Made by a program: the position numbers and the translations under genes. Positions 1 to 42,730 of a stretch of 42,730 nucleotides of DNA are shown here, piece by piece. Positions within the stretch are counted from its first letter, which is position 1; each line of letters begins with the position of its first letter. Where the stretch lies: positions 20,418-63,147 of IMG/VR virus record IMGVR_UViG_3300030329_001304; one strand, given 5' to 3'. The stretch comes from a virus. The notes beneath the pieces are model-generated. The model searched no databases and was not told where the DNA came from. It saw only the letters and a program-made list of their open reading frames with translations.

Positions 1-1425
1 AACAGTAATAACCTTTCAGTAGCTGGAACTATAACAGTTAATAGTGTAGCAGGAGGGGACGCTGAAATAGACATAGGAGACGTTGTAGCAGATTGTGCAA
101 AGATAGCTGTTGAAAGTGGAGATACCATAACAGCAGCGCATAGTAGTAATGCCCTTACAGTAGATGGTAATGGTATAGGCACCGGTAGAAGTATAGATTT
201 TACTGGAATTATATCAGGTACATTGGATATAATATGTACACATCCTAATACAACTGAGGCAGACCTCTCAGCTTCTTCAGGAGTTATAAATCATTTGACA
301 TTAAATCACGCAAGTTTAGTTATGAAGATGAACTCTTCTGCTACACTTGGAAAACTTACAATAACGGCAGGAGAATTTAGTACAGTAGATAGTAGTGGTA
401 ATTCTAAAGACCTTACAGTAACAGGAGAAGTAAGTATAGCAGGAACACTTACAGGTAATGCTTCAGCTATTACTATAGGAAAAATGCTTGAGATAACAAA
501 CGGAGGAACATATAATGAAACAAGTGGAACTACGTTAATATCAGGTCAACCAGATGGAGATTATGTTCTTAGAAATCACGATGGAGGAACATATACTAAA
601 CACACTACAGGTATCTTAAAAATTGCACGTACATCAGCAGCAGGAACTAAATATGCTAAATTTGGTGAAGATGTTTATAATGATTTAATATTAGAAAATA
701 CATCCAGTTCTTCAGCAGTAGCAATAGTTGGTGTTATGAACTTAGCAGGAGATTTAACTGTTGTAGAGGGAGAATTAAGAAGTTACGGAGGCACTGGAGC
801 AATAGATGTTGATGGTCATGTTTCAATAGAATCAGGTGGTAAATTTTCAACAGAAACTTCACAATTAGCAGCAGGTGGAGTTAATGCAGATTTTGGAAGT
901 CTTACAATAGCAAGTGGAGGAGAATACTCTGCAACACCGTTAACTACTACACTTACTGGTAAGAACGGTTCTAATTATATGCTACAAAATAGTGGGACAT
1001 TTACACACAACAAAGGCACAGTAAGATTTGAAGCAGATACAAGTTCAGGAACTTGGTATGCTACTAGTGCTTCAAATGTAGAAGCCAATTCTATTAAATT
1101 TTATAATCTTGAAACAGTAAGAACAGGCTCCGCAGGTTCATACAGATTTTTTGTAGGTGGTAATAGTTTCTATTTAGTAGTTTTAAATAATTTAACTATT
1201 GGAGTAAACACTTCAATTTATTCAAGTAATGGCACAAGTATATTGAGACATTATGGACCGTGTTTTAATATTGAGGGTGCAGCAGCTTTTGATAATGTAA
1301 AAGATGTTGAATGTGGATTTATCACAATAGGAAGTGCAGGAGAGTTAGAATTTAATGACGGCGACCAAACAATTAATTGCACAGGAATAAGAAATTTAAG
1401 AGGAGCAGCGGGGATATCAGCATGA
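1..1425 (+). CDS. Fibre/adhesin-like protein, 5' truncated by window edge
   Basis: The reading frame is open from base 1, so the true start lies outside the window; the first ATG or TTG inside it should not be taken as the start. The product is rich in Gly, Ser, Thr and Asn and consists of short beta-strand repeats (for example GTFTHNKGTV near 1000 and GGTYTKHTTG near 590), as in parallel beta-helix fibres and adhesins. The same repeat type recurs in the next gene, so the two are probably related modules of one virion fibre. Its stop TGA overlaps the next ATG (ATGA), suggesting coupled translation. A role in binding the host surface is inferred from composition and position only. Confidence 0.6.
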   Translation, partial: NSNNLSVAGTITVNSVAGGDAEIDIGDVVADCAKIAVESGDTITAAHSSNALTVDGNGIGTGRSIDFTGIISGTLDIICTHPNTTEADLSASSGVINHLTLNHASLVMKMNSSATLGKLTITAGEFSTVDSSGNSKDLTVTGEVSIAGTLTGNASAITIGKMLEITNGGTYNETSGTTLISGQPDGDYVLRNHDGGTYTKHTTGILKIARTSAAGTKYAKFGEDVYNDLILENTSSSSAVAIVGVMNLAGDLTVVEGELRSYGGTGAIDVDGHVSIESGGKFSTETSQLAAGGVNADFGSLTIASGGEYSATPLTTTLTGKNGSNYMLQNSGTFTHNKGTVRFEADTSSGTWYATSASNVEANSIKFYNLETVRTGSAGSYRFFVGGNSFYLVVLNNLTIGVNTSIYSSNGTSILRHYGPCFNIEGAAAFDNVKDVECGFITIGSAGELEFNDGDQTINCTGIRNLRGAAGISA

Positions 1426-4400
1426 GTAGTACAATAAACATAGTAGGCACGGGCGGAATAATAGAAGGAGACTTCGATGATGCAAACGTTAATGTAAATC
1501 TTGACGCTGCTTATAATTTTGTTGGGTCTGATGATGAGCATATTACTATTGCCGATAATTCTGCATTAGATTTAGGTGCTGGTGATATGACACTTTCCTG
1601 TTGGACAAATGCAATATATACAAATCAGGGCAGTAGTTATAATGCATTAATAACTAAAGGAGCTGCTGGCACTTCAGATACAGCTTATGGATTATCATTA
1701 GAAGGAAATGGAGTAGTTAGATTTAAAGCAGGTGCCAATCAAGTTTTATCAACTTCTTCAGGCGCATACGCAAATGACGGTTCTTTTGCACATATAGCAG
1801 GAGTAAAAAATGGAACTACATTTAAAATATATATTAATGGTGTAGAAGCAGCCAGTGCAACAAAATCAGACGTAGATACAGATAATAACGATGCACTAAT
1901 ACTTGCAGGAGACACAGGTGCAGTAAGGCATATAACTGGTAAACTTGGTGATGTGCGTATTTATAATACTGCGTTGAGTGCAAGTAATATTCAAGTCCTT
2001 GCTTCAAAAATAAATGTAAATCAAACACTAGGAGCAGGAACAACTAATCTTGTTGGGCGTTGGCCGATTATTGGAACTTCTATAGACATTACAGACAATT
2101 CAAGCAATTCAAATAACGGAACTGCTGTAAATTCACCAACAACAGTTTACGATGCCTTTAGTGTAAATGTTCAGGACAACAGCACAACGACAGATGGGAC
2201 GTTTACAGTAACACAAGGAAAGGTAGAGGGTTTGTCACTTACTTGTGTAGATTTAGATGGAACTAATGATTACATAACTTTCCCTTCTTCAGCTTCAGTA
2301 GGTGCTATTGGAGCTGCTGATTATACTATTGCTGGATGGTTCAATACAGATTCGTCAAACCAACAAGTTTATTTTACTACTGGACCTAATGCTGCCAACG
2401 GAGGTTCAAATGATAATCTATTTATTAGCATAGACCCCGGAGGAAACTATTTGGGATTAGGTTCCGCAGTTGCGTGGAAACATCAAGCAACTACTACTAT
2501 AACACAAAATGTATGGCATCAATTTATTTTAACACGGGTTGGAACTGTAAGTAAATGGTATTTGGATGGAGTTTTAGTTGGAACAGGTACAGATTCGACA
2601 ACTTGGACAGCAAGTACATTAGGTTATTTAGGACAGAATGGTGGTGGTACTCAAGATTTTAATGGAGAAATGAGAGACGTCCGTATATATGATTACGGGC
2701 TTTCTGAAGACCAAGCAGCTTCTCTTTATGCTGGAAATTATAATGTAACTCCTGACCATTGGTGGAAGATAGACGATGCAACACAAACTGCAACAGCCAC
2801 AATAGAAGATTATGGTACTGGAACGGACGCAGATGGGACTGGAGTAAGTCTTGGTACTTGGGTGAACGGCACTCTTGACCTTGACGGAACACTTACGATA
2901 GCAGCTAACGGAACTTTGTCAGCACCAAGAGGTAATTTAACGTTAGCAAGTTTCTTTGGAAATTCAGGTACTTATACACATAATAATGGAACTGTTGTAA
3001 CAGATGGTGCAAGTACTTGGGTAAATTCTGCTGCGTCAGTAGACCCTGTTTTTTACAACCTTCAACAATCGTCAGGTCAATTAAGATTTTACAATGATAT
3101 AACTATAGAAAGACAATTACAATTAGATGCAGGAGCTACTCATTTTTACATTTGGGCAAACAGAACATTAACAATGGGTTCTACAACAAGCCCTGAAGCA
3201 AATTATCCTAAACTTATTAACAATATGAATACTGGAGATAAACAATTTTGGTTTTACGCAGGAGATGGACAAACAACTACACTACAAGGTGTAAGCGAAT
3301 TGTATCCAATTATATTTACTAACACTAATGGAAGTAGCATTGAATGGGGATATCACGCTAATGGAGTAGCACAGATTAAGAATATAGATTTTCAATTCGG
3401 TATAACAACAGATACTCCTACTACAAACAATATAAAACTTACAGGAGATTGTGAGTTTGATGCCGTAACAGTAAGTAGTGGAGATACTTTAGATTTGAAT
3501 GGACAGAGGGCTGAGTTCGGTGGTAATTTCGAGTTAACTGGAGGAGGTACGCCGGGCGTACTTGATTGGGCAAGTTCTATGTTTATTTGTAAAGGAACTA
3601 TAAATTTAAACGGTCGATTTCCAACTTCTGATGCTAACACTATAATTATACACGACCCAACATCGGCTTCTGAAAAAGCAGTAACTTCTATGTATAGTAA
3701 CGGCACATTTTTCAATCAAAACAATGAAACTGAAATAACAGGATATGGTTGGACTTCAGGAACGCCAGATTATGTGTTAGAAAAAGTGTTTGTAGGCGGT
3801 ACTTTAGATTGTCAACAACATTTACAAGCAGGTGATATACAAACAGCAACAGGTGGGGACTTAAGAGGTGTTGACAGAACAATTACTTGTGAAGGAGATT
3901 TTACTACCAGTGGTGGTCTGCTTGGCACAAGTTGTCTTACACTAAACGGTTCTGATGAGTTTGCAGCACAGACCTCTGCAACTACTTGGGGAATCAATAA
4001 TGCTTATACTATAGAAATGTGGTTAAAAACAAGCACAGATTCTGATATGGTTTTGTTTGATATGGACAATGGTTCAGACAATGCCAATAGAATTGTATTA
4101 GCTTGTAATGCATCTACTAATGAAATAAAGTTAAGTGCTTTTGCTAGTAACGGAACTGAAACTGGATTATTTACAGGTAATGTTTTTGGTCAAGATTTTC
4201 ACGATGGTAAGTGGCATCACTTAGCAGTTACAAATAGTGGTTCAGAAATCAAGATATATGCTGATGGTAAATTAAACAAGCAGTTAACAGCTACAGTTAG
4301 TAGAAGTTCAGACCCAAGTATGAGATTATTTATTGGTAAAAAGAAGAATGATTCTGAGTTTTTTAATGGAGAGATAGAAGAAGTTAGAATATTTACTGAT

Positions 4401-5399
4401 GTAAGAACAGAGGCAGAAATAAGGGCAGATATGTTTCAAGGTGGAACATTAGCAAACTCAGGTAATTTATCTGCAAGGTATTCGTTTGATGAGGGTTCTG
4501 GAACGGCAGTAGATAATTCACAAGGAACTGATGGAAGAGATTTAGTAGCTTCTGGGACAGGAGTATGGGCAGGAGCAGGAACATTTACCTATGGTACTTC
4601 CACAGTAGATTTAACAGGAACAGGTGATTTGAGTTATGAAGGTAATACAAGCTTTTATAATTTAAAATGTGCTGCTTCTACGAAAACTACTACAGTAAAT
4701 AGACGTTCTTCAGGTGCTATTCAGATTCGCAATAATTTATATCATGGGGGAGGTACATTGGATAGAAGTGGTAGTGTAACCTATTCTTTCATGGCTAGTG
4801 CTAGTGCCCCCCTTTCGGGTGCAACTTCTCCTATAGTTATGGATAAATGTTATGTAGTTTATTGGAGTTCAACAGGTGTAGTACCTGCCTCTACGTGGGA
4901 ATATTTTATTAGCGATGTATCTCCCGTTACTCTCGGAGCGGATGTGACTTCTAATAATTATTTTAATACGAGTACTTATGAAACAGCTCTTGCAGGGAAT
5001 ACATTAACAGTTAATGAGATGAAATTTGGAAACAGCGCTAATGCTCATTTAAATATAGGAAGTGGTTCATTGGTATTAGCTAATGTTTTAGGGCTCAGTA
5101 CAAGTTATGCTGGTAATCAATTATCGGCAGGTCCGGGTTGTACAATTAGCGGAACTAACGCAGCAACTACTTTTAAATCTCAGAACGACTGGAATGTTGT
5201 AGGTAATGTAGAAAACTTAAATGTTACTAACGAAGAACTTAAAGTAACTGGGTTAGTTACAAACTGTACTGGTGATATACATCAATATTTCCCAACAATT
5301 GACCACGACCAACAAATAGATGCAGATACTGCTGACGACAGAGATATACAATTACATGGTGATAAATTAGATAGAGATACGGAGTTGATTAACTCATAA
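1422..5399 (+). CDS. Large virion fibre/adhesin with three LamG-like domains
   Basis: The product has 1325 residues from ATG 1422, which overlaps the previous stop; an upstream TTG at 1377 is less likely. Three concanavalin-A/LamG-like jelly-roll domains can be recognised at about residues 27-190, 275-438 and 837-1006. Each carries the family pattern of a hydrophobic strand (for example YTIAGWFN), a WHxFxLTR-type strand, YxDG and a closing G-E-x-x-D-V-R-I-Y strand. Between them are beta-helix-like stretches (GTYTHNNGTV and similar) shared with the preceding gene. LamG domains commonly bind glycans, so host-surface recognition is plausible. Position before the neck genes rather than after the baseplate leaves open whether it decorates the head or the tail. 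Confidence 0.7.
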   Translation: MSSTINIVGTGGIIEGDFDDANVNVNLDAAYNFVGSDDEHITIADNSALDLGAGDMTLSCWTNAIYTNQGSSYNALITKGAAGTSDTAYGLSLEGNGVVRFKAGANQVLSTSSGAYANDGSFAHIAGVKNGTTFKIYINGVEAASATKSDVDTDNNDALILAGDTGAVRHITGKLGDVRIYNTALSASNIQVLASKINVNQTLGAGTTNLVGRWPIIGTSIDITDNSSNSNNGTAVNSPTTVYDAFSVNVQDNSTTTDGTFTVTQGKVEGLSLTCVDLDGTNDYITFPSSASVGAIGAADYTIAGWFNTDSSNQQVYFTTGPNAANGGSNDNLFISIDPGGNYLGLGSAVAWKHQATTTITQNVWHQFILTRVGTVSKWYLDGVLVGTGTDSTTWTASTLGYLGQNGGGTQDFNGEMRDVRIYDYGLSEDQAASLYAGNYNVTPDHWWKIDDATQTATATIEDYGTGTDADGTGVSLGTWVNGTLDLDGTLTIAANGTLSAPRGNLTLASFFGNSGTYTHNNGTVVTDGASTWVNSAASVDPVFYNLQQSSGQLRFYNDITIERQLQLDAGATHFYIWANRTLTMGSTTSPEANYPKLINNMNTGDKQFWFYAGDGQTTTLQGVSELYPIIFTNTNGSSIEWGYHANGVAQIKNIDFQFGITTDTPTTNNIKLTGDCEFDAVTVSSGDTLDLNGQRAEFGGNFELTGGGTPGVLDWASSMFICKGTINLNGRFPTSDANTIIIHDPTSASEKAVTSMYSNGTFFNQNNETEITGYGWTSGTPDYVLEKVFVGGTLDCQQHLQAGDIQTATGGDLRGVDRTITCEGDFTTSGGLLGTSCLTLNGSDEFAAQTSATTWGINNAYTIEMWLKTSTDSDMVLFDMDNGSDNANRIVLACNASTNEIKLSAFASNGTETGLFTGNVFGQDFHDGKWHHLAVTNSGSEIKIYADGKLNKQLTATVSRSSDPSMRLFIGKKKNDSEFFNGEIEEVRIFTDVRTEAEIRADMFQGGTLANSGNLSARYSFDEGSGTAVDNSQGTDGRDLVASGTGVWAGAGTFTYGTSTVDLTGTGDLSYEGNTSFYNLKCAASTKTTTVNRRSSGAIQIRNNLYHGGGTLDRSGSVTYSFMASASAPLSGATSPIVMDKCYVVYWSSTGVVPASTWEYFISDVSPVTLGADVTSNNYFNTSTYETALAGNTLTVNEMKFGNSANAHLNIGSGSLVLANVLGLSTSYAGNQLSAGPGCTISGTNAATTFKSQNDWNVVGNVENLNVTNEELKVTGLVTNCTGDIHQYFPTIDHDQQIDADTADDRDIQLHGDKLDRDTELINS

Positions 5400-5400
5400 G

Positions 5401-5414
5401 GAAAGGTTTATATA
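5401..5414 (+). promoter_or_regulatory. Archaeal BRE/TATA-like element
   Basis: GAAAGGTTTATATA lies directly after the fibre stop codon and matches the archaeal BRE plus TATA consensus. Its last base is the A of the ATG at 5414. Transcription about 25 bases downstream would begin inside the 68-codon ORF and could serve the neck genes from 5671. The purine run also resembles a ribosome binding site for 5414, so either reading is possible. Confidence 0.45.
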
Positions 5415-5620
5415 TGGATACAACAGATAAAGAACTATTGATTCGCATAGACGAACGCGTCAACACCATTTTTAACAGGATGGAAAAATTTGAAACACTC
5501 TTTACGAATCACTTAGCTCATCATGAAATGTGGGAAGAAGACATCAAAAGACAAGTAAGATGGTTAGTTGGTTTCGCCCTTTCCGCAGCTACTGGTGTAG
5601 GCGCATGGGGGATGATGTAG
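5414..5620 (+). CDS. Small amphipathic/membrane protein, XhlA/holin-like layout
   Basis: The product has 68 residues. The first 45 or so form a charged, probably coiled-coil helix (MDTTDKELLIRIDERVNT and on), followed by a basic patch (KRQVRW) and one C-terminal membrane segment of about 18 residues ending at GAWGMM. This layout is that of XhlA/hemolysin-type phage proteins that accompany holins, and many phage genomes carry such a gene next to fibres. The match is architectural, not sequence-based, and archaeal virus lysis is poorly known; a virion-attached membrane anchor is an alternative. ATG 5414 follows a purine-rich AAGGAAAGG. Confidence 0.4.
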   Translation: MDTTDKELLIRIDERVNTIFNRMEKFETLFTNHLAHHEMWEEDIKRQVRWLVGFALSAATGVGAWGMM

Positions 5621-5671
5621 ATGGTATATAAAAAGAAAACTAAGAAACAAACAAAAAGGAGAAAGAAATAA
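5621..5671 (+). CDS. Possible 16-residue basic leader peptide
   Basis: A 16-codon ORF starts at ATG 5621, directly after the preceding TAG, and encodes MVYKKKTKKQTKRRKK, with 11 Lys or Arg among 16 residues. Its TAA shares an A with the ATG of the adaptor gene (TAATG). A second tiny ORF with the same ATGGTATATA beginning precedes the tail tube gene at 9525. It may be translated for coupling, or may only be the spacer that holds the ribosome binding site AAGGAGA. Confidence 0.25.
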   Translation: MVYKKKTKKQTKRRKK

Positions 5672-6132
5672 TGGTAGATGTAGCATGGAACGTAGGTTTT
5701 CGTAACAGAGTTCGACTTTTAGCTGGTATAGAACAAGAGGAATTGGATAATGATTCTTTAGATTTATTAATGGATATATCGGCTGAGTGGTATTACGAAC
5801 AAATGGGAGTAGCATTTACTTTAGATGCAAATGATACAGACAATAATGCTGTTATGTATTATTCATGTTATTTAGCTTCTATTGCACAAAACGGAATGGG
5901 TATAGAGAGAATTCAAGTTGGAGATTTAGCAGTTTATTATGAAGGAGATGCCTTTATACATTTCAAAGAACTAGCAGAACAACAACTTGTTATGAAAAAT
6001 GCCCTTAGCATCAAGACTACAACATACAATGCAGACCCATACCTCGGAGAGGTCAACTGGGATGAAAACGTTACAGGCGTTAACTCTACTAAAGATATGT
6101 ATCCAAGGCCAAGAGGGACTGGAGGCGAATAA
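5671..6132 (+). CDS. Head-tail adaptor (connector) protein, putative
   Basis: The product has 153 residues. The N-terminal half is helical, with an acidic helix (EQEELDNDSLDLLMD) followed by a Tyr- and Ala-rich helix (MYYSCYLASIAQNGMG). This helical profile is typical of HK97 gp6/SPP1 gp15-type adaptors that sit below the portal. It is first in a TAATG-coupled series with the head-closure and terminator candidates, which is the usual order of neck genes. The assignment rests on size, helical profile and gene order; no diagnostic motif is visible. The ribosome binding site is AAGGAGA. Confidence 0.5.
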   Translation: MVDVAWNVGFRNRVRLLAGIEQEELDNDSLDLLMDISAEWYYEQMGVAFTLDANDTDNNAVMYYSCYLASIAQNGMGIERIQVGDLAVYYEGDAFIHFKELAEQQLVMKNALSIKTTTYNADPYLGEVNWDENVTGVNSTKDMYPRPRGTGGE

Positions 6133-7109
6133 TGCCGGGTCTTATTGGTTCACAAGGCGTCCGACCCGGTGCTTTGAATATGAATCGAGTGTTTCGTGCA
6201 CTACGATATAGAACCGAACAAGCCCAAAAAGTAACTTATCACAGACCAGCTATATACAAAACAGATGCTTATGGAGTACCTTCTGGAACTATAGGTTCTA
6301 ATGAACTTTTAATACCTGATTTGCCTGCAATTATAAGACCTGCCGTTACAGCAGACTATCAACAACAGAGACAAGGAAGTAACATTATTGGAGCTGCTAG
6401 GATATACACCCCAAACATAACAACTATCAAAAAATATGATAATTTTAATCAAAATAATAATGGTGATTTTAATGAAATTGAAGGTTGGGATAGACTAATT
6501 ACAAATTATAGAACAGTATATAGTGTTTTTACTAGTGGGAATAGTAATCCTAATCCGGAATGGGTAAATACAGGTGGTAATACACCTATTTCAGATGGAG
6601 AATCTATACTAGTTAGCGGTAATTCTACCGCAGTAACTTACACTACTACTGGTAATAAAAATGTACTAGAAGCAGACCGTCTTCGCTTCAAAATTAAAAC
6701 TAACGATAATAATGTAGCACTTACATCAGTAGTAATAACTAATACTAACGGAGCACAAACATTAACTTATACTCCTGCGGCTTTAACGCTTACCCAAAAT
6801 ACATGGTTAACTGTAGATTTACCATTTTTATCAGGTACAACATCGACTAGCGTATACCAAGGAGGTACACGTTACGCAACTACAGTAGCAGGAACTTATG
6901 ATTATGAAAAAGATTTAGCATCTATTAAATTTAACTACACAGGACCAGCAACTAATGCAGACATAATATATTTAAAAGAAGTTGAGTTTTATAAATCAGT
7001 ATCATGGCACGTACATTCCTTAAAAGACATGACTGATGGGTATATAATTTTTGATTGCGTAAGAACTCAAGGACGCAATGATTCTAGGAGGAGGGCTTAC
7101 GACGAATAA
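6132..7109 (+). CDS. Head-closure (stopper) protein with inserted beta-sandwich domain, putative
   Basis: The product has 325 residues, far longer than the usual 100-130 of a head-closure protein. The ends look like one small domain: residues about 35-95 (RPAIYKTDAYG, IIRPAVTADYQQQRQG, YTPNITTIKK) and the C-terminal 40 residues with DGYIIFDCVRTQGRND. Residues about 100-285 form a Thr/Asn-rich all-beta stretch (DRLRFKIKTNDNN, NTWLTVDLPF, DIIYLKEVEFYK) resembling galactose-binding or CBM-like sandwiches. It lies between the adaptor and terminator candidates and shares TAATG overlaps with both. The neck role is inferred from order, and the inserted domain is a composition-based reading. Confidence 0.45.
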   Translation: MPGLIGSQGVRPGALNMNRVFRALRYRTEQAQKVTYHRPAIYKTDAYGVPSGTIGSNELLIPDLPAIIRPAVTADYQQQRQGSNIIGAARIYTPNITTIKKYDNFNQNNNGDFNEIEGWDRLITNYRTVYSVFTSGNSNPNPEWVNTGGNTPISDGESILVSGNSTAVTYTTTGNKNVLEADRLRFKIKTNDNNVALTSVVITNTNGAQTLTYTPAALTLTQNTWLTVDLPFLSGTTSTSVYQGGTRYATTVAGTYDYEKDLASIKFNYTGPATNADIIYLKEVEFYKSVSWHVHSLKDMTDGYIIFDCVRTQGRNDSRRRAYDE

Positions 7110-7687
7110 TGCCAACTAATCCACCAGACCATCTAAATAATATAGAACGAGCTCTAATAGACAAGCTCCGTTTAGGCACCTACAATACTGTAGGGGGCAC
7201 AGACACAGCATGGGCTGACACAGACGTCACAGTTTATGGTCAATTCCCAACTACAGACGATGTTAGCTATCCTTGTTTAATTGTAGAAATGGTCGCAAAT
7301 GGGATAGAAACTCAGTTTATGGGACAGAACATTACTAAGAATGATGGAACTGCGGCAAAAGGGGAGCTCTATGGTATAGGCTTTAATATATATATCATGG
7401 TAGATAGAGCAAGCTCTATAGATATTACCAATACTATAGCAGGGCCTAGTAATGTAACTCAGCCCTATAAAGAGAGAAGGTTGCTTAATTATCTCATGCT
7501 TAATGGAGCTAATGTGCTTATGGACCTTGATTTTGCTGATATTGTAAAGGGTGCCGCTGGTACGCCTGCTGCAACTGAGGTTGATGAACGTCACTTCAGT
7601 GGTTTTAGAAACATTGGTTATGACCCTGCATTGGAATTGTGGACTAGTCAAGCTTCGATGGTAGTAACGTTCAAGAATAGTAGATAG
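7109..7687 (+). CDS. Tail terminator/tail completion protein, putative
   Basis: The product has 192 residues. It begins with a short helix (LNNIERALIDKLR), followed by strands including YPCLIVEMVANGIE and GIGFNIYIMVDRA, then a helix (RRLLNYLMLNGANVLMDLDF) and a final strand (QASMVVTFKNSR). A helix, then a YPxxxVE-like strand, then an IYIMV strand is typical of tail terminator proteins of the lambda gpU/HK97 gp10 type. It follows the head-closure candidate with a TAATG overlap. The function is inferred from this pattern and position. Confidence 0.45.
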   Translation: MPTNPPDHLNNIERALIDKLRLGTYNTVGGTDTAWADTDVTVYGQFPTTDDVSYPCLIVEMVANGIETQFMGQNITKNDGTAAKGELYGIGFNIYIMVDRASSIDITNTIAGPSNVTQPYKERRLLNYLMLNGANVLMDLDFADIVKGAAGTPAATEVDERHFSGFRNIGYDPALELWTSQASMVVTFKNSR

Positions 7688-7688
7688 T

Positions 7689-9428
7689 ATGGCTCAAGTT
7701 ACTTGGGCAACTCAGTTCCAAAAACAAGATGTAATGAGAACCATTACGGTTGGATTCCAACCATATATGCCGTTTTCACAACAGTACGCTATGTCGCTAC
7801 GCCCAGAAGCAGAACCCGGTTATTTTGAACTTACACCCCAGCCTGAAGGAGATGAAATGCTTCCTACAACAGGAAAGGGTAAAGAGTATAGTTTTGAAAC
7901 TCGTATGAAAACTTATATGGGAAAGGGTGAAGAAGGACTAGCTTATATGAGTCGATATCATAGCCCAGATAGAGCAACTCAAGTTGCTAATGCACCTCCA
8001 CAAGGTGCGGCTACAGCTACCTCTACAGCAGCAAAACAACTTGCTAATATGTTTAAGAGTAGGATGGATGTACGAGCAACTCCCAAGGGAATGAGTAGAG
8101 ATGTGGGTGAGTTAACTTTAGGTAAGCTTACAAGAATGTTAGATAAAGAATTAAAAATGTCTAGGACGCAGGACCAAATAGACCGAGGCCCTAAAAGAGG
8201 TGGTAAATTCTGGGGTAATGATTTTGACATTCAACTAGAAAGAACAGGAGGGACATTTAGAGAGTTTTTAAATACCAAAATAGGTAAAAAAGATATGGAA
8301 GGTGTACATTCTTTGGAAATGACGCGTGCCGCTGGTAACTCAACTACTTCAAAACTTTTAAGTATGAGTCAAAAAGAGATGAACGATAGAAGTGAAAAGG
8401 GTACTGAGGCTAAATTTAAAGCTCATGTGAAAGATAAATTAACAGTACTTAACGAAACAATAAAAGATGTTGTTTTGAAGATGAGTAAGGAGGAAAGAGA
8501 ATTATATAATAAAACTGAGGCAACTATGCTTGGAAAAGGTGCAGGAACTGCTGGGTCAGGGATGTTAGCAGCTAGAGCTTTGGTTACAGCAGGTAGTGAT
8601 GTACTTTTAAATAGAACCTTGAGAGATTTTATAGGTAAAGTTAGTCGTTCTGCTTTAATTAACGAATTAAATGGGTTAACAGGATTAGCTAAACATCTGT
8701 ACCAAGTAAGGTTGGGTAAAAAAATGTTAGGTTTTGCGATGATATCAGCTAAACCTATTACTGTAGGGGAAGTAACTTACCCTAGATTTGACCCAGAGCC
8801 TCATATTATAGTTATGGAAGTAGGTGCTGGCGCAAATCATTTAGTTAATGCTTTTGGTGAGTGGGTAGTTGAAAATAAAGGAGTTGATTCTAAGATAATG
8901 AGTGGATATATTGCAGATGCTGAGACTTATGCAAGTAGTCAAGCTATACTTACTCAGGACCGTGTAGACCATATGTATGAATCTTCGTCTGTTAATGCTG
9001 CTCAAATGGTAATAGACAGCACAGGTATAGCTGTAGGAGAGACTGTACTGAGTAATGTTAGACTGATGCCTATGGATATAGCTGAAAATATAAGACAACA
9101 GATGATTTTACATTTTAGAGAAGGAGGAGCGTCGAAAAGATTTGCTCAATGGTATCAACGTTTGTTTGACAAAAGTAACTTATTAACACGAAGTTGGTAC
9201 AATAGCATCAGTATGGTGGGTAAACGAGGAGGTAGCTTCTCAGAAGAATGGACATATGGGGATGACAAAGGAAATCCCAACAAAAGATTCTTGGGTGTTT
9301 GGAGTAAAGCATCACAAGATACGTGGAAAAATGACGTTGGAAGAAATGTATCTATTTCTCCATTTATTATATCTAGACGTAAAGGCGTCGCTGCTTTCAG
9401 AACTGGTGGTGATTATGGTAAGGATTAA
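7689..9428 (+). CDS. Unrecognised 579-residue protein of the neck/tail module
   Basis: I do not recognise this family. The N-terminal part is Pro/Gly-rich (FQPYMPFSQQYAMSLRPEAEPGY); the middle is basic and helical (about residues 120-320, rich in Lys, Glu and Met); the C-terminal third is more globular, with IIVMEVGAGANHLV and AQWYQRLFDKSN, ending in a basic tail (ISRRKGVAAFRTGGDYGKD). It starts one base after the terminator candidate and precedes the tube promoter. This is where a contractile-tail sheath would lie, but the sequence shows no sheath hallmark. A minor structural or tail-completion role is possible. Confidence 0.4.
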   Translation: MAQVTWATQFQKQDVMRTITVGFQPYMPFSQQYAMSLRPEAEPGYFELTPQPEGDEMLPTTGKGKEYSFETRMKTYMGKGEEGLAYMSRYHSPDRATQVANAPPQGAATATSTAAKQLANMFKSRMDVRATPKGMSRDVGELTLGKLTRMLDKELKMSRTQDQIDRGPKRGGKFWGNDFDIQLERTGGTFREFLNTKIGKKDMEGVHSLEMTRAAGNSTTSKLLSMSQKEMNDRSEKGTEAKFKAHVKDKLTVLNETIKDVVLKMSKEERELYNKTEATMLGKGAGTAGSGMLAARALVTAGSDVLLNRTLRDFIGKVSRSALINELNGLTGLAKHLYQVRLGKKMLGFAMISAKPITVGEVTYPRFDPEPHIIVMEVGAGANHLVNAFGEWVVENKGVDSKIMSGYIADAETYASSQAILTQDRVDHMYESSSVNAAQMVIDSTGIAVGETVLSNVRLMPMDIAENIRQQMILHFREGGASKRFAQWYQRLFDKSNLLTRSWYNSISMVGKRGGSFSEEWTYGDDKGNPNKRFLGVWSKASQDTWKNDVGRNVSISPFIISRRKGVAAFRTGGDYGKD

Positions 9429-9430
9429 GC

Positions 9431-9444
9431 AAAAGCTTTATATA
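9431..9444 (+). promoter_or_regulatory. Archaeal BRE/TATA promoter for tail tube genes
   Basis: AAAAGCTTTATATA starts directly after the stop of the 579-residue gene. It matches the archaeal BRE plus TATA box, and transcription is expected to begin near 9466-9470. This gives the tube genes, needed in large amounts, their own promoter and a leader of roughly 100 bases. Confidence 0.65.
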
Positions 9445-9524
9445 GTAAGCCGAGCTAATTTAAAGGTAACGAGTGGAATGCAAAGTACCGAAGGTCTAGA
9501 CAACAAAAAATAAAGGTGAATAAA

Positions 9525-9569
9525 ATGGTATATACCCACAATAAAAACGAAAAAGGAGGTGAATTCTAA
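9525..9569 (+). CDS. Possible 14-residue leader peptide before the tail tube gene
   Basis: A 14-codon ORF (MVYTHNKNEKGGEF) has its own ribosome binding site (AAAGGTGA, five bases before ATG 9525). Its TAA overlaps the ATG of the tube gene (TAATG). Inside it lies the strong GGAGGTGA that serves the tube gene. It may couple or pace translation in the leader; alternatively it is spacer sequence created by a partial repeat of the binding site (AGGTGAATAAAATGG and AGGTGAATTCTAATGG). Confidence 0.35.
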   Translation: MVYTHNKNEKGGEF

Positions 9570-10255
9570 TGGCTTACTTTTTAGGCAGAGACGTAAACGT
9601 CTATATAACTACAGAAACTGGAGTTACTAATAAAGCAATCGGTGCAACCGGTTCAGCAGCATCCGACGCAACGTTGGTAGCTGGAGCTCCTTCAGGTATA
9701 GTAAATCTATTTGCAGATGATATGAACAGTGGAGCAGCAATAGCTGGTTATACTGCTTACGCAGATATTACTGGTGTTGAAGTTGCTTTAGGAACCATGG
9801 ATGAAGACACTTCTTTTATAGGACAAGTACAACCGGGTAAGGTTGAGATTAAGAAGGAATACACAGTATCCTTAACACGAAAGAAGAAAAATAATCTTTG
9901 GGACATTATCTTTAATGGTGATGGAACAAATACTGGTAGATTTGGATTAGGTAACGGAACCTCTGGTTTAGGTACCGGTAAAGTAAATCCTAAATCTATA
10001 GTAGACAGTAGTGTTACAACTGCATCATGTTATGGCTACAGAGTACACTTACAATTTAAAACTGGTTCAGCAGGAAGTCAAGCTAACGAAGAGATGATAT
10101 GTATGACAAACTGTTGTATTACAGGTTACACAACTACGCTTAACGCTGATGGCGTTCAAGAAGAGACACTAGAGTTTACATCATATCAACCAGCTAGATA
10201 TCCACAACAAGCTGATGAGATATATGTAACACTAACACCAACAGCGGGGTTCTAA
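9569..10255 (+). CDS. Major tail tube protein 1, putative
   Basis: The product has 228 residues. It is a compact, beta-rich protein beginning MAYFLGRDVNVYITTE and contains DITGVEVALGTMDEDT, VEIKKEYTVSLTRKKKNN and NADGVQEETLEFTSYQP, the alternating strand pattern of phage tail tube proteins. The gene has a promoter and a perfect GGAGGTGA binding site, as expected for a highly expressed virion protein, and lies just before the chaperone pair and tape measure. The following gene is a clear paralogue. Tube identity is inferred from order, expression signals and fold pattern. Confidence 0.65.
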   Translation: MAYFLGRDVNVYITTETGVTNKAIGATGSAASDATLVAGAPSGIVNLFADDMNSGAAIAGYTAYADITGVEVALGTMDEDTSFIGQVQPGKVEIKKEYTVSLTRKKKNNLWDIIFNGDGTNTGRFGLGNGTSGLGTGKVNPKSIVDSSVTTASCYGYRVHLQFKTGSAGSQANEEMICMTNCCITGYTTTLNADGVQEETLEFTSYQPARYPQQADEIYVTLTPTAGF

Positions 10256-10257
10256 GC

Positions 10258-10851
10258 ATGGTTTTTTACTTAGGAAAAGATGTCTCAGTTTACTTATCAA
10301 CTGAGAATGAAGATATAGGAGTTTCTCCAGCAACAGGAAGTACAAGTGTAGTTAATACATCTACAGCAACATTTGCTGTAAAACTTCAAAACACAGGTTC
10401 TGCTGTAACTGAGACTGAACAAACAGACTTAACAGCAGTCGATTTGAGTATTGGAGCTTTGGATGAAGACATTACATACTTCGGTATGAGAACAGCATTA
10501 AAGGCAGAAATTAAAAAGGAAACTACTTTAACACTAACTCGTAAAAAGAGTGACCCTTTATATGAATATGTTTTTGACAAATTAAGGTATGGATTAACAG
10601 GTACGACTACTGACGATACATCTATCAACGATGGTCTATCTGAACCTACTGTAGAATACGGATACCGTGCTTACGTGCACTTGTCTGGTACTTCAGAGGT
10701 TATGACAATACCTAACTGTGTAGTATCAGCACATACTGTTAGCTTAAATGCCGACGGTACAACTGAAGAAACACTCGAATTAACATCTATGGTTACACCT
10801 GTTATCAGTGGTGCAAACTACGTAGCAGCTACAGACCCAGCTAACTTATAG
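10258..10851 (+). CDS. Tail tube paralogue (second tail tube protein), putative
   Basis: The product has 197 residues and is homologous along its length to the preceding gene: M-x-F/Y-x-LG-K/R-DV-x-VY at the start, an IG/LG-x-x-DED segment, EIKKE...LTRKK in the middle and LNADG-x-x-EETLE-x-TS near the end. It is shorter, mainly by loss of a loop around residues 110-140 of the first copy. Two bases separate the copies. Two tube proteins could form different parts of the tube, or one could be a decoration or distal-tip variant; sequence alone does not decide. Confidence 0.6.
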   Translation: MVFYLGKDVSVYLSTENEDIGVSPATGSTSVVNTSTATFAVKLQNTGSAVTETEQTDLTAVDLSIGALDEDITYFGMRTALKAEIKKETTLTLTRKKSDPLYEYVFDKLRYGLTGTTTDDTSINDGLSEPTVEYGYRAYVHLSGTSEVMTIPNCVVSAHTVSLNADGTTEETLELTSMVTPVISGANYVAATDPANL

Positions 10852-10871
10852 ATAATATAATTTAATATGAG

Positions 10872-10889
10872 GGGGGCTTGAGCCCCCTT
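10872..10889 (+). terminator. GC hairpin between tube genes and chaperone genes
   Basis: GGGGGC-TTGA-GCCCCC forms a perfect six-base GC stem with a four-base loop, about 20 bases after the second tube gene and 13 before the next ATG. It sits in otherwise AT-rich DNA. No U-run follows, so it is not a canonical intrinsic terminator. It is better read as an attenuator or a 3'-end stabiliser that sets tube expression above that of the downstream genes. Confidence 0.55.
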
Positions 10890-10902
10890 CAGGAGATAAA
10901 TA

Positions 10903-11265
10903 ATGACAGAAAAGAAAATTTGGTCTATGGACGAATTAGTCGCACTCACTGATGAAGTGCAAAAAGAAGAGGTAGAATTTAGAGGAAAGGTAGTGGAGTT
11001 TCAATTTTGTGAATTAACAGAAAAAGAAGAACCAAAATTTACTGGAATATCTGAAGAACTACCAGAAGAAGAAAAAATGGCAATGTTTCAAGAAATTGGC
11101 TCTAATAGAGTTATAAAAATGTTACAGAAAGCTAATGAAAAGGCCCCAGATGGACCTGTTATAACAGAAGAACAATGGGCGCTTTTACCAACCACCTTAA
11201 GATATAACATCACCAACAAAATATTAGGCGCAGAGGACGACGCAAAAGAAAATTTTCGCGACTGA
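10903..11265 (+). CDS. Tail assembly chaperone, gpG-like frame
   Basis: The product has 120 residues, is acidic (MDELVALTDEVQKEEVEF, EELPEEEKMAMFQEI) and soluble-looking. It sits between the tube and tape measure genes, the fixed place of the lambda G/T chaperone pair in long-tailed phages. The last codons contain A-AAT-TTT (11250-11256), three codons before the TGA, which allows a -1 shift into the next frame. The ribosome binding site is CAGGAGAT. Proteins at this locus bind the tape measure and help recruit tube subunits. The sequence resembles no family I can name, so the call rests on locus and frameshift site. Confidence 0.6.
   Translation: MTEKKIWSMDELVALTDEVQKEEVEFRGKVVEFQFCELTEKEEPKFTGISEELPEEEKMAMFQEIGSNRVIKMLQKANEKAPDGPVITEEQWALLPTTLRYNITNKILGAEDDAKENFRD
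11250..11256 (+). promoter_or_regulatory. Probable -1 ribosomal frameshift site (A AAT TTT)
   Basis: In the frame of the gpG-like gene the codons read GAA AAT TTT CGC GAC TGA, so the heptamer A-AAT-TTT has the canonical X-XXY-YYZ form. A -1 slip gives TCG CGA CTG ATG and enters the gpT-like frame without a stop, making a fusion of about 217 residues. The slip would occur two codons before the zero-frame stop. The TGA/ATG overlap at 11263-11267 offers separate re-initiation as an alternative. Confidence 0.6.
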
Positions 11266-11555
11266 TGCTAGAATCGCCTGATGCGGTGTTATTATATATA
11301 CCATTAATGAAAGAAATTGGTATGAGTTGGAACGAAATTAAAGGCACACCTCGAAGAGAATTGGATGGTTTGTTAGCTGCATGCTACGAATACAAAGCAT
11401 TACATTCAATGGACGGGTATACTGAAAAACAAGTGTCTGAAATGGCAAAAGAAAACCCTCAAGTACGCTCTCAGTACATCAAGTACTTAGAGAAAAAACG
11501 TAAATTTGAGGATAAAATAGGAAAGAAACGCATACAAAGCTTTAAAGGAGTATAA
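11265..11555 (+). CDS. Tail assembly chaperone, gpT-like frame
   Basis: The product has 96 residues if translated from ATG 11265, which overlaps the upstream TGA. It is more likely made as the C-terminal part of a -1 frameshift fusion with the upstream gene. It is helical, starting LESPDAVLLYIPLMKEIGMSWNE, and ends with a Lys-rich helix (YIKYLEKKRKFEDKIGKKR). In phages the T part of the G-T fusion contacts tube protein while G binds the tape measure. Its stop TAA shares a base with the tape measure ATG. Confidence 0.55.
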   Translation: MLESPDAVLLYIPLMKEIGMSWNEIKGTPRRELDGLLAACYEYKALHSMDGYTEKQVSEMAKENPQVRSQYIKYLEKKRKFEDKIGKKRIQSFKGV

Positions 11556-14152
11556 TGGGTTTTGCAGGACAAGTATTCGCAGCGCGTGTCGCTATAGGTT
11601 TGGCTGTTCCGAGTCGAAAGGCTCTTCAACAAACAGGTGGAATACTTGCTACTGGTATTAAAAACATACATCAACGTATAAAACAACAAGCTATGGCATC
11701 TAATTTAGATAGTGTTCATAGAGAAAAATTAAGAAAGTTAAATACGATGACTACTACTTCTGCTGCAAGAACAGCAAATTTACTTAGGGTGCGTTTAGAA
11801 CAGAATTTAAAACAACTTAACCAACAAACAAACAATTCAATCCGAAAATCTTTTAAAAATGTAGAACAAAATTATGCTAGATTGAGGGCTAAATTATCTA
11901 AACCTCTTCGTCAACAACTTTTTGCTGGAACTGCTGGTTTAACTGGTATGAAGGCAGCTCAACAAATGGCTAGAAATATGGCTGCAATGTCTAAAAAAGA
12001 CCGTGCAGACGCTATAGCTGGTCAAAGGCGTATTGTTAACCTGATGCAGGAAGAGTTAAACCGCAAAAGAAGACTTTTAGAAACCTCTAAACAGAAAACT
12101 AAAAAAGAAAAAGAAGCTTATCGCGAACTTGTAAAGACTGTAAAAGCTGAAGATAAGGCTCTAACTAAAGAAAAACAAAGGTTAAAGGTTCTTAAAGAAA
12201 TTGAAGGCGAGGTGTCAGAAATAACACAAGAGATGAAAGAACAAGATGCCGTAAGTACTGATATGGGTGAGACAATATCTGGCGCAGCTACTACTTTGAA
12301 AGATAATTTTATGGATGCTTTACGTAACTCAGTAGCACTTTTAGCTGCTTTTGGTTATAAATTACAACAAAGCACAAGTGATTTAGTTGAGTTCGAAAGA
12401 GAGCTACTTAATGCTAACTCTGTGTTTAATTTAACTAACGATTCTTTATTTAACGTCGGTAACGAGATTATCAAATTCGGTAACGAATTCGGTATTGCCA
12501 CTCAAAACGGCGCTACTGGGCTCTATCAGCTCGCTTCAGCAGGTTTAAGTGCTGCTGATTCTATGAAAGTATTACCTGAAACTTTAAAATTATCCATGGC
12601 TGTACAAGGAGACCACAATACTATCTCAAAACTTACAGCTCAAACATTGTTTGGTTTTGGTATGAATATGAACCAAGCAGCAGAAGTGACTGATAAATTC
12701 GCTTTTGCTATTCAGAAGTCTCTTATTGAGTATCAAGATTTATCAAGCGCTGTTAAGTTTGCTCTACCTTTCTTTACCTCTACAGGGCAATCTATAGACC
12801 AATTGTTAGGGGCTTTACAGATATTGACTAATAGAGCTTTAGAGGCTGGTATTGCAGGTAGGGGTCTTAGACAAGCATTGGCTGAATTTGCTGAGAGTGC
12901 TATGGATGCTGAAGTAGGATTCCGTAAGATGGGTGTTGAAATATTAAACGCCGAAGGAGAGATGAAACAATTAACTGAGATAGCTGCTCAGTTTGCTGCC
13001 GCAGTTGGACCTGAGACTGCTTCGAATACAGAATTATTAACTACTTTAATACAAGACTTGAATGTGCGTGGTGCTACGGCATTTATTCACTTAGTTCAAG
13101 CTTCTGATGAATTTACTGAAGCAGTTCAAAATACTGCTAATGCTGGTGGGCAATTAGATGAAATGGTTCGAATACAGAATCAATCATTGTCTGCTCAAAT
13201 TCAAATTTTAAAAACAAATATATTTTCTATTTTTGCATTGAGAGATGCTTCTTATGAGGGAACTGAATTTATTAACGCTTTCCATGAGTCTGTAGTTAAT
13301 ATGGTACAAGGATTGAAAGATTTAATAGTTGTGGAAGAAGATGGTATACAAAAATTAACAGAATTTGGTCAATCAATTCAAGATGCTGCGATTGTATTTA
13401 TTGAAAATTTTGATGAAATTTTACACAACGTGATAGAAACTTTACAAGGTTTAGCAGAAGAAGGTAAAATGATTACAAATGTTTTCGAATTATTGTATTT
13501 ACCTCTAAAGCTTATAACAGATGTGATGAGTATATTACCAGCGGGTTGGTTAGAAATGATAGTTTATTTCAAGATGTTTAATTCTGTGATACCACTTACA
13601 ACACTGGCTTGGTGGTCTTTATCTAGAGCAATAGCCGCAGCAACTGCTTCACAAATTGCCTACAATGCAGCTTCTCTGGGGGGCGGTATGGGTGGTGCTG
13701 GGTTAAGTGCTGGTGCTCAAATGAGTGCAGCCTATGCAGCTCAAAAGGGTACAAAAGGTGCTCTTGGTTGGAATGCGTTCCAAAAGGCTAATAAAGGAAA
13801 ATTTGTAACAGCAGCTCCAGCGGCTGCTAGAGCAGCACCTTGGTTAGGTAGAGCAGCACTGGGTATGACTGGTGTTGGTCTTCTTGCTCTAGGAGCTAGT
13901 GTAGCAATACCATGGTATCTGAAAAAGAGAAACGAAGGAAAGGCTGGTGGAGGATATTTAACTCCAATGGCTCAAGGAGGATTCCCATCTGGTGGTGCTC
14001 CATACCTTGTAGGAGAGCAAGGACCTGAGTTATTTGTACCAGAGGCAGCAGGACAACTTTTAAATAATGGCGCAACCCAGAATAATATGGGCAGTGGTAT
14101 GAAGCTTAACAATGTTACAATAGGAATAGACTCTTTCGGAGGATTGGTATAA
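11555..14152 (+). CDS. Tail tape measure protein (TP901-like)
   Basis: The product has 865 residues. Residues about 80-230 are Lys/Gln/Arg-rich coiled coil. Residues about 280-460 match the TP901 tape measure core (FGNEFGIATQNGATGLYQLA, QLLGALQILTNRAL, GIAGRGLRQALAEFAES). Hydrophobic segments lie at about 665-710 and 770-795. The tail end has the family signature GGFPSGGAPYLVGEQGPELF followed by VPEAAGQ. The protein sets tail length and occupies the tube lumen before DNA ejection; from known length relations, about 865 residues suggests a tail somewhat over 100 nm. It follows the chaperone pair with a TAATG overlap. Confidence 0.92.
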   Translation: MGFAGQVFAARVAIGLAVPSRKALQQTGGILATGIKNIHQRIKQQAMASNLDSVHREKLRKLNTMTTTSAARTANLLRVRLEQNLKQLNQQTNNSIRKSFKNVEQNYARLRAKLSKPLRQQLFAGTAGLTGMKAAQQMARNMAAMSKKDRADAIAGQRRIVNLMQEELNRKRRLLETSKQKTKKEKEAYRELVKTVKAEDKALTKEKQRLKVLKEIEGEVSEITQEMKEQDAVSTDMGETISGAATTLKDNFMDALRNSVALLAAFGYKLQQSTSDLVEFERELLNANSVFNLTNDSLFNVGNEIIKFGNEFGIATQNGATGLYQLASAGLSAADSMKVLPETLKLSMAVQGDHNTISKLTAQTLFGFGMNMNQAAEVTDKFAFAIQKSLIEYQDLSSAVKFALPFFTSTGQSIDQLLGALQILTNRALEAGIAGRGLRQALAEFAESAMDAEVGFRKMGVEILNAEGEMKQLTEIAAQFAAAVGPETASNTELLTTLIQDLNVRGATAFIHLVQASDEFTEAVQNTANAGGQLDEMVRIQNQSLSAQIQILKTNIFSIFALRDASYEGTEFINAFHESVVNMVQGLKDLIVVEEDGIQKLTEFGQSIQDAAIVFIENFDEILHNVIETLQGLAEEGKMITNVFELLYLPLKLITDVMSILPAGWLEMIVYFKMFNSVIPLTTLAWWSLSRAIAAATASQIAYNAASLGGGMGGAGLSAGAQMSAAYAAQKGTKGALGWNAFQKANKGKFVTAAPAAARAAPWLGRAALGMTGVGLLALGASVAIPWYLKKRNEGKAGGGYLTPMAQGGFPSGGAPYLVGEQGPELFVPEAAGQLLNNGATQNNMGSGMKLNNVTIGIDSFGGLV

Positions 14153-17100
14153 TGCCTTCAACTAATTTAAAAGTTAAACCAAATAGATTTTATGTAGAAC
14201 AACCTATCACCGTTGGTCAAACACTTTTTGATGGGCATGGGGATTTTTCTAATAAAAAAGATACCTTTTATAATGTAAGAAGTGGTAATAATTCTAATTA
14301 TATAGTGTTGTCTGGTAGTGTAGATTCAAGCGACCATATAGCACGAGGTAAATATTCACTAATGGATGGGTATATGAGAACATATACTTCATCAATGAAT
14401 TTAGATGATAGTGATGGTTCAATTCCTACGTTACAATTATTTGCTTTACATAACCATTATGACATTAGTGAAGGAGGTATGAATTTTGCTCGTACAACAA
14501 TAGCAGGTACAATAACAGCTACTTCGGGTTCAGCTACTATTACTGGAGTAGGAACTGATTTTGATGGTACAACTGGTGATTTTAAAGAATATTTCTATTA
14601 TGGTACATATCAAGGTGGCGCTAAGGTATGGATAGGTCCAGTAGGTTCTAGAGAACAATATGAAGTACTTAGCATAGCAAGCGACACTTCTCTAACACTA
14701 ACGTCTAATTATACTGGAACTACTACTAGCACTACGCAATTACAAAAAGACGACATAATGGGAGCTGATGTCACTAGTTTTGTAAGTTCATATACACAAC
14801 CTTCTTTAAATTTTGAAGAAAATTTTGATGGTTTAGATGCGAAACTTTCTTCAGTAACTGAATACCGAAGAGAAGGAGCTAATGCTGTTGTTAAAAATGG
14901 AAATCCTTTTGTTAATTGTGCTGATGAAGAATGGTGGTATTTTGTAAAGGCAGATGCCAGTCGCAAATATATGGCACCTGTAGGTCAAAAGAAAGTTAAA
15001 CAGTTAATGGAAGACCATGCGTGGTATCCTGCTGCGGCTATGAATACATATGAAGCTAGGGCGGAAGCTGGTGGTGGAGGTACTTACACGAGTGCGGCTG
15101 TCTCAACTTACGGAACGCCAATTTCAAGGCAAATGAACAATCCAAATGCTCCGGGAGTATTGTCTGACGGTGACCTGCTTATAAATTCATATACTAGGGA
15201 AGGTGCTGCTGCAAGAGGATTTGGTGCTGGAAGGATGTATCTTTCAAAATTGGAAGACACTTATTATCGAATATTAAAACATGATGGAAGTTTCACTGGG
15301 TATGGTATATCACTTTCTGAGGATAGAGTGAGAAGAGTTATAAAATTTGACAGTCAGCAAGCGTTTAATCCCGACCCTGAAAATACAGTAAATACAACAA
15401 ACAATAATACTATTTTTGATAAACTTTACACTTCCTTTAGTTTTGAAAACCCATTTACCGCAACAACAGAAGTACCTATTGTAAATTCTACTATTGAATT
15501 ACAATCAGACGTTGTTAAAAGTGGAGCTAACGCAGCCCGTATATACCATCTGTGGGATTACTCACCTGATAATGAAGATGTACAAAAATATTTAGGTAGA
15601 GATAATTCTTTAAATTCTCAAACAGCTTATATGGCTAAATATAATTTACCATATCCAATAACTCAAGATATGTCTTTAGATAGGCTTGGAGATAGACGCA
15701 CTTATTTACCTTATGTAAGTATGGATATGAACATAAGCAAATTACAACCAAGTGTATTATACAATTTACAAGATTATGCAGGAGGAAGTACTTCTATTAC
15801 TGGTAATATGATTAACGACCCCAGCGTTCTTTATAGTGGTAGTGATTTTCAAGCTGCTAATTGGGGTAATGGTTCTACCACTAGAAAAAAGGCTATGACA
15901 TTCTTACGTAGTGTGGTAGTTACTTTTTCAAATTATAAACCATTAGATTCTCATACTTGTCTTGAGGACTTTTTACAATATGGTTTTGATAATGCTTATG
16001 GAACTTCACAAAATAGAGAATCTATTGTTGGAGGAGTTACATTCAATAGGTTAGGTATGGATGGTGCAGATATAGAAAATGAGTTTATCTATGCTCAAGC
16101 TTTACCTATTGTCAAAGAAGATAGTACTCTGTCATATAATGAACAATGGTATAATTCCCTCACCAATAGAGGATTTGGGTTAGCTAAAATTGTAAGCGGG
16201 TCAGGAGCAGGAAAAATGCAGCAAATGATAATGAAACCCGCAAATATTAATAACACTATAACAGCTACTAACTCAGATACTCCTAGGGTAGTTAAAATAC
16301 CTATGAATCAATTTTTCAATATGAAGTTTTATATCGATAGTGAAGCTAGACAAGGTACAACTATAAATTCAAGAAATCCTTATTCAGGTTTTCCTGCATC
16401 TAGTAATGGTGTAACTATGCGATGTGTTTTTGAAACAGACACTGTTTCTGAAGATTCAGATAGTCAAGATTTGTATACTGATATGCCTTATCTCGATGTA
16501 AATTTCAGTGTTTCCGGAGGTAATGCAAATTCCGGAGCTAGTACTGGAGGTACTACACCCTCTTTTGGTATGGGTGATTATTTTTTAGATACTCATGATG
16601 TGACTGCCATGTACCCTAAACATATGATTATATGGGTACAAAATTATAGGTTTGTTTCAAGTACTGAAACAGAGTTTGCTTATGGTGATAACCAAATTTT
16701 AGATACTGCTGATGGTGCAGCTATAGAAGCTGAAGTGTATATAGACGACATAAAAGGAGTAGATTTCTATAAGGATTTAAATAATTTAACTGTTAAAGAT
16801 AATACTCCTTCTACACTAATATTTCCACAAGGTGAAACTGTCGATTCTCCACTTAGGTATTTAGAAAACGGTTCTATAGATTTAACTTCGTTTAATGCAG
16901 GAACAACTTCAGCTAGTGTTAACGCCAATACCACCATACAAAATTATTCACCTGCTACATATTGGAGTATTGGACTTGATAGTAAATTAGATTTACCAGT
17001 TAGTGGTTCTTCGACTGCACGTCGGGGTTATTTTTTAATAAGTGATTTTTACTCCGCTGCTGCTGAACAAGTTGATACTATTGTACCAGATTTGTATAGT

Positions 17101-19710
17101 GGTGCTACTCTCAGTTTAGTTGATAGTACACAGGTAGGTGGTGGCAGACCAAATAGATTGGGATATGAACTTTTTGGTTCTCCTTATGCTAGTGGTACAG
17201 TGGGTTCATTTTATTATGACCCTGCTGTAGGTAATAATCAATATCCTGTCACAGGTGGTAAAGATGTAACAACAAAGATATGTATGGGAACTGGTTCACA
17301 AAATAATTTTATGTCTACTGATGGATTAACACAAAAAGGATTTATACAAGTTAATATATCAGATTCAGGAAGTACTACTGCTATAACTGATGTTACACAG
17401 GATGACCCTGCTGTAGTAACTGCCAATTCACATGGTTTTAGTAATGGTGATAAGGTGGGTATAGTTGATGTAGTTGGAATGACGGAATTAAATGGAAATA
17501 CATATATTGTCGCAAATAAAACAGCAAATACATTTGAATTAACTGGAGTAGATTCATCTGGTTATTCTGCTTATACTTCTGGAGGAATTGTAAGTTTAAC
17601 TTGGGATAATTATTACCAAAACTGGGGTCAAAAAGAAAACATATTATGTTCTACTAAAGTTGTAGATGTACCTCAGGGTGGTAACGATTTAGCAACAAAT
17701 CAACTCCGTTTAAGTGATACAACTGTAATTAACCCCTACAATAAAAACGAACAATATATTTTATTTTCTTATGGATTTACGTATTCTGCTGCTAATTATA
17801 AGATATTAACATTACAAGGTGGTAAAGCTGGTATAGGTGATGATGGTTTGGTTACTTTCAATGAAAATGTCACTACTGGAACTTCTGGACAACCTATAGG
17901 TCAAGAAACTCAACTTTCATACTTATATTTATCTCCTTATAAATATTGGATTAATCTAAATGTTAAAGGAGACCAGAATTATAAACCACGTGCCTATTCA
18001 GGAGTTGCCCTAGTTAATAATAACATGTCAGGAACTAGCACTTCACCATCAACTATAACTGGAACTACTTACAATGAGGCTACCTATACATGGAAAAATG
18101 GTTTAGTACAAACAAGGGGTAAATCTGCTACATCAGATAATGAGTGGAATTTTTTATTAGACCCTGAAGGTGGTACCGCTATAACTCTTAATAAAGATTG
18201 GGGTTATGGGATGTATGATACTGAGACTAAAAAAGGTGGTTATATAAGTTATTTAAGTCCTACGTTAGATTCTTACAATTACATGTCTATTGGAACCTTA
18301 ATAACTGATGCAACTGTACAGGAAAATGGTAGTTTTAATTTAATGCTACGCCAACTACCAAGTGGTTATACTACCGAAATTAAACTTATAGGTGATGAAT
18401 ATGATTCTACAAATAAAGACCAGTATAAACCAACTTTTATATTTGAATATGGTGACGCCCCACCTTTTATTAATAATTTTAATGTTAAACCTGCTGTTGA
18501 TTTATTAGAAAAAGATGTTAATTTATATGAACTAACTACTGAAAATTTAAATGCAGTTAAATTCAATTGGAGTATAGGTGATGATGATATATGGTATAAA
18601 ATGATACATATAGATAAAGATGGATACATAGAAAATAAATATCAACATGCTAAATTATGGATTCCTTGTAATGAAGAACCACCAAATCTAACTACAGCCC
18701 CTGCTATTAATTGGTATAATAAAATAGATAATACTAGTGGTACTGCTACTGTGGGTGCTAACGTTAGAAGCTTTATTGATGGTATACAAGGTTATTCTCC
18801 ACAAATAAGTGGTAATGCAGGAGGTACAGCTTCTATTAGAGTACCATACCGAACTCAAAAAACTATAACTGGAATTACAAAGGCTAATCCTGCCGTAGTA
18901 ACTGCTACTTCGCATGGTTTTAGTAATGGTGATGAAGTAGATATAAGCGGTGTGGTTGGAATGACGCAAGTAAATGGAAATACATATACTGTCGCAAATA
19001 AAACAGCAAATACATTTGAATTATCTGGAATAGATTCAACTGGTTATTCTACTTATACTTCTGGAGGAATTGTATATTTAAACAATAGTAATAGTGCCTT
19101 TAATGGTTTATCTGAATTTACTTTTGTAGTGCATGTGACTTTTGACGCTAGTGAAAAAGGTAGTAATACGATAATATTAGGTCAAGGACTACCGGGAGCT
19201 GGAGTTCTACTAAAGAAAAACGCTAACGATTGTATAATTTTTGAACATGACCATGGTGTAGGTCCTGATTCTTGTACTGGTTCTAAAGTAGTTAATTGTG
19301 ACGGAAAGACTCCATATGCAATTGCAGTCACTTATAAATACCAGAGTGAAGCAGGTCCAGATGTCCAATTGTTTGTTGATGGTACGTTAGATGCATATAT
19401 AACAGACGCTCAATCTGCCCCTGACACAACTGACCATTTTGAATTGGGGTGGTATATTGCTACACTTCCTACCGGTTGGAATTATTTCCAAGGAAGGATT
19501 GAAGAATTTGTATTATGGGATAAACACTTTATAGTTACTGATAATGATGAATATATTTATAATACCGCAGATTTAACGGATTTAACATCGTCAAAAACAA
19601 ATACATGGTCTGCAAGAATGTTTGCTTATGACTATCATAACATTAGAGGTAGTACATATAAAGAGGTAGCTTCTAGTAAAAATATTTCATGGAGGACTAC
19701 GCCAGTATGA
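14152..19710 (+). CDS. Giant distal tail/fibre protein with FCCH-like repeats and LamG domain
   Basis: The product has 1852 residues, the largest in the window, starting at a TAATG overlap with the tape measure. Residues about 115-200 form a small beta domain common in phage tail proteins (ITATSGSATITGVGTDF, ASDTSLTLTSNYTG). Two near-identical FCCH-like modules lie at about 1076-1149 and 1570-1643 (HGFSNGD, NGNTYTVANKTANTFEL, GYSTYTSGGIV). A LamG-like domain occupies about 1650-1800 (FVVHVTFDAS, VQLFVDGTLDAYITD, FQGRIEEFVLWDKHF). The middle is beta-rich and unrecognised. A tail-tip or side-fibre role in host recognition is likely from domains and position. Confidence 0.65.
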   Translation: MPSTNLKVKPNRFYVEQPITVGQTLFDGHGDFSNKKDTFYNVRSGNNSNYIVLSGSVDSSDHIARGKYSLMDGYMRTYTSSMNLDDSDGSIPTLQLFALHNHYDISEGGMNFARTTIAGTITATSGSATITGVGTDFDGTTGDFKEYFYYGTYQGGAKVWIGPVGSREQYEVLSIASDTSLTLTSNYTGTTTSTTQLQKDDIMGADVTSFVSSYTQPSLNFEENFDGLDAKLSSVTEYRREGANAVVKNGNPFVNCADEEWWYFVKADASRKYMAPVGQKKVKQLMEDHAWYPAAAMNTYEARAEAGGGGTYTSAAVSTYGTPISRQMNNPNAPGVLSDGDLLINSYTREGAAARGFGAGRMYLSKLEDTYYRILKHDGSFTGYGISLSEDRVRRVIKFDSQQAFNPDPENTVNTTNNNTIFDKLYTSFSFENPFTATTEVPIVNSTIELQSDVVKSGANAARIYHLWDYSPDNEDVQKYLGRDNSLNSQTAYMAKYNLPYPITQDMSLDRLGDRRTYLPYVSMDMNISKLQPSVLYNLQDYAGGSTSITGNMINDPSVLYSGSDFQAANWGNGSTTRKKAMTFLRSVVVTFSNYKPLDSHTCLEDFLQYGFDNAYGTSQNRESIVGGVTFNRLGMDGADIENEFIYAQALPIVKEDSTLSYNEQWYNSLTNRGFGLAKIVSGSGAGKMQQMIMKPANINNTITATNSDTPRVVKIPMNQFFNMKFYIDSEARQGTTINSRNPYSGFPASSNGVTMRCVFETDTVSEDSDSQDLYTDMPYLDVNFSVSGGNANSGASTGGTTPSFGMGDYFLDTHDVTAMYPKHMIIWVQNYRFVSSTETEFAYGDNQILDTADGAAIEAEVYIDDIKGVDFYKDLNNLTVKDNTPSTLIFPQGETVDSPLRYLENGSIDLTSFNAGTTSASVNANTTIQNYSPATYWSIGLDSKLDLPVSGSSTARRGYFLISDFYSAAAEQVDTIVPDLYSGATLSLVDSTQVGGGRPNRLGYELFGSPYASGTVGSFYYDPAVGNNQYPVTGGKDVTTKICMGTGSQNNFMSTDGLTQKGFIQVNISDSGSTTAITDVTQDDPAVVTANSHGFSNGDKVGIVDVVGMTELNGNTYIVANKTANTFELTGVDSSGYSAYTSGGIVSLTWDNYYQNWGQKENILCSTKVVDVPQGGNDLATNQLRLSDTTVINPYNKNEQYILFSYGFTYSAANYKILTLQGGKAGIGDDGLVTFNENVTTGTSGQPIGQETQLSYLYLSPYKYWINLNVKGDQNYKPRAYSGVALVNNNMSGTSTSPSTITGTTYNEATYTWKNGLVQTRGKSATSDNEWNFLLDPEGGTAITLNKDWGYGMYDTETKKGGYISYLSPTLDSYNYMSIGTLITDATVQENGSFNLMLRQLPSGYTTEIKLIGDEYDSTNKDQYKPTFIFEYGDAPPFINNFNVKPAVDLLEKDVNLYELTTENLNAVKFNWSIGDDDIWYKMIHIDKDGYIENKYQHAKLWIPCNEEPPNLTTAPAINWYNKIDNTSGTATVGANVRSFIDGIQGYSPQISGNAGGTASIRVPYRTQKTITGITKANPAVVTATSHGFSNGDEVDISGVVGMTQVNGNTYTVANKTANTFELSGIDSTGYSTYTSGGIVYLNNSNSAFNGLSEFTFVVHVTFDASEKGSNTIILGQGLPGAGVLLKKNANDCIIFEHDHGVGPDSCTGSKVVNCDGKTPYAIAVTYKYQSEAGPDVQLFVDGTLDAYITDAQSAPDTTDHFELGWYIATLPTGWNYFQGRIEEFVLWDKHFIVTDNDEYIYNTADLTDLTSSKTNTWSARMFAYDYHNIRGSTYKEVASSKNISWRTTPV
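17381..17600 (+). repeat. FCCH-like module, copy 1 (direct repeat)
   Basis: This stretch of about 220 bases is a direct repeat of 18862-19080, with most bases identical, including long exact runs around ACAGCAAATACATTTGAATT. The offset is 1482 bases, a multiple of three, so both copies are read in the same frame of the giant tail gene. Confidence 0.75.
18862..19080 (+). repeat. FCCH-like module, copy 2 (direct repeat)
   Basis: This is the second copy of the repeat at 17381-17600. The DNA is more alike than a long-separated protein repeat would be, which points to recent duplication or gene conversion. It directly precedes the LamG domain. Confidence 0.75.
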
Positions 19711-22700
19711 GTTTAGTATGGGAAGATAGTAATGACCCTTCTATTAGTAGTGTTAATACGGAAAAAACAGCAACACTTACTTTTGATGATGGAGATGTAA
19801 GAGCTATTTATATTGACTGGGGTGATGGTACTAGTAATAAAAAGAAAGAGGCTAATTATCAATGGGTAGAATTGACTGAACCAAAGTCAACTATTAGCGT
19901 ATCACATACTTATAATAAAGTTGATACGTTTTATCCAGTAATACAAACTGTTAATTCTAAGGGGTTTGTTTCTAGATATTATAGTAGACCAGCTTCAAAT
20001 ACTGACTTAGTTCCATATAGTAGTAACTCAGCTATAGCTGGTGCTCAGATTAATGACATAGCACCTAGTGCAATTATGAAAATTGAAAATACTGAAAATA
20101 ATTCAGGTATAGATAATTCTATATTGCGTGAACAAGGTGCTAAACAATTGTATATTGCTATAGCTCCTACACTAACTCGAACTGAGTTAACAGGAACTAT
20201 AAAACAAGTAACACTCTCAGTTGAAGGTGTGACTCATATTAATTCATTAGTACAGAATTCTACTGATGACACAGAAGCTCAGTTTGGTTTAGGTTCTATG
20301 TCTAAACTACAAACTTTAGAGTTTGATATAGATTTTACAACCGCAGCTAACCAGTATGGTGTATACGATTTCTATGGCGAAGCAAATAGTAATACAGTAG
20401 GTTTATGGTCTCAAGTATTAAAGTTTACCTATGTGAGTTGTAAGGCTACAGGAACCACTGCGGCAGCTGTAGATACTGATTATACTACCAATGAAGTATT
20501 TAATAGATTAAAAATATTCTTGGTTACCAAAGCGGCCGATGGTAAATATTATCCTATTTCTTATGTTAGCGCTGGTTCACCGATAAAAATTGCTGATGAC
20601 AGTACTAGATACAGTACTTTAGATATGGGACAAAGTAGGGCAGCAGCTTCTAATAAAACTATATCTAATTATAGATATGATAGTGGTAAAGGGTGGTTAA
20701 GCCCTATTAAGCAATGGGATTTAGAAACCATAGTAGGCACTACTAAGACCTTGGGTTCTGGAACTAAGCAAACTTCTTCTATAGTAACACAACATTACTC
20801 TTATTTAATCAATCCTATTGGGTTGAACAATGTAGCAGCACAAGCCTTATTTGGCTCAGGTGGCGCTAACATATATCCTTGGTATAACCCACCCATTGGA
20901 GGAGCTACTACTTCAGGTAATCTCAGAGAAGACTCAGTAGGGCTCGATGATTTTGGAAGGTTATATGACCAATATTATTGCACAAGAACTTCTGTGCAGG
21001 CTTCTTCTAACTCAGGTAGTTCGATTAATAGTAATCAACCAGAAGTATTTAGAATATCTCCTGCACCAGATTGGTCTACACCACAGAGTATAACTGAAAC
21101 TCCCGTGAGTGACCATACCTCTGCTATGTTAAATAATGGTAGTGGTAATTCTTTTAAATTAAGTTCTGTTAATGCTGAAACTCAAAAGGATATTAAAAAT
21201 GCAGACTCTTTAACGCAAGAAGCAGAATATTTATTATTAACGTTTGATAGTAAAACTAATAAAATATTTTTTAATGCTACTAATTATACAAACGGATTAC
21301 AATCTGGTTTAGATGGTTATACTAACAATAGTGGTTTAAAGGTAGCAGGTGTTGAGTATTTACATATAGATGAAAGTGGTACTAAAAAACAAAATGCTTA
21401 TTGGAAAAATGTAGACTTTGTTGATACTACAAAAATATATAGAGAAAAAAGAAATACTAGTACTAAAAAATATAATAGTTTCCATACTTCATTTGCTAAA
21501 TCTGGTTTTATTAGTTTTGATATGCCAAATGATTGGTCTAACACTTCTATTAAAAAGTTATGTGGTGGTCAATACAATACAGCTAGTGGTACATTTGCTA
21601 ATTGTGTGGCTGCTGGCCAAGATGATGTGCTAGTAACTGGTACTGCTACTAACGTGGCTGGTGTTTCTGGTTATGGTGATGGAATGGTTAAAGTAACTTT
21701 GTCTGCTGCTTCAGATAAAACTGCTATGCAAACTATTGGAACTGAGGATGATGTAGGTGCTTATAAGTATGCTTTTATAGTTAAAGCTGGTACTGCTTCT
21801 GGTTCTATGTGGTGGATAGCAAGTGGTGGTTCTAATGGTTGGGATGAAGATACAGGTAACGGTATAATATGCCTTCAGGTGGGTAATACTGGTACTTCAG
21901 CCAGTAATGCTCAACTAGTGATGCCTGCTGGTACTATTACTGGTAGTGTGAGAAGGATAAATATATATGATGTTGTAGATGGTACTCCGAAAGTATTTCA
22001 GGATGGAGGGGCAGGAGGGGGTGCTGGTGGTGCTGGTGCTTCTACTAATTGGAAATTGATGCCTGCTCAAAGTCAATATTATAAGATAGATAGTGGTGGT
22101 TCAGCTGCTAACGTATGGTTCCCTAATCAGTATAATTTAAGAAATGCTATATTTACAGGTTCTTCATGGGCAACAAATGATAAATATCTATTAAAAATAA
22201 CTTTAAGTGGGCAAACAAACGCAGGCACAGTTGACCAACCATGTCCTGAATTATGGAATATATTTGATGCATCTAGCGCAGATACTACTATTATAAAATC
22301 CGTAGATGATTCAGCATATAATTTAAACTCGATACCTCTTACGAGTGATATTAGTATGAGACGAAGTGGTGTTTATTATAGGGCTATTACTAGAAAAGGT
22401 AAAACTTTTATAGCTAAGACTGGAGTAGGATTAGAACAAGTAGGTTTTAGTAGTAAGGCACTTGGTGATGAAAATAGTTCAACGGCATTTGAAGACCATG
22501 GTCCGGGGACTATGTATGGTTATTTACATAAGGTGAGGAAATTACAAGAAGAAGGAGCTCCTATATATTGGGATGAGAAACAAAAAGATGGTACTTTTAT
22601 TAGGTTATGGGGAGTTATAGCTAACTTAAATGAGACACGTTCTTCAGGTGGTCCAAGAGCTACAATGTCTTATACTTGTAACATGATAGTAAAAGATATT

Positions 22701-22781
22701 GCCCTACTTGATACTACTGGTAAACTGATGACTGGTAGATTCTCATTGGGAGGGGTAGTTGATGAAAAAGATTATTCCTGA
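19707..22781 (+). CDS. Large tail-tip protein with N-terminal PKD-like domain
   Basis: The product has 1024 residues from ATG 19707, which overlaps the preceding stop (ATGA) and lies behind GGAGG; an ATG at 19689 is the alternative. Residues about 5-95 form a PKD-like beta-sandwich with the typical DWGDGTS turn and VSHTYN strand. The middle is Ser/Thr/Asn-rich and unrecognised, with a Gly-rich linker (GGAGGGAGGAGAS) near residue 770. The last 130 residues (GPGTMYGYLHKVRKLQEEGA, FIRLWGVIANLNETR) look like a compact mixed domain that may join it to the tail hub. PKD domains often mediate glycan or protein binding. Confidence 0.6.
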   Translation: MSLVWEDSNDPSISSVNTEKTATLTFDDGDVRAIYIDWGDGTSNKKKEANYQWVELTEPKSTISVSHTYNKVDTFYPVIQTVNSKGFVSRYYSRPASNTDLVPYSSNSAIAGAQINDIAPSAIMKIENTENNSGIDNSILREQGAKQLYIAIAPTLTRTELTGTIKQVTLSVEGVTHINSLVQNSTDDTEAQFGLGSMSKLQTLEFDIDFTTAANQYGVYDFYGEANSNTVGLWSQVLKFTYVSCKATGTTAAAVDTDYTTNEVFNRLKIFLVTKAADGKYYPISYVSAGSPIKIADDSTRYSTLDMGQSRAAASNKTISNYRYDSGKGWLSPIKQWDLETIVGTTKTLGSGTKQTSSIVTQHYSYLINPIGLNNVAAQALFGSGGANIYPWYNPPIGGATTSGNLREDSVGLDDFGRLYDQYYCTRTSVQASSNSGSSINSNQPEVFRISPAPDWSTPQSITETPVSDHTSAMLNNGSGNSFKLSSVNAETQKDIKNADSLTQEAEYLLLTFDSKTNKIFFNATNYTNGLQSGLDGYTNNSGLKVAGVEYLHIDESGTKKQNAYWKNVDFVDTTKIYREKRNTSTKKYNSFHTSFAKSGFISFDMPNDWSNTSIKKLCGGQYNTASGTFANCVAAGQDDVLVTGTATNVAGVSGYGDGMVKVTLSAASDKTAMQTIGTEDDVGAYKYAFIVKAGTASGSMWWIASGGSNGWDEDTGNGIICLQVGNTGTSASNAQLVMPAGTITGSVRRINIYDVVDGTPKVFQDGGAGGGAGGAGASTNWKLMPAQSQYYKIDSGGSAANVWFPNQYNLRNAIFTGSSWATNDKYLLKITLSGQTNAGTVDQPCPELWNIFDASSADTTIIKSVDDSAYNLNSIPLTSDISMRRSGVYYRAITRKGKTFIAKTGVGLEQVGFSSKALGDENSSTAFEDHGPGTMYGYLHKVRKLQEEGAPIYWDEKQKDGTFIRLWGVIANLNETRSSGGPRATMSYTCNMIVKDIALLDTTGKLMTGRFSLGGVVDEKDYS

Positions 22782-23811
22782 AATTAGGATTGAAGGTAAA
22801 GTAGTTCCTTTTACTAGGGGTGCTTATACTTCTACAGGTGGATTAACTGCTGCAACTTTAGAATTTACTATACCACGTACATATGGTGGGTTTAAAAAAT
22901 TATGGAATAAGGAGGTAACATTTTACCCACATGAGTATGATAACAAACCTTTATTCAGAGGATATATAAAAAGATTAAAAGAAGATTTCAACCAAGTAAC
23001 TATATATGCTCAGGATGTTATTGGTTATATGGTGTTAGGTGGAGATGAAGAAAAGGCTAAGGTTTCTTTAACTAATGATAGTAATATTGATGGTTTAACT
23101 ATTGCTAATGCCATTAGAAAAGCTATAAAGTTAGCTAATCTTGATAGTAAAATAAAAACAGATTTTATAGGAGATACAAGTCCTTTAGTTTCTTCATCAC
23201 AATCTATTATTAGAGGTACTAAGGGTGTAAAAGAAATTATCAAAGAACTACTGGGAAGGGCTGTAGATAACTCAGGAGACATACCTCGTACTAATATAAT
23301 AAAAGTTTTTGATGATGGTAGTAGTTCTCAGTTGGCTATAGAGTTAGAATCAGATTTAGATACTGCTGAGATTAAACATGTATTTAGTGAGTATGCAAAT
23401 ATTAATAATCTTAGAATAGTAAATAAAAAAATTCCTACTATAATTATAGTAGAAGGAGATGGTGTTGTAGGGAAATTTGAACACGAGAGTGCAATAGAAG
23501 CTCTTGATAGAAACTACCTTGAAGTAAAAAATGACAACCTTAAATCACCAGCAGAGTGTAGAGATTTTGCACAGAAAGTATTCAGAGCTAATTTAAATAC
23601 ACAATATGAATATAGTATATCTTCACATGAAGGATTATATCTTGTTGAAAATGATGTTATTAGAGTAGAAACTGCTGACCCTAAGTTTAGTGGTAATTAT
23701 AGAGTTCGTGGTAAAAAAATAGCGTTTGGTCCTAACTCATTTACAGTAGGATTAAATATAAATAAAAAACCCCCAACCTTAGTTGAGTTTATAGCACAAC
23801 AAGATAATTAA
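22762..23811 (+). CDS. Baseplate hub/tail-tip protein, putative
   Basis: The product has 349 residues from ATG 22762, with GGGAGGGG just upstream; TTG 22759 is less likely. The pattern ATLEFTIPRTYGG, VTFYPHEYDNKPLFRGYIKR and FNQVTIYAQDVIGYM resembles the first domains of gpD/gp27-like hub proteins, where a short barrel binds the tail tube. The C-terminal part (NDVIRVETADPKFSGNYRVR, FTVGLNI) fits the closing barrel of such proteins. It overlaps the previous gene by 20 bases and is the last gene of the + strand module. The hub assignment rests on strand pattern and position. Confidence 0.55.
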   Translation: MKKIIPEIRIEGKVVPFTRGAYTSTGGLTAATLEFTIPRTYGGFKKLWNKEVTFYPHEYDNKPLFRGYIKRLKEDFNQVTIYAQDVIGYMVLGGDEEKAKVSLTNDSNIDGLTIANAIRKAIKLANLDSKIKTDFIGDTSPLVSSSQSIIRGTKGVKEIIKELLGRAVDNSGDIPRTNIIKVFDDGSSSQLAIELESDLDTAEIKHVFSEYANINNLRIVNKKIPTIIIVEGDGVVGKFEHESAIEALDRNYLEVKNDNLKSPAECRDFAQKVFRANLNTQYEYSISSHEGLYLVENDVIRVETADPKFSGNYRVRGKKIAFGPNSFTVGLNINKKPPTLVEFIAQQDN

Positions 23812-24083
23812 GGAGTATTCATATTTGGTGGACCACGTGGGTTACCAACGACACCATCATCTCTTCCATATGTAGGACAATAGTCTCCTGCTATACCACT
23901 ACCACCAGAAGTTTCTGTTCCGCCGGGATTCATTGTTCTAACTGGTACGGTACCTGCTGGCTGCATACCTCCGAACTCACCATCACCTACTTTAACTACA
24001 GAATCTATTCTACCTTCTGATGTCAGTCCTGCATCACGGCCCATTTTACGACCGTAACCTGTAATATCTTTTTCGAATTCCAT
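23808..24083 (-). CDS. Small Gly-rich protein, possible virion component
   Basis: The product has 91 residues and no recognised family. It starts with a charged helix-like stretch (MEFEKDITGYGRKMGRDAGL) and then becomes rich in Gly, Pro and Thr (PAGTVPVRTMNPGGTETSGG), ending in a Pro-rich tail. It is the last gene of the leftward arm. Its stop overlaps the stop of the + strand hub gene in the sequence TTAA. It lies seven bases after the next gene upstream and is probably made with it. Low-complexity Gly/Pro composition suggests a structural or scaffolding role, but this is weak. Confidence 0.45.
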   Translation of the reverse strand: MEFEKDITGYGRKMGRDAGLTSEGRIDSVVKVGDGEFGGMQPAGTVPVRTMNPGGTETSGGSGIAGDYCPTYGRDDGVVGNPRGPPNMNTP

Positions 24084-24090
24084 ATTTAAT

Positions 24091-24558
24091 CTATGTAGAA
24101 GCTACAAAGACCTCCACATCAACAGCGTTTGAAGCTGGGTCTACTATTACCTTTACTAGATTTTCTAATGTAGGGAAAGTAGGGGCTGTAGAATCATCGT
24201 CTGCTATTGCTAAAAGTGCAGTAGGACCAAAAATGTGACTTTCAGCTGCTCCTAGATTTATTGTGAATACAGTGTTTGTTGTTACATATCCTACTTTTAC
24301 TGCGTTGGTATCATCTTTATTGGTTATTCTAAGATATTTTACATCATCTACATCTAAGTCACCCGGTAAAACATTAACAGCACTAGCAAATTGAAGTACT
24401 GTAGTGTCAACGCCAGCAGGACATGTCACTATTCTTTTTAATAATTCTGTAACATTAGTTATTGTTCTGTAATTTACAGCTCCATTGTCACTACCGTTTA
24501 TATTTATTTCTTCTTTAACTGTTAGAGTTAATGTTGCTGGGGTTATACTCGTTGCCAT
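24091..24558 (-). CDS. Possible virion surface/decoration protein (beta-rich)
   Basis: The product has 155 residues. It is nearly all beta with short Thr/Val/Asn strands (TPATLTLTVKEEININGS, VKYLRITNKDDTNAVKVG, TVFTINLGAAESHIFGP, ENLVKVIVDPASNAVDVEV). Such compact beta proteins often serve as phage decoration or tail accessory proteins. It lies on the leftward arm beside the ribonucleotide reductase rather than with the tail genes. The start follows GGATGAAAT. No cysteine-based site, signal peptide or enzyme motif is visible. The role is inferred from composition only. Confidence 0.45.
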   Translation of the reverse strand: MATSITPATLTLTVKEEININGSDNGAVNYRTITNVTELLKRIVTCPAGVDTTVLQFASAVNVLPGDLDVDDVKYLRITNKDDTNAVKVGYVTTNTVFTINLGAAESHIFGPTALLAIADDDSTAPTFPTLENLVKVIVDPASNAVDVEVFVAST

Positions 24559-24566
24559 ATTTCATC

Positions 24567-26456
24567 CTAAATTTCACATTTATCACCAACACAAGCATAC
24601 TCAGATTTACCTTGAGTATTGTCTTGAGTCTCGTATTGGGACAATTGCTTATAATCAATTACGGGCTGAGCCTTTATAAGCCTTTCGTAGGTTCTGTGGT
24701 CAATTTCCTCATATGGAGCTAATTCATACTTTCCGCCCGAGTATGGCAGAAAAGACACTCCATTTATTATATCCCAGTTTTGGTACACCCAATTACCTAC
24801 CTCAAACCATTCATCATCTCTAACATATACAGTCATACTAGCATTGTGTTCACACCAATTATGTTGTAGGTTCTTATAATGTTTCAACTGGTCTAGTGCT
24901 GTTACATCACTTCTAGTTATACACCCGTCAGGTGATTTGACTGGAAATTCTAATACCCATGTACTAGCATCTTCCTTAGTTTGACCATTTTCTGGACTAC
25001 ATTTTACACCAGAATCTTTCATTAAATTAAATAATGGGTCACGAGCTGCTATTCTGTAACGACGGATGTAGTATTGAGAATATCTAGGGTGAACTCCAGA
25101 CGCTGAGTCTACAAGCTGTGAAACTGTGCCCGATGGCTTTACACAAGTAGTTGCTGCTGGCATTTTAGTTCCTAATATACCTGATGCTTTGCGAGATATA
25201 CGCAAAACACGGCTTTTAAGGGCTTTTAAAGCCTCCGATGTCAATATGGAAGGGTTATCCATCTGACCAGTTAAACTAACGCCTAGAAGCGCTTCTACGT
25301 CACAATTCTTTTTCCACTCTTTTCTGAGGTATGGAAAATCTGTGAACGAACTTTGTATAACACCAAGCCATGTTGCAGTCTCCACCTTGTCTAACAACGT
25401 ATCAAGGTTATCGTCTTCTCTTACTACTACTTCCGAAAGGTTACAAAATTGCATATCTCGTAACATTATTTCTCCACAAGGATTTGTACCTTGTATGAGT
25501 GGAGCGTAACGACGTGCAGGTGCTTTAGTTTGAGCTGAAGAAAGGTTAAATATACCTCTTTCTCCAGTACCTGATTTAGCTAATGCACCCCACTCTATAA
25601 GGAAATCAGCCGCTGAGGGCTTCTCTCTATAAATTGCACTATTATTAGCCATTGCCCTCTTAATAGGGAAAGGCCATTCTTTAGCATGTCTCATTTCTTT
25701 ATCAGTTAAATCACTCAAAGATATCTGGGAGCTACGTCTTACACCCCCTACTACAACTATCTCTGCTATCTGGTTACAGATGTCATGAGCTTCTAATGTA
25801 GTTATCTTTCTACCTTGAGCGTTATGCATTGTTTCACGGATGAAATCGTGTAGTTTTACTAATGGTGCAGGACCAGACGCACGACCACCCATAGTCATAA
25901 GCCTAGCTCCTTCTCCTCTTATTTGAGAATAATCAAAATAAACATTCTGTCCTTTATATAAACTTCCCATTAATGTTTTCACTGAATCAGCCCATCCTGC
26001 TTTTGAATCATCAATAATGACTTTAGCATTACCTTGTGCTGATTTGATAGTTGGTACTTCAGGTAACTTAGATACTTCCTCTTCTTCAACTGAGAAACCA
26101 AAACCAGTTCCACACATTAAAACATATAAACATTCTGCAAATGCATCAACTGAGTTAATTTTCGCAAAGGAGCAATTGTAAATACAAGTGTTGTCTGCTT
26201 TAGCTGCTGGGCCTGCTGCCCATAAAAATCTCATAGATGGCATTACTGCGAACTCCATCATATATTTTCTTATCTTGTTAATAGTTTTATCAGGTATATC
26301 TGGTCTTTCTGAAATTATAAAACCAATAAATCTTTCTATTGTTTCAGGCCAATCTTCTCGCCTGTTATCTTCTTCTAGCCAACGTGAATACGTTCTTTTA
26401 TAAATAAATTCTGCTACTTCGTTTTTAAACATTTTACCACTCCAATTGCGGTTCAT
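24567..26456 (-). CDS. nrdJ: Class II (adenosylcobalamin-dependent) ribonucleotide reductase
   Basis: The product has 629 residues and belongs to the monomeric class II family typified by the Lactobacillus leichmannii triphosphate reductase. It reduces ribonucleotides to deoxynucleotides using coenzyme B12. Visible sites are the thiyl-radical loop NPCGEI (Cys327, Glu329), the redox pair Cys95 (YNCSF) and Cys338 (QFCNLSE), the radical-site region with PAATTCVKPSGTVSQLVDSA, and a C-terminal shuttle pair C-V-G-D-K-C (622 and 627). The family is usually about 730 residues, so this is a compact form. ATG 26456 lies about 20 bases from a TATA box, implying an almost leaderless mRNA. It supplies dNTPs for viral replication and needs host B12. 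Confidence 0.93.
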   Translation of the reverse strand: MNRNWSGKMFKNEVAEFIYKRTYSRWLEEDNRREDWPETIERFIGFIISERPDIPDKTINKIRKYMMEFAVMPSMRFLWAAGPAAKADNTCIYNCSFAKINSVDAFAECLYVLMCGTGFGFSVEEEEVSKLPEVPTIKSAQGNAKVIIDDSKAGWADSVKTLMGSLYKGQNVYFDYSQIRGEGARLMTMGGRASGPAPLVKLHDFIRETMHNAQGRKITTLEAHDICNQIAEIVVVGGVRRSSQISLSDLTDKEMRHAKEWPFPIKRAMANNSAIYREKPSAADFLIEWGALAKSGTGERGIFNLSSAQTKAPARRYAPLIQGTNPCGEIMLRDMQFCNLSEVVVREDDNLDTLLDKVETATWLGVIQSSFTDFPYLRKEWKKNCDVEALLGVSLTGQMDNPSILTSEALKALKSRVLRISRKASGILGTKMPAATTCVKPSGTVSQLVDSASGVHPRYSQYYIRRYRIAARDPLFNLMKDSGVKCSPENGQTKEDASTWVLEFPVKSPDGCITRSDVTALDQLKHYKNLQHNWCEHNASMTVYVRDDEWFEVGNWVYQNWDIINGVSFLPYSGGKYELAPYEEIDHRTYERLIKAQPVIDYKQLSQYETQDNTQGKSEYACVGDKCEI

Positions 26457-26473
26457 TACTATAGTTTACGCTA

Positions 26474-26486
26474 CTATAAAAGCCTT
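26474..26486 (-). promoter_or_regulatory. TATA promoter for nrdJ
   Basis: On the minus strand, AAAGGCTTTTATA lies with its TATA centre about 22 bases before the nrdJ ATG. In archaea transcription starts about 25 bases after the TATA box, so the mRNA would be leaderless or nearly so. Confidence 0.5.
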
Positions 26487-26513
26487 TTTCTAATTTTTAA
26501 AATCTGTCAATAC

Positions 26514-26552
26514 GCGCCGTGCGCAAGTGCAATTCTTTTTAGAATCACACTT
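26514..26552 (-). other. Two adjacent RNA hairpins upstream of nrdJ
   Basis: On the minus strand a 12-base stem (AAGUGUGAUUCU, loop AAAA, AGAAUUGCACUU) pairs fully if two G-U pairs are allowed. The plus-strand copy would have two C-A mismatches instead, so the element looks selected as minus-strand RNA. A GC-rich hairpin GCGC-ACG-GCGC follows directly. They lie 30 bases after the preceding stop and before the nrdJ promoter, which fits a 3'-end or terminator structure of the upstream operon. Confidence 0.45.
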
Positions 26553-26578
26553 ACAACGACTTAGTGAAGTTAATAAAC

Positions 26579-26797
26579 TCACACCTTTACAAATAAACCT
26601 TTGTCATCGAAATATCCATGACAACCGTTCTTTATATAAATTTCCTTACCTTTGTGGTCAGGATGGGATGTTTTAGATTCATGAACTGCATATAATTTAG
26701 CCCAATAAGCTGAATCCTTTACTTCCTCTTTTACTTTTTCTTCTTTTACTTCTTTCTTAGGCTCAGCCTTTTTTGTTTCTTTAGTTTTTTTAGCCAT
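26579..26797 (-). CDS. Lys/Glu-rich small protein
   Basis: The product has 72 residues. The first 30 are almost only Lys and Glu in a repeated KEEVKEE-type pattern, likely disordered or helical. The last 40 form a small domain (SAYWAKLYAVHESKTSHPDH, GCHGYFDDKGLFVKV). The start MAKK and the KEEVKEEV pattern are shared with the tiny gene directly upstream, from which it is separated by two bases. The binding site GGTGG lies in the end of that gene. No function is recognised. Confidence 0.6.
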   Translation of the reverse strand: MAKKTKETKKAEPKKEVKEEKVKEEVKDSAYWAKLYAVHESKTSHPDHKGKEIYIKNGCHGYFDDKGLFVKV

Positions 26798-26799
26798 TA

Positions 26800-26922
26800 T
26801 TATTCCACCTTTCTTAATCTACCACCAATCATCATTCTTTTTGGTTCTTTTGGTAGTTCTTCTTTGACTTCTTCTTTGACTTCTTCTTTAACATCTTCTT
26901 TCTTAGCTGCTTTTTTAGCCAT
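26800..26922 (-). CDS. 40-residue Lys/Glu-rich micro-protein
   Basis: The ORF has 40 codons with ATG at 26922 and TAA at 26800-26802. The product starts MAKKAAKKEDVKEEVKEEVK and ends with a basic tail (PKRMMIGGRLRKVE). The KEEV units are repeated at codon level and resemble those of the next gene, so the two probably arose by duplication with divergence of the C-terminal parts. It sits in a tight run of small genes with only a few bases between them. The function is unknown; charge and size would suit a nucleic-acid or protein-binding accessory factor. Confidence 0.5.
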   Translation of the reverse strand: MAKKAAKKEDVKEEVKEEVKEELPKEPKRMMIGGRLRKVE

Positions 26923-26924
26923 AC

Positions 26925-27272
26925 TTACTCACCGTCCTCTTCAATCTTAGCGAATTGTTCACCAATAATTGTACTCTTGACCATTTCGGTCTCAGCCCAA
27001 GGAACTATAGTGTCCTTTAGACCTGTAATGGAATCGGTTACACCGTTCCATGCGTATCCTGCTATCGTGTTAGGGTCGTCCCCTTCCTTGATATCTGCGT
27101 TCGGGACAACAGTGTCCCAATATCCGGAAAGTCCATTAGGGGTACAAACAGTTCTAAATCCTACACATACACCAGTTGGGTCTACATTAGGGTAGACTTC
27201 GTAGCGTGCTACGTAGACATCTGCTTGACATCCTGCGTTTCCGGAAACCTTTATAGTTAATATGCTTGCCAT
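26925..27272 (-). CDS. Unknown small protein, possibly virion-associated
   Basis: The product has 115 residues and begins with beta strands (ASILTIKVSGNAGCQADVYV, ARYEVYPNVDP). It has three cysteines in the first 45 residues (GCQA, GVCVG, TVCTP) and an acidic C-terminus (FAKIEEDGE). The N-terminal pattern looks like a short beta-sandwich similar in feel to small virion proteins. The ribosome binding site AAAGGTGA is strong and well spaced. It overlaps neither neighbour and is followed by the Lys-rich micro-genes. No family is recognised. Confidence 0.5.
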   Translation of the reverse strand: MASILTIKVSGNAGCQADVYVARYEVYPNVDPTGVCVGFRTVCTPNGLSGYWDTVVPNADIKEGDDPNTIAGYAWNGVTDSITGLKDTIVPWAETEMVKSTIIGEQFAKIEEDGE

Positions 27273-27303
27273 AATATTTCACCTTTTTTTGTCTTCGCCA
27301 ATA

Positions 27304-27414
27304 TTATTTCTTACGTTTATATTTGCGTTTCGTTGCTTTCTTTTTACCTTTAGATTTGACTTTCTTTGGGAGTTTGGAGCCTTTAGGCGTCTCCTTTTCC
27401 CATTTCTTCGCCAT
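27304..27414 (-). CDS. 36-residue highly basic micro-protein
   Basis: The ORF has 36 codons from ATG 27414 and encodes MAKKWEKETPKGSKLPKKVK followed by a run of Lys and Arg ending in YKRKK. About half of all residues are Lys or Arg, which suggests binding to nucleic acid or acting as a small DNA-condensing tail. It shares the MAKK start with two other micro-genes nearby. It overlaps the 3' end of the upstream gene by 32 bases in another frame. A longer Arg-rich ORF in a third frame (27279-27509) was judged a shadow. Confidence 0.45.
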   Translation of the reverse strand: MAKKWEKETPKGSKLPKKVKSKGKKKATKRKYKRKK

Positions 27415-27751
27415 CTTTGGTTTGTTCTTGTACATCCAAGCTCTCTGCTTCTGACTCTTGAAGGGCATCTTCTGATTCCTTTTGTAGTTTTTCTATATAA
27501 GCTTGCCAATCATGAACTAACTCTTGTTCTTCCATGAATGTATTGACAATCTCTGCATTTTTTTGTAATGCTTCTTGCATTTGCATTGCTTGTTGTTCTG
27601 TCGCAGATAGTCTTTCACCCAATTGTCTGGTTTGTCCGACTAACCAATTCAAGTTCTCACTTGTTTGAGCAGGTCCTTGACTTCTATCAAAATCCTTAAC
27701 CCAAGCTTCGACATCGTTCATACGTTTCTCTAGTCTTTTTAATGTTGCCAT
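27383..27751 (-). CDS. Coiled-coil protein, 122 residues
   Basis: The product is almost wholly helical and rich in Gln and Glu, with heptad-like spacing from KRLEKRMNDVEAWVKDFDRS through LNWLVGQTRQLGERLSATEQ to an acidic C-terminus. It probably forms a coiled coil and oligomerises. The gene follows the primase with 12 bases between them and is likely co-transcribed. Scaffolding or a replication-complex accessory are both possible. No family is recognised. Confidence 0.5.
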   Translation of the reverse strand: MATLKRLEKRMNDVEAWVKDFDRSQGPAQTSENLNWLVGQTRQLGERLSATEQQAMQMQEALQKNAEIVNTFMEEQELVHDWQAYIEKLQKESEDALQESEAESLDVQEQTKDGEEMGKGDA

Positions 27752-27763
27752 TTTTCTTTACTC

Positions 27764-28843
27764 CTATGCACAGCTACATTTGTCTGTACATATTTTCATT
27801 TGTATTAACTTATCCTTTGAATACCTATTTAAAGCTTTCTCTCTCATATTTTGTATGATATGACCAGCTTTCTTAGGGTCATCAGTATACCAACCCCAGT
27901 CTCGACCGGGCTCGTTATAGATACTTTCAAATACAAAGTGAATGTCAGGGTTGGAGTATCCTGCGTTGATTAACTCCATACCAATTATTTTATTTTCTTC
28001 GTGGCTGCTATGTCCACGCTCTATATTACGCTCTATAAGCTCTGTTATGCACCCCCTTAAGGGCATTATATAGTCATTCACTATAGAGCCACTGTGCTTA
28101 GTAGAGCTTATTGCTGTATTATTTATCTTATCTAAGAGCTTATTAATGCTTAGAGATACATTATGCTTTATACCTTGTTCGTTACACATAAACTCCACAA
28201 AGTTTCTAAAAGCCTTTTTACTCTTAGTTGATTCAAACTCCTCAGTTCGAGGTCCATCCATAGCCATTGCGTACAATTCTTCTATAGATAGTTTCATTAT
28301 TTCTTCTACACTAAACTGTGTACACCATACACCTGTGGGAGTTCCCTCAATTTTAGATATGTATTGTGTGTTAGGTATCCTTCTTAAGCATGCAACGCTG
28401 TTGTTGATACAAGCTTGGTCTAATGTTTTAAGTTTATAGGTTTCTTTTAAGTATGTTAAGTAATTTCTTAACATGTCTCTTTTCATAGTATCCAATAAGT
28501 CCACGTGGGAGAACAGGTCTATATTCATTTGAAAACCCTTCCCCCCTGTAAGATATATCCTTGGGATTATCTCTCTCGGCTTGCAGTATTGTCTTATAAA
28601 TTTTCTTACGTCTCTTAGGCATTTGTTTACATCCTTTTCATCATCAAAGTCAAACCATATAGTATTTAACACTGCTGAATCATAATTTGTTTTTCCTTCT
28701 GTTCTATCTGTAGTATCGTCAAAAACAAATACACTAGTATAACAGTTCTTTTTACCATTGAATTCAGCTATCTTATCTTCTAGCTGTTCAACGTTATAGC
28801 ATCTAGCTATTCTGGCTGGGATTCCGAATTCTCTGAAGTACAT
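27764..28843 (-). CDS. Archaeo-eukaryotic primase (PriS-like AEP)
   Basis: The product has 359 residues of the AEP superfamily, which makes RNA or DNA primers. Motif I is WFDFDD (Asp65, Asp67), the metal-binding pair. Motif II is TGGKGFQMNID, where the usual His of the G-x-G-x-H element is Gln105. Motif III lies in the region with LDQACINNSVACLRRIPNT. The C-terminal end is Cys-rich (CTDKCSCA) and might bind a metal. No helicase domain is fused, so it would work with the AAA+ ATPase and DNA polymerase encoded upstream. The start at 28843 overlaps the preceding gene by 37 bases. Confidence 0.8.
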   Translation of the reverse strand: MYFREFGIPARIARCYNVEQLEDKIAEFNGKKNCYTSVFVFDDTTDRTEGKTNYDSAVLNTIWFDFDDEKDVNKCLRDVRKFIRQYCKPREIIPRIYLTGGKGFQMNIDLFSHVDLLDTMKRDMLRNYLTYLKETYKLKTLDQACINNSVACLRRIPNTQYISKIEGTPTGVWCTQFSVEEIMKLSIEELYAMAMDGPRTEEFESTKSKKAFRNFVEFMCNEQGIKHNVSLSINKLLDKINNTAISSTKHSGSIVNDYIMPLRGCITELIERNIERGHSSHEENKIIGMELINAGYSNPDIHFVFESIYNEPGRDWGWYTDDPKKAGHIIQNMREKALNRYSKDKLIQMKICTDKCSCA

Positions 28844-29100
28844 GGTTCAAGTATCTCTATTGTTTGGCACCAATCTTTAGGTATCGCAAGGATATCTATA
28901 CCATCGGTGTCAGACCAATGCTGTAGTAGTATTAAAGCTTTTGGGTCATCTATTATTATTTCACCAATGGTCTCACAAACTGCTAAATGTTTTTCTGGAT
29001 TTTTAGCATTGATAGTGTGAACTTTAATTTGTTGAGCTGCGTCTAACCAAGTTACCTTAGCTAAAGGTCCTACTGCACCTATTCCTGCGTGATGGCCCAT
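28807..29100 (-). CDS. Unknown protein, 97 residues
   Basis: The product begins MGHHAGIGAVGPLAKVTWLD and has a small alpha/beta pattern (QQIKVHTINAKNPEKH, IGEIIIDDPKALILLQHW, GIDILAIPKDWCQTIEIL), ending in a polar tail. Neither end shows a catalytic motif that I recognise. It overlaps the HAD-like gene upstream by 22 bases and the primase downstream by 37, so it belongs to one translational unit with both. The binding site GAGGATT lies inside the upstream gene. Confidence 0.5.
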   Translation of the reverse strand: MGHHAGIGAVGPLAKVTWLDAAQQIKVHTINAKNPEKHLAVCETIGEIIIDDPKALILLQHWSDTDGIDILAIPKDWCQTIEILEPCTSENSESQPE

Positions 29101-29438
29101 TTTTTATAATCCTCAAATAATCCTGCAACAATATTTAAATCAATATCATGTTGATAATATTTTGCATTAGGTGGTGTTTCGGATACCATTACAGGGTTGT
29201 ATGGTTTTTCAAACAATACTCTGTCGTATGGTATCTGGTTATCTGCTAACCATTCTTTGGTGGCCATAACCCAATCTAACGAGTTAGGTCTTTTACACCA
29301 TATAGTTATTTGATGGTCATTCTTTTTTAACCACAACATAAAATCTTTGACATTAGCCAAAGGGCGTGCTCTTTCTACTTCAATGTAGTCTTTACATGGA
29401 GTACAAATTACTCCATCCATTCCAAATACTAGATTCAT
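29079..29438 (-). CDS. HAD-superfamily-like protein with altered nucleophile motif
   Basis: The product has 119 residues and resembles small HAD phosphatases: FGMDGVICTP at the start, VKDFMLWLKKNDHQITIWCK as the motif II region, TKEWLADNQIPYD and a FEKP loop. Active HAD enzymes have D-x-D-G at the start; here the first Asp, the nucleophile, is Gly6 while Asp8 is kept. The late acidic motif is also irregular (YQHDIDL). It is probably inactive as a phosphatase, or has a changed role. Its ATG overlaps the stop of the glycosyltransferase (ATGA), so the two are coupled. Confidence 0.6.
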   Translation of the reverse strand: MNLVFGMDGVICTPCKDYIEVERARPLANVKDFMLWLKKNDHQITIWCKRPNSLDWVMATKEWLADNQIPYDRVLFEKPYNPVMVSETPPNAKYYQHDIDLNIVAGLFEDYKKWAITQE

Positions 29439-30922
29439 TTCAATTCCTCATTTATTTTAGATACCCAGTCAATCCATTTCTTACCTATAACTTCCCAGCT
29501 ATAGTATTTTTTAGCATGTAATCTACCTGCCTTTCCTGCTGCTATTCTTTTATCTGGGTTATTAAAATAATAGTCAAGCGCTTCACATATAGCATTTTCC
29601 GAGGCTATGGCTCGTTGTGGGGCTGCTCTTGCAGGTGTGTCCCACCACATATCTTTATAAGGTATTAATATACCTCTTTCGCAAATGTCTGATTCTTCTA
29701 AGTAATCTCTCCCATTAGGACCAGCATCATTTTGCTGACCACCTAAAGGAAACATAGGTACTTCTTCATTCTCAGCATCTTCACTTTTAACTAGTTCGTA
29801 TCCTGTAGTATAGTTAGTTACACATATAGGAACTCCACATGACATAGCTTCTAACGTAGGTATACCAAATCCTTCACCGGCAGTAGGTAAAACAAATACA
29901 TCCATACAATTATATAAATTAGCCATATCTTCCTCAGTGATTGCTTGTCCCATATCTAAAGTACCCATGAGAGGAGGTAGTAGGTATTCTTCCAAACCAT
30001 ATTGTGCAGCAAAGTCTGGGAATTTCCACCCCATAGCATCATTCCAATCCATATGTAATATTAATTTAGTTTCATCAGATGTTAGTTTGTTCTTCTGTAC
30101 AAACTGAGCATATCCTTTTATTAACCGAGGTATATTTTTTCTATGTTGGTTTCTTGCTACACAACCTACTATAAATGCATTAGGTTTATCCATATCTTTA
30201 CCATACTTAGGTTTCATTATAGGTTTAAATAATTTAGTATCTACTCCATGAGGGATGTAAGTTGTATCATAACCAAAATCTTTCTTTAAACCTTGTTGAC
30301 CGTACTTAGACATAGCTACACCATAATCTATAGACTTCAACTGGTCACCCCATGCTGGTATGGATGGTTCTCCATCATAAGGAATAATACAAGCTAACTT
30401 CCATGGAGGACCTCTAGCCATATCTTTATATGCTCTATTTAAGAGTTCTGTTCTTTCTTTTCTACTCAATATAACACCTTTATCATTGTACATTGGTAGT
30501 TGTACATGAGTCGGGTTTTTAGCATCAGTCATGTGTTTAAACATTTGAAAGTCTAAATGTCCTAAAATTAAATCTGGTCTAAAACCTTTTATCCATTGTG
30601 GGAAAGATTTTTCTCCAAATTTTTCTTGACCCGGAGCTATGATTGGTAAATTTTCAAATGTAACTACTTTCTCAGTTTGTCCTAAAGGCCAAGGAGTTTG
30701 CCATTTACTATGTACTGGGTTTTGACATCCCCCATATCCTATATGGTGACCTTCATTATGTAATATAGCTGCTATATTTTTAGTGTTGGTTCCAAACCCT
30801 GTTGGTGCCCATGGGCTATCAGACACTGGCATTATTCTCAACTTACCTTTTTTGGGTGTATCAAAGTCCATGTCTCCTAATCTTTTACCTACTGTATTCT
30901 CGTTATTACTTGCGAAATCCAT
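29435..30922 (-). CDS. GT4-family glycosyltransferase
   Basis: The product has 495 residues with a GT-B fold. The N-terminal half has the acceptor-side loop SPWAPTGFGTNTKNIAAIL; the C-terminal half has GCVARNQHRKNIPRLIKGY (phosphate-binding region) and the GT4 signature VLPTAGEGFGIPTLEAMSCG with two Glu residues seven apart (EX7E). The family transfers a sugar from a nucleotide donor with retained anomeric configuration. In a virus the target could be virion glycoproteins, host surface glycans or modified DNA bases. No base-modifying enzyme is seen in this window, which favours protein or glycan. The binding site AGAGAGGT precedes ATG 30922. Confidence 0.85.
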   Translation of the reverse strand: MDFASNNENTVGKRLGDMDFDTPKKGKLRIMPVSDSPWAPTGFGTNTKNIAAILHNEGHHIGYGGCQNPVHSKWQTPWPLGQTEKVVTFENLPIIAPGQEKFGEKSFPQWIKGFRPDLILGHLDFQMFKHMTDAKNPTHVQLPMYNDKGVILSRKERTELLNRAYKDMARGPPWKLACIIPYDGEPSIPAWGDQLKSIDYGVAMSKYGQQGLKKDFGYDTTYIPHGVDTKLFKPIMKPKYGKDMDKPNAFIVGCVARNQHRKNIPRLIKGYAQFVQKNKLTSDETKLILHMDWNDAMGWKFPDFAAQYGLEEYLLPPLMGTLDMGQAITEEDMANLYNCMDVFVLPTAGEGFGIPTLEAMSCGVPICVTNYTTGYELVKSEDAENEEVPMFPLGGQQNDAGPNGRDYLEESDICERGILIPYKDMWWDTPARAAPQRAIASENAICEALDYYFNNPDKRIAAGKAGRLHAKKYYSWEVIGKKWIDWVSKINEELK

Positions 30923-30937
30923 ATGTACCTCTCTGTT

Positions 30938-31132
30938 TTATTGCTTTATAGCTATAATATCTTTTTTATTAACAATAACGGTACCCTTTTCACCGGTTAG
31001 ATAGACAAAATTATCATCATCATTCGTTATCATTCCTCTTCCTACTTTCGTTCTTTCTTCTTCTCGCCAAACCACTTTGACTTCTGCGTCTGTCAAAAAT
31101 GCAGACAAAGGTTTACTTTCTTTTTCATCCAT
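30938..31132 (-). CDS. Small beta-barrel protein, Sm/SH3-like, putative
   Basis: From ATG 31132 the product has 64 residues; an upstream in-frame start at 31165 would place the start within a hairpin region and is less likely. The strands VKVVWREEE, GRGMITNDDD, NFVYLTGEKGTVIVNKKDI and IAIKQ resemble a small five-strand barrel like Sm/LSM or SH3 domains, but the match is not strong. It precedes the glycosyltransferase by 15 bases. Two hairpins lie in its leader. Confidence 0.4.
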   Translation of the reverse strand: MDEKESKPLSAFLTDAEVKVVWREEERTKVGRGMITNDDDNFVYLTGEKGTVIVNKKDIIAIKQ

Positions 31133-31143
31133 TATATCACTTC

Positions 31144-31176
31144 CCCCGAAGGGTAGGAGCAGCAAACGTGCTGTCC
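31144..31176 (-). promoter_or_regulatory. Two hairpins in 5' leader of the Sm-like gene
   Basis: On the minus strand GGA-CAGCA-CGTT-TGCTG-C-TCC forms a stem with one bulge (31156-31176). It is followed by CCC-TTCG-GGG, a classic UUCG tetraloop (31144-31153). The second stem ends in the G-run next to the ribosome binding region of ATG 31132. A TATA box at 31200-31207 would start the RNA close to the first stem. Confidence 0.45.
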
Positions 31177-31199
31177 TTATTATTTATTACACTCCATAG

Positions 31200-31212
31200 T
31201 ATTTAAAGATTT
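31200..31212 (-). promoter_or_regulatory. TATA promoter at end of HNH gene
   Basis: On the minus strand, AAATCTTTAAATA overlaps the stop codon of the HNH gene and matches an archaeal BRE/TATA. The predicted start near 31178 gives a leader of about 45 bases for the operon Sm-like protein, glycosyltransferase, HAD-like protein, primase. Confidence 0.45.
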
Positions 31213-31592
31213 GCCCTAATATATGATATTACTTCTCTGAACTTATCCTCATCGTACTTACTTCTCCCCACGTTAGATATACGAGAACATATTACAATAT
31301 TATCTTTAGTATAATCTTCTCCGCACTTAATTCTATCTACACTGAGAGCGAGTGGGTGCCAAGATACGTTAGTCCATTCTGGGTCCAATGGTATATCTAA
31401 CCAATAACATTTACCACCTTGTTTATTATAGAAAATATCTTCTAAATCCTCTGCATCAAAGTCTACCTTTTTAGGTATATAATTGGGTTTTAATTTCTTT
31501 TGCCCTGCATAACCTTTAGGACCATAGTCAGCACTCTTCTTGACATTATAATATAATCTTCCAAATGGGTTACTATATTTTCTTGCTCCCAT
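31203..31592 (-). CDS. HNH-like endonuclease
   Basis: The product has 129 residues from ATG 31592, which shares a base with the polymerase stop (TAATG); a GTG nine bases upstream is an alternative. The core FYNKQGGKCYWLDIPLDP, LALSVDRIKCGEDYTKDN and IVICSRISNVGRSK follows the HNH pattern of a Cys-containing hairpin, an S-V-D-R-I strand, then YTxDN and Asn-rich helix. Such proteins nick DNA in packaging, recombination or homing. Location directly after the polymerase might suggest a homing-type origin, but tight coupling suggests a settled viral function. Confidence 0.6.
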   Translation of the reverse strand: MGARKYSNPFGRLYYNVKKSADYGPKGYAGQKKLKPNYIPKKVDFDAEDLEDIFYNKQGGKCYWLDIPLDPEWTNVSWHPLALSVDRIKCGEDYTKDNIVICSRISNVGRSKYDEDKFREVISYIRANL

Positions 31593-33826
31593 TATACCCA
31601 CTCCGCTAATGTTTGTTGACTTTTATCCAAGAGGGTAATAGGTGGTTTCTTTTTAACCTTATCCTTTAGATTAAATTTTATCAATAGATTACTGATAGTA
31701 TCCCAGTAATATGTTATGTCTATTTCTTCTATGGATGTAATAGTTTCTTTAAGTTTATATCCTTCCTTAGTCTTAGCATAAAAGTAAGTAGTACCAACTG
31801 AGGGGTCTATACCTATTTCTTTGCCTAGGTTAGATAATGTTACCGTCAAATCAGTATCTGATTTATATTCATCATACCCTCGGTTCATGCTTCTACGCAT
31901 AATAAAGTCGTCTAACACATACTCATCAAGATTATATAACTTATCGACAAAAGAACTTGTAACGGTGTTATTTAACCGAGCGTCAGATAATTTATCTAAC
32001 ACCTTATTATAGAATTTAGAGCGGCTCTTTGATTTAAATGTGCTTCCATGCTTCGTAACACTACCATCCAAGTTACGCAATATATAATTACCAACTTGAA
32101 TCCATACACCCTCATCATACTCATCCTTATCCATATCGATATGAACTGATTCACATTGACCGTTGAGTTTATATTCTAATAATTTACGCAATCTATTAGT
32201 TAACCATTGTTCGTCAACATCCACATTAGTATTAATCCCATCTGTATGTACATATACCACAGCATCTTCTCCATATCTGCCACGGATGATATCGACGGCC
32301 GAAAGGATGAGGAACCGCGCCATCGCGGTGATAGTAATACCCACAGCCATATCACCGTAAGTAATGTAAGGATTAGCGTTTGCACCATAGAAAGTATTCA
32401 CCATTATTTTAAGAGCATCGGACTTACTCTTGTCCTCTTTAGTCTTACCAGCCTTATAAGGTTTTCGCATCTCTTTAAATGTAGAACACATATTATACAA
32501 ACAACTATTCTCAGTTCTGTCAATTTTCACCATCAACCTTTTGTTAACTTTATTATCAGGAACATAGAGGATTCCATCCTTAAACTCTATATCTGGGGTA
32601 TACTCATCATAGCCCACAATTCTAGTCGTATCAGGCCCTAAGTTGAGAGCCATCGCTATAGAGGGGTAATACGAACTAAAATCTATTTTAAAGTTCTTAG
32701 CTTCAAAGCCCGGTCTATACAATTGAATGTGTGCAGCTTGGTAGTTGCCCTTATCAAATCTAAAAATTTGACTATGTCGCTCTTTGTTTCTATCAAGCGC
32801 TACTATGCCCTGCTCAAATAGAGCCCTGCCCTGTAGAATTTTCGTAATGTAGCTACTGGGGGCGTTTATATAGGTCGCTAAGGGGACACAGAGAACCTCT
32901 GCTACGTATTGTATTTGTGGAAAGTAGTGGTTATACATAAACATTGTGCAGTCCACATCAGACAGAACGTAGTCTTCGATTTCTTGTAGCGAGTAGTCCA
33001 TTAGGGTTTTGCTACCGAAGTCGAGCTCAATTGGATTGAGCCCAAATGCTTGAGATACCTGCTTTAGACCACGAGGCAAGCCTGACAAAGAATAGTCCAG
33101 TCGTGCCCAGCGAAGGAGGTCGAGTATAACTCGGCCACCAGCTGCCATCTTTAATTCACGTTGGTCCTTAGGGTCTTCATAGCCCCAGCTAGACCCATCT
33201 CGGTTGAGATGTTTTTTATATTGGGTTTCGTTTATATGATTATACCGAACTCTGTGTAGTATTTGTGGAATATCATAACCCACAAGATTCCACCCCGCAA
33301 TAATATCAGGGTCATAGTCTTGTACAAAATTTGCGAAGTCCCATAACAGTTGTTTATCATCTTGATTCTCATTATCCCATAGGAAGACTTTGCGCTCTCC
33401 GGTGGAACAGACAATGCCGATTGCTACGACAGGATATTTCTCTCCAAAAGGAAAGGTCCCATCGGGGGAGTGTGTTTCTATATCAAACACAAGGCATTTA
33501 ACTTCTTTGTCGTTAGGGTAATCAGCAAAGAACTTAGGATGTTCTATGCATAACCTTTCGAGTAAAGTTTCTCTTCCACCATCAAAGAGTGCGTGAGTAG
33601 GAATATGGTCCCTACCCGGTGTATATTCGTGCTTCTTTAGGTTGACAGTTTTATCAGAGCCTATAAGCTTCTTAGTCTCCCCTAAGTCATCCTCAGTATA
33701 GAAGTATGGTGTAAACGGAGACTTAACAGCCTCAGCTTGACCATTCCTATACATCTTGACCATCAAAGAATTATCTTTAAGGTTTATTGTGCGTTTGTTT
33801 ATACTAGCAATAAGGGGAACTTTCAT
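31592..33826 (-). CDS. polB: Family B DNA polymerase with 3'-5' exonuclease
   Basis: The product has 744 residues. Exonuclease motifs are Exo I FDIETH (Asp115, Glu117), Exo II AGWNLVGYDIP and Exo III YVLSDVD. Polymerase motif A is DFSSYYPSI (Asp382), motif B KIMVNTFYG (473-481) and motif C YVHTDG, in which the first Asp of the usual D-T-D is His527 while Asp529 is kept. The last residues KSQQTLAEWV fit a PCNA-interacting motif (Q-x-x-L-x-x-W), as in archaeal polymerases. No intein is seen. It replicates the viral genome, probably on the host clamp. ATGA overlap with the upstream gene and GAGGGTGG before the start support the chosen ATG. Confidence 0.94.
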   Translation of the reverse strand: MKVPLIASINKRTINLKDNSLMVKMYRNGQAEAVKSPFTPYFYTEDDLGETKKLIGSDKTVNLKKHEYTPGRDHIPTHALFDGGRETLLERLCIEHPKFFADYPNDKEVKCLVFDIETHSPDGTFPFGEKYPVVAIGIVCSTGERKVFLWDNENQDDKQLLWDFANFVQDYDPDIIAGWNLVGYDIPQILHRVRYNHINETQYKKHLNRDGSSWGYEDPKDQRELKMAAGGRVILDLLRWARLDYSLSGLPRGLKQVSQAFGLNPIELDFGSKTLMDYSLQEIEDYVLSDVDCTMFMYNHYFPQIQYVAEVLCVPLATYINAPSSYITKILQGRALFEQGIVALDRNKERHSQIFRFDKGNYQAAHIQLYRPGFEAKNFKIDFSSYYPSIAMALNLGPDTTRIVGYDEYTPDIEFKDGILYVPDNKVNKRLMVKIDRTENSCLYNMCSTFKEMRKPYKAGKTKEDKSKSDALKIMVNTFYGANANPYITYGDMAVGITITAMARFLILSAVDIIRGRYGEDAVVYVHTDGINTNVDVDEQWLTNRLRKLLEYKLNGQCESVHIDMDKDEYDEGVWIQVGNYILRNLDGSVTKHGSTFKSKSRSKFYNKVLDKLSDARLNNTVTSSFVDKLYNLDEYVLDDFIMRRSMNRGYDEYKSDTDLTVTLSNLGKEIGIDPSVGTTYFYAKTKEGYKLKETITSIEEIDITYYWDTISNLLIKFNLKDKVKKKPPITLLDKSQQTLAEWV

Positions 33827-34068
33827 TCCACCCTCTTGATTTCATCTTCTTTTTTTATTTCCCACATCTTAATAAGAGAGTTAGCATCTTGTATAGCTTT
33901 ACCCCATGCTCGATGTATTCGTGCAGCTGTATCATCGTCTCCTTTTATCTCAGGTTCTAAATGAGCTGACATATCATAGTGGTAATCACTACACAATTTT
34001 AACATTTCAATCCACTGCTGTCTTTCGTCATCTGTGTTGACTGTGAGTTTTTTAATATCTACAGTCAT
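33823..34068 (-). CDS. Unknown 81-residue helical protein
   Basis: The product is mostly helical (DERQQWIEMLKLCSDYHYDM, AARIHRAWGKAIQDANSLIK) with a charged C-terminus. No motif is recognised. It lies between the MazG-like gene and the polymerase and overlaps both by a few bases, with AGGAGAACTA before its ATG. The context suggests a small replication or nucleotide-metabolism accessory factor, but nothing in the sequence shows this. Confidence 0.5.
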   Translation of the reverse strand: MTVDIKKLTVNTDDERQQWIEMLKLCSDYHYDMSAHLEPEIKGDDDTAARIHRAWGKAIQDANSLIKMWEIKKEDEIKRVE

Positions 34069-34388
34069 TAGTTCTCCTGATGGTAAGCTTCCATGTCTTC
34101 CTTAGACATTCTATTAAATAATTTATCCATATTATTTACCATCAACTCGGATAACTTTATATTATATACGTCACACAATCGTGTAAGATACCATAAAACG
34201 TCACCTAGTTCATCTATGATTAACTCTGTATTGTCTATTCTATCTCTTATCTCTTTTTTAAATGCTCCACCAACTTCACCGGCTTCATTCATTAAACCTA
34301 TCATTAGGTATTCTTTTTCTCTACGTTTAGGATACTTCGCAGTTTTGCGAGTAAAATCCGTGTAGGTAGTTTCTATTCCTTTTACCAT
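34068..34388 (-). CDS. mazG: MazG-like nucleotide pyrophosphohydrolase
   Basis: The product has 106 residues of the all-alpha NTP pyrophosphohydrolase group. The metal-binding motifs are visible: LMNEAGEVGGAFKKE (E-x-x-E) and IIDELGDVLWYLTRL (E-x-x-D). The family cleaves (d)NTPs to monophosphates and pyrophosphate, and phage members can adjust nucleotide pools or alarmone-like nucleotides. The length is that of a single-domain member. It overlaps the aIF1A gene upstream and the unknown gene downstream by a few bases. It sits beside polymerase and ribonucleotide reductase functions, consistent with dNTP control. Confidence 0.8.
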   Translation of the reverse strand: MVKGIETTYTDFTRKTAKYPKRREKEYLMIGLMNEAGEVGGAFKKEIRDRIDNTELIIDELGDVLWYLTRLCDVYNIKLSELMVNNMDKLFNRMSKEDMEAYHQEN

Positions 34389-34696
34389 ATGTTTAACTCC
34401 TCTGGTATTTTTGAGAGAATATTCTTTCTCTCAGTAGGGAGATAGCGGTATACTAAGTCTGCCTTTTGGTCGCTTTGTATGACCCACGGTTTAACTATAA
34501 TTAAATCGTTCTCTCTACACCACATTCTTTTCTTCAGTTTACCACCGATTCTAATCATGCGGGTTTTATTATCAGCACAGAGGGCTCTCATTCTAGAGCC
34601 ACCTGTCATCTCAACTACAACAGCGAACATCTCATCTCGCTTAGGTAGTCTACTTCTTTTGAAAGTGTTCGTAGACTGTTTGGACTTCTTCGTCAT
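34382..34696 (-). CDS. Archaeal translation initiation factor 1A homologue
   Basis: The product has 104 residues and matches aIF1A/eIF1A across its length: a basic N-terminal tail (SKQSTNTFKRSRLPKRDE), the OB-fold strands FAVVVEMTGGSRMRALCADN and TRMIRIGGKLKKRMWCREND, LIIVKPWVIQSDQKADLVYR, and a short C-terminal helix. In archaea the factor binds the ribosomal A site and promotes initiation. The R-I-x-G-K-L-K-K-R-x-W segment that contacts rRNA is conserved. The start overlaps the end of the AAA+ gene by 47 bases. A viral copy could bias host ribosomes, or may have become an RNA-binding regulator. Confidence 0.85.
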   Translation of the reverse strand: MTKKSKQSTNTFKRSRLPKRDEMFAVVVEMTGGSRMRALCADNKTRMIRIGGKLKKRMWCRENDLIIVKPWVIQSDQKADLVYRYLPTERKNILSKIPEELNIW

Positions 34697-36122
34697 TGTA
34701 ATCTCCTTCTGCGTTTAATAGAAAAGACTCATAGTCTTTAATCTTTGCATCTTTTGCGGTCTTGAATATTTTGTCATAATCTGCTGACTCTACTTCTACC
34801 GCACTCTTTGCTCTCTCACCCAGTTCAATATTGTTCCCAGTAAACGGGTCAACAATCTTAATACTGCTACAATTGCTCCTAATGTATTCATCAGATACTT
34901 CAGACCAATTCTCTCTAACAAACTCTTTTGTTTCTTCAATTAAATCACTCCAATTTATTTTTGATACTGGTTCATTGATAAGAGGACTCTTGAAATATAA
35001 AGTTCTCTTACCATCATCTTCACTTTCTAAGAAACCAGTCATTAACAATCCTGTTATTACTGGTCTCAGTTTGGTAAAGGGTAAACCTGCTGCTTTTGCA
35101 GCTTTTTTCATCTCTCCTTCAGACATCTTGACAGTGTCACTATCAGCGAAACCAAACTTATCTAACCTTGTGTCTGGAAATAATTTCAATATGTCAGTTC
35201 CATGACTTGGCATATGTAAACACTCTTCAACAAATGAGTTGAGATATATTCTCAGTCCAAGCCAGTTGTGTTTGGGTGACACTAAACCATAGGTTACACC
35301 ATCTTTCTCTACTTTAGTTATTTCATTAGGATAAAATCTAGCTATTGCGTTGATTAACCTTAATAAATATTGAACCTTTGAACGAGATACGGGAAAGGCT
35401 GATGGTATAGCATCAAATAAGAATGGTGCACATGGGTTTTTTAACTCAGTTGCATCATCATCATCCCTTTCTCTAATAGCATCAAGAATATGTTCTTTCA
35501 ACCCTTCTATTTCTTCATCACTCATAGAAGACATAGTTGTCTTTGGTAATGCTGAGTGCATTAGTTTATGTTTCAAGACTAGTTCTGTCTGCTTAACAGT
35601 TGGGTTAGTATGCATTATCATACATCTACGTTCTAACTCTGCATCAAACATAGCTGAACCTTTGTCGTTCTCTACTGCAACTGCCATCAAAACATATTTA
35701 GGTTCTAACCATTGTGTGACTGAAGCTTTGATTGTTACATCTGTTTTCTTTCTGGTAGCTGTCCTACCGTCTGCCCAAGTCTTAATTATTTCCATTACAC
35801 CCTCAGGTATCTTCTGTGCCTCCGGTATAGCTACAAATCTAGCATTGTTAATGGCTTCTTCATCATACCATATAGCTGTCTCAGACATATGTTCAACAGT
35901 ATATATGTATTTATCAGGTAATAAGTTACCTATCGCTTCCATCAACACAGTCTTACCTGTTCCACTATATGCTTTGATACAGAAATTAGTATCAGATAGT
36001 AAATAAGATAGGCTAGTAGTTAATGCTAATGCATCTTCTCCCAATATAGGAAATAATGTTCCATCCTTCTTTTTTGCGTTGTGGAAATACCTCAACAAAT
36101 CATATATTTCAAGTCTTTTCAT
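34650..36122 (-). CDS. AAA+ ATPase, replicative helicase-like (MCM-related), putative
   Basis: The product has 490 residues. Walker A is AYSGTGKTVL (Lys57), and the Walker B position is FVAIPEAQ, with Pro-Glu instead of Asp-Glu. A sensor-like strand (KYVLMAVAVENDKG), an Arg pair (ELERRCMIM) and a helical lid with a Ser-Arg element (PVSRSKVQYLLRLINAIARF) follow, as in MCM-type AAA+ modules. Residues about 340-400 look like a winged helix (MSEGEMKKAAKAAGLPFTKL, GLLMTGFLE). Its place beside the SSB candidate and near polymerase and primase suggests the replicative helicase. MCM relationship is a judgement from pattern; other AAA+ groups remain possible. Confidence 0.65.
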   Translation of the reverse strand: MKRLEIYDLLRYFHNAKKKDGTLFPILGEDALALTTSLSYLLSDTNFCIKAYSGTGKTVLMEAIGNLLPDKYIYTVEHMSETAIWYDEEAINNARFVAIPEAQKIPEGVMEIIKTWADGRTATRKKTDVTIKASVTQWLEPKYVLMAVAVENDKGSAMFDAELERRCMIMHTNPTVKQTELVLKHKLMHSALPKTTMSSMSDEEIEGLKEHILDAIRERDDDDATELKNPCAPFLFDAIPSAFPVSRSKVQYLLRLINAIARFYPNEITKVEKDGVTYGLVSPKHNWLGLRIYLNSFVEECLHMPSHGTDILKLFPDTRLDKFGFADSDTVKMSEGEMKKAAKAAGLPFTKLRPVITGLLMTGFLESEDDGKRTLYFKSPLINEPVSKINWSDLIEETKEFVRENWSEVSDEYIRSNCSSIKIVDPFTGNNIELGERAKSAVEVESADYDKIFKTAKDAKIKDYESFLLNAEGDYNDEEVQTVYEHFQKK

Positions 36123-36225
36123 AATGTTCCTCTTCTTTTCTTAGTCTTTTCCAAAGAAAATATGCAAGGGCTACAATAGGCCCATCTAATATAAATATTA
36201 TTGTTAAATAGTCTATTAAATCCAT
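36109..36225 (-). CDS. 38-residue single-pass membrane protein
   Basis: The ORF starts at ATG 36225, inside the end of the upstream gene, and ends inside the start of the AAA+ gene. The product has one clear membrane segment, MDLIDYLTIIFILDGPIVAL and on to AYFLW, followed by a basic-acidic tail (KRLRKEEEHYEKT). Overlaps at both ends support coupled translation. It might anchor the replication complex at the membrane or act on the envelope, but the sequence shows only the membrane helix. Confidence 0.5.
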   Translation of the reverse strand: MDLIDYLTIIFILDGPIVALAYFLWKRLRKEEEHYEKT

Positions 36226-36887
36226 ACTTCCCTCGCATTTACTAGATTGAGTATGTTGTGTTCACATAACTTGACTGCATACTTTTTAAGTTCCTTTTCT
36301 TCGATAGCTGGAAACCTATCCTTTAATAATAAAAATAAATCTATCATTGTAATTGGTTGTCCGTCTTTGTCCTTTAGGAATTCAGCTACCTCTTCTGGTA
36401 TAACCCATCTATATTTTTGTTCCTCACTGTTGGTTAAGTTAGGTCTAAACTTTTCCTCTACAAACATTTCATTGTCAGTTTTCTTTACAATATATCCATT
36501 AGTTTCTCTACCGAACGTAGTTGTAACCTTACCTTTCTCAAATTCAAAAACGAGGTCAGTAGGGTTTATTCCCTCTTCAATAAGCTGAGAGAATATTTTC
36601 TGGCACTCAGTATGAGAAGCGATAGTAAGTGTTAGGTGCTTCACTTCTTTCATTTCACTGATATATATTCCGTAAGTAAATTCATTAATCTTAGGTGTTC
36701 CATTCTTACAGAAGACACATTCTGCTTCTTTTGCCCAACACTTATTGCGTTTCTTTGTAGTAGGATTCCAATGTTTAACTCTATGTATAGGGGCTATAAA
36801 GGCAAACTGTCCCAAAGCTTTCATTGAGTCTAATAACCACACTCTCGAACTTCGGGGCGATTGTATCCAATCTTTGTATTCACTCAT
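36216..36887 (-). CDS. Single-stranded DNA-binding protein with zinc site, putative
   Basis: The product has 223 residues. A Cys cluster (Cys50, Cys57, Cys60 in NKCWAKEAECVFCKNG) is placed inside a beta-rich region like the zinc-containing OB domain of T4 gp32-type SSBs. Strands such as KHLTLTIASHTE, DLVFEFEKGKVTTTFG and NGYIVKK follow. The C-terminal 60 residues (WVIPEEVAEFLKDK, KKYAVKLCEHNILNLV) look like a small helical or winged-helix domain. It sits in the replication block between Hsp20 and the helicase-like gene. The ATG overlaps the Hsp20 stop. The assignment rests on the zinc site and context. Confidence 0.5.
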   Translation of the reverse strand: MSEYKDWIQSPRSSRVWLLDSMKALGQFAFIAPIHRVKHWNPTTKKRNKCWAKEAECVFCKNGTPKINEFTYGIYISEMKEVKHLTLTIASHTECQKIFSQLIEEGINPTDLVFEFEKGKVTTTFGRETNGYIVKKTDNEMFVEEKFRPNLTNSEEQKYRWVIPEEVAEFLKDKDGQPITMIDLFLLLKDRFPAIEEKELKKYAVKLCEHNILNLVNAREVWI

Positions 36888-37246
36888 TCTATTTCTACTT
36901 TCTTAGCTGATGTCTTTTCTTTCTTTTCGATGGTCATATCGAGAATACCATTGACCATAGTTGCTTTGACTGACTCTGGGTCTACTTCATAATTGAATGT
37001 TCTATCCCATGAAAAGTTCTTTCTATCAGACTTAGCGTTGATTGTAACAGTTCTGTTACTAACTTCTATATCAACTTGGTCTTTATCTACTCCAGCTAAC
37101 TCAGCTGTAATAGTTATAGTTCCATTCTCTTCGTTCATTTGAACATCGTTTCTATGTTGGTAACGTGGTGTGTTAGGAACCATCTCAATTTGGTCGAGTA
37201 AGTCCTGCCACATTTCCATCATATCTCTAGTTCTTCTGTCCCACAT
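36884..37246 (-). CDS. Small heat-shock protein, Hsp20/alpha-crystallin family
   Basis: The product has 120 residues. The N-terminal part is short and Met/Trp-rich (WDRRTRDMMEMWQDLLDQIE). The alpha-crystallin domain spans about 35-110 with ITAELAGVDKDQVDIEVSNR, a loop, and the signature VKATMVNGILDMTIEKK. A C-terminal V-E-I that could act as the I-x-I anchor follows. Such ATP-independent holdases form oligomers and keep unfolding proteins soluble. Virus-encoded copies occur in cyanophages and some archaeal viruses and may protect virion or replication proteins. GTGGAGGACT precedes the start, three bases after the next gene upstream. Confidence 0.9.
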   Translation of the reverse strand: MWDRRTRDMMEMWQDLLDQIEMVPNTPRYQHRNDVQMNEENGTITITAELAGVDKDQVDIEVSNRTVTINAKSDRKNFSWDRTFNYEVDPESVKATMVNGILDMTIEKKEKTSAKKVEIE

Positions 37247-37248
37247 AC

Positions 37249-37455
37249 TCAGTCCTCCACTGTTGGGGTTGATGTTCCATCAGTTCTCTTCATTAATCTG
37301 AAGTATGGTTTGTTGGAACCTTCTTTCCAATAGGTGTTTCTGAACATAACGTATTCGTCTCCTCCCTCAGATTTACCTGAGTAGTATACGTTTCCGTTCT
37401 TATCTGTGTTCCGGAACAATCCGGCTTGTAGTTCTAAGCTAGTTTTTTCTGCCAT
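37249..37455 (-). CDS. Unknown small beta-rich protein, 68 residues
   Basis: The product begins MAEKTSLELQAGLFRNTDKN and continues with a beta pattern (NVYYSGKSEGGDEYVMFRNT, YWKEGSNKPYFRLMKR). The L-F-x-N-x-x-K-x-G-x-x-Y-x-S-G layout resembles small OB-like proteins common in phages, but I cannot name the family with confidence. A strong AAAGGAGGAAAG binding site precedes ATG 37455, so it is probably well expressed. It is followed by Hsp20 after two bases. Confidence 0.5.
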   Translation of the reverse strand: MAEKTSLELQAGLFRNTDKNGNVYYSGKSEGGDEYVMFRNTYWKEGSNKPYFRLMKRTDGTSTPTVED

Positions 37456-37472
37456 ATTTCTTTCCTCCTTTT

Positions 37473-37733
37473 TTATCCATGCATGTTGGTTGAGGATTGC
37501 ATAGGTATCCCCTTGACATCAATCTCTAATAGTTTTTCACCATATGCTGAGATTAGTTTGTCTAATGTTTCACTAAAGAATTTTTCTACATCAACATCTG
37601 ATGTAGGATTTATCTCTAATTGAAATGTCCCGATGCGTAAAAGATGTGTCATCTTAGCGGCATCCATCTTAGCTGACATCAAATCAGCCGCCATATCAAT
37701 ATGCATTGGTGGTTCAGAAGATGAATCTGTCAT
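37473..37733 (-). CDS. Unknown 86-residue protein
   Basis: The product has an N-terminal Met/Ala-rich helix (MHIDMAADLMSAKMDAAKMT) then strand-helix elements (LLRIGTFQLEINPTSDVDVE, KFFSETLDKLISAYGEKLLE). No motif is recognised. TTGGAGGTCATCG precedes the start inside the end of the upstream coiled-coil gene, which it overlaps by 20 bases. The setting suggests a co-translated accessory protein of the Hsp20 operon. Confidence 0.45.
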   Translation of the reverse strand: MTDSSSEPPMHIDMAADLMSAKMDAAKMTHLLRIGTFQLEINPTSDVDVEKFFSETLDKLISAYGEKLLEIDVKGIPMQSSTNMHG

Positions 37734-37980
37734 CGATGACCTCCAACTTAATTAATATTTTTCTTAGGTTCTTTATCATTCCTTGTGTCTCTCCGATTTT
37801 GTTTTCCAAATCATCAAAACGCTGAGACATCTTATCAATACGGGCTAAGATATCCTCCACGTTCTGAACAAAGGGAAACCAATCAGTTTCGTTTTGATAC
37901 TTTTCGTTTCTTTTGCGAATCTCTTCCGCCCATCTTGTGTGGTGGTTTACTTCCGCCTTTCTGTCTTCTTCTATTGTCAT
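37714..37980 (-). CDS. Coiled-coil protein, 88 residues
   Basis: The product has a charged N-terminus (MTIEEDRKAEVNHHTRWAEE) and a C-terminal coiled coil with regular heptads (DILARIDKMSQRFDDLENKI, GETQGMIKNLRKILIKLEVI). It likely oligomerises. It overlaps the upstream gene by 98 bases in another frame, an unusually long overlap for this region. AAAAGGAATC precedes the start. The function is unknown. Confidence 0.45.
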   Translation of the reverse strand: MTIEEDRKAEVNHHTRWAEEIRKRNEKYQNETDWFPFVQNVEDILARIDKMSQRFDDLENKIGETQGMIKNLRKILIKLEVIDDRFIF

Positions 37981-38218
37981 TCTTTTGATTCCTTTTTAGT
38001 TGTTTCATGAGTATTTTGTTCTTACGTGGGTTCACATGATAACCCTGTCCTGTCCAACCGTCGACGTAATATCGAACGTATCCCATCCAATAGTCACGAC
38101 AGTTTTCCTCAGTTGGTTCTAATCCTCTCATTATACATTTCTCTTTGAGGCGTTGAACCATCTTATTTGTTTTACCCTTAGCCCATATACGGTCAAAGGC
38201 TTCCCATCTCTCATTCAT
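37883..38218 (-). CDS. Basic protein with Lys/Arg-rich tail, 111 residues
   Basis: The ATG at 38218 has GGAGGT five bases upstream and is preferred to an ATG 27 bases earlier. Residues 1-60 look folded (NERWEAFDRIWAKGKTNKMV, ENCRDYWMGYVRYYVDGW). Residues 65-111 are very basic and disordered (MKQLKRNQKNDNRRRQKGGS and on to KKRKVSKRN), a nucleic-acid-binding type of tail. The tail is encoded in the 98 bases shared with the next gene, so it may partly be a by-product of the overlap. No family is recognised. Confidence 0.45.
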   Translation of the reverse strand: MNERWEAFDRIWAKGKTNKMVQRLKEKCIMRGLEPTEENCRDYWMGYVRYYVDGWTGQGYHVNPRKNKILMKQLKRNQKNDNRRRQKGGSKPPHKMGGRDSQKKRKVSKRN

Positions 38219-38331
38219 ATCTGACCTCCAATAACTGTATAGCATTGTTGACAGTATGGGTTGCCGTTTATATCTCTATACCTGATATACTTAGGGTGTA
38301 AATTGCATTTACACAAACCACACTGCATCAT
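38215..38331 (-). CDS. Mini zinc-ribbon protein, 38 residues
   Basis: The ORF starts at ATG 38331, overlapping the upstream TGA, and ends within the next gene start (ATGA). The product MMQCGLCKCNLHPKYIRYRD continues to a second pair (YCQQC), giving C-x-x-C-x-C...C-x-x-C, the arrangement of a zinc ribbon. It is one of five such tiny proteins in the leftward arm. Mini zinc ribbons often bind nucleic acid or modify host transcription complexes; here the role is unknown. Confidence 0.55.
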   Translation of the reverse strand: MMQCGLCKCNLHPKYIRYRDINGNPYCQQCYTVIGGQI

Positions 38332-38660
38332 CCGAACATACTTCCTGTATATGAATCATGCTGAGGTGGTTGTGGTGCTTGTGGTGAGAAAACGTCTGGT
38401 GCATTCTCTTTAGCTGATTTAACCATCAACTCTAATACCTTGACGTAAGCTAAGATGGCCATCTCTTGCCATTTTTCTAATTGGTATGTCTTAGATATTT
38501 TTTCTAAGTCTACACCTATCTTTAAAATGTCTATAGAGTCCATCGCCTTGACTAATATTTCCCATTGAAGTTGTTCTTCATCAGTCATAAGTTTAGCTAC
38601 ATTCAGTCCTTGCTTCTCATCTTTGGCGGCTTTCAAAAAGCCTTCTAATAGTTTATTCAT
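38328..38660 (-). CDS. Unknown helical protein, 110 residues
   Basis: The product is helical through about residue 85 (LLEGFLKAAKDEKQGLNVAK, QWEILVKAMDSIDILKIGVD, KWQEMAILAYVKVLELMVKS) and ends in a Pro/Gln-rich tail (SPQAPQPPQHDSYTGSMFG). Tails of this kind in viral replication proteins can mediate protein contacts, but no family match is evident. GGAG in the upstream stop region serves the start. Confidence 0.5.
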   Translation of the reverse strand: MNKLLEGFLKAAKDEKQGLNVAKLMTDEEQLQWEILVKAMDSIDILKIGVDLEKISKTYQLEKWQEMAILAYVKVLELMVKSAKENAPDVFSPQAPQPPQHDSYTGSMFG

Positions 38661-38661
38661 T

Positions 38662-38970
38662 TTACTCCGACACTACCAATCTATCTAATCTATAAGAACG
38701 TGGTCTTTGTGTAAACTGAGAAGTATACTGTTTTAAGTTATACCTATTATCTTTACCCACAACATAGAAGTGTCCTTTGGAAGATATATGTATATCTTCG
38801 GGTAAGATTTTCCTTACAGACTCAGAGTCTCTTTCATGTTTCCATGAATTAAACTCGAATTGAGTTCTGTTGACAGGGTTGTATCTGATACTTACCTGCT
38901 TGTGCTTTCCTGTCTTCTGATAGTGCTTGACAGCATCCATCAAAAGATTGATTTGTTGATTTCTATCCAT
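38662..38970 (-). CDS. Unknown 102-residue protein
   Basis: ATG 38970 has AAGGTGAT five bases upstream; a GTG nine bases earlier is less likely. The product starts with a helix (DRNQQINLLMDAVKHYQKTG) and continues with charged strands (KQVSIRYNPVNRTQFEFNSW, IHISSKGHFYVVGKDNRYNL, RSYRLDRLVVSE). The ending strand pattern, with G-H-F-Y-V-V-G and Y-R-L-D-R-L, is reminiscent of WYL-like ligand-binding segments, which occur in defence and regulatory proteins, but the domain is much too short to claim this. A promoter lies at 39006-39019. Confidence 0.45.
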   Translation of the reverse strand: MDRNQQINLLMDAVKHYQKTGKHKQVSIRYNPVNRTQFEFNSWKHERDSESVRKILPEDIHISSKGHFYVVGKDNRYNLKQYTSQFTQRPRSYRLDRLVVSE

Positions 38971-38971
38971 T

Positions 38972-39139
38972 TTAATCACCTTGTTGAATCTCCATAACTA
39001 CTGAGTATATAAAGCTTTCGCTATCCATACTGAGAGTTGTAAACTGAGAACCTTTATCTGGTCTCTTATAGGAATTTCTAATGGGATTATATCCATTATT
39101 CCTTGTAGGGTGTGCAGTGAACACACCTCTTTTTGCCAT
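38972..39139 (-). CDS. Possible 55-residue protein
   Basis: The ORF runs from ATG 39139 to TAA 38972-38974, ending just before the start of the next gene. The product begins MAKRGVFTAHPTRNNGYNPI and ends with TTLSMDSESFIYSVVMEIQQ. It fills an otherwise empty stretch with normal base use, but overlaps the mini zinc-ribbon ORF at 39096-39188 in another frame and has a poor binding site. A TATA box lies inside its 3' half. Existence is uncertain. Confidence 0.35.
   Translation of the reverse strand: MAKRGVFTAHPTRNNGYNPIRNSYKRPDKGSQFTTLSMDSESFIYSVVMEIQQGD
39006..39019 (-). promoter_or_regulatory. Archaeal TATA promoter
   Basis: On the minus strand, CGAAAGCTTTATATA matches the BRE/TATA consensus (TATA at 39006-39013). 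Transcription is expected near 38984, about 15 bases before ATG 38970, giving a promoter for the operon that runs through the zinc ribbon, Hsp20, SSB-like, AAA+, aIF1A and polymerase genes. Confidence 0.6.
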
Positions 39140-39188
39140 CATATGTCCATACGAAAGCGTTTCTTAAACATCTGTTGCATTCTGTCAT
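39096..39188 (-). CDS. Mini zinc-ribbon protein, 30 residues
   Basis: The ORF starts at ATG 39188, two bases after the upstream stop, and encodes MTECNRCLRNAFVWTYDGKK followed by RCVHCTPYKE. The two C-x-x-C pairs separated by 15 residues form a complete small zinc ribbon. Its layout matches the other mini zinc ribbons in this arm. It overlaps the 55-codon ORF; of the two, this one has the stronger motif support. Confidence 0.5.
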   Translation of the reverse strand: MTECNRCLRNAFVWTYDGKKRCVHCTPYKE

Positions 39189-39190
39189 AC

Positions 39191-39418
39191 TTATTTAAAC
39201 CACAAATAATATGCGATTACCCCTAAACACAATAGATTACCGATTGTATATAAAATTATTGTCTTCATATTTATATCATTTTTCTTTTTTGGTATCTTCT
39301 TAGTTGTTTTTACTGTGAAATGAGGTATTGCTCCCCAACACTCGTCGCATAAGTATGCTTTGAGATGTGGTTCTTCACTTGTATAATGAGTGTGACATCT
39401 ATTACAGTTATGCCACAT
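39191..39418 (-). CDS. Zinc-ribbon protein with C-terminal membrane anchor
   Basis: From ATG 39418 the product has 75 residues (a GTG at 39442 would add eight). The N-terminal part holds a zinc ribbon with CNRC and CDEC pairs spaced by 19 residues. A Lys-rich linker (KTTKKIPKKKND) and one membrane helix follow (TIILYTIGNLLCLGVIAYYL). The cytosolic ribbon would be tethered to the membrane. Similar layouts occur in small archaeal proteins of unknown role. It follows the squalene/phytoene synthase-like gene directly, so a membrane or lipid-linked role is conceivable. Confidence 0.55.
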   Translation of the reverse strand: MWHNCNRCHTHYTSEEPHLKAYLCDECWGAIPHFTVKTTKKIPKKKNDINMKTIILYTIGNLLCLGVIAYYLWFK

Positions 39419-39431
39419 CACTTTGTAATAA

Positions 39432-40037
39432 TTAGGCTTCACTTACTTTCTTAGCTACAGCCATGTATTTTTCTACAGCCATAAGGATAGGTGGTTGTAA
39501 CTCTTTTGGTATATAATCTATCCCATCCATGCCGTTGTCTAAATCTTGATAAAAGATTTCTAAGTATGCACTAAAGTTATCTGTGATGTAGTGATAACCA
39601 TTAGCAACATCTTCATCATAATCTCTTATAAAGTTAATAACTTGAAATGCTCTACCCAATGCTCTGGCGTGTATCTCACAGCGTGGGTGACATCCTAATA
39701 TCTTTGACATCATCATACCAACTGACTCAGCTGAGCCTTTACAGTAATCTAACATAGATACAATGGTGTGCTCTTTCTTTATCATATCTTGATACATACT
39801 TATGTGAAAGTCTGAGAGCCATTCACCTTCGAACTGATACTTGTCACTCACTTCGTAGAATTGTTCTATAACTTCTCTCCAATGTTTGAAATCATGTAGA
39901 GTCTTCTCTCCTTCAACCATCTCATCACATACTCTAAGGTATGCATATAGTTTGTATATATCTTCTTTGATATCATCTGGCCACGCACTCATACACTCAA
40001 AGAATGTAGTGCTGTATTCTTCCATTATCTCTTTCAT
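39432..40037 (-). CDS. Squalene/phytoene synthase-like prenyltransferase
   Basis: The product has 201 residues of the trans-isoprenoid head-to-head synthase family, which joins two prenyl diphosphates (C15 or C20) to squalene or phytoene. The first Asp-rich motif is YAYLRVCDEMVE (Asp38...Glu42, Glu replacing the usual last Asp). The second is FIRDYDEDVANGYHYI (Asp139, Asp141, Asp143), fully acidic. The spacer motif CKGSAESVGMMMSKILG matches the family Y-C-x-x-V-A-x-x-V-G region. Family members are usually 270-300 residues; this one is shorter in the loop after motif I and at the C-terminus, so activity is uncertain. It is translationally coupled to tiny upstream genes (ATGA). Confidence 0.8.
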   Translation of the reverse strand: MKEIMEEYSTTFFECMSAWPDDIKEDIYKLYAYLRVCDEMVEGEKTLHDFKHWREVIEQFYEVSDKYQFEGEWLSDFHISMYQDMIKKEHTIVSMLDYCKGSAESVGMMMSKILGCHPRCEIHARALGRAFQVINFIRDYDEDVANGYHYITDNFSAYLEIFYQDLDNGMDGIDYIPKELQPPILMAVEKYMAVAKKVSEA

Positions 40038-40207
40038 AGTTTCATTTCTCTGTATTTATCATCTGATAAGAAGCCTGTAAGAGTTCCTCTACCAGCTATG
40101 TTACGTCGCATGTATCTGAGAAAATCTATTGTTACTCTCAACGCATCGTTATCTACTTCTTCGTTTAGGAATTCTAATTCATTTATCATATCTTCAATTA
40201 CTATCAT
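40034..40207 (-). CDS. Unknown 57-residue helical protein
   Basis: The ORF starts at ATG 40207, overlapping the upstream TGA, and ends at the ATG of the synthase gene. The product MIVIEDMINELEFLNEEVDN continues as RVTIDFLRYMRRNIAGRG and a short tail; it looks like one or two amphipathic helices. It is part of an unbroken ATGA-coupled chain from the resolvase to the synthase. No function is recognised. Confidence 0.5.
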   Translation of the reverse strand: MIVIEDMINELEFLNEEVDNDALRVTIDFLRYMRRNIAGRGTLTGFLSDDKYREMKL

Positions 40208-40341
40208 TTCTTTTTTATCCTTACCTTTTTCACTACCTTTCTTTCTATTATTTTATTAAAGTCTACAAACTGACCACCTTTCTCTGCTGAGGGTGGTAGC
40301 GTATAACCTTCGTATGGTATCTTTGTTGCTCTCTTTTTCAT
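40204..40341 (-). CDS. Unknown 45-residue basic protein
   Basis: The ORF starts at ATG 40341, overlapping the resolvase TGA, and ends in the ATG of the next gene. The product MKKRATKIPYEGYTLPPSAE ends with a very basic stretch (ERKVVKKVRIKKK). ATGA overlaps on both sides argue that it is translated. It could bind nucleic acid next to the resolvase, but this rests only on charge and position. Confidence 0.5.
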   Translation of the reverse strand: MKKRATKIPYEGYTLPPSAEKGGQFVDFNKIIERKVVKKVRIKKK

Positions 40342-40841
40342 ATTGCTTCTTCGTATAATTTTTGTAGGTTCCATCTTAACGGTGCTTTAAGTCTCTCAAC
40401 TATGTAAGCGTGTTCTTCGAACCATGCCCACTTTACTGATTTCTTATCATATGCCTTACTATATAAATATTTCGCTTGTGCAGGGGTGATTGCATAGCAT
40501 TTCTTATTACGATATTCCTCTCTTCGTATTAAAATAAAACTCATCCCACCAGCTCTTGTTAACCTTTCACCTTGTCTTATTTGGTGTTTAGCGATAGCAG
40601 GATTATTACCATAATATAAAGGAAAAGAAGTAAGATTGCGAGAAGTTTTAGCCTCGAGCATAATTGGTCTCCCTCTATACACTGTAAAAAAATCAGCGGG
40701 TTGCTTCTCTGCAACAGCAATCTTAACAAACCTATTAATATCATTAGTATCTTGAATCCTAAACCACCATATATGACGGCTTCCTTTCAAACTTCTTCTG
40801 ATTTCATTTTCAAAGTTCTTTCCTGTATCTTTTCTTCCCAT
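40338..40841 (-). CDS. Holliday junction resolvase, RecU/Hjc-like PD-(D/E)XK nuclease
   Basis: The product has 167 residues from ATG 40841, which has TGAGGA five bases before it (an ATG 12 bases upstream is less likely). Motifs are GKNFENEI (Glu11, Glu13), QPADFFTVY (Asp50), IMLEAKTS (Glu63-x-Lys65) and the RecU-like TSFPLYYG with a downstream AKHQIRQGERLTRAGGMSFI. These enzymes cut four-way junctions, here probably replication or recombination intermediates before packaging. The region after the active site follows the bacterial RecU pattern more closely than the archaeal Hjc pattern. It is the first gene of an operon behind a promoter with an inverted repeat. Confidence 0.75.
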   Translation of the reverse strand: MGRKDTGKNFENEIRRSLKGSRHIWWFRIQDTNDINRFVKIAVAEKQPADFFTVYRGRPIMLEAKTSRNLTSFPLYYGNNPAIAKHQIRQGERLTRAGGMSFILIRREEYRNKKCYAITPAQAKYLYSKAYDKKSVKWAWFEEHAYIVERLKAPLRWNLQKLYEEAI

Positions 40842-40924
40842 TTTAATCCTCATTGAGCAATTATAGTGGTAAATATAGAGCTACTTATTGCATTATTAAT
40901 CATGCTCTACATACCATGCTATAT

Positions 40925-40946
40925 TATATCACCCCTTAGTGATATA
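40925..40946. promoter_or_regulatory. Operator-like inverted repeat over TATA box
   Basis: TATATCAC-CCCTTA-GTGATATA is a perfect eight-base inverted repeat with a six-base spacer. One arm covers part of the minus-strand TATA box of the resolvase operon (TATA at 40943-40950). A dimeric repressor bound here would block TBP, as in many archaeal operators. Confidence 0.6.
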
Positions 40947-40957
40947 TAAAGCTTTGC
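40943..40957 (-). promoter_or_regulatory. Archaeal BRE/TATA promoter for resolvase operon
   Basis: On the minus strand, CAAAGCTTTATATAT is a near-perfect BRE/TATA. Transcription is expected near 40918, giving a leader of about 75 bases before the resolvase ATG. The leader contains TAGAGC and GCTCTA, which can pair. Confidence 0.7.
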
Positions 40958-40973
40958 TAAATAGAGCTTAATG

Positions 40974-41081
40974 CTATACTGTCTTCATAGAGCATAATAA
41001 ACAACGCCCTTGCATCAGTCCATCCTCTGCTATTGAAATGCGTTTACCGCATTTATTACACTCAGTCCATGCTAATGACAT
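40974..41081 (-). CDS. Mini zinc-ribbon protein, 35 residues
   Basis: The ORF runs from ATG 41081, which shares a base with the upstream TAA, to TAG 40974-40976. The product MSLAWTECNKCGKRISIAED continues to GRCLLC, giving CNKC and CLLC pairs 15 residues apart. The knuckle C-N-K-C-G-K is typical of zinc ribbons. It ends just upstream of the resolvase promoter and is the last gene of the first leftward operon. Confidence 0.6.
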   Translation of the reverse strand: MSLAWTECNKCGKRISIAEDGLMQGRCLLCSMKTV

Positions 41082-41191
41082 TAATATTCTGGTGGGTGTA
41101 TTTGTTCCAACCCACAGTAGGGGCATGTAACTTGTTTAAGTGGAGGTATATCGTAAAGATTCTCCCTACACTTTTTGTTTAGACACTTCAT
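41081..41191 (-). CDS. Mini zinc-ribbon protein, 36 residues
   Basis: The ORF starts at ATG 41191, overlapping the end of the upstream gene, and ends with a TAATG overlap to the next. The product MKCLNKKCRENLYDIPPLKQ continues as TCPYCGLEQIHPPEY. The pairs C-x4-C and C-P-Y-C-G give a treble-clef or zinc-ribbon type site. CPYCG is a classic knuckle. With its neighbour it forms a pair of mini zinc-binding genes of different sequence. Confidence 0.6.
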   Translation of the reverse strand: MKCLNKKCRENLYDIPPLKQVTCPYCGLEQIHPPEY

Positions 41192-41460
41192 TCCTTAGTC
41201 ATACCTCTTTGTCTGTTCATCTCATCACGTAACATTCCTTTGGTATATTCTTCTTCCTCAGCGTCAATCTCTAAGTTTTCCTCAGCTCGTGCATAAAGCA
41301 TCTCCCTGACCATCTTAATCGATTGCTTCAAAGATTCATTGTCTGTAATCTCAGCAACGTAGAAGTCTAAGTCATCCAACATACTTCGTGCAACCTGAGG
41401 ACTACACCAATCTAAAATGATTTTCATTATGTGAACTGCTTCGGGTGTAGATGTGACCAT
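41188..41460 (-). CDS. Unknown 90-residue helical protein
   Basis: The product is helical throughout (PEAVHIMKIILDWCSPQVAR, SLKQSIKMVREMLYARAEEN), with an acidic stretch (EIDAEEEEYTKGML) and a basic end. No motif is recognised. Its ATG overlaps the stop of the upstream gene and its end overlaps the following zinc-ribbon gene, so it is in the same early operon, driven from 42231. Confidence 0.5.
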   Translation of the reverse strand: MVTSTPEAVHIMKIILDWCSPQVARSMLDDLDFYVAEITDNESLKQSIKMVREMLYARAEENLEIDAEEEEYTKGMLRDEMNRQRGMTKE

Positions 41461-41657
41461 TATTCCTCCATCCCTTCCATTGGGTCATACAGTCCAATCT
41501 CAATCATCTTTGCTACAAATGCATCTTGATGTTTCAAAGGTAATTCCATATTTATGATGTCACAAATCTCGAAGAGGTAATCCTCTAAGTTCTTTTCAGT
41601 CAACTGTGCACCAGCTAACATCTCTTTTAGTTCCATGTTCTCTTGTTCTAAGTTCAT
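41460..41657 (-). CDS. Unknown 65-residue acidic protein
   Basis: The product begins MNLEQENMELKEMLAGAQLT and continues helical (EDYLFEICDIINMELPLKHQ, DAFVAKMIEIGLYDP), ending acidic (MEGMEE). No family is recognised. Small acidic proteins early in a viral operon are often host-takeover factors, but nothing more specific can be said. ATGA and TAATG overlaps join it to both neighbours. Confidence 0.5.
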   Translation of the reverse strand: MNLEQENMELKEMLAGAQLTEKNLEDYLFEICDIINMELPLKHQDAFVAKMIEIGLYDPMEGMEE

Positions 41658-41755
41658 TTTTTCTTTGCTCCATACTTACGTGGTCTAATCATAAGTTTCT
41701 TAGTTCGATTCATACCGAACATTTTATCTAACCATACTAATAATTCTCTAATCAT
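41654..41755 (-). CDS. 33-residue basic micro-protein
   Basis: The ORF starts at ATG 41755, overlapping the glycosylase-like stop (ATGA), and ends overlapping the next ATG. The product MIRELLVWLDKMFGMNRTKK begins with an amphipathic helix and ends basic (LMIRPRKYGAKKK). The overlaps on both sides favour translation. The amphipathic N-terminus could touch the membrane. Its function is unknown. Confidence 0.45.
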   Translation of the reverse strand: MIRELLVWLDKMFGMNRTKKLMIRPRKYGAKKK

Positions 41756-42186
41756 TCTTTCTCCGTTGGCCAATAGTATTCATACTCGTTTATGATTGTG
41801 AGGTCCGTTTGTGCATCAGTATCGAAGTGCTGTTTATAAAAGTCGTAATCCTTACGAAGTAGGTTCATTCGATGTGACTTATGCAGTTCCGGATAGCCTA
41901 ACCATTGAGGGTATACTATTGGCCCTTCTATCTCATATAGTTGCATTGTGTTGTTGTATCCACGTGCAACCCACTCTTCTATCATTACGTTAGTGTAATG
42001 TTTCAAAGCGTTTTCATAACCAACCCACATCAAACGTGCAGGGTGGTTGAGCCAACCTTTCTTATCATAGTCTGGACTGAGAGAGTTGATGAGCTGAAGG
42101 CCCTCTACTCTTTGCTTACCGAGACGACGATAGTCAAGGATTTTGGCTGATGTTCTAAAATTTTTTGTTGGTAAAAATGTTTGCAT
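41752..42186 (-). CDS. Pyrimidine-dimer DNA glycosylase-like protein (MSMEG_6728 family)
   Basis: The product has 144 residues. It follows the family closely: an N-terminal MQTFLPTKNFRTSAKILDYR, RLGKQRVEGLQLINSL, the NHPARLMWVGYENALKHY segment, an EWVARGYNN helix and YPQWLGYPELHKSHRMNLLR. These proteins are related to T4 endonuclease V, which cuts at UV pyrimidine dimers. The Arg/Lys-rich start fits that type of active site. The gene is first in the early operon. A UV-repair role would suit a virus of sunlit water, though this is inferred. Confidence 0.8.
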   Translation of the reverse strand: MQTFLPTKNFRTSAKILDYRRLGKQRVEGLQLINSLSPDYDKKGWLNHPARLMWVGYENALKHYTNVMIEEWVARGYNNTMQLYEIEGPIVYPQWLGYPELHKSHRMNLLRKDYDFYKQHFDTDAQTDLTIINEYEYYWPTEKE

Positions 42187-42230
42187 ATTATCATTTCCAT
42201 TTGATTATGTTTCAATATATTTGAAATATC

Positions 42231-42244
42231 TATATAAAGGTTTG
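42231..42244 (-). promoter_or_regulatory. Archaeal BRE/TATA promoter of the first leftward operon
   Basis: On the minus strand, CCAAACCTTTATATAG carries a strong BRE/TATA (TATA at 42231-42238). Transcription near 42208 gives a short leader before ATG 42186. It drives the glycosylase-like gene and the tiny genes down to 40974. Confidence 0.65.
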
Positions 42245-42249
42245 GGTGC

Positions 42250-42606
42250 AACGAAGAGAGAACGGCTTCTCAGTAAGAGTCGTGTAGCTTCGCACATGAA
42301 ACTATCGTGCTCTTTCTTTTCATATACCTACTGATGACTCTAATAAATCTTTCAGCATTCCAAACTCATCTGACATAACTGTCACGATAGATTTACAGGG
42401 GTATACTGAGGTATGCTTGACATATACTCGTCGCCATAATGATTAGGCTAAACGATATATTTGGTTCCTTTGTATTCAGCTATCACCATACCGATAGCTA
42501 CCTCTCTGTTCATACTGTCCTACTACAGTAGCATTACGATTAAATCGGGCTGTGCGTGGCCTGATGAACAAACTGAAATTCAAAATTCAAGTCTTCGTTG
42601 CGATTT
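42250..42606. other. Non-coding or micro-ORF region with inverted repeats
   Basis: No ORF of 30 codons with good support is seen here. It holds minus-strand micro-ORFs, including MNREVAIGMVIAEYKGTKYI (21 residues), MSDEFGMLKDLLESSVGI (18) and one of 17, the last two joined by an ATGA overlap. Inverted repeats include GAGAA-CGGC-TTCTC (42258-42271), AGCTATC-ACCATACC-GATAGCT near 42480 and CTACTACAGTAG near 42520. It might be an origin, a regulatory RNA or a set of leader peptides. Confidence 0.35.
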
Positions 42607-42650
42607 GGCGGATGCTGAGCCGACCGACAGATGACTCAGCACCTGTCGCC
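42607..42650 (-). ncRNA. H-type pseudoknot/structured RNA candidate
   Basis: Read on the minus strand, CGACAG pairs with CTGTCG (stem 1, six bases) and TGCTGAG with CTCAGCA (stem 2, seven bases) in crossing order. The connecting loops have 1, 4 and 5 bases, the order expected for an H-type pseudoknot. Outer GGCG and CGCC can also pair. The element is GC-rich in AT-rich DNA. A TATA-like TTTATAAT near 42686 could start an RNA just ahead of it, directly after the stop of the partial gene at 42651. Confidence 0.45.
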
Positions 42651-42730
42651 TCAACCGAATAGTATAAGCATCACCATCCATATCATTATAAAGAAAGCGA
42701 ATAGCATATACCACTCAGCTTCATTAACAT
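42651..42730 (-). CDS. C-terminal end of a small membrane protein, cut by window edge
   Basis: The frame is open from the right edge to TGA 42651-42653 and encodes VNEAEWYMLFAFFIMIWMVM followed by LILFG. This is a membrane helix directly after an acidic short stretch. The start lies outside the window. It may be a small single-pass membrane protein or the last helix of a larger one. Only 25 residues are visible, so existence is likely but unproven. Confidence 0.4.
   Translation of the reverse strand, partial: VNEAEWYMLFAFFIMIWMVMLILFG

Follow-up and report, generated by a model that had tools for sequence, protein, structure and literature searches.

The window analysed in this work is a stretch of 42,730 nucleotides, corresponding to positions 20418–63147 of a 63,147-base IMG/VR virus record. 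At 39432–40037 on the minus strand it carries an ORF of 201 aa with an ATG start, whose product is identified by a Pfam match, an AlphaFold2 model and superposition on CrtM as a miniature protein of the squalene/phytoene synthase (SQS/PSY) family. Three stretches of the translation are characteristic. Motif I, the first Mg2+/diphosphate motif, reads DEMVE (residues 38–42; 39912–39926, minus strand), with Glu for the second Asp. Motif II, the second Mg2+/diphosphate motif, reads RDYDED (residues 138–143; 39609–39626, minus strand), and between the two Asp motifs lies the conserved stretch GSAESVG (residues 101–107; 39717–39737, minus strand), in which G107 is invariant. A preliminary description of this DNA had reported the same reading frame within a replication arm, with both Asp-rich motifs and a G-S-A-x-S-V-G spacer, and each of these observations was confirmed.

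The synthase gene overlaps both of its immediate neighbours, which are encoded on the same strand. Its start shares 4 nt with an upstream 57-aa ORF (40034–40207, minus strand), homologues of which are present in seven of 26 viral loci, and its stop shares 11 nt with an 83-aa ORF downstream (39191–39442, minus strand), termed here the CxxC gene, with homologues in 19 of the 26. The CxxC gene product has two CxxC pairs, carries a hydrophobic stretch at its C-terminus (maximum 19-residue hydropathy 1.93) and matched nothing in Pfam at 0.01. On its other side, the slot occupied by the synthase is bordered by a RecU-like protein (40338–40853, minus strand; PF03838, 1.2e-11). Further along the minus-strand arm lie a family B DNA polymerase (PolB; 31592–33826, minus strand; PF03104 and PF00136) and an HSP20/alpha-crystallin protein (36884–37246; PF00011, 1.9e-11) with homologues in 21 of the 26 viral loci, and profile searches also placed a class II RNR, a pyrimidine-dimer glycosylase and a glycosyltransferase in this arm. 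A MazG-like gene in the arm was named from sequence, without a profile. The 490-aa protein at 34650–36122 (minus strand) contains a Walker-A-like stretch and is called helicase-like from our own reading of the sequence, as no profile names it; it matched phrog_12057 (unknown function) at 6e-31 and had no Pfam match. The synthase gene and the window are similar in G+C content (0.361 and 0.365, respectively). A scan of the window and 14 loci for tRNA genes, as possible host markers, found none.

The carrier is a tailed virus (Caudoviricetes). Upstream of the window, the record encodes the terminase and major capsid protein of such a virus, the latter of HK97 type (Phage_capsid_4, 3.6e-10; Phage_capsid, 7.7e-8) and without a match in the phages collection at 1e-3. 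TerL matched annotated terminases, among them that of Halogranum tailed virus 1 at 4e-16, and reading of the ORFs alone suggested a prohead protease, a portal and very long proteins resembling fibres. In the related contig L014, two consecutive fibre-like ORFs of 1633 and 1714 aa (9445–14346 and 14339–19483) appear repetitive by eye, and in the window other ORFs reach 1852 aa. All 38 phage records matching the helicase-like gene of the window at 1e-3 were haloarchaeal tailed viruses, and all six records matching the helicase-like gene of the L011 type were likewise haloarchaeal viruses. Given these matches, the host is probably archaeal, a reading held with moderate confidence. Haloarchaeal viruses also occur among the many bacteriophage matches of PolB and TerL, and the nearest phage relatives of the RNR are bacteriophages. 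Judging from some IMG sample numbers, the samples that yielded these contigs are presumably marine.

The proposal that this ORF encodes a squalene/phytoene synthase-like enzyme had been made from its motifs, with a search against PF00494 suggested as a check. The window protein matched SQS_PSY (PF00494) with an E-value of 9.1e-25 and 88.3 bits, against a curated cut-off of 26, and this was its sole significant Pfam family. The same family was matched by its relatives (L037, 2.9e-33; L022, 8.5e-27; L011, 2.7e-24), and a match was present in 18 of the 20 viral records searched; the two negative records are from relatives already known to be without the synthase. Among NCBIfam models the best matches were HpnD (3.2e-13), HpnC (1.1e-12) and CrtB (2.7e-9), all falling short of the equivalog cut-offs (49 of 279 bits, 48 of 250 and 37 of 480, respectively). 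With scores so far under the cut-offs, the name of a matching model does not identify the product, although the family is clear. Significant sequence matches in the PDB were CrtM-type enzymes and HpnC, and a PHROGs search with the window protein gave nothing convincing (best match 0.0072, unknown function).

An AlphaFold2 model of the window protein, built from a 62-row alignment, was almost all helix (pLDDT 94.0, pTM 0.90) and showed the all-helical bundle of class I isoprenoid synthases. When compared with known structures using VIA-align, CrtM (3ae0) ranked first, aligning over the whole length of 201 residues (Z 22.4, 2.6 Å, 26% identity), followed by CrtM-like enzymes, HpnC (Z 21.0) and YisP (Z 20.1). 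Human squalene synthase scored Z 16.6–17.6, and head-to-tail polyprenyl synthases reached at most Z 14.0 among the matches listed. The Foldseek result was consistent with this ranking. The overlay on CrtM that the preliminary description had called for thus returned the prenyl-synthase helical bundle along the entire chain, and the proposed identity is supported by profile and predicted fold together. A chance match of the motifs was rejected on the same two grounds. By sequence and modelled structure, the window protein is a member of the SQS/PSY family. Among viral proteins searched by fold in BFVD, no match was found at E ≤ 1e-3. Three uncharacterised proteins (A0A6G8MX44, A0A481ZCB8 and A0A2H4UTS0; E 0.08–0.11, Foldseek probability 0.97–1.00), from Cedratvirus kamchatka, Pithovirus LCPAC403 and Bodo saltans virus, were matched weakly and may be giant-virus relatives of the SQS/PSY fold.

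To describe the conserved core, residues were compared in an alignment (A5) of 21 viral and 41 cellular rows, which leaves out the viral loci L001–L004, L006 and L018 and the cellular loci L110 (731 aa) and L116. Both Asp-rich motifs of the window protein fall in the motif columns of the cellular enzymes. Thirteen positions of the window protein, Y31, R35, D38, D84, Y98, G107, Q132, N135, R138, D139, D143, Y150 and Y191, are identical in all 21 viral rows and in 40 or 41 of the 41 cellular rows, the exceptions being gaps; D38, R138, D139 and D143 are present in every row of both sets. Every viral row accordingly retains the YxxxR before motif I, the QxxN before motif II, the DxxxD of motif II itself and the late Tyr. 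In CrtM numbering, the residues invariant in the 21 viral rows correspond to Y41, R45, D48, Y129, G138, Q165, N168, R171, D172, D176 and Y248. Extracts of a published account describe R45, R171 and R265 of CrtM as diphosphate contacts (PMC13304436).

Around this core the viral protein is altered. Position 42 of motif I is Glu in 19 of 21 viral rows and Asp only in L037 and L038, whereas it is Asp in all 41 cellular rows; the window protein and 18 other viral rows therefore have DxxxE in place of the classical DxxxD, and the canonical form DNIVD is found in L037, L038 and L157. The position of CrtM K20 is Thr in 21 of 21 viral rows versus five of 41 cellular rows. The chain-length position, F26 in CrtM, is Met, Leu or Val in 19 viral rows and Thr in L037 and L038, with Thr in 25 of the 41 cellular rows; these residues lean weakly towards C20 substrates.

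The body of the protein is shortened in several places. Between the two motifs there are 93–99 residues in viral rows and 112–136 in cells, with one cellular exception of 90. The spacing from D143 to Y191 is 47 residues in all 21 viral rows versus 64–75 in cells (commonest 72), and beyond Y191 only 7–12 residues follow in 17 of the 21 viral rows, compared with 38–101 in cells. The other four C-termini comprise a Cys-rich tail in L010 and L011 and a longer end in L037 and L038. The Cys-rich tail (WICNCEYGHQNCKC / WICNCEHGHQNCKC) belongs to the synthases at L010:8001–8687 and L011:8001–8687. Overall, the viral proteins are 198–228 aa long and the cellular homologues compared 235–349 aa (the shortest being a contig-edge fragment), and none of the 41 cellular relatives is as small as the viral enzyme. 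The Glu in motif I, to which the preliminary description had drawn attention, and the short C-terminus are therefore traits of most viral family members (19/21 and 17/21, respectively) rather than errors of a single contig.

The superposition of the window protein stops at CrtM residue 258, and so the C-terminal helix of CrtM with R265 is missing from it. The AlphaFold2 model of L037 (pLDDT 95.9) has this last helix at residues 207–219 and aligns with CrtM 10–283 over 218 residues (Z 25.2, 2.2 Å), although in our own reading of a further alignment (A4) it has no Arg at the R265 column. In the same reading, R265 is itself not universal, with two of eight cellular comparators lacking Arg there. 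As modelled, a nearly complete form of the enzyme exists among close relatives of the virus, and the window form would have been derived by reduction from a form resembling that of L037.

Protein and alignment scans of IMG/VR recovered 26 contigs besides that of the window, with synthases 42–99% identical to the window protein (P0001); the most distant were L037 and L038, at 43 and 42%. A DNA pattern for GxAxQxxNxxRDxxED found 24 IMG/VR contigs, consisting of 21 of the 26 already known, a new member (L157) and two others (L149 and L162), so that 22 of the 24 belong to this virus group. In total there are 28 carriers, including the contig of the window, and this census is a lower bound because the pattern misses variants such as RDYDDD. 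Across 17 pairs of viral copies dN/dS was 0.014–0.139, and the viral gene is under purifying selection. The gene in L149 and L162 resembles a carotenoid gene of a host lying at the edge of a prophage, so IMG/VR does contain instances of what a sceptical reader might suspect here, namely that the gene belongs to a host and was misassembled or its contig miscalled, or that it is peculiar to one assembly. For the present family this explanation is barely conceivable and can be taken as refuted for practical purposes, given the 28 contigs, their common and conserved viral neighbours, the relatives with an empty slot, and the difference in length between the viral proteins and their cellular homologues.

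A first scan of genomes with the viral alignment returned no cellular relative. A second scan with a mixed alignment was used for its best 80 matches, for which the best-segment identities were 22–33%. No title among these 80 named Poseidoniales or Nitrososphaeria, and those groups are therefore absent from the tree. To thin near-copies, 43 of the 80 genome loci were picked by hand, and removal of L110 left 42; these were combined with 22 viral rows, eight plasmid loci and the two prophage-edge genes into a tree of 74 rows, leaving out the viral near-copies L001–L004 and L034, and L018, which encodes the same protein as L017. The 22 viral rows formed a single branch (SH-aLRT 99) on a stem of 1.39 changes per column, in a tree made by a quick method in which the program flags the pairing of the viruses with the long-branched L149 as unsafe. 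The viral copies are monophyletic with respect to the cellular enzymes sampled. In the comparison with archaeal enzymes that the preliminary description recommended, the haloarchaeal phytoene synthases grouped with other cellular enzymes, apart from the viral clade, and the position of that clade among cellular enzymes is not settled by the tree. Two unannotated records in the phages collection, OR849911.1 and OR844999.1, each a Staphylococcus ‘phage’ with a 25% match to the synthase, are perhaps bacterial DNA in phage assemblies.

Variation at the slot was surveyed in 28 loci anchored on the 490-aa helicase-like gene, of which eight were excluded for want of one or both flanks. The remaining 20 showed both RecU and the CxxC gene, with the synthase present in 16 and absent from four (L138, L140, L141 and L145), where only small ORFs lie between the two flanks. 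The order RecU, synthase, CxxC gene was seen in 14 of the 16, and in the contigs L037 and L038 the synthase stands after the CxxC gene. Elsewhere, in L021, L022, L031 and L032, the synthase precedes PolB near MazG, and it follows the helicase-like gene in the three of these where that gene is seen. Just downstream of the CxxC gene in L145, which has no synthase, are a NifU-domain protein (2907–3575; PF01106, 2.9e-19) and an Fe-S_biosyn protein (3556–3897; PF01521, 5.5e-15), iron-sulphur assembly genes that are possibly an alternative cargo.

In another virus lineage (L010, L011, L033, L034 and L035), PolB is 22–24% and the helicase-like protein approximately 22% identical to those of the window, and despite this distance the synthase is 59–64% identical. 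Conversely, L037 and L038 have close PolB (83 and 69%) and helicase-like proteins (81 and 75%) and a synthase only 42–43% identical. On these figures, exchange between virus lineages would explain the identities better than strict descent. The class II RNR may also have been exchanged, being approximately 67% identical to that of the window in L011 (13287–15155), L034 (10115–11968) and L035 (13695–15548). Because presence and absence of the synthase are mixed within groups of the helicase-like tree, gains or losses must have occurred more than once, and its occurrence in two virus lineages and at different genome positions argues that the function pays.

GGPP and FPP are precursors of archaeal membrane lipids and carotenoids. 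We favour, as the likelier reading, a virus-specific shortened member of the SQS/PSY family that would bind host GGPP and/or FPP and probably join two of them head to head, diverting isoprenoid flux. In such a mechanism the synthase would be a cargo gene placed among those for replication, in tailed viruses whose hosts are probably archaea. Since the Mg/diphosphate core is intact, binding of host GGPP and/or FPP through the two acidic motifs and Mg2+ is expected. Head-to-head joining of two prenyl diphosphates would then yield phytoene, dehydrosqualene or the cyclopropyl intermediate as a C40 or C30 product, drawing on host isoprenoids during infection. The Amino_oxidase family (PF01593) is taken here to include CrtI-type desaturases. 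Neither this family nor polyprenyl synthase (PF00348) was found in any of 20 viral records searched, 18 of them with the synthase (of the 28 carriers) and some possibly fragments, whereas each was found in 14 of 14 control genomes. A viral carotenoid pathway was rejected on this basis; the virus would bring one step only, with the substrate and later steps coming from the host. The head-to-head product, or the drain on GGPP, could in turn reprogramme the host through altered membranes, pigments or superinfection.

Several features count against the head-to-head reading, namely the altered motif I and K20 position, the shorter body and the loss of the last helix with R265, and the chemistry could be altered or partial. 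The main rival is accordingly that the same fold catalyses another reaction, either hydrolysis of prenyl diphosphates as in a YisP-like phosphatase (FPP to farnesol) or prenyl transfer to another acceptor, in which case FPP/GGPP would be drained, or a prenol or prenylated product formed in place of a head-to-head hydrocarbon. YisP (3we9, 247 residues in the structure) aligned over 182 residues at 2.1 Å and is an FPP phosphatase according to extracts of PMC10148934, and the carbazole prenyltransferases LvqB4 and CqsB4 (Z 18.8 and 18.7) demonstrate that the fold performs other reactions. These likenesses, together with the altered residues and lost helix, keep other chemistry in play at roughly one chance in four, given that CrtM-type synthases are the closest in both sequence and structure, though by a Z only 2.3 above that of YisP, and that the divergent subclade of L037, L038 and L157 keeps the canonical motif I, with the last helix kept in the model of L037. 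A further candidate is a protein that has kept the fold but not the catalysis, and that binds prenyl diphosphates, acts as a decoy for them or regulates a host enzyme; it could account for the lost helix, the loss of several presumed diphosphate contacts and the Asp-to-Glu change in motif I. In inactive paralogues, the motif aspartates tend to be the first to go, whereas here all 21 viral rows share the core Mg/diphosphate residues although the sequences otherwise diverge to 42% identity, and dN/dS is low; such a role is improbable.

Under the preferred head-to-head reading, the analysis suggests that these viruses redirect the building blocks from which archaeal membranes and pigments are made. 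As archaeal membranes are built from GGPP, a viral enzyme feeding on prenyl diphosphates would touch the defining chemistry of the archaeal cell. The wider proposition, of a mobile, virus-specific minimal SQS/PSY class long kept in archaeal tailed viruses and reprogramming isoprenoid metabolism, we regard as evenly balanced.

Literature searches of open-access text found, among the matches listed, no enzyme of this family in prokaryotic viruses. The terms ‘squalene’ and ‘phytoene’ do not occur in PMC10160649 or PMC12451623, and PMC13108676, also from the magrovirus and archaeal-virus literature, names no squalene/phytoene synthase gene; in extracts of PMC10507051, ‘phytoene’ concerns MAGs and isolates. 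Within reach of these searches, the present protein would be the first SQS/PSY-family enzyme from prokaryotic viruses. For viruses at large, the remark in the preliminary description that it knew of no established example needs correcting, as extracts of PMC6792449 name a phytoene synthase, together with a desaturase, a cyclase and a rhodopsin, in cPacV-1605. That case is a giant virus of marine eukaryotes with a beta-carotene/retinal pathway, according to the same extracts, whereas here a lone miniature enzyme is carried by tailed viruses.

Among cellular enzymes, the haloarchaeal phytoene synthases (Natrialba, Halocatena) belong to the same family and are among the best cellular tblastn matches at 25–28% identity, but are approximately 320 aa long and in some records adjoin crtI, a prenyltransferase or cruF. 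HpnC and HpnD, of the bacterial hopanoid squalene route, gave the best NCBIfam E-values, with viral scores nevertheless far under the equivalog cut-offs, and YisP of B. subtilis, a farnesyl diphosphate phosphatase, shares the SQS/PSY fold while its reaction is hydrolysis. The closest likeness is to CrtM of S. aureus and the CrtM-like 8is6, with which the viral protein has in common the fold over its whole length, motif II, the YxxxR before motif I, the QxxNxxRD and the late Tyr. It differs from CrtM by the absence of the last helix and of approximately 25 residues following motif II, by the Glu in motif I and by a Thr in place of K20. By sequence and predicted fold it is of the SQS/PSY family, yet it lacks two features of the classical head-to-head synthases, namely the last helix and, in motif I, the second Asp. 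A member of approximately 200 residues that has shed its last helix and kept its metal-binding core offers a minimal version, found in nature, of a well-studied enzyme, with which the parts needed for catalysis can be directly tested.

What the first reader, a model, noticed from the sequence alone, without database searches (positions are those of the whole stretch)
42600..42660. H-type pseudoknot candidate at the right end
Two GC-rich stems of six and seven bases cross in the order and with the loop lengths (1, 4 and 5) expected for an H-type pseudoknot on the minus strand. It starts two bases after the stop codon of the truncated gene and is far more GC-rich than its surroundings. It could be a non-coding RNA, a 3'-end stabiliser, or a recoding/readthrough element.
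Basis: partly seen in the sequence, partly recalled or inferred. Interest (0 to 1): 0.7.

Follow-up and report, generated by a model that had tools for sequence, protein, structure and literature searches.

The report
Modular structured RNA in archaeal-type viruses
The supposed pseudoknot is really the constant first hairpin of a previously unrecorded, highly structured non-coding RNA (about 130 to 840 bases) carried by a whole group of tailed viruses, probably of archaea, whose shape is preserved by matched mutations while its inner modules are swapped around.

Summary
The two stems exist as written, but the H-type pseudoknot reading fails. The minus strand folds into one long hairpin (42607-42650): GGCG/CGCC clamp, 3-nt ACA bulge, 11-bp stem, at least 8 kcal/mol better than the two crossing stems summed. 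The hairpin is conserved in 23 virus records (22 distinct RNAs): 96.7% of cells paired, 12 of 18 pairs changed on both sides, covariation 0.635 versus 0.194 shuffled. The crossing stem is not conserved and cannot form in relatives with a 14-bp stem and 8-nt loop.

The hairpin is only the 5' domain of a larger RNA. An 8-12 bp stem (42592-42601 with 42248-42257; 9 of 10 pairs change on both sides) closes a multibranched domain ending 3-9 nt before the next gene's TATA box. Length is 127-840 nt. Inner modules recur in different orders, one a genuine H-type pseudoknot (42462-42499). There is one copy per record, downstream of a VWA/CobT-like gene. Rfam has no match.

Best reading: a new family of large modular viral ncRNA, comparable in kind to GOLLD/ROOL but unrelated in sequence. 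Transcription and function are untested.

The parts
42239..42650 (-). whole structured RNA in the window, about 412 nt, 5' end near 42650 (ends inferred from structure, not mapped)
   Evidence: MFE -127.6 kcal/mol, z -4.78 on the minus strand against -1.92 on the plus strand; RNAalifold of the five closest RNAs gives 113 pairs, 24 with both sides changed; longest sense ORF 35 aa
   Evidence: 96.7% of cells paired over 20 distinct sequences, 12/18 pairs with changes on both sides, covariation 0.635 vs 0.194 shuffled and at most 0.147 slid; found without a given structure by RNAalifold
42644..42646 (-). 3-nt bulge A[C/U/A]A, fixed in position; an A-U pair, a G-C pair and a U.G wobble lie at constant distance (8-10 bp) above it
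   Evidence: alignment A3: first and third bulge A invariant, U.G wobble in 18/20
42592..42601 (-). closing stem P3, 5' arm GCAACGAAGA
   Evidence: pairs with 42248-42257; 99.2% paired, 9/10 pairs with both sides changed over 13 distinct sequences, covariation 0.877 vs 0.290 shuffled; found in 21 of 22 RNAs, weakest in L087
42248..42257 (-). closing stem P3, 3' arm TCTTCGTTGC
   Evidence: predicted independently from the single sequence
42574..42590 (-). hairpin H1 region (UUGA..UUUUGAA..UUCA), conserved in the window's subgroup
   Evidence: alignment A1; folded
42564..42570 (-). stem P4 5' arm UGUUCAU (pairs with 42507-42513); encloses module GGCCACGC...GUAGUAGGAC
   Evidence: inverted repeat I8; CG to UA double change kept in L004 and L011
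42507..42513 (-). stem P4 3' arm AUGAACA
42462..42499 (-). genuine H-type pseudoknot module: S1 AGCUAUC/GAUAGCU, S2 UGGU/ACCA
   Evidence: 10 distinct versions: S1 100% paired with 6/6 pairs changed on both sides, S2 95% paired with one double change; coordinates
42433..42449 (-). GCC-UAAUCAUUAU-GGC hairpin module shared with other RNAs in other positions
42360..42401 (-). module CUGUAAAUCUAUCGUGAC...GUCAGAUGA
   Evidence: exact-pattern scan of viral contigs found it only in records of this virus group
42258..42271 (-). 3' hairpin H2 GAGAAGCCGUUCUC directly before P3
42231..42242 (-). BRE/TATA-like promoter AACCTTTATATA of the next gene, 9 nt after P3
   Evidence: P3-to-TATA distance 3-9 nt in 17 of 18 RNAs checked
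41752..42186 (-). downstream gene: pyrimidine-dimer DNA glycosylase (PF03013)
42651..42730 (-). 3' part of a small single-membrane-span ORF (...EAEWYMLFAFFIMIWMVMLILFG*), cut by the end of the record; complete in L003/L006

Best explanation
The feature is the 5' hairpin of a large, modular, structured non-coding RNA that is a fixed component of one group of tailed viruses, probably archaeal. SHOWN: a constant 5' hairpin (clamp, 3-nt bulge, 11-14 bp stem with a fixed U.G wobble), then a closing stem that brackets a multibranched domain of very variable size; internal modules including real H-type pseudoknots; one copy per record, fixed position 3' of a VWA/CobT-like gene; the structured strand is the sense strand of its neighbours. 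INFERRED: it is made from the 3' end of the upstream operon's transcript (or its own promoter), its 5' end lies at hairpin A, its 3' end lies just before the next gene's TATA box, and it acts in trans as a folded RNA or RNP scaffold. In that view hairpin A plus the closing stem is the invariant recognition core, and the exchangeable modules are peripheral folding or docking elements, as in GOLLD/ROOL-type ornate RNAs.
For: Covariation of hairpin A, closing stem and internal pseudoknot, all far above shuffled and slid controls. G.U outnumbers A.C at the helix positions 48 to 6 in hairpin A, 30 to 6 without the fixed wobble column, so the minus strand is the structured one; fold z-scores agree (-4.78 vs -1.92). 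Model R1 finds exactly one strong copy per record in 23 records; every VWA-bearing record of the group whose contig continues past that gene has it. No conserved ORF. RNA end and TATA box in near-constant register. Length 127-840 nt with shared modules in different order. Rfam negative.
Against: No transcript data were available. RNA ends are inferred. Trans action is by analogy only. The archaeal host rests on promoter-like motifs and gene content; no named relative was found. The module search used regular expressions written after seeing the sequences. Closing-stem and pseudoknot alignments were anchored by hand on the arms, although the slid and mismatched-partner controls argue against an artefact. 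L093, the most distant relative, has hairpin A but its closing stem was not resolved.
Confidence: 0.75

Rival explanations
1. A cis-acting untranslated region: the structures stabilise the 3' end of the upstream operon mRNA or control the downstream gene (riboswitch-like leader).
For: Hairpin A often starts within a few nt of the upstream stop codon; always on the strand of its neighbours; the RNA lies between two genes.
Against: The downstream gene has its own TATA-like box just after the RNA, so the RNA is probably not in its 5' UTR. Downstream genes differ (glycosylase in the window, other small ORFs in L002, L024, L081, L088), and upstream the RNA follows the VWA gene, the small membrane ORF or further inserted genes. 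Up to 840 nt of ornate structure is far more than a 3' stabiliser needs.
Confidence: 0.17
2. An H-type pseudoknot at 42600-42660 acting alone (3' stabiliser or recoding element).
For: Both stems are perfect complements; CUGUC/GACAG also possible in L002 and L012.
Against: Nested hairpin preferred by about 8 kcal/mol or more even before any pseudoknot penalty; hairpin pairs covary; the crossing stem is not conserved and is sterically impossible in L007/L008; such patterns arise by chance about 0.2 times per strand; next in-frame stop after four codons.
Confidence: 0.03
3. The structure works as single-stranded DNA (recombination, replication or packaging site) rather than RNA.
For: Covariation alone does not separate RNA from folded DNA; the location is constant within the genomes.
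Against: Strong G.U over A.C bias on one strand, including a U.G pair fixed in 18/20; strand always sense to neighbours; it abuts a promoter-like motif.
Confidence: 0.05

Closest known systems
GOLLD RNA (large ornate RNA of phages and prophages)
   Same: Virus-encoded, hundreds of nt, many helices and pseudoknots, a conserved part plus a much less conserved part, unknown function (PMC12286853)
   Different: GOLLD has a conserved 3' region and often lies near tRNAs (PMC12286853); here the constant part is the 5' hairpin plus the closing stem, no tRNA nearby, no Rfam match
ROOL RNA
   Same: Virus-encoded ornate RNA with multiple pseudoknots (PMC12286853)
   Different: No covariance-model match; here size varies 127-840 nt with shuffled modules; no tRNAs nearby
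OLE and raiA-type large bacterial ncRNAs
   Same: Extensively structured stand-alone RNAs detected by covariation
   Different: Bacterial chromosomal; no Rfam model match here
TIGR arrays (modular guide RNAs in phages, PMC12045711)
   Same: Modular non-coding RNA in viruses
   Different: No tandem guide array seen and no Tas/Nop-type protein noticed among the neighbours examined; modules here are structural, not spacers

Membership tests
H-type pseudoknot (at 42600-42660) | two crossing stems that are the stable or conserved fold | tested here: not met
   nested hairpin preferred and covarying; crossing stem not conserved
H-type pseudoknot (module at 42462-42499) | S1 and S2 crossing, with covariation | tested here: met
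   S1 6/6 pairs double-changed; S2 one double change, 95% paired; S2 support is modest
GOLLD (Rfam) | match to the GOLLD covariance model | tested here: not met
   no match even at E up to 5 on the window and two long relatives
ROOL (Rfam) | match to the ROOL covariance model | tested here: not met
GOLLD/ROOL | association with tRNA islands (frequent, not universal) | tested here: not met
   ARAGORN finds no tRNA in the window or in 15 loci
GOLLD/ROOL | homo-oligomeric RNA-only cage | not testable with these tools
   needs cryo-EM or mass photometry
structured non-coding RNA (general) | covariation above controls | tested here: met
   shuffled and slid controls; no formal R-scape test was available
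structured non-coding RNA (general) | transcription as a discrete RNA | not testable with these tools
   no transcriptome held
Riboswitch/5' leader | lies within the 5' UTR of the regulated gene | tested here: inconclusive
   own TATA-like box between RNA and gene argues against it; start sites not mapped

The most novel reading that the evidence does not exclude
A new class of ornate viral RNA whose architecture is a constant 5' hairpin plus closing stem with freely exchanged peripheral modules, forming an RNP with the adjacent VWA/CobT-like protein and its MoxR-type ATPase in (probably archaeal) tailed viruses.
Probability: 0.2. Interest if true: 0.9.

Novelty: new variant of a known kind. 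Interest (0 to 1): 0.68.

Why it matters
Large ornate RNAs are known from bacteria and their phages (GOLLD, ROOL, OLE) and their functions are mostly open. This family appears to bring the phenomenon to probable archaeal viruses. It also supplies a natural size series from 127 to 840 nt with shared modules. The smallest member (L008) may be a minimal working version, and module swapping between relatives gives a direct way to separate core from periphery by experiment.

Tried and rejected
H-type pseudoknot at the given site: rejected on energy, conservation and geometry. Recoding/readthrough: rejected, next stop after four codons and the upstream gene differs between relatives. Known RNA family: Rfam at gathering and at E up to 5 on the window and on two long relatives, nothing credible. 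tRNA or tmRNA: none. HDV-like, twister, hammerhead, k-turn and group II resemblances were considered from memory and dropped because their conserved elements were not seen. TIGR arrays: no tandem repeats seen, not pursued. Retron-type msr/msd: no reverse transcriptase noticed nearby, not searched for specifically. Cellular copies: none for the VWA protein or the subgroup-2 hairpin pattern in 84,980 genomes. Structure prediction of the VWA protein gave a poor model (pLDDT 54) and was not used. Naming the virus: PolB, terminase, a capsid candidate and VWA searched against named phages gave only distant or no matches. Alignments A4 and A5 had a shifted or mistyped row and were replaced by A6. Two script runs were superseded: one search failed, and anchored L087 and L092 wrongly (corrected).

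Full report
OBSERVATION. The patch is 59% GC against 36.5% for the window. The window is the right end of a 63,147-base virus record, so the upstream ORF is truncated, as stated. A crossing pattern of that size is not rare: 0.225 per strand in simulation, and another such match lies elsewhere in the window.

WHICH FOLD. RNAfold prefers a nested hairpin, -25.5 kcal/mol, z -3.83: clamp GGCG/CGCC, ACA bulge, stem GGUGCUGAGUC/GGCUCAGCAUC. The 6-bp stem would have to break the clamp and reach from the bulge to the loop. Energies of the two crossing stems alone are -7.4 and -8.5. In L007 and L008 the stem has 14 bp and the loop 8 nt, so the crossing pairing cannot form there.

HOMOLOGUES. A pattern scan, the downstream glycosylase, the PolB and the upstream VWA protein brought in relatives. 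A covariance model of the hairpin (R1) then found one strong match per record in 23 records, including viruses whose VWA proteins are only 38-50% identical to that of L002. On 12 sequences the hairpin shows 98.1% paired cells and 8 double-changed pairs; on 20 sequences 96.7% and 12 of 18, covariation 0.635 against 0.194 for shuffles and at most 0.147 for slid versions. Constant features are the 3-nt bulge A-N-A and a U.G wobble at a fixed distance above it. RNAalifold finds the same hairpin without being told.

THE LARGER RNA. In 21 of 22 distinct RNAs the sequence a few nt 3' of the hairpin (36 nt in L081) pairs with the sequence just before the next gene's TATA-like box (L087 has only a 6-bp core plus further pairs beyond a mismatch). 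Over 13 distinct versions 99.2% of cells pair and 9 of 10 pairs change on both sides. The distance from that stem to the TATA-like motif is 3-9 nt in 17 of 18 RNAs. The RNA region, measured to the TATA box, ranges from 127 (L008) to 840 nt (L090). In the window the RNA has MFE -127.6, z -4.78, against -1.92 for the other strand, and the single-sequence fold already shows hairpin A and the closing stem. G.U pairs exceed A.C 48 to 6 in the hairpin, which assigns the structure to the minus strand. No long or conserved ORF is present.

MODULES. Short conserved modules recur in the variable domain in different order and number: for example CAAGGAGUAAG...GAUAAACAAGGA lies early in L081 and L090 and late in L084, L086 and L089. 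One module is a true H-type pseudoknot, S1 with UGG(U) in its loop and a downstream AACCA; ten versions give 98% paired cells and a covariation score of 0.684 against 0.133 shuffled. In the window it lies at 42462-42499. Exact scans for two other modules hit only this virus group.

CONTEXT. Upstream is a VWA/CobT-like protein (PF00092, PF11775) that carries an HEKLH motif, preceded by an AAA ATPase (MoxR-like by inspection) where checked, often with a ~30-aa membrane ORF between VWA and RNA. Downstream genes vary. Records without the RNA also lack the VWA gene or end before it; the one exception, L094, is a short contig with only a partial and distant VWA match. Neither the VWA family nor the subgroup-2 hairpin pattern was found in 84,980 cellular species genomes. 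Host: promoter-like AARCTTTATATA motifs exceed expectation (6 vs 2.2) and gene content suggests archaea, but no named relative exists in the phage collection; this remains an inference.

INTERPRETATION. The best-supported reading is a viral, stand-alone, modular structured RNA. Shown: structure, strand, conservation, synteny, copy number. Inferred: transcription, ends, trans action. It works most like the ornate phage RNAs GOLLD and ROOL (PMC12286853), but is not a member of either: no model match and no tRNA neighbourhood. A cis-UTR role is the main rival. An RNP with the neighbouring VWA protein is an attractive but untested possibility.

Noticed in passing
window 42462-42499 (minus strand): A genuine, covarying H-type pseudoknot lies about 120 nt into the same RNA; related copies occur at other positions in relatives.
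   Followed up: yes
L008:4832-4947: Natural minimal version of the RNA (127 nt including the TATA box): hairpin A, closing stem and two small hairpins only.
   Followed up: partly
L002:1148-3253 and relatives: VWA/CobT-like protein with an HEKLH (HExxH-like) motif, next to a MoxR-like ATPase; weak PDB match to NorD. Function in the virus unknown; AlphaFold model poor.
   Followed up: partly
window 39432-40037 (-): Squalene/phytoene synthase family gene (PF00494, E 9e-25) in a virus genome.
   Followed up: no
window 36884-37246 (-): HSP20-type small heat shock protein gene in the virus.
   Followed up: no
L103:9445-19483 (left part of the same record): Two giant proteins (1633 and 1714 aa); the second is made of many short glycine-rich repeats that look like trimeric-adhesin head repeats, possibly receptor-binding fibres.
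   Followed up: no
hairpin A loops of L087, L089, L092, L093: Apical loop carries UUUACCUCC or UUUUCCUCC, which resembles an anti-Shine-Dalgarno sequence; absent from the window version.
   Followed up: no
L006, L009, L024, L088: An identical 22-mer GAACGTCGCATAGCGATGAAAG sits at different positions in divergent RNAs, suggesting recent module exchange.
   Followed up: partly
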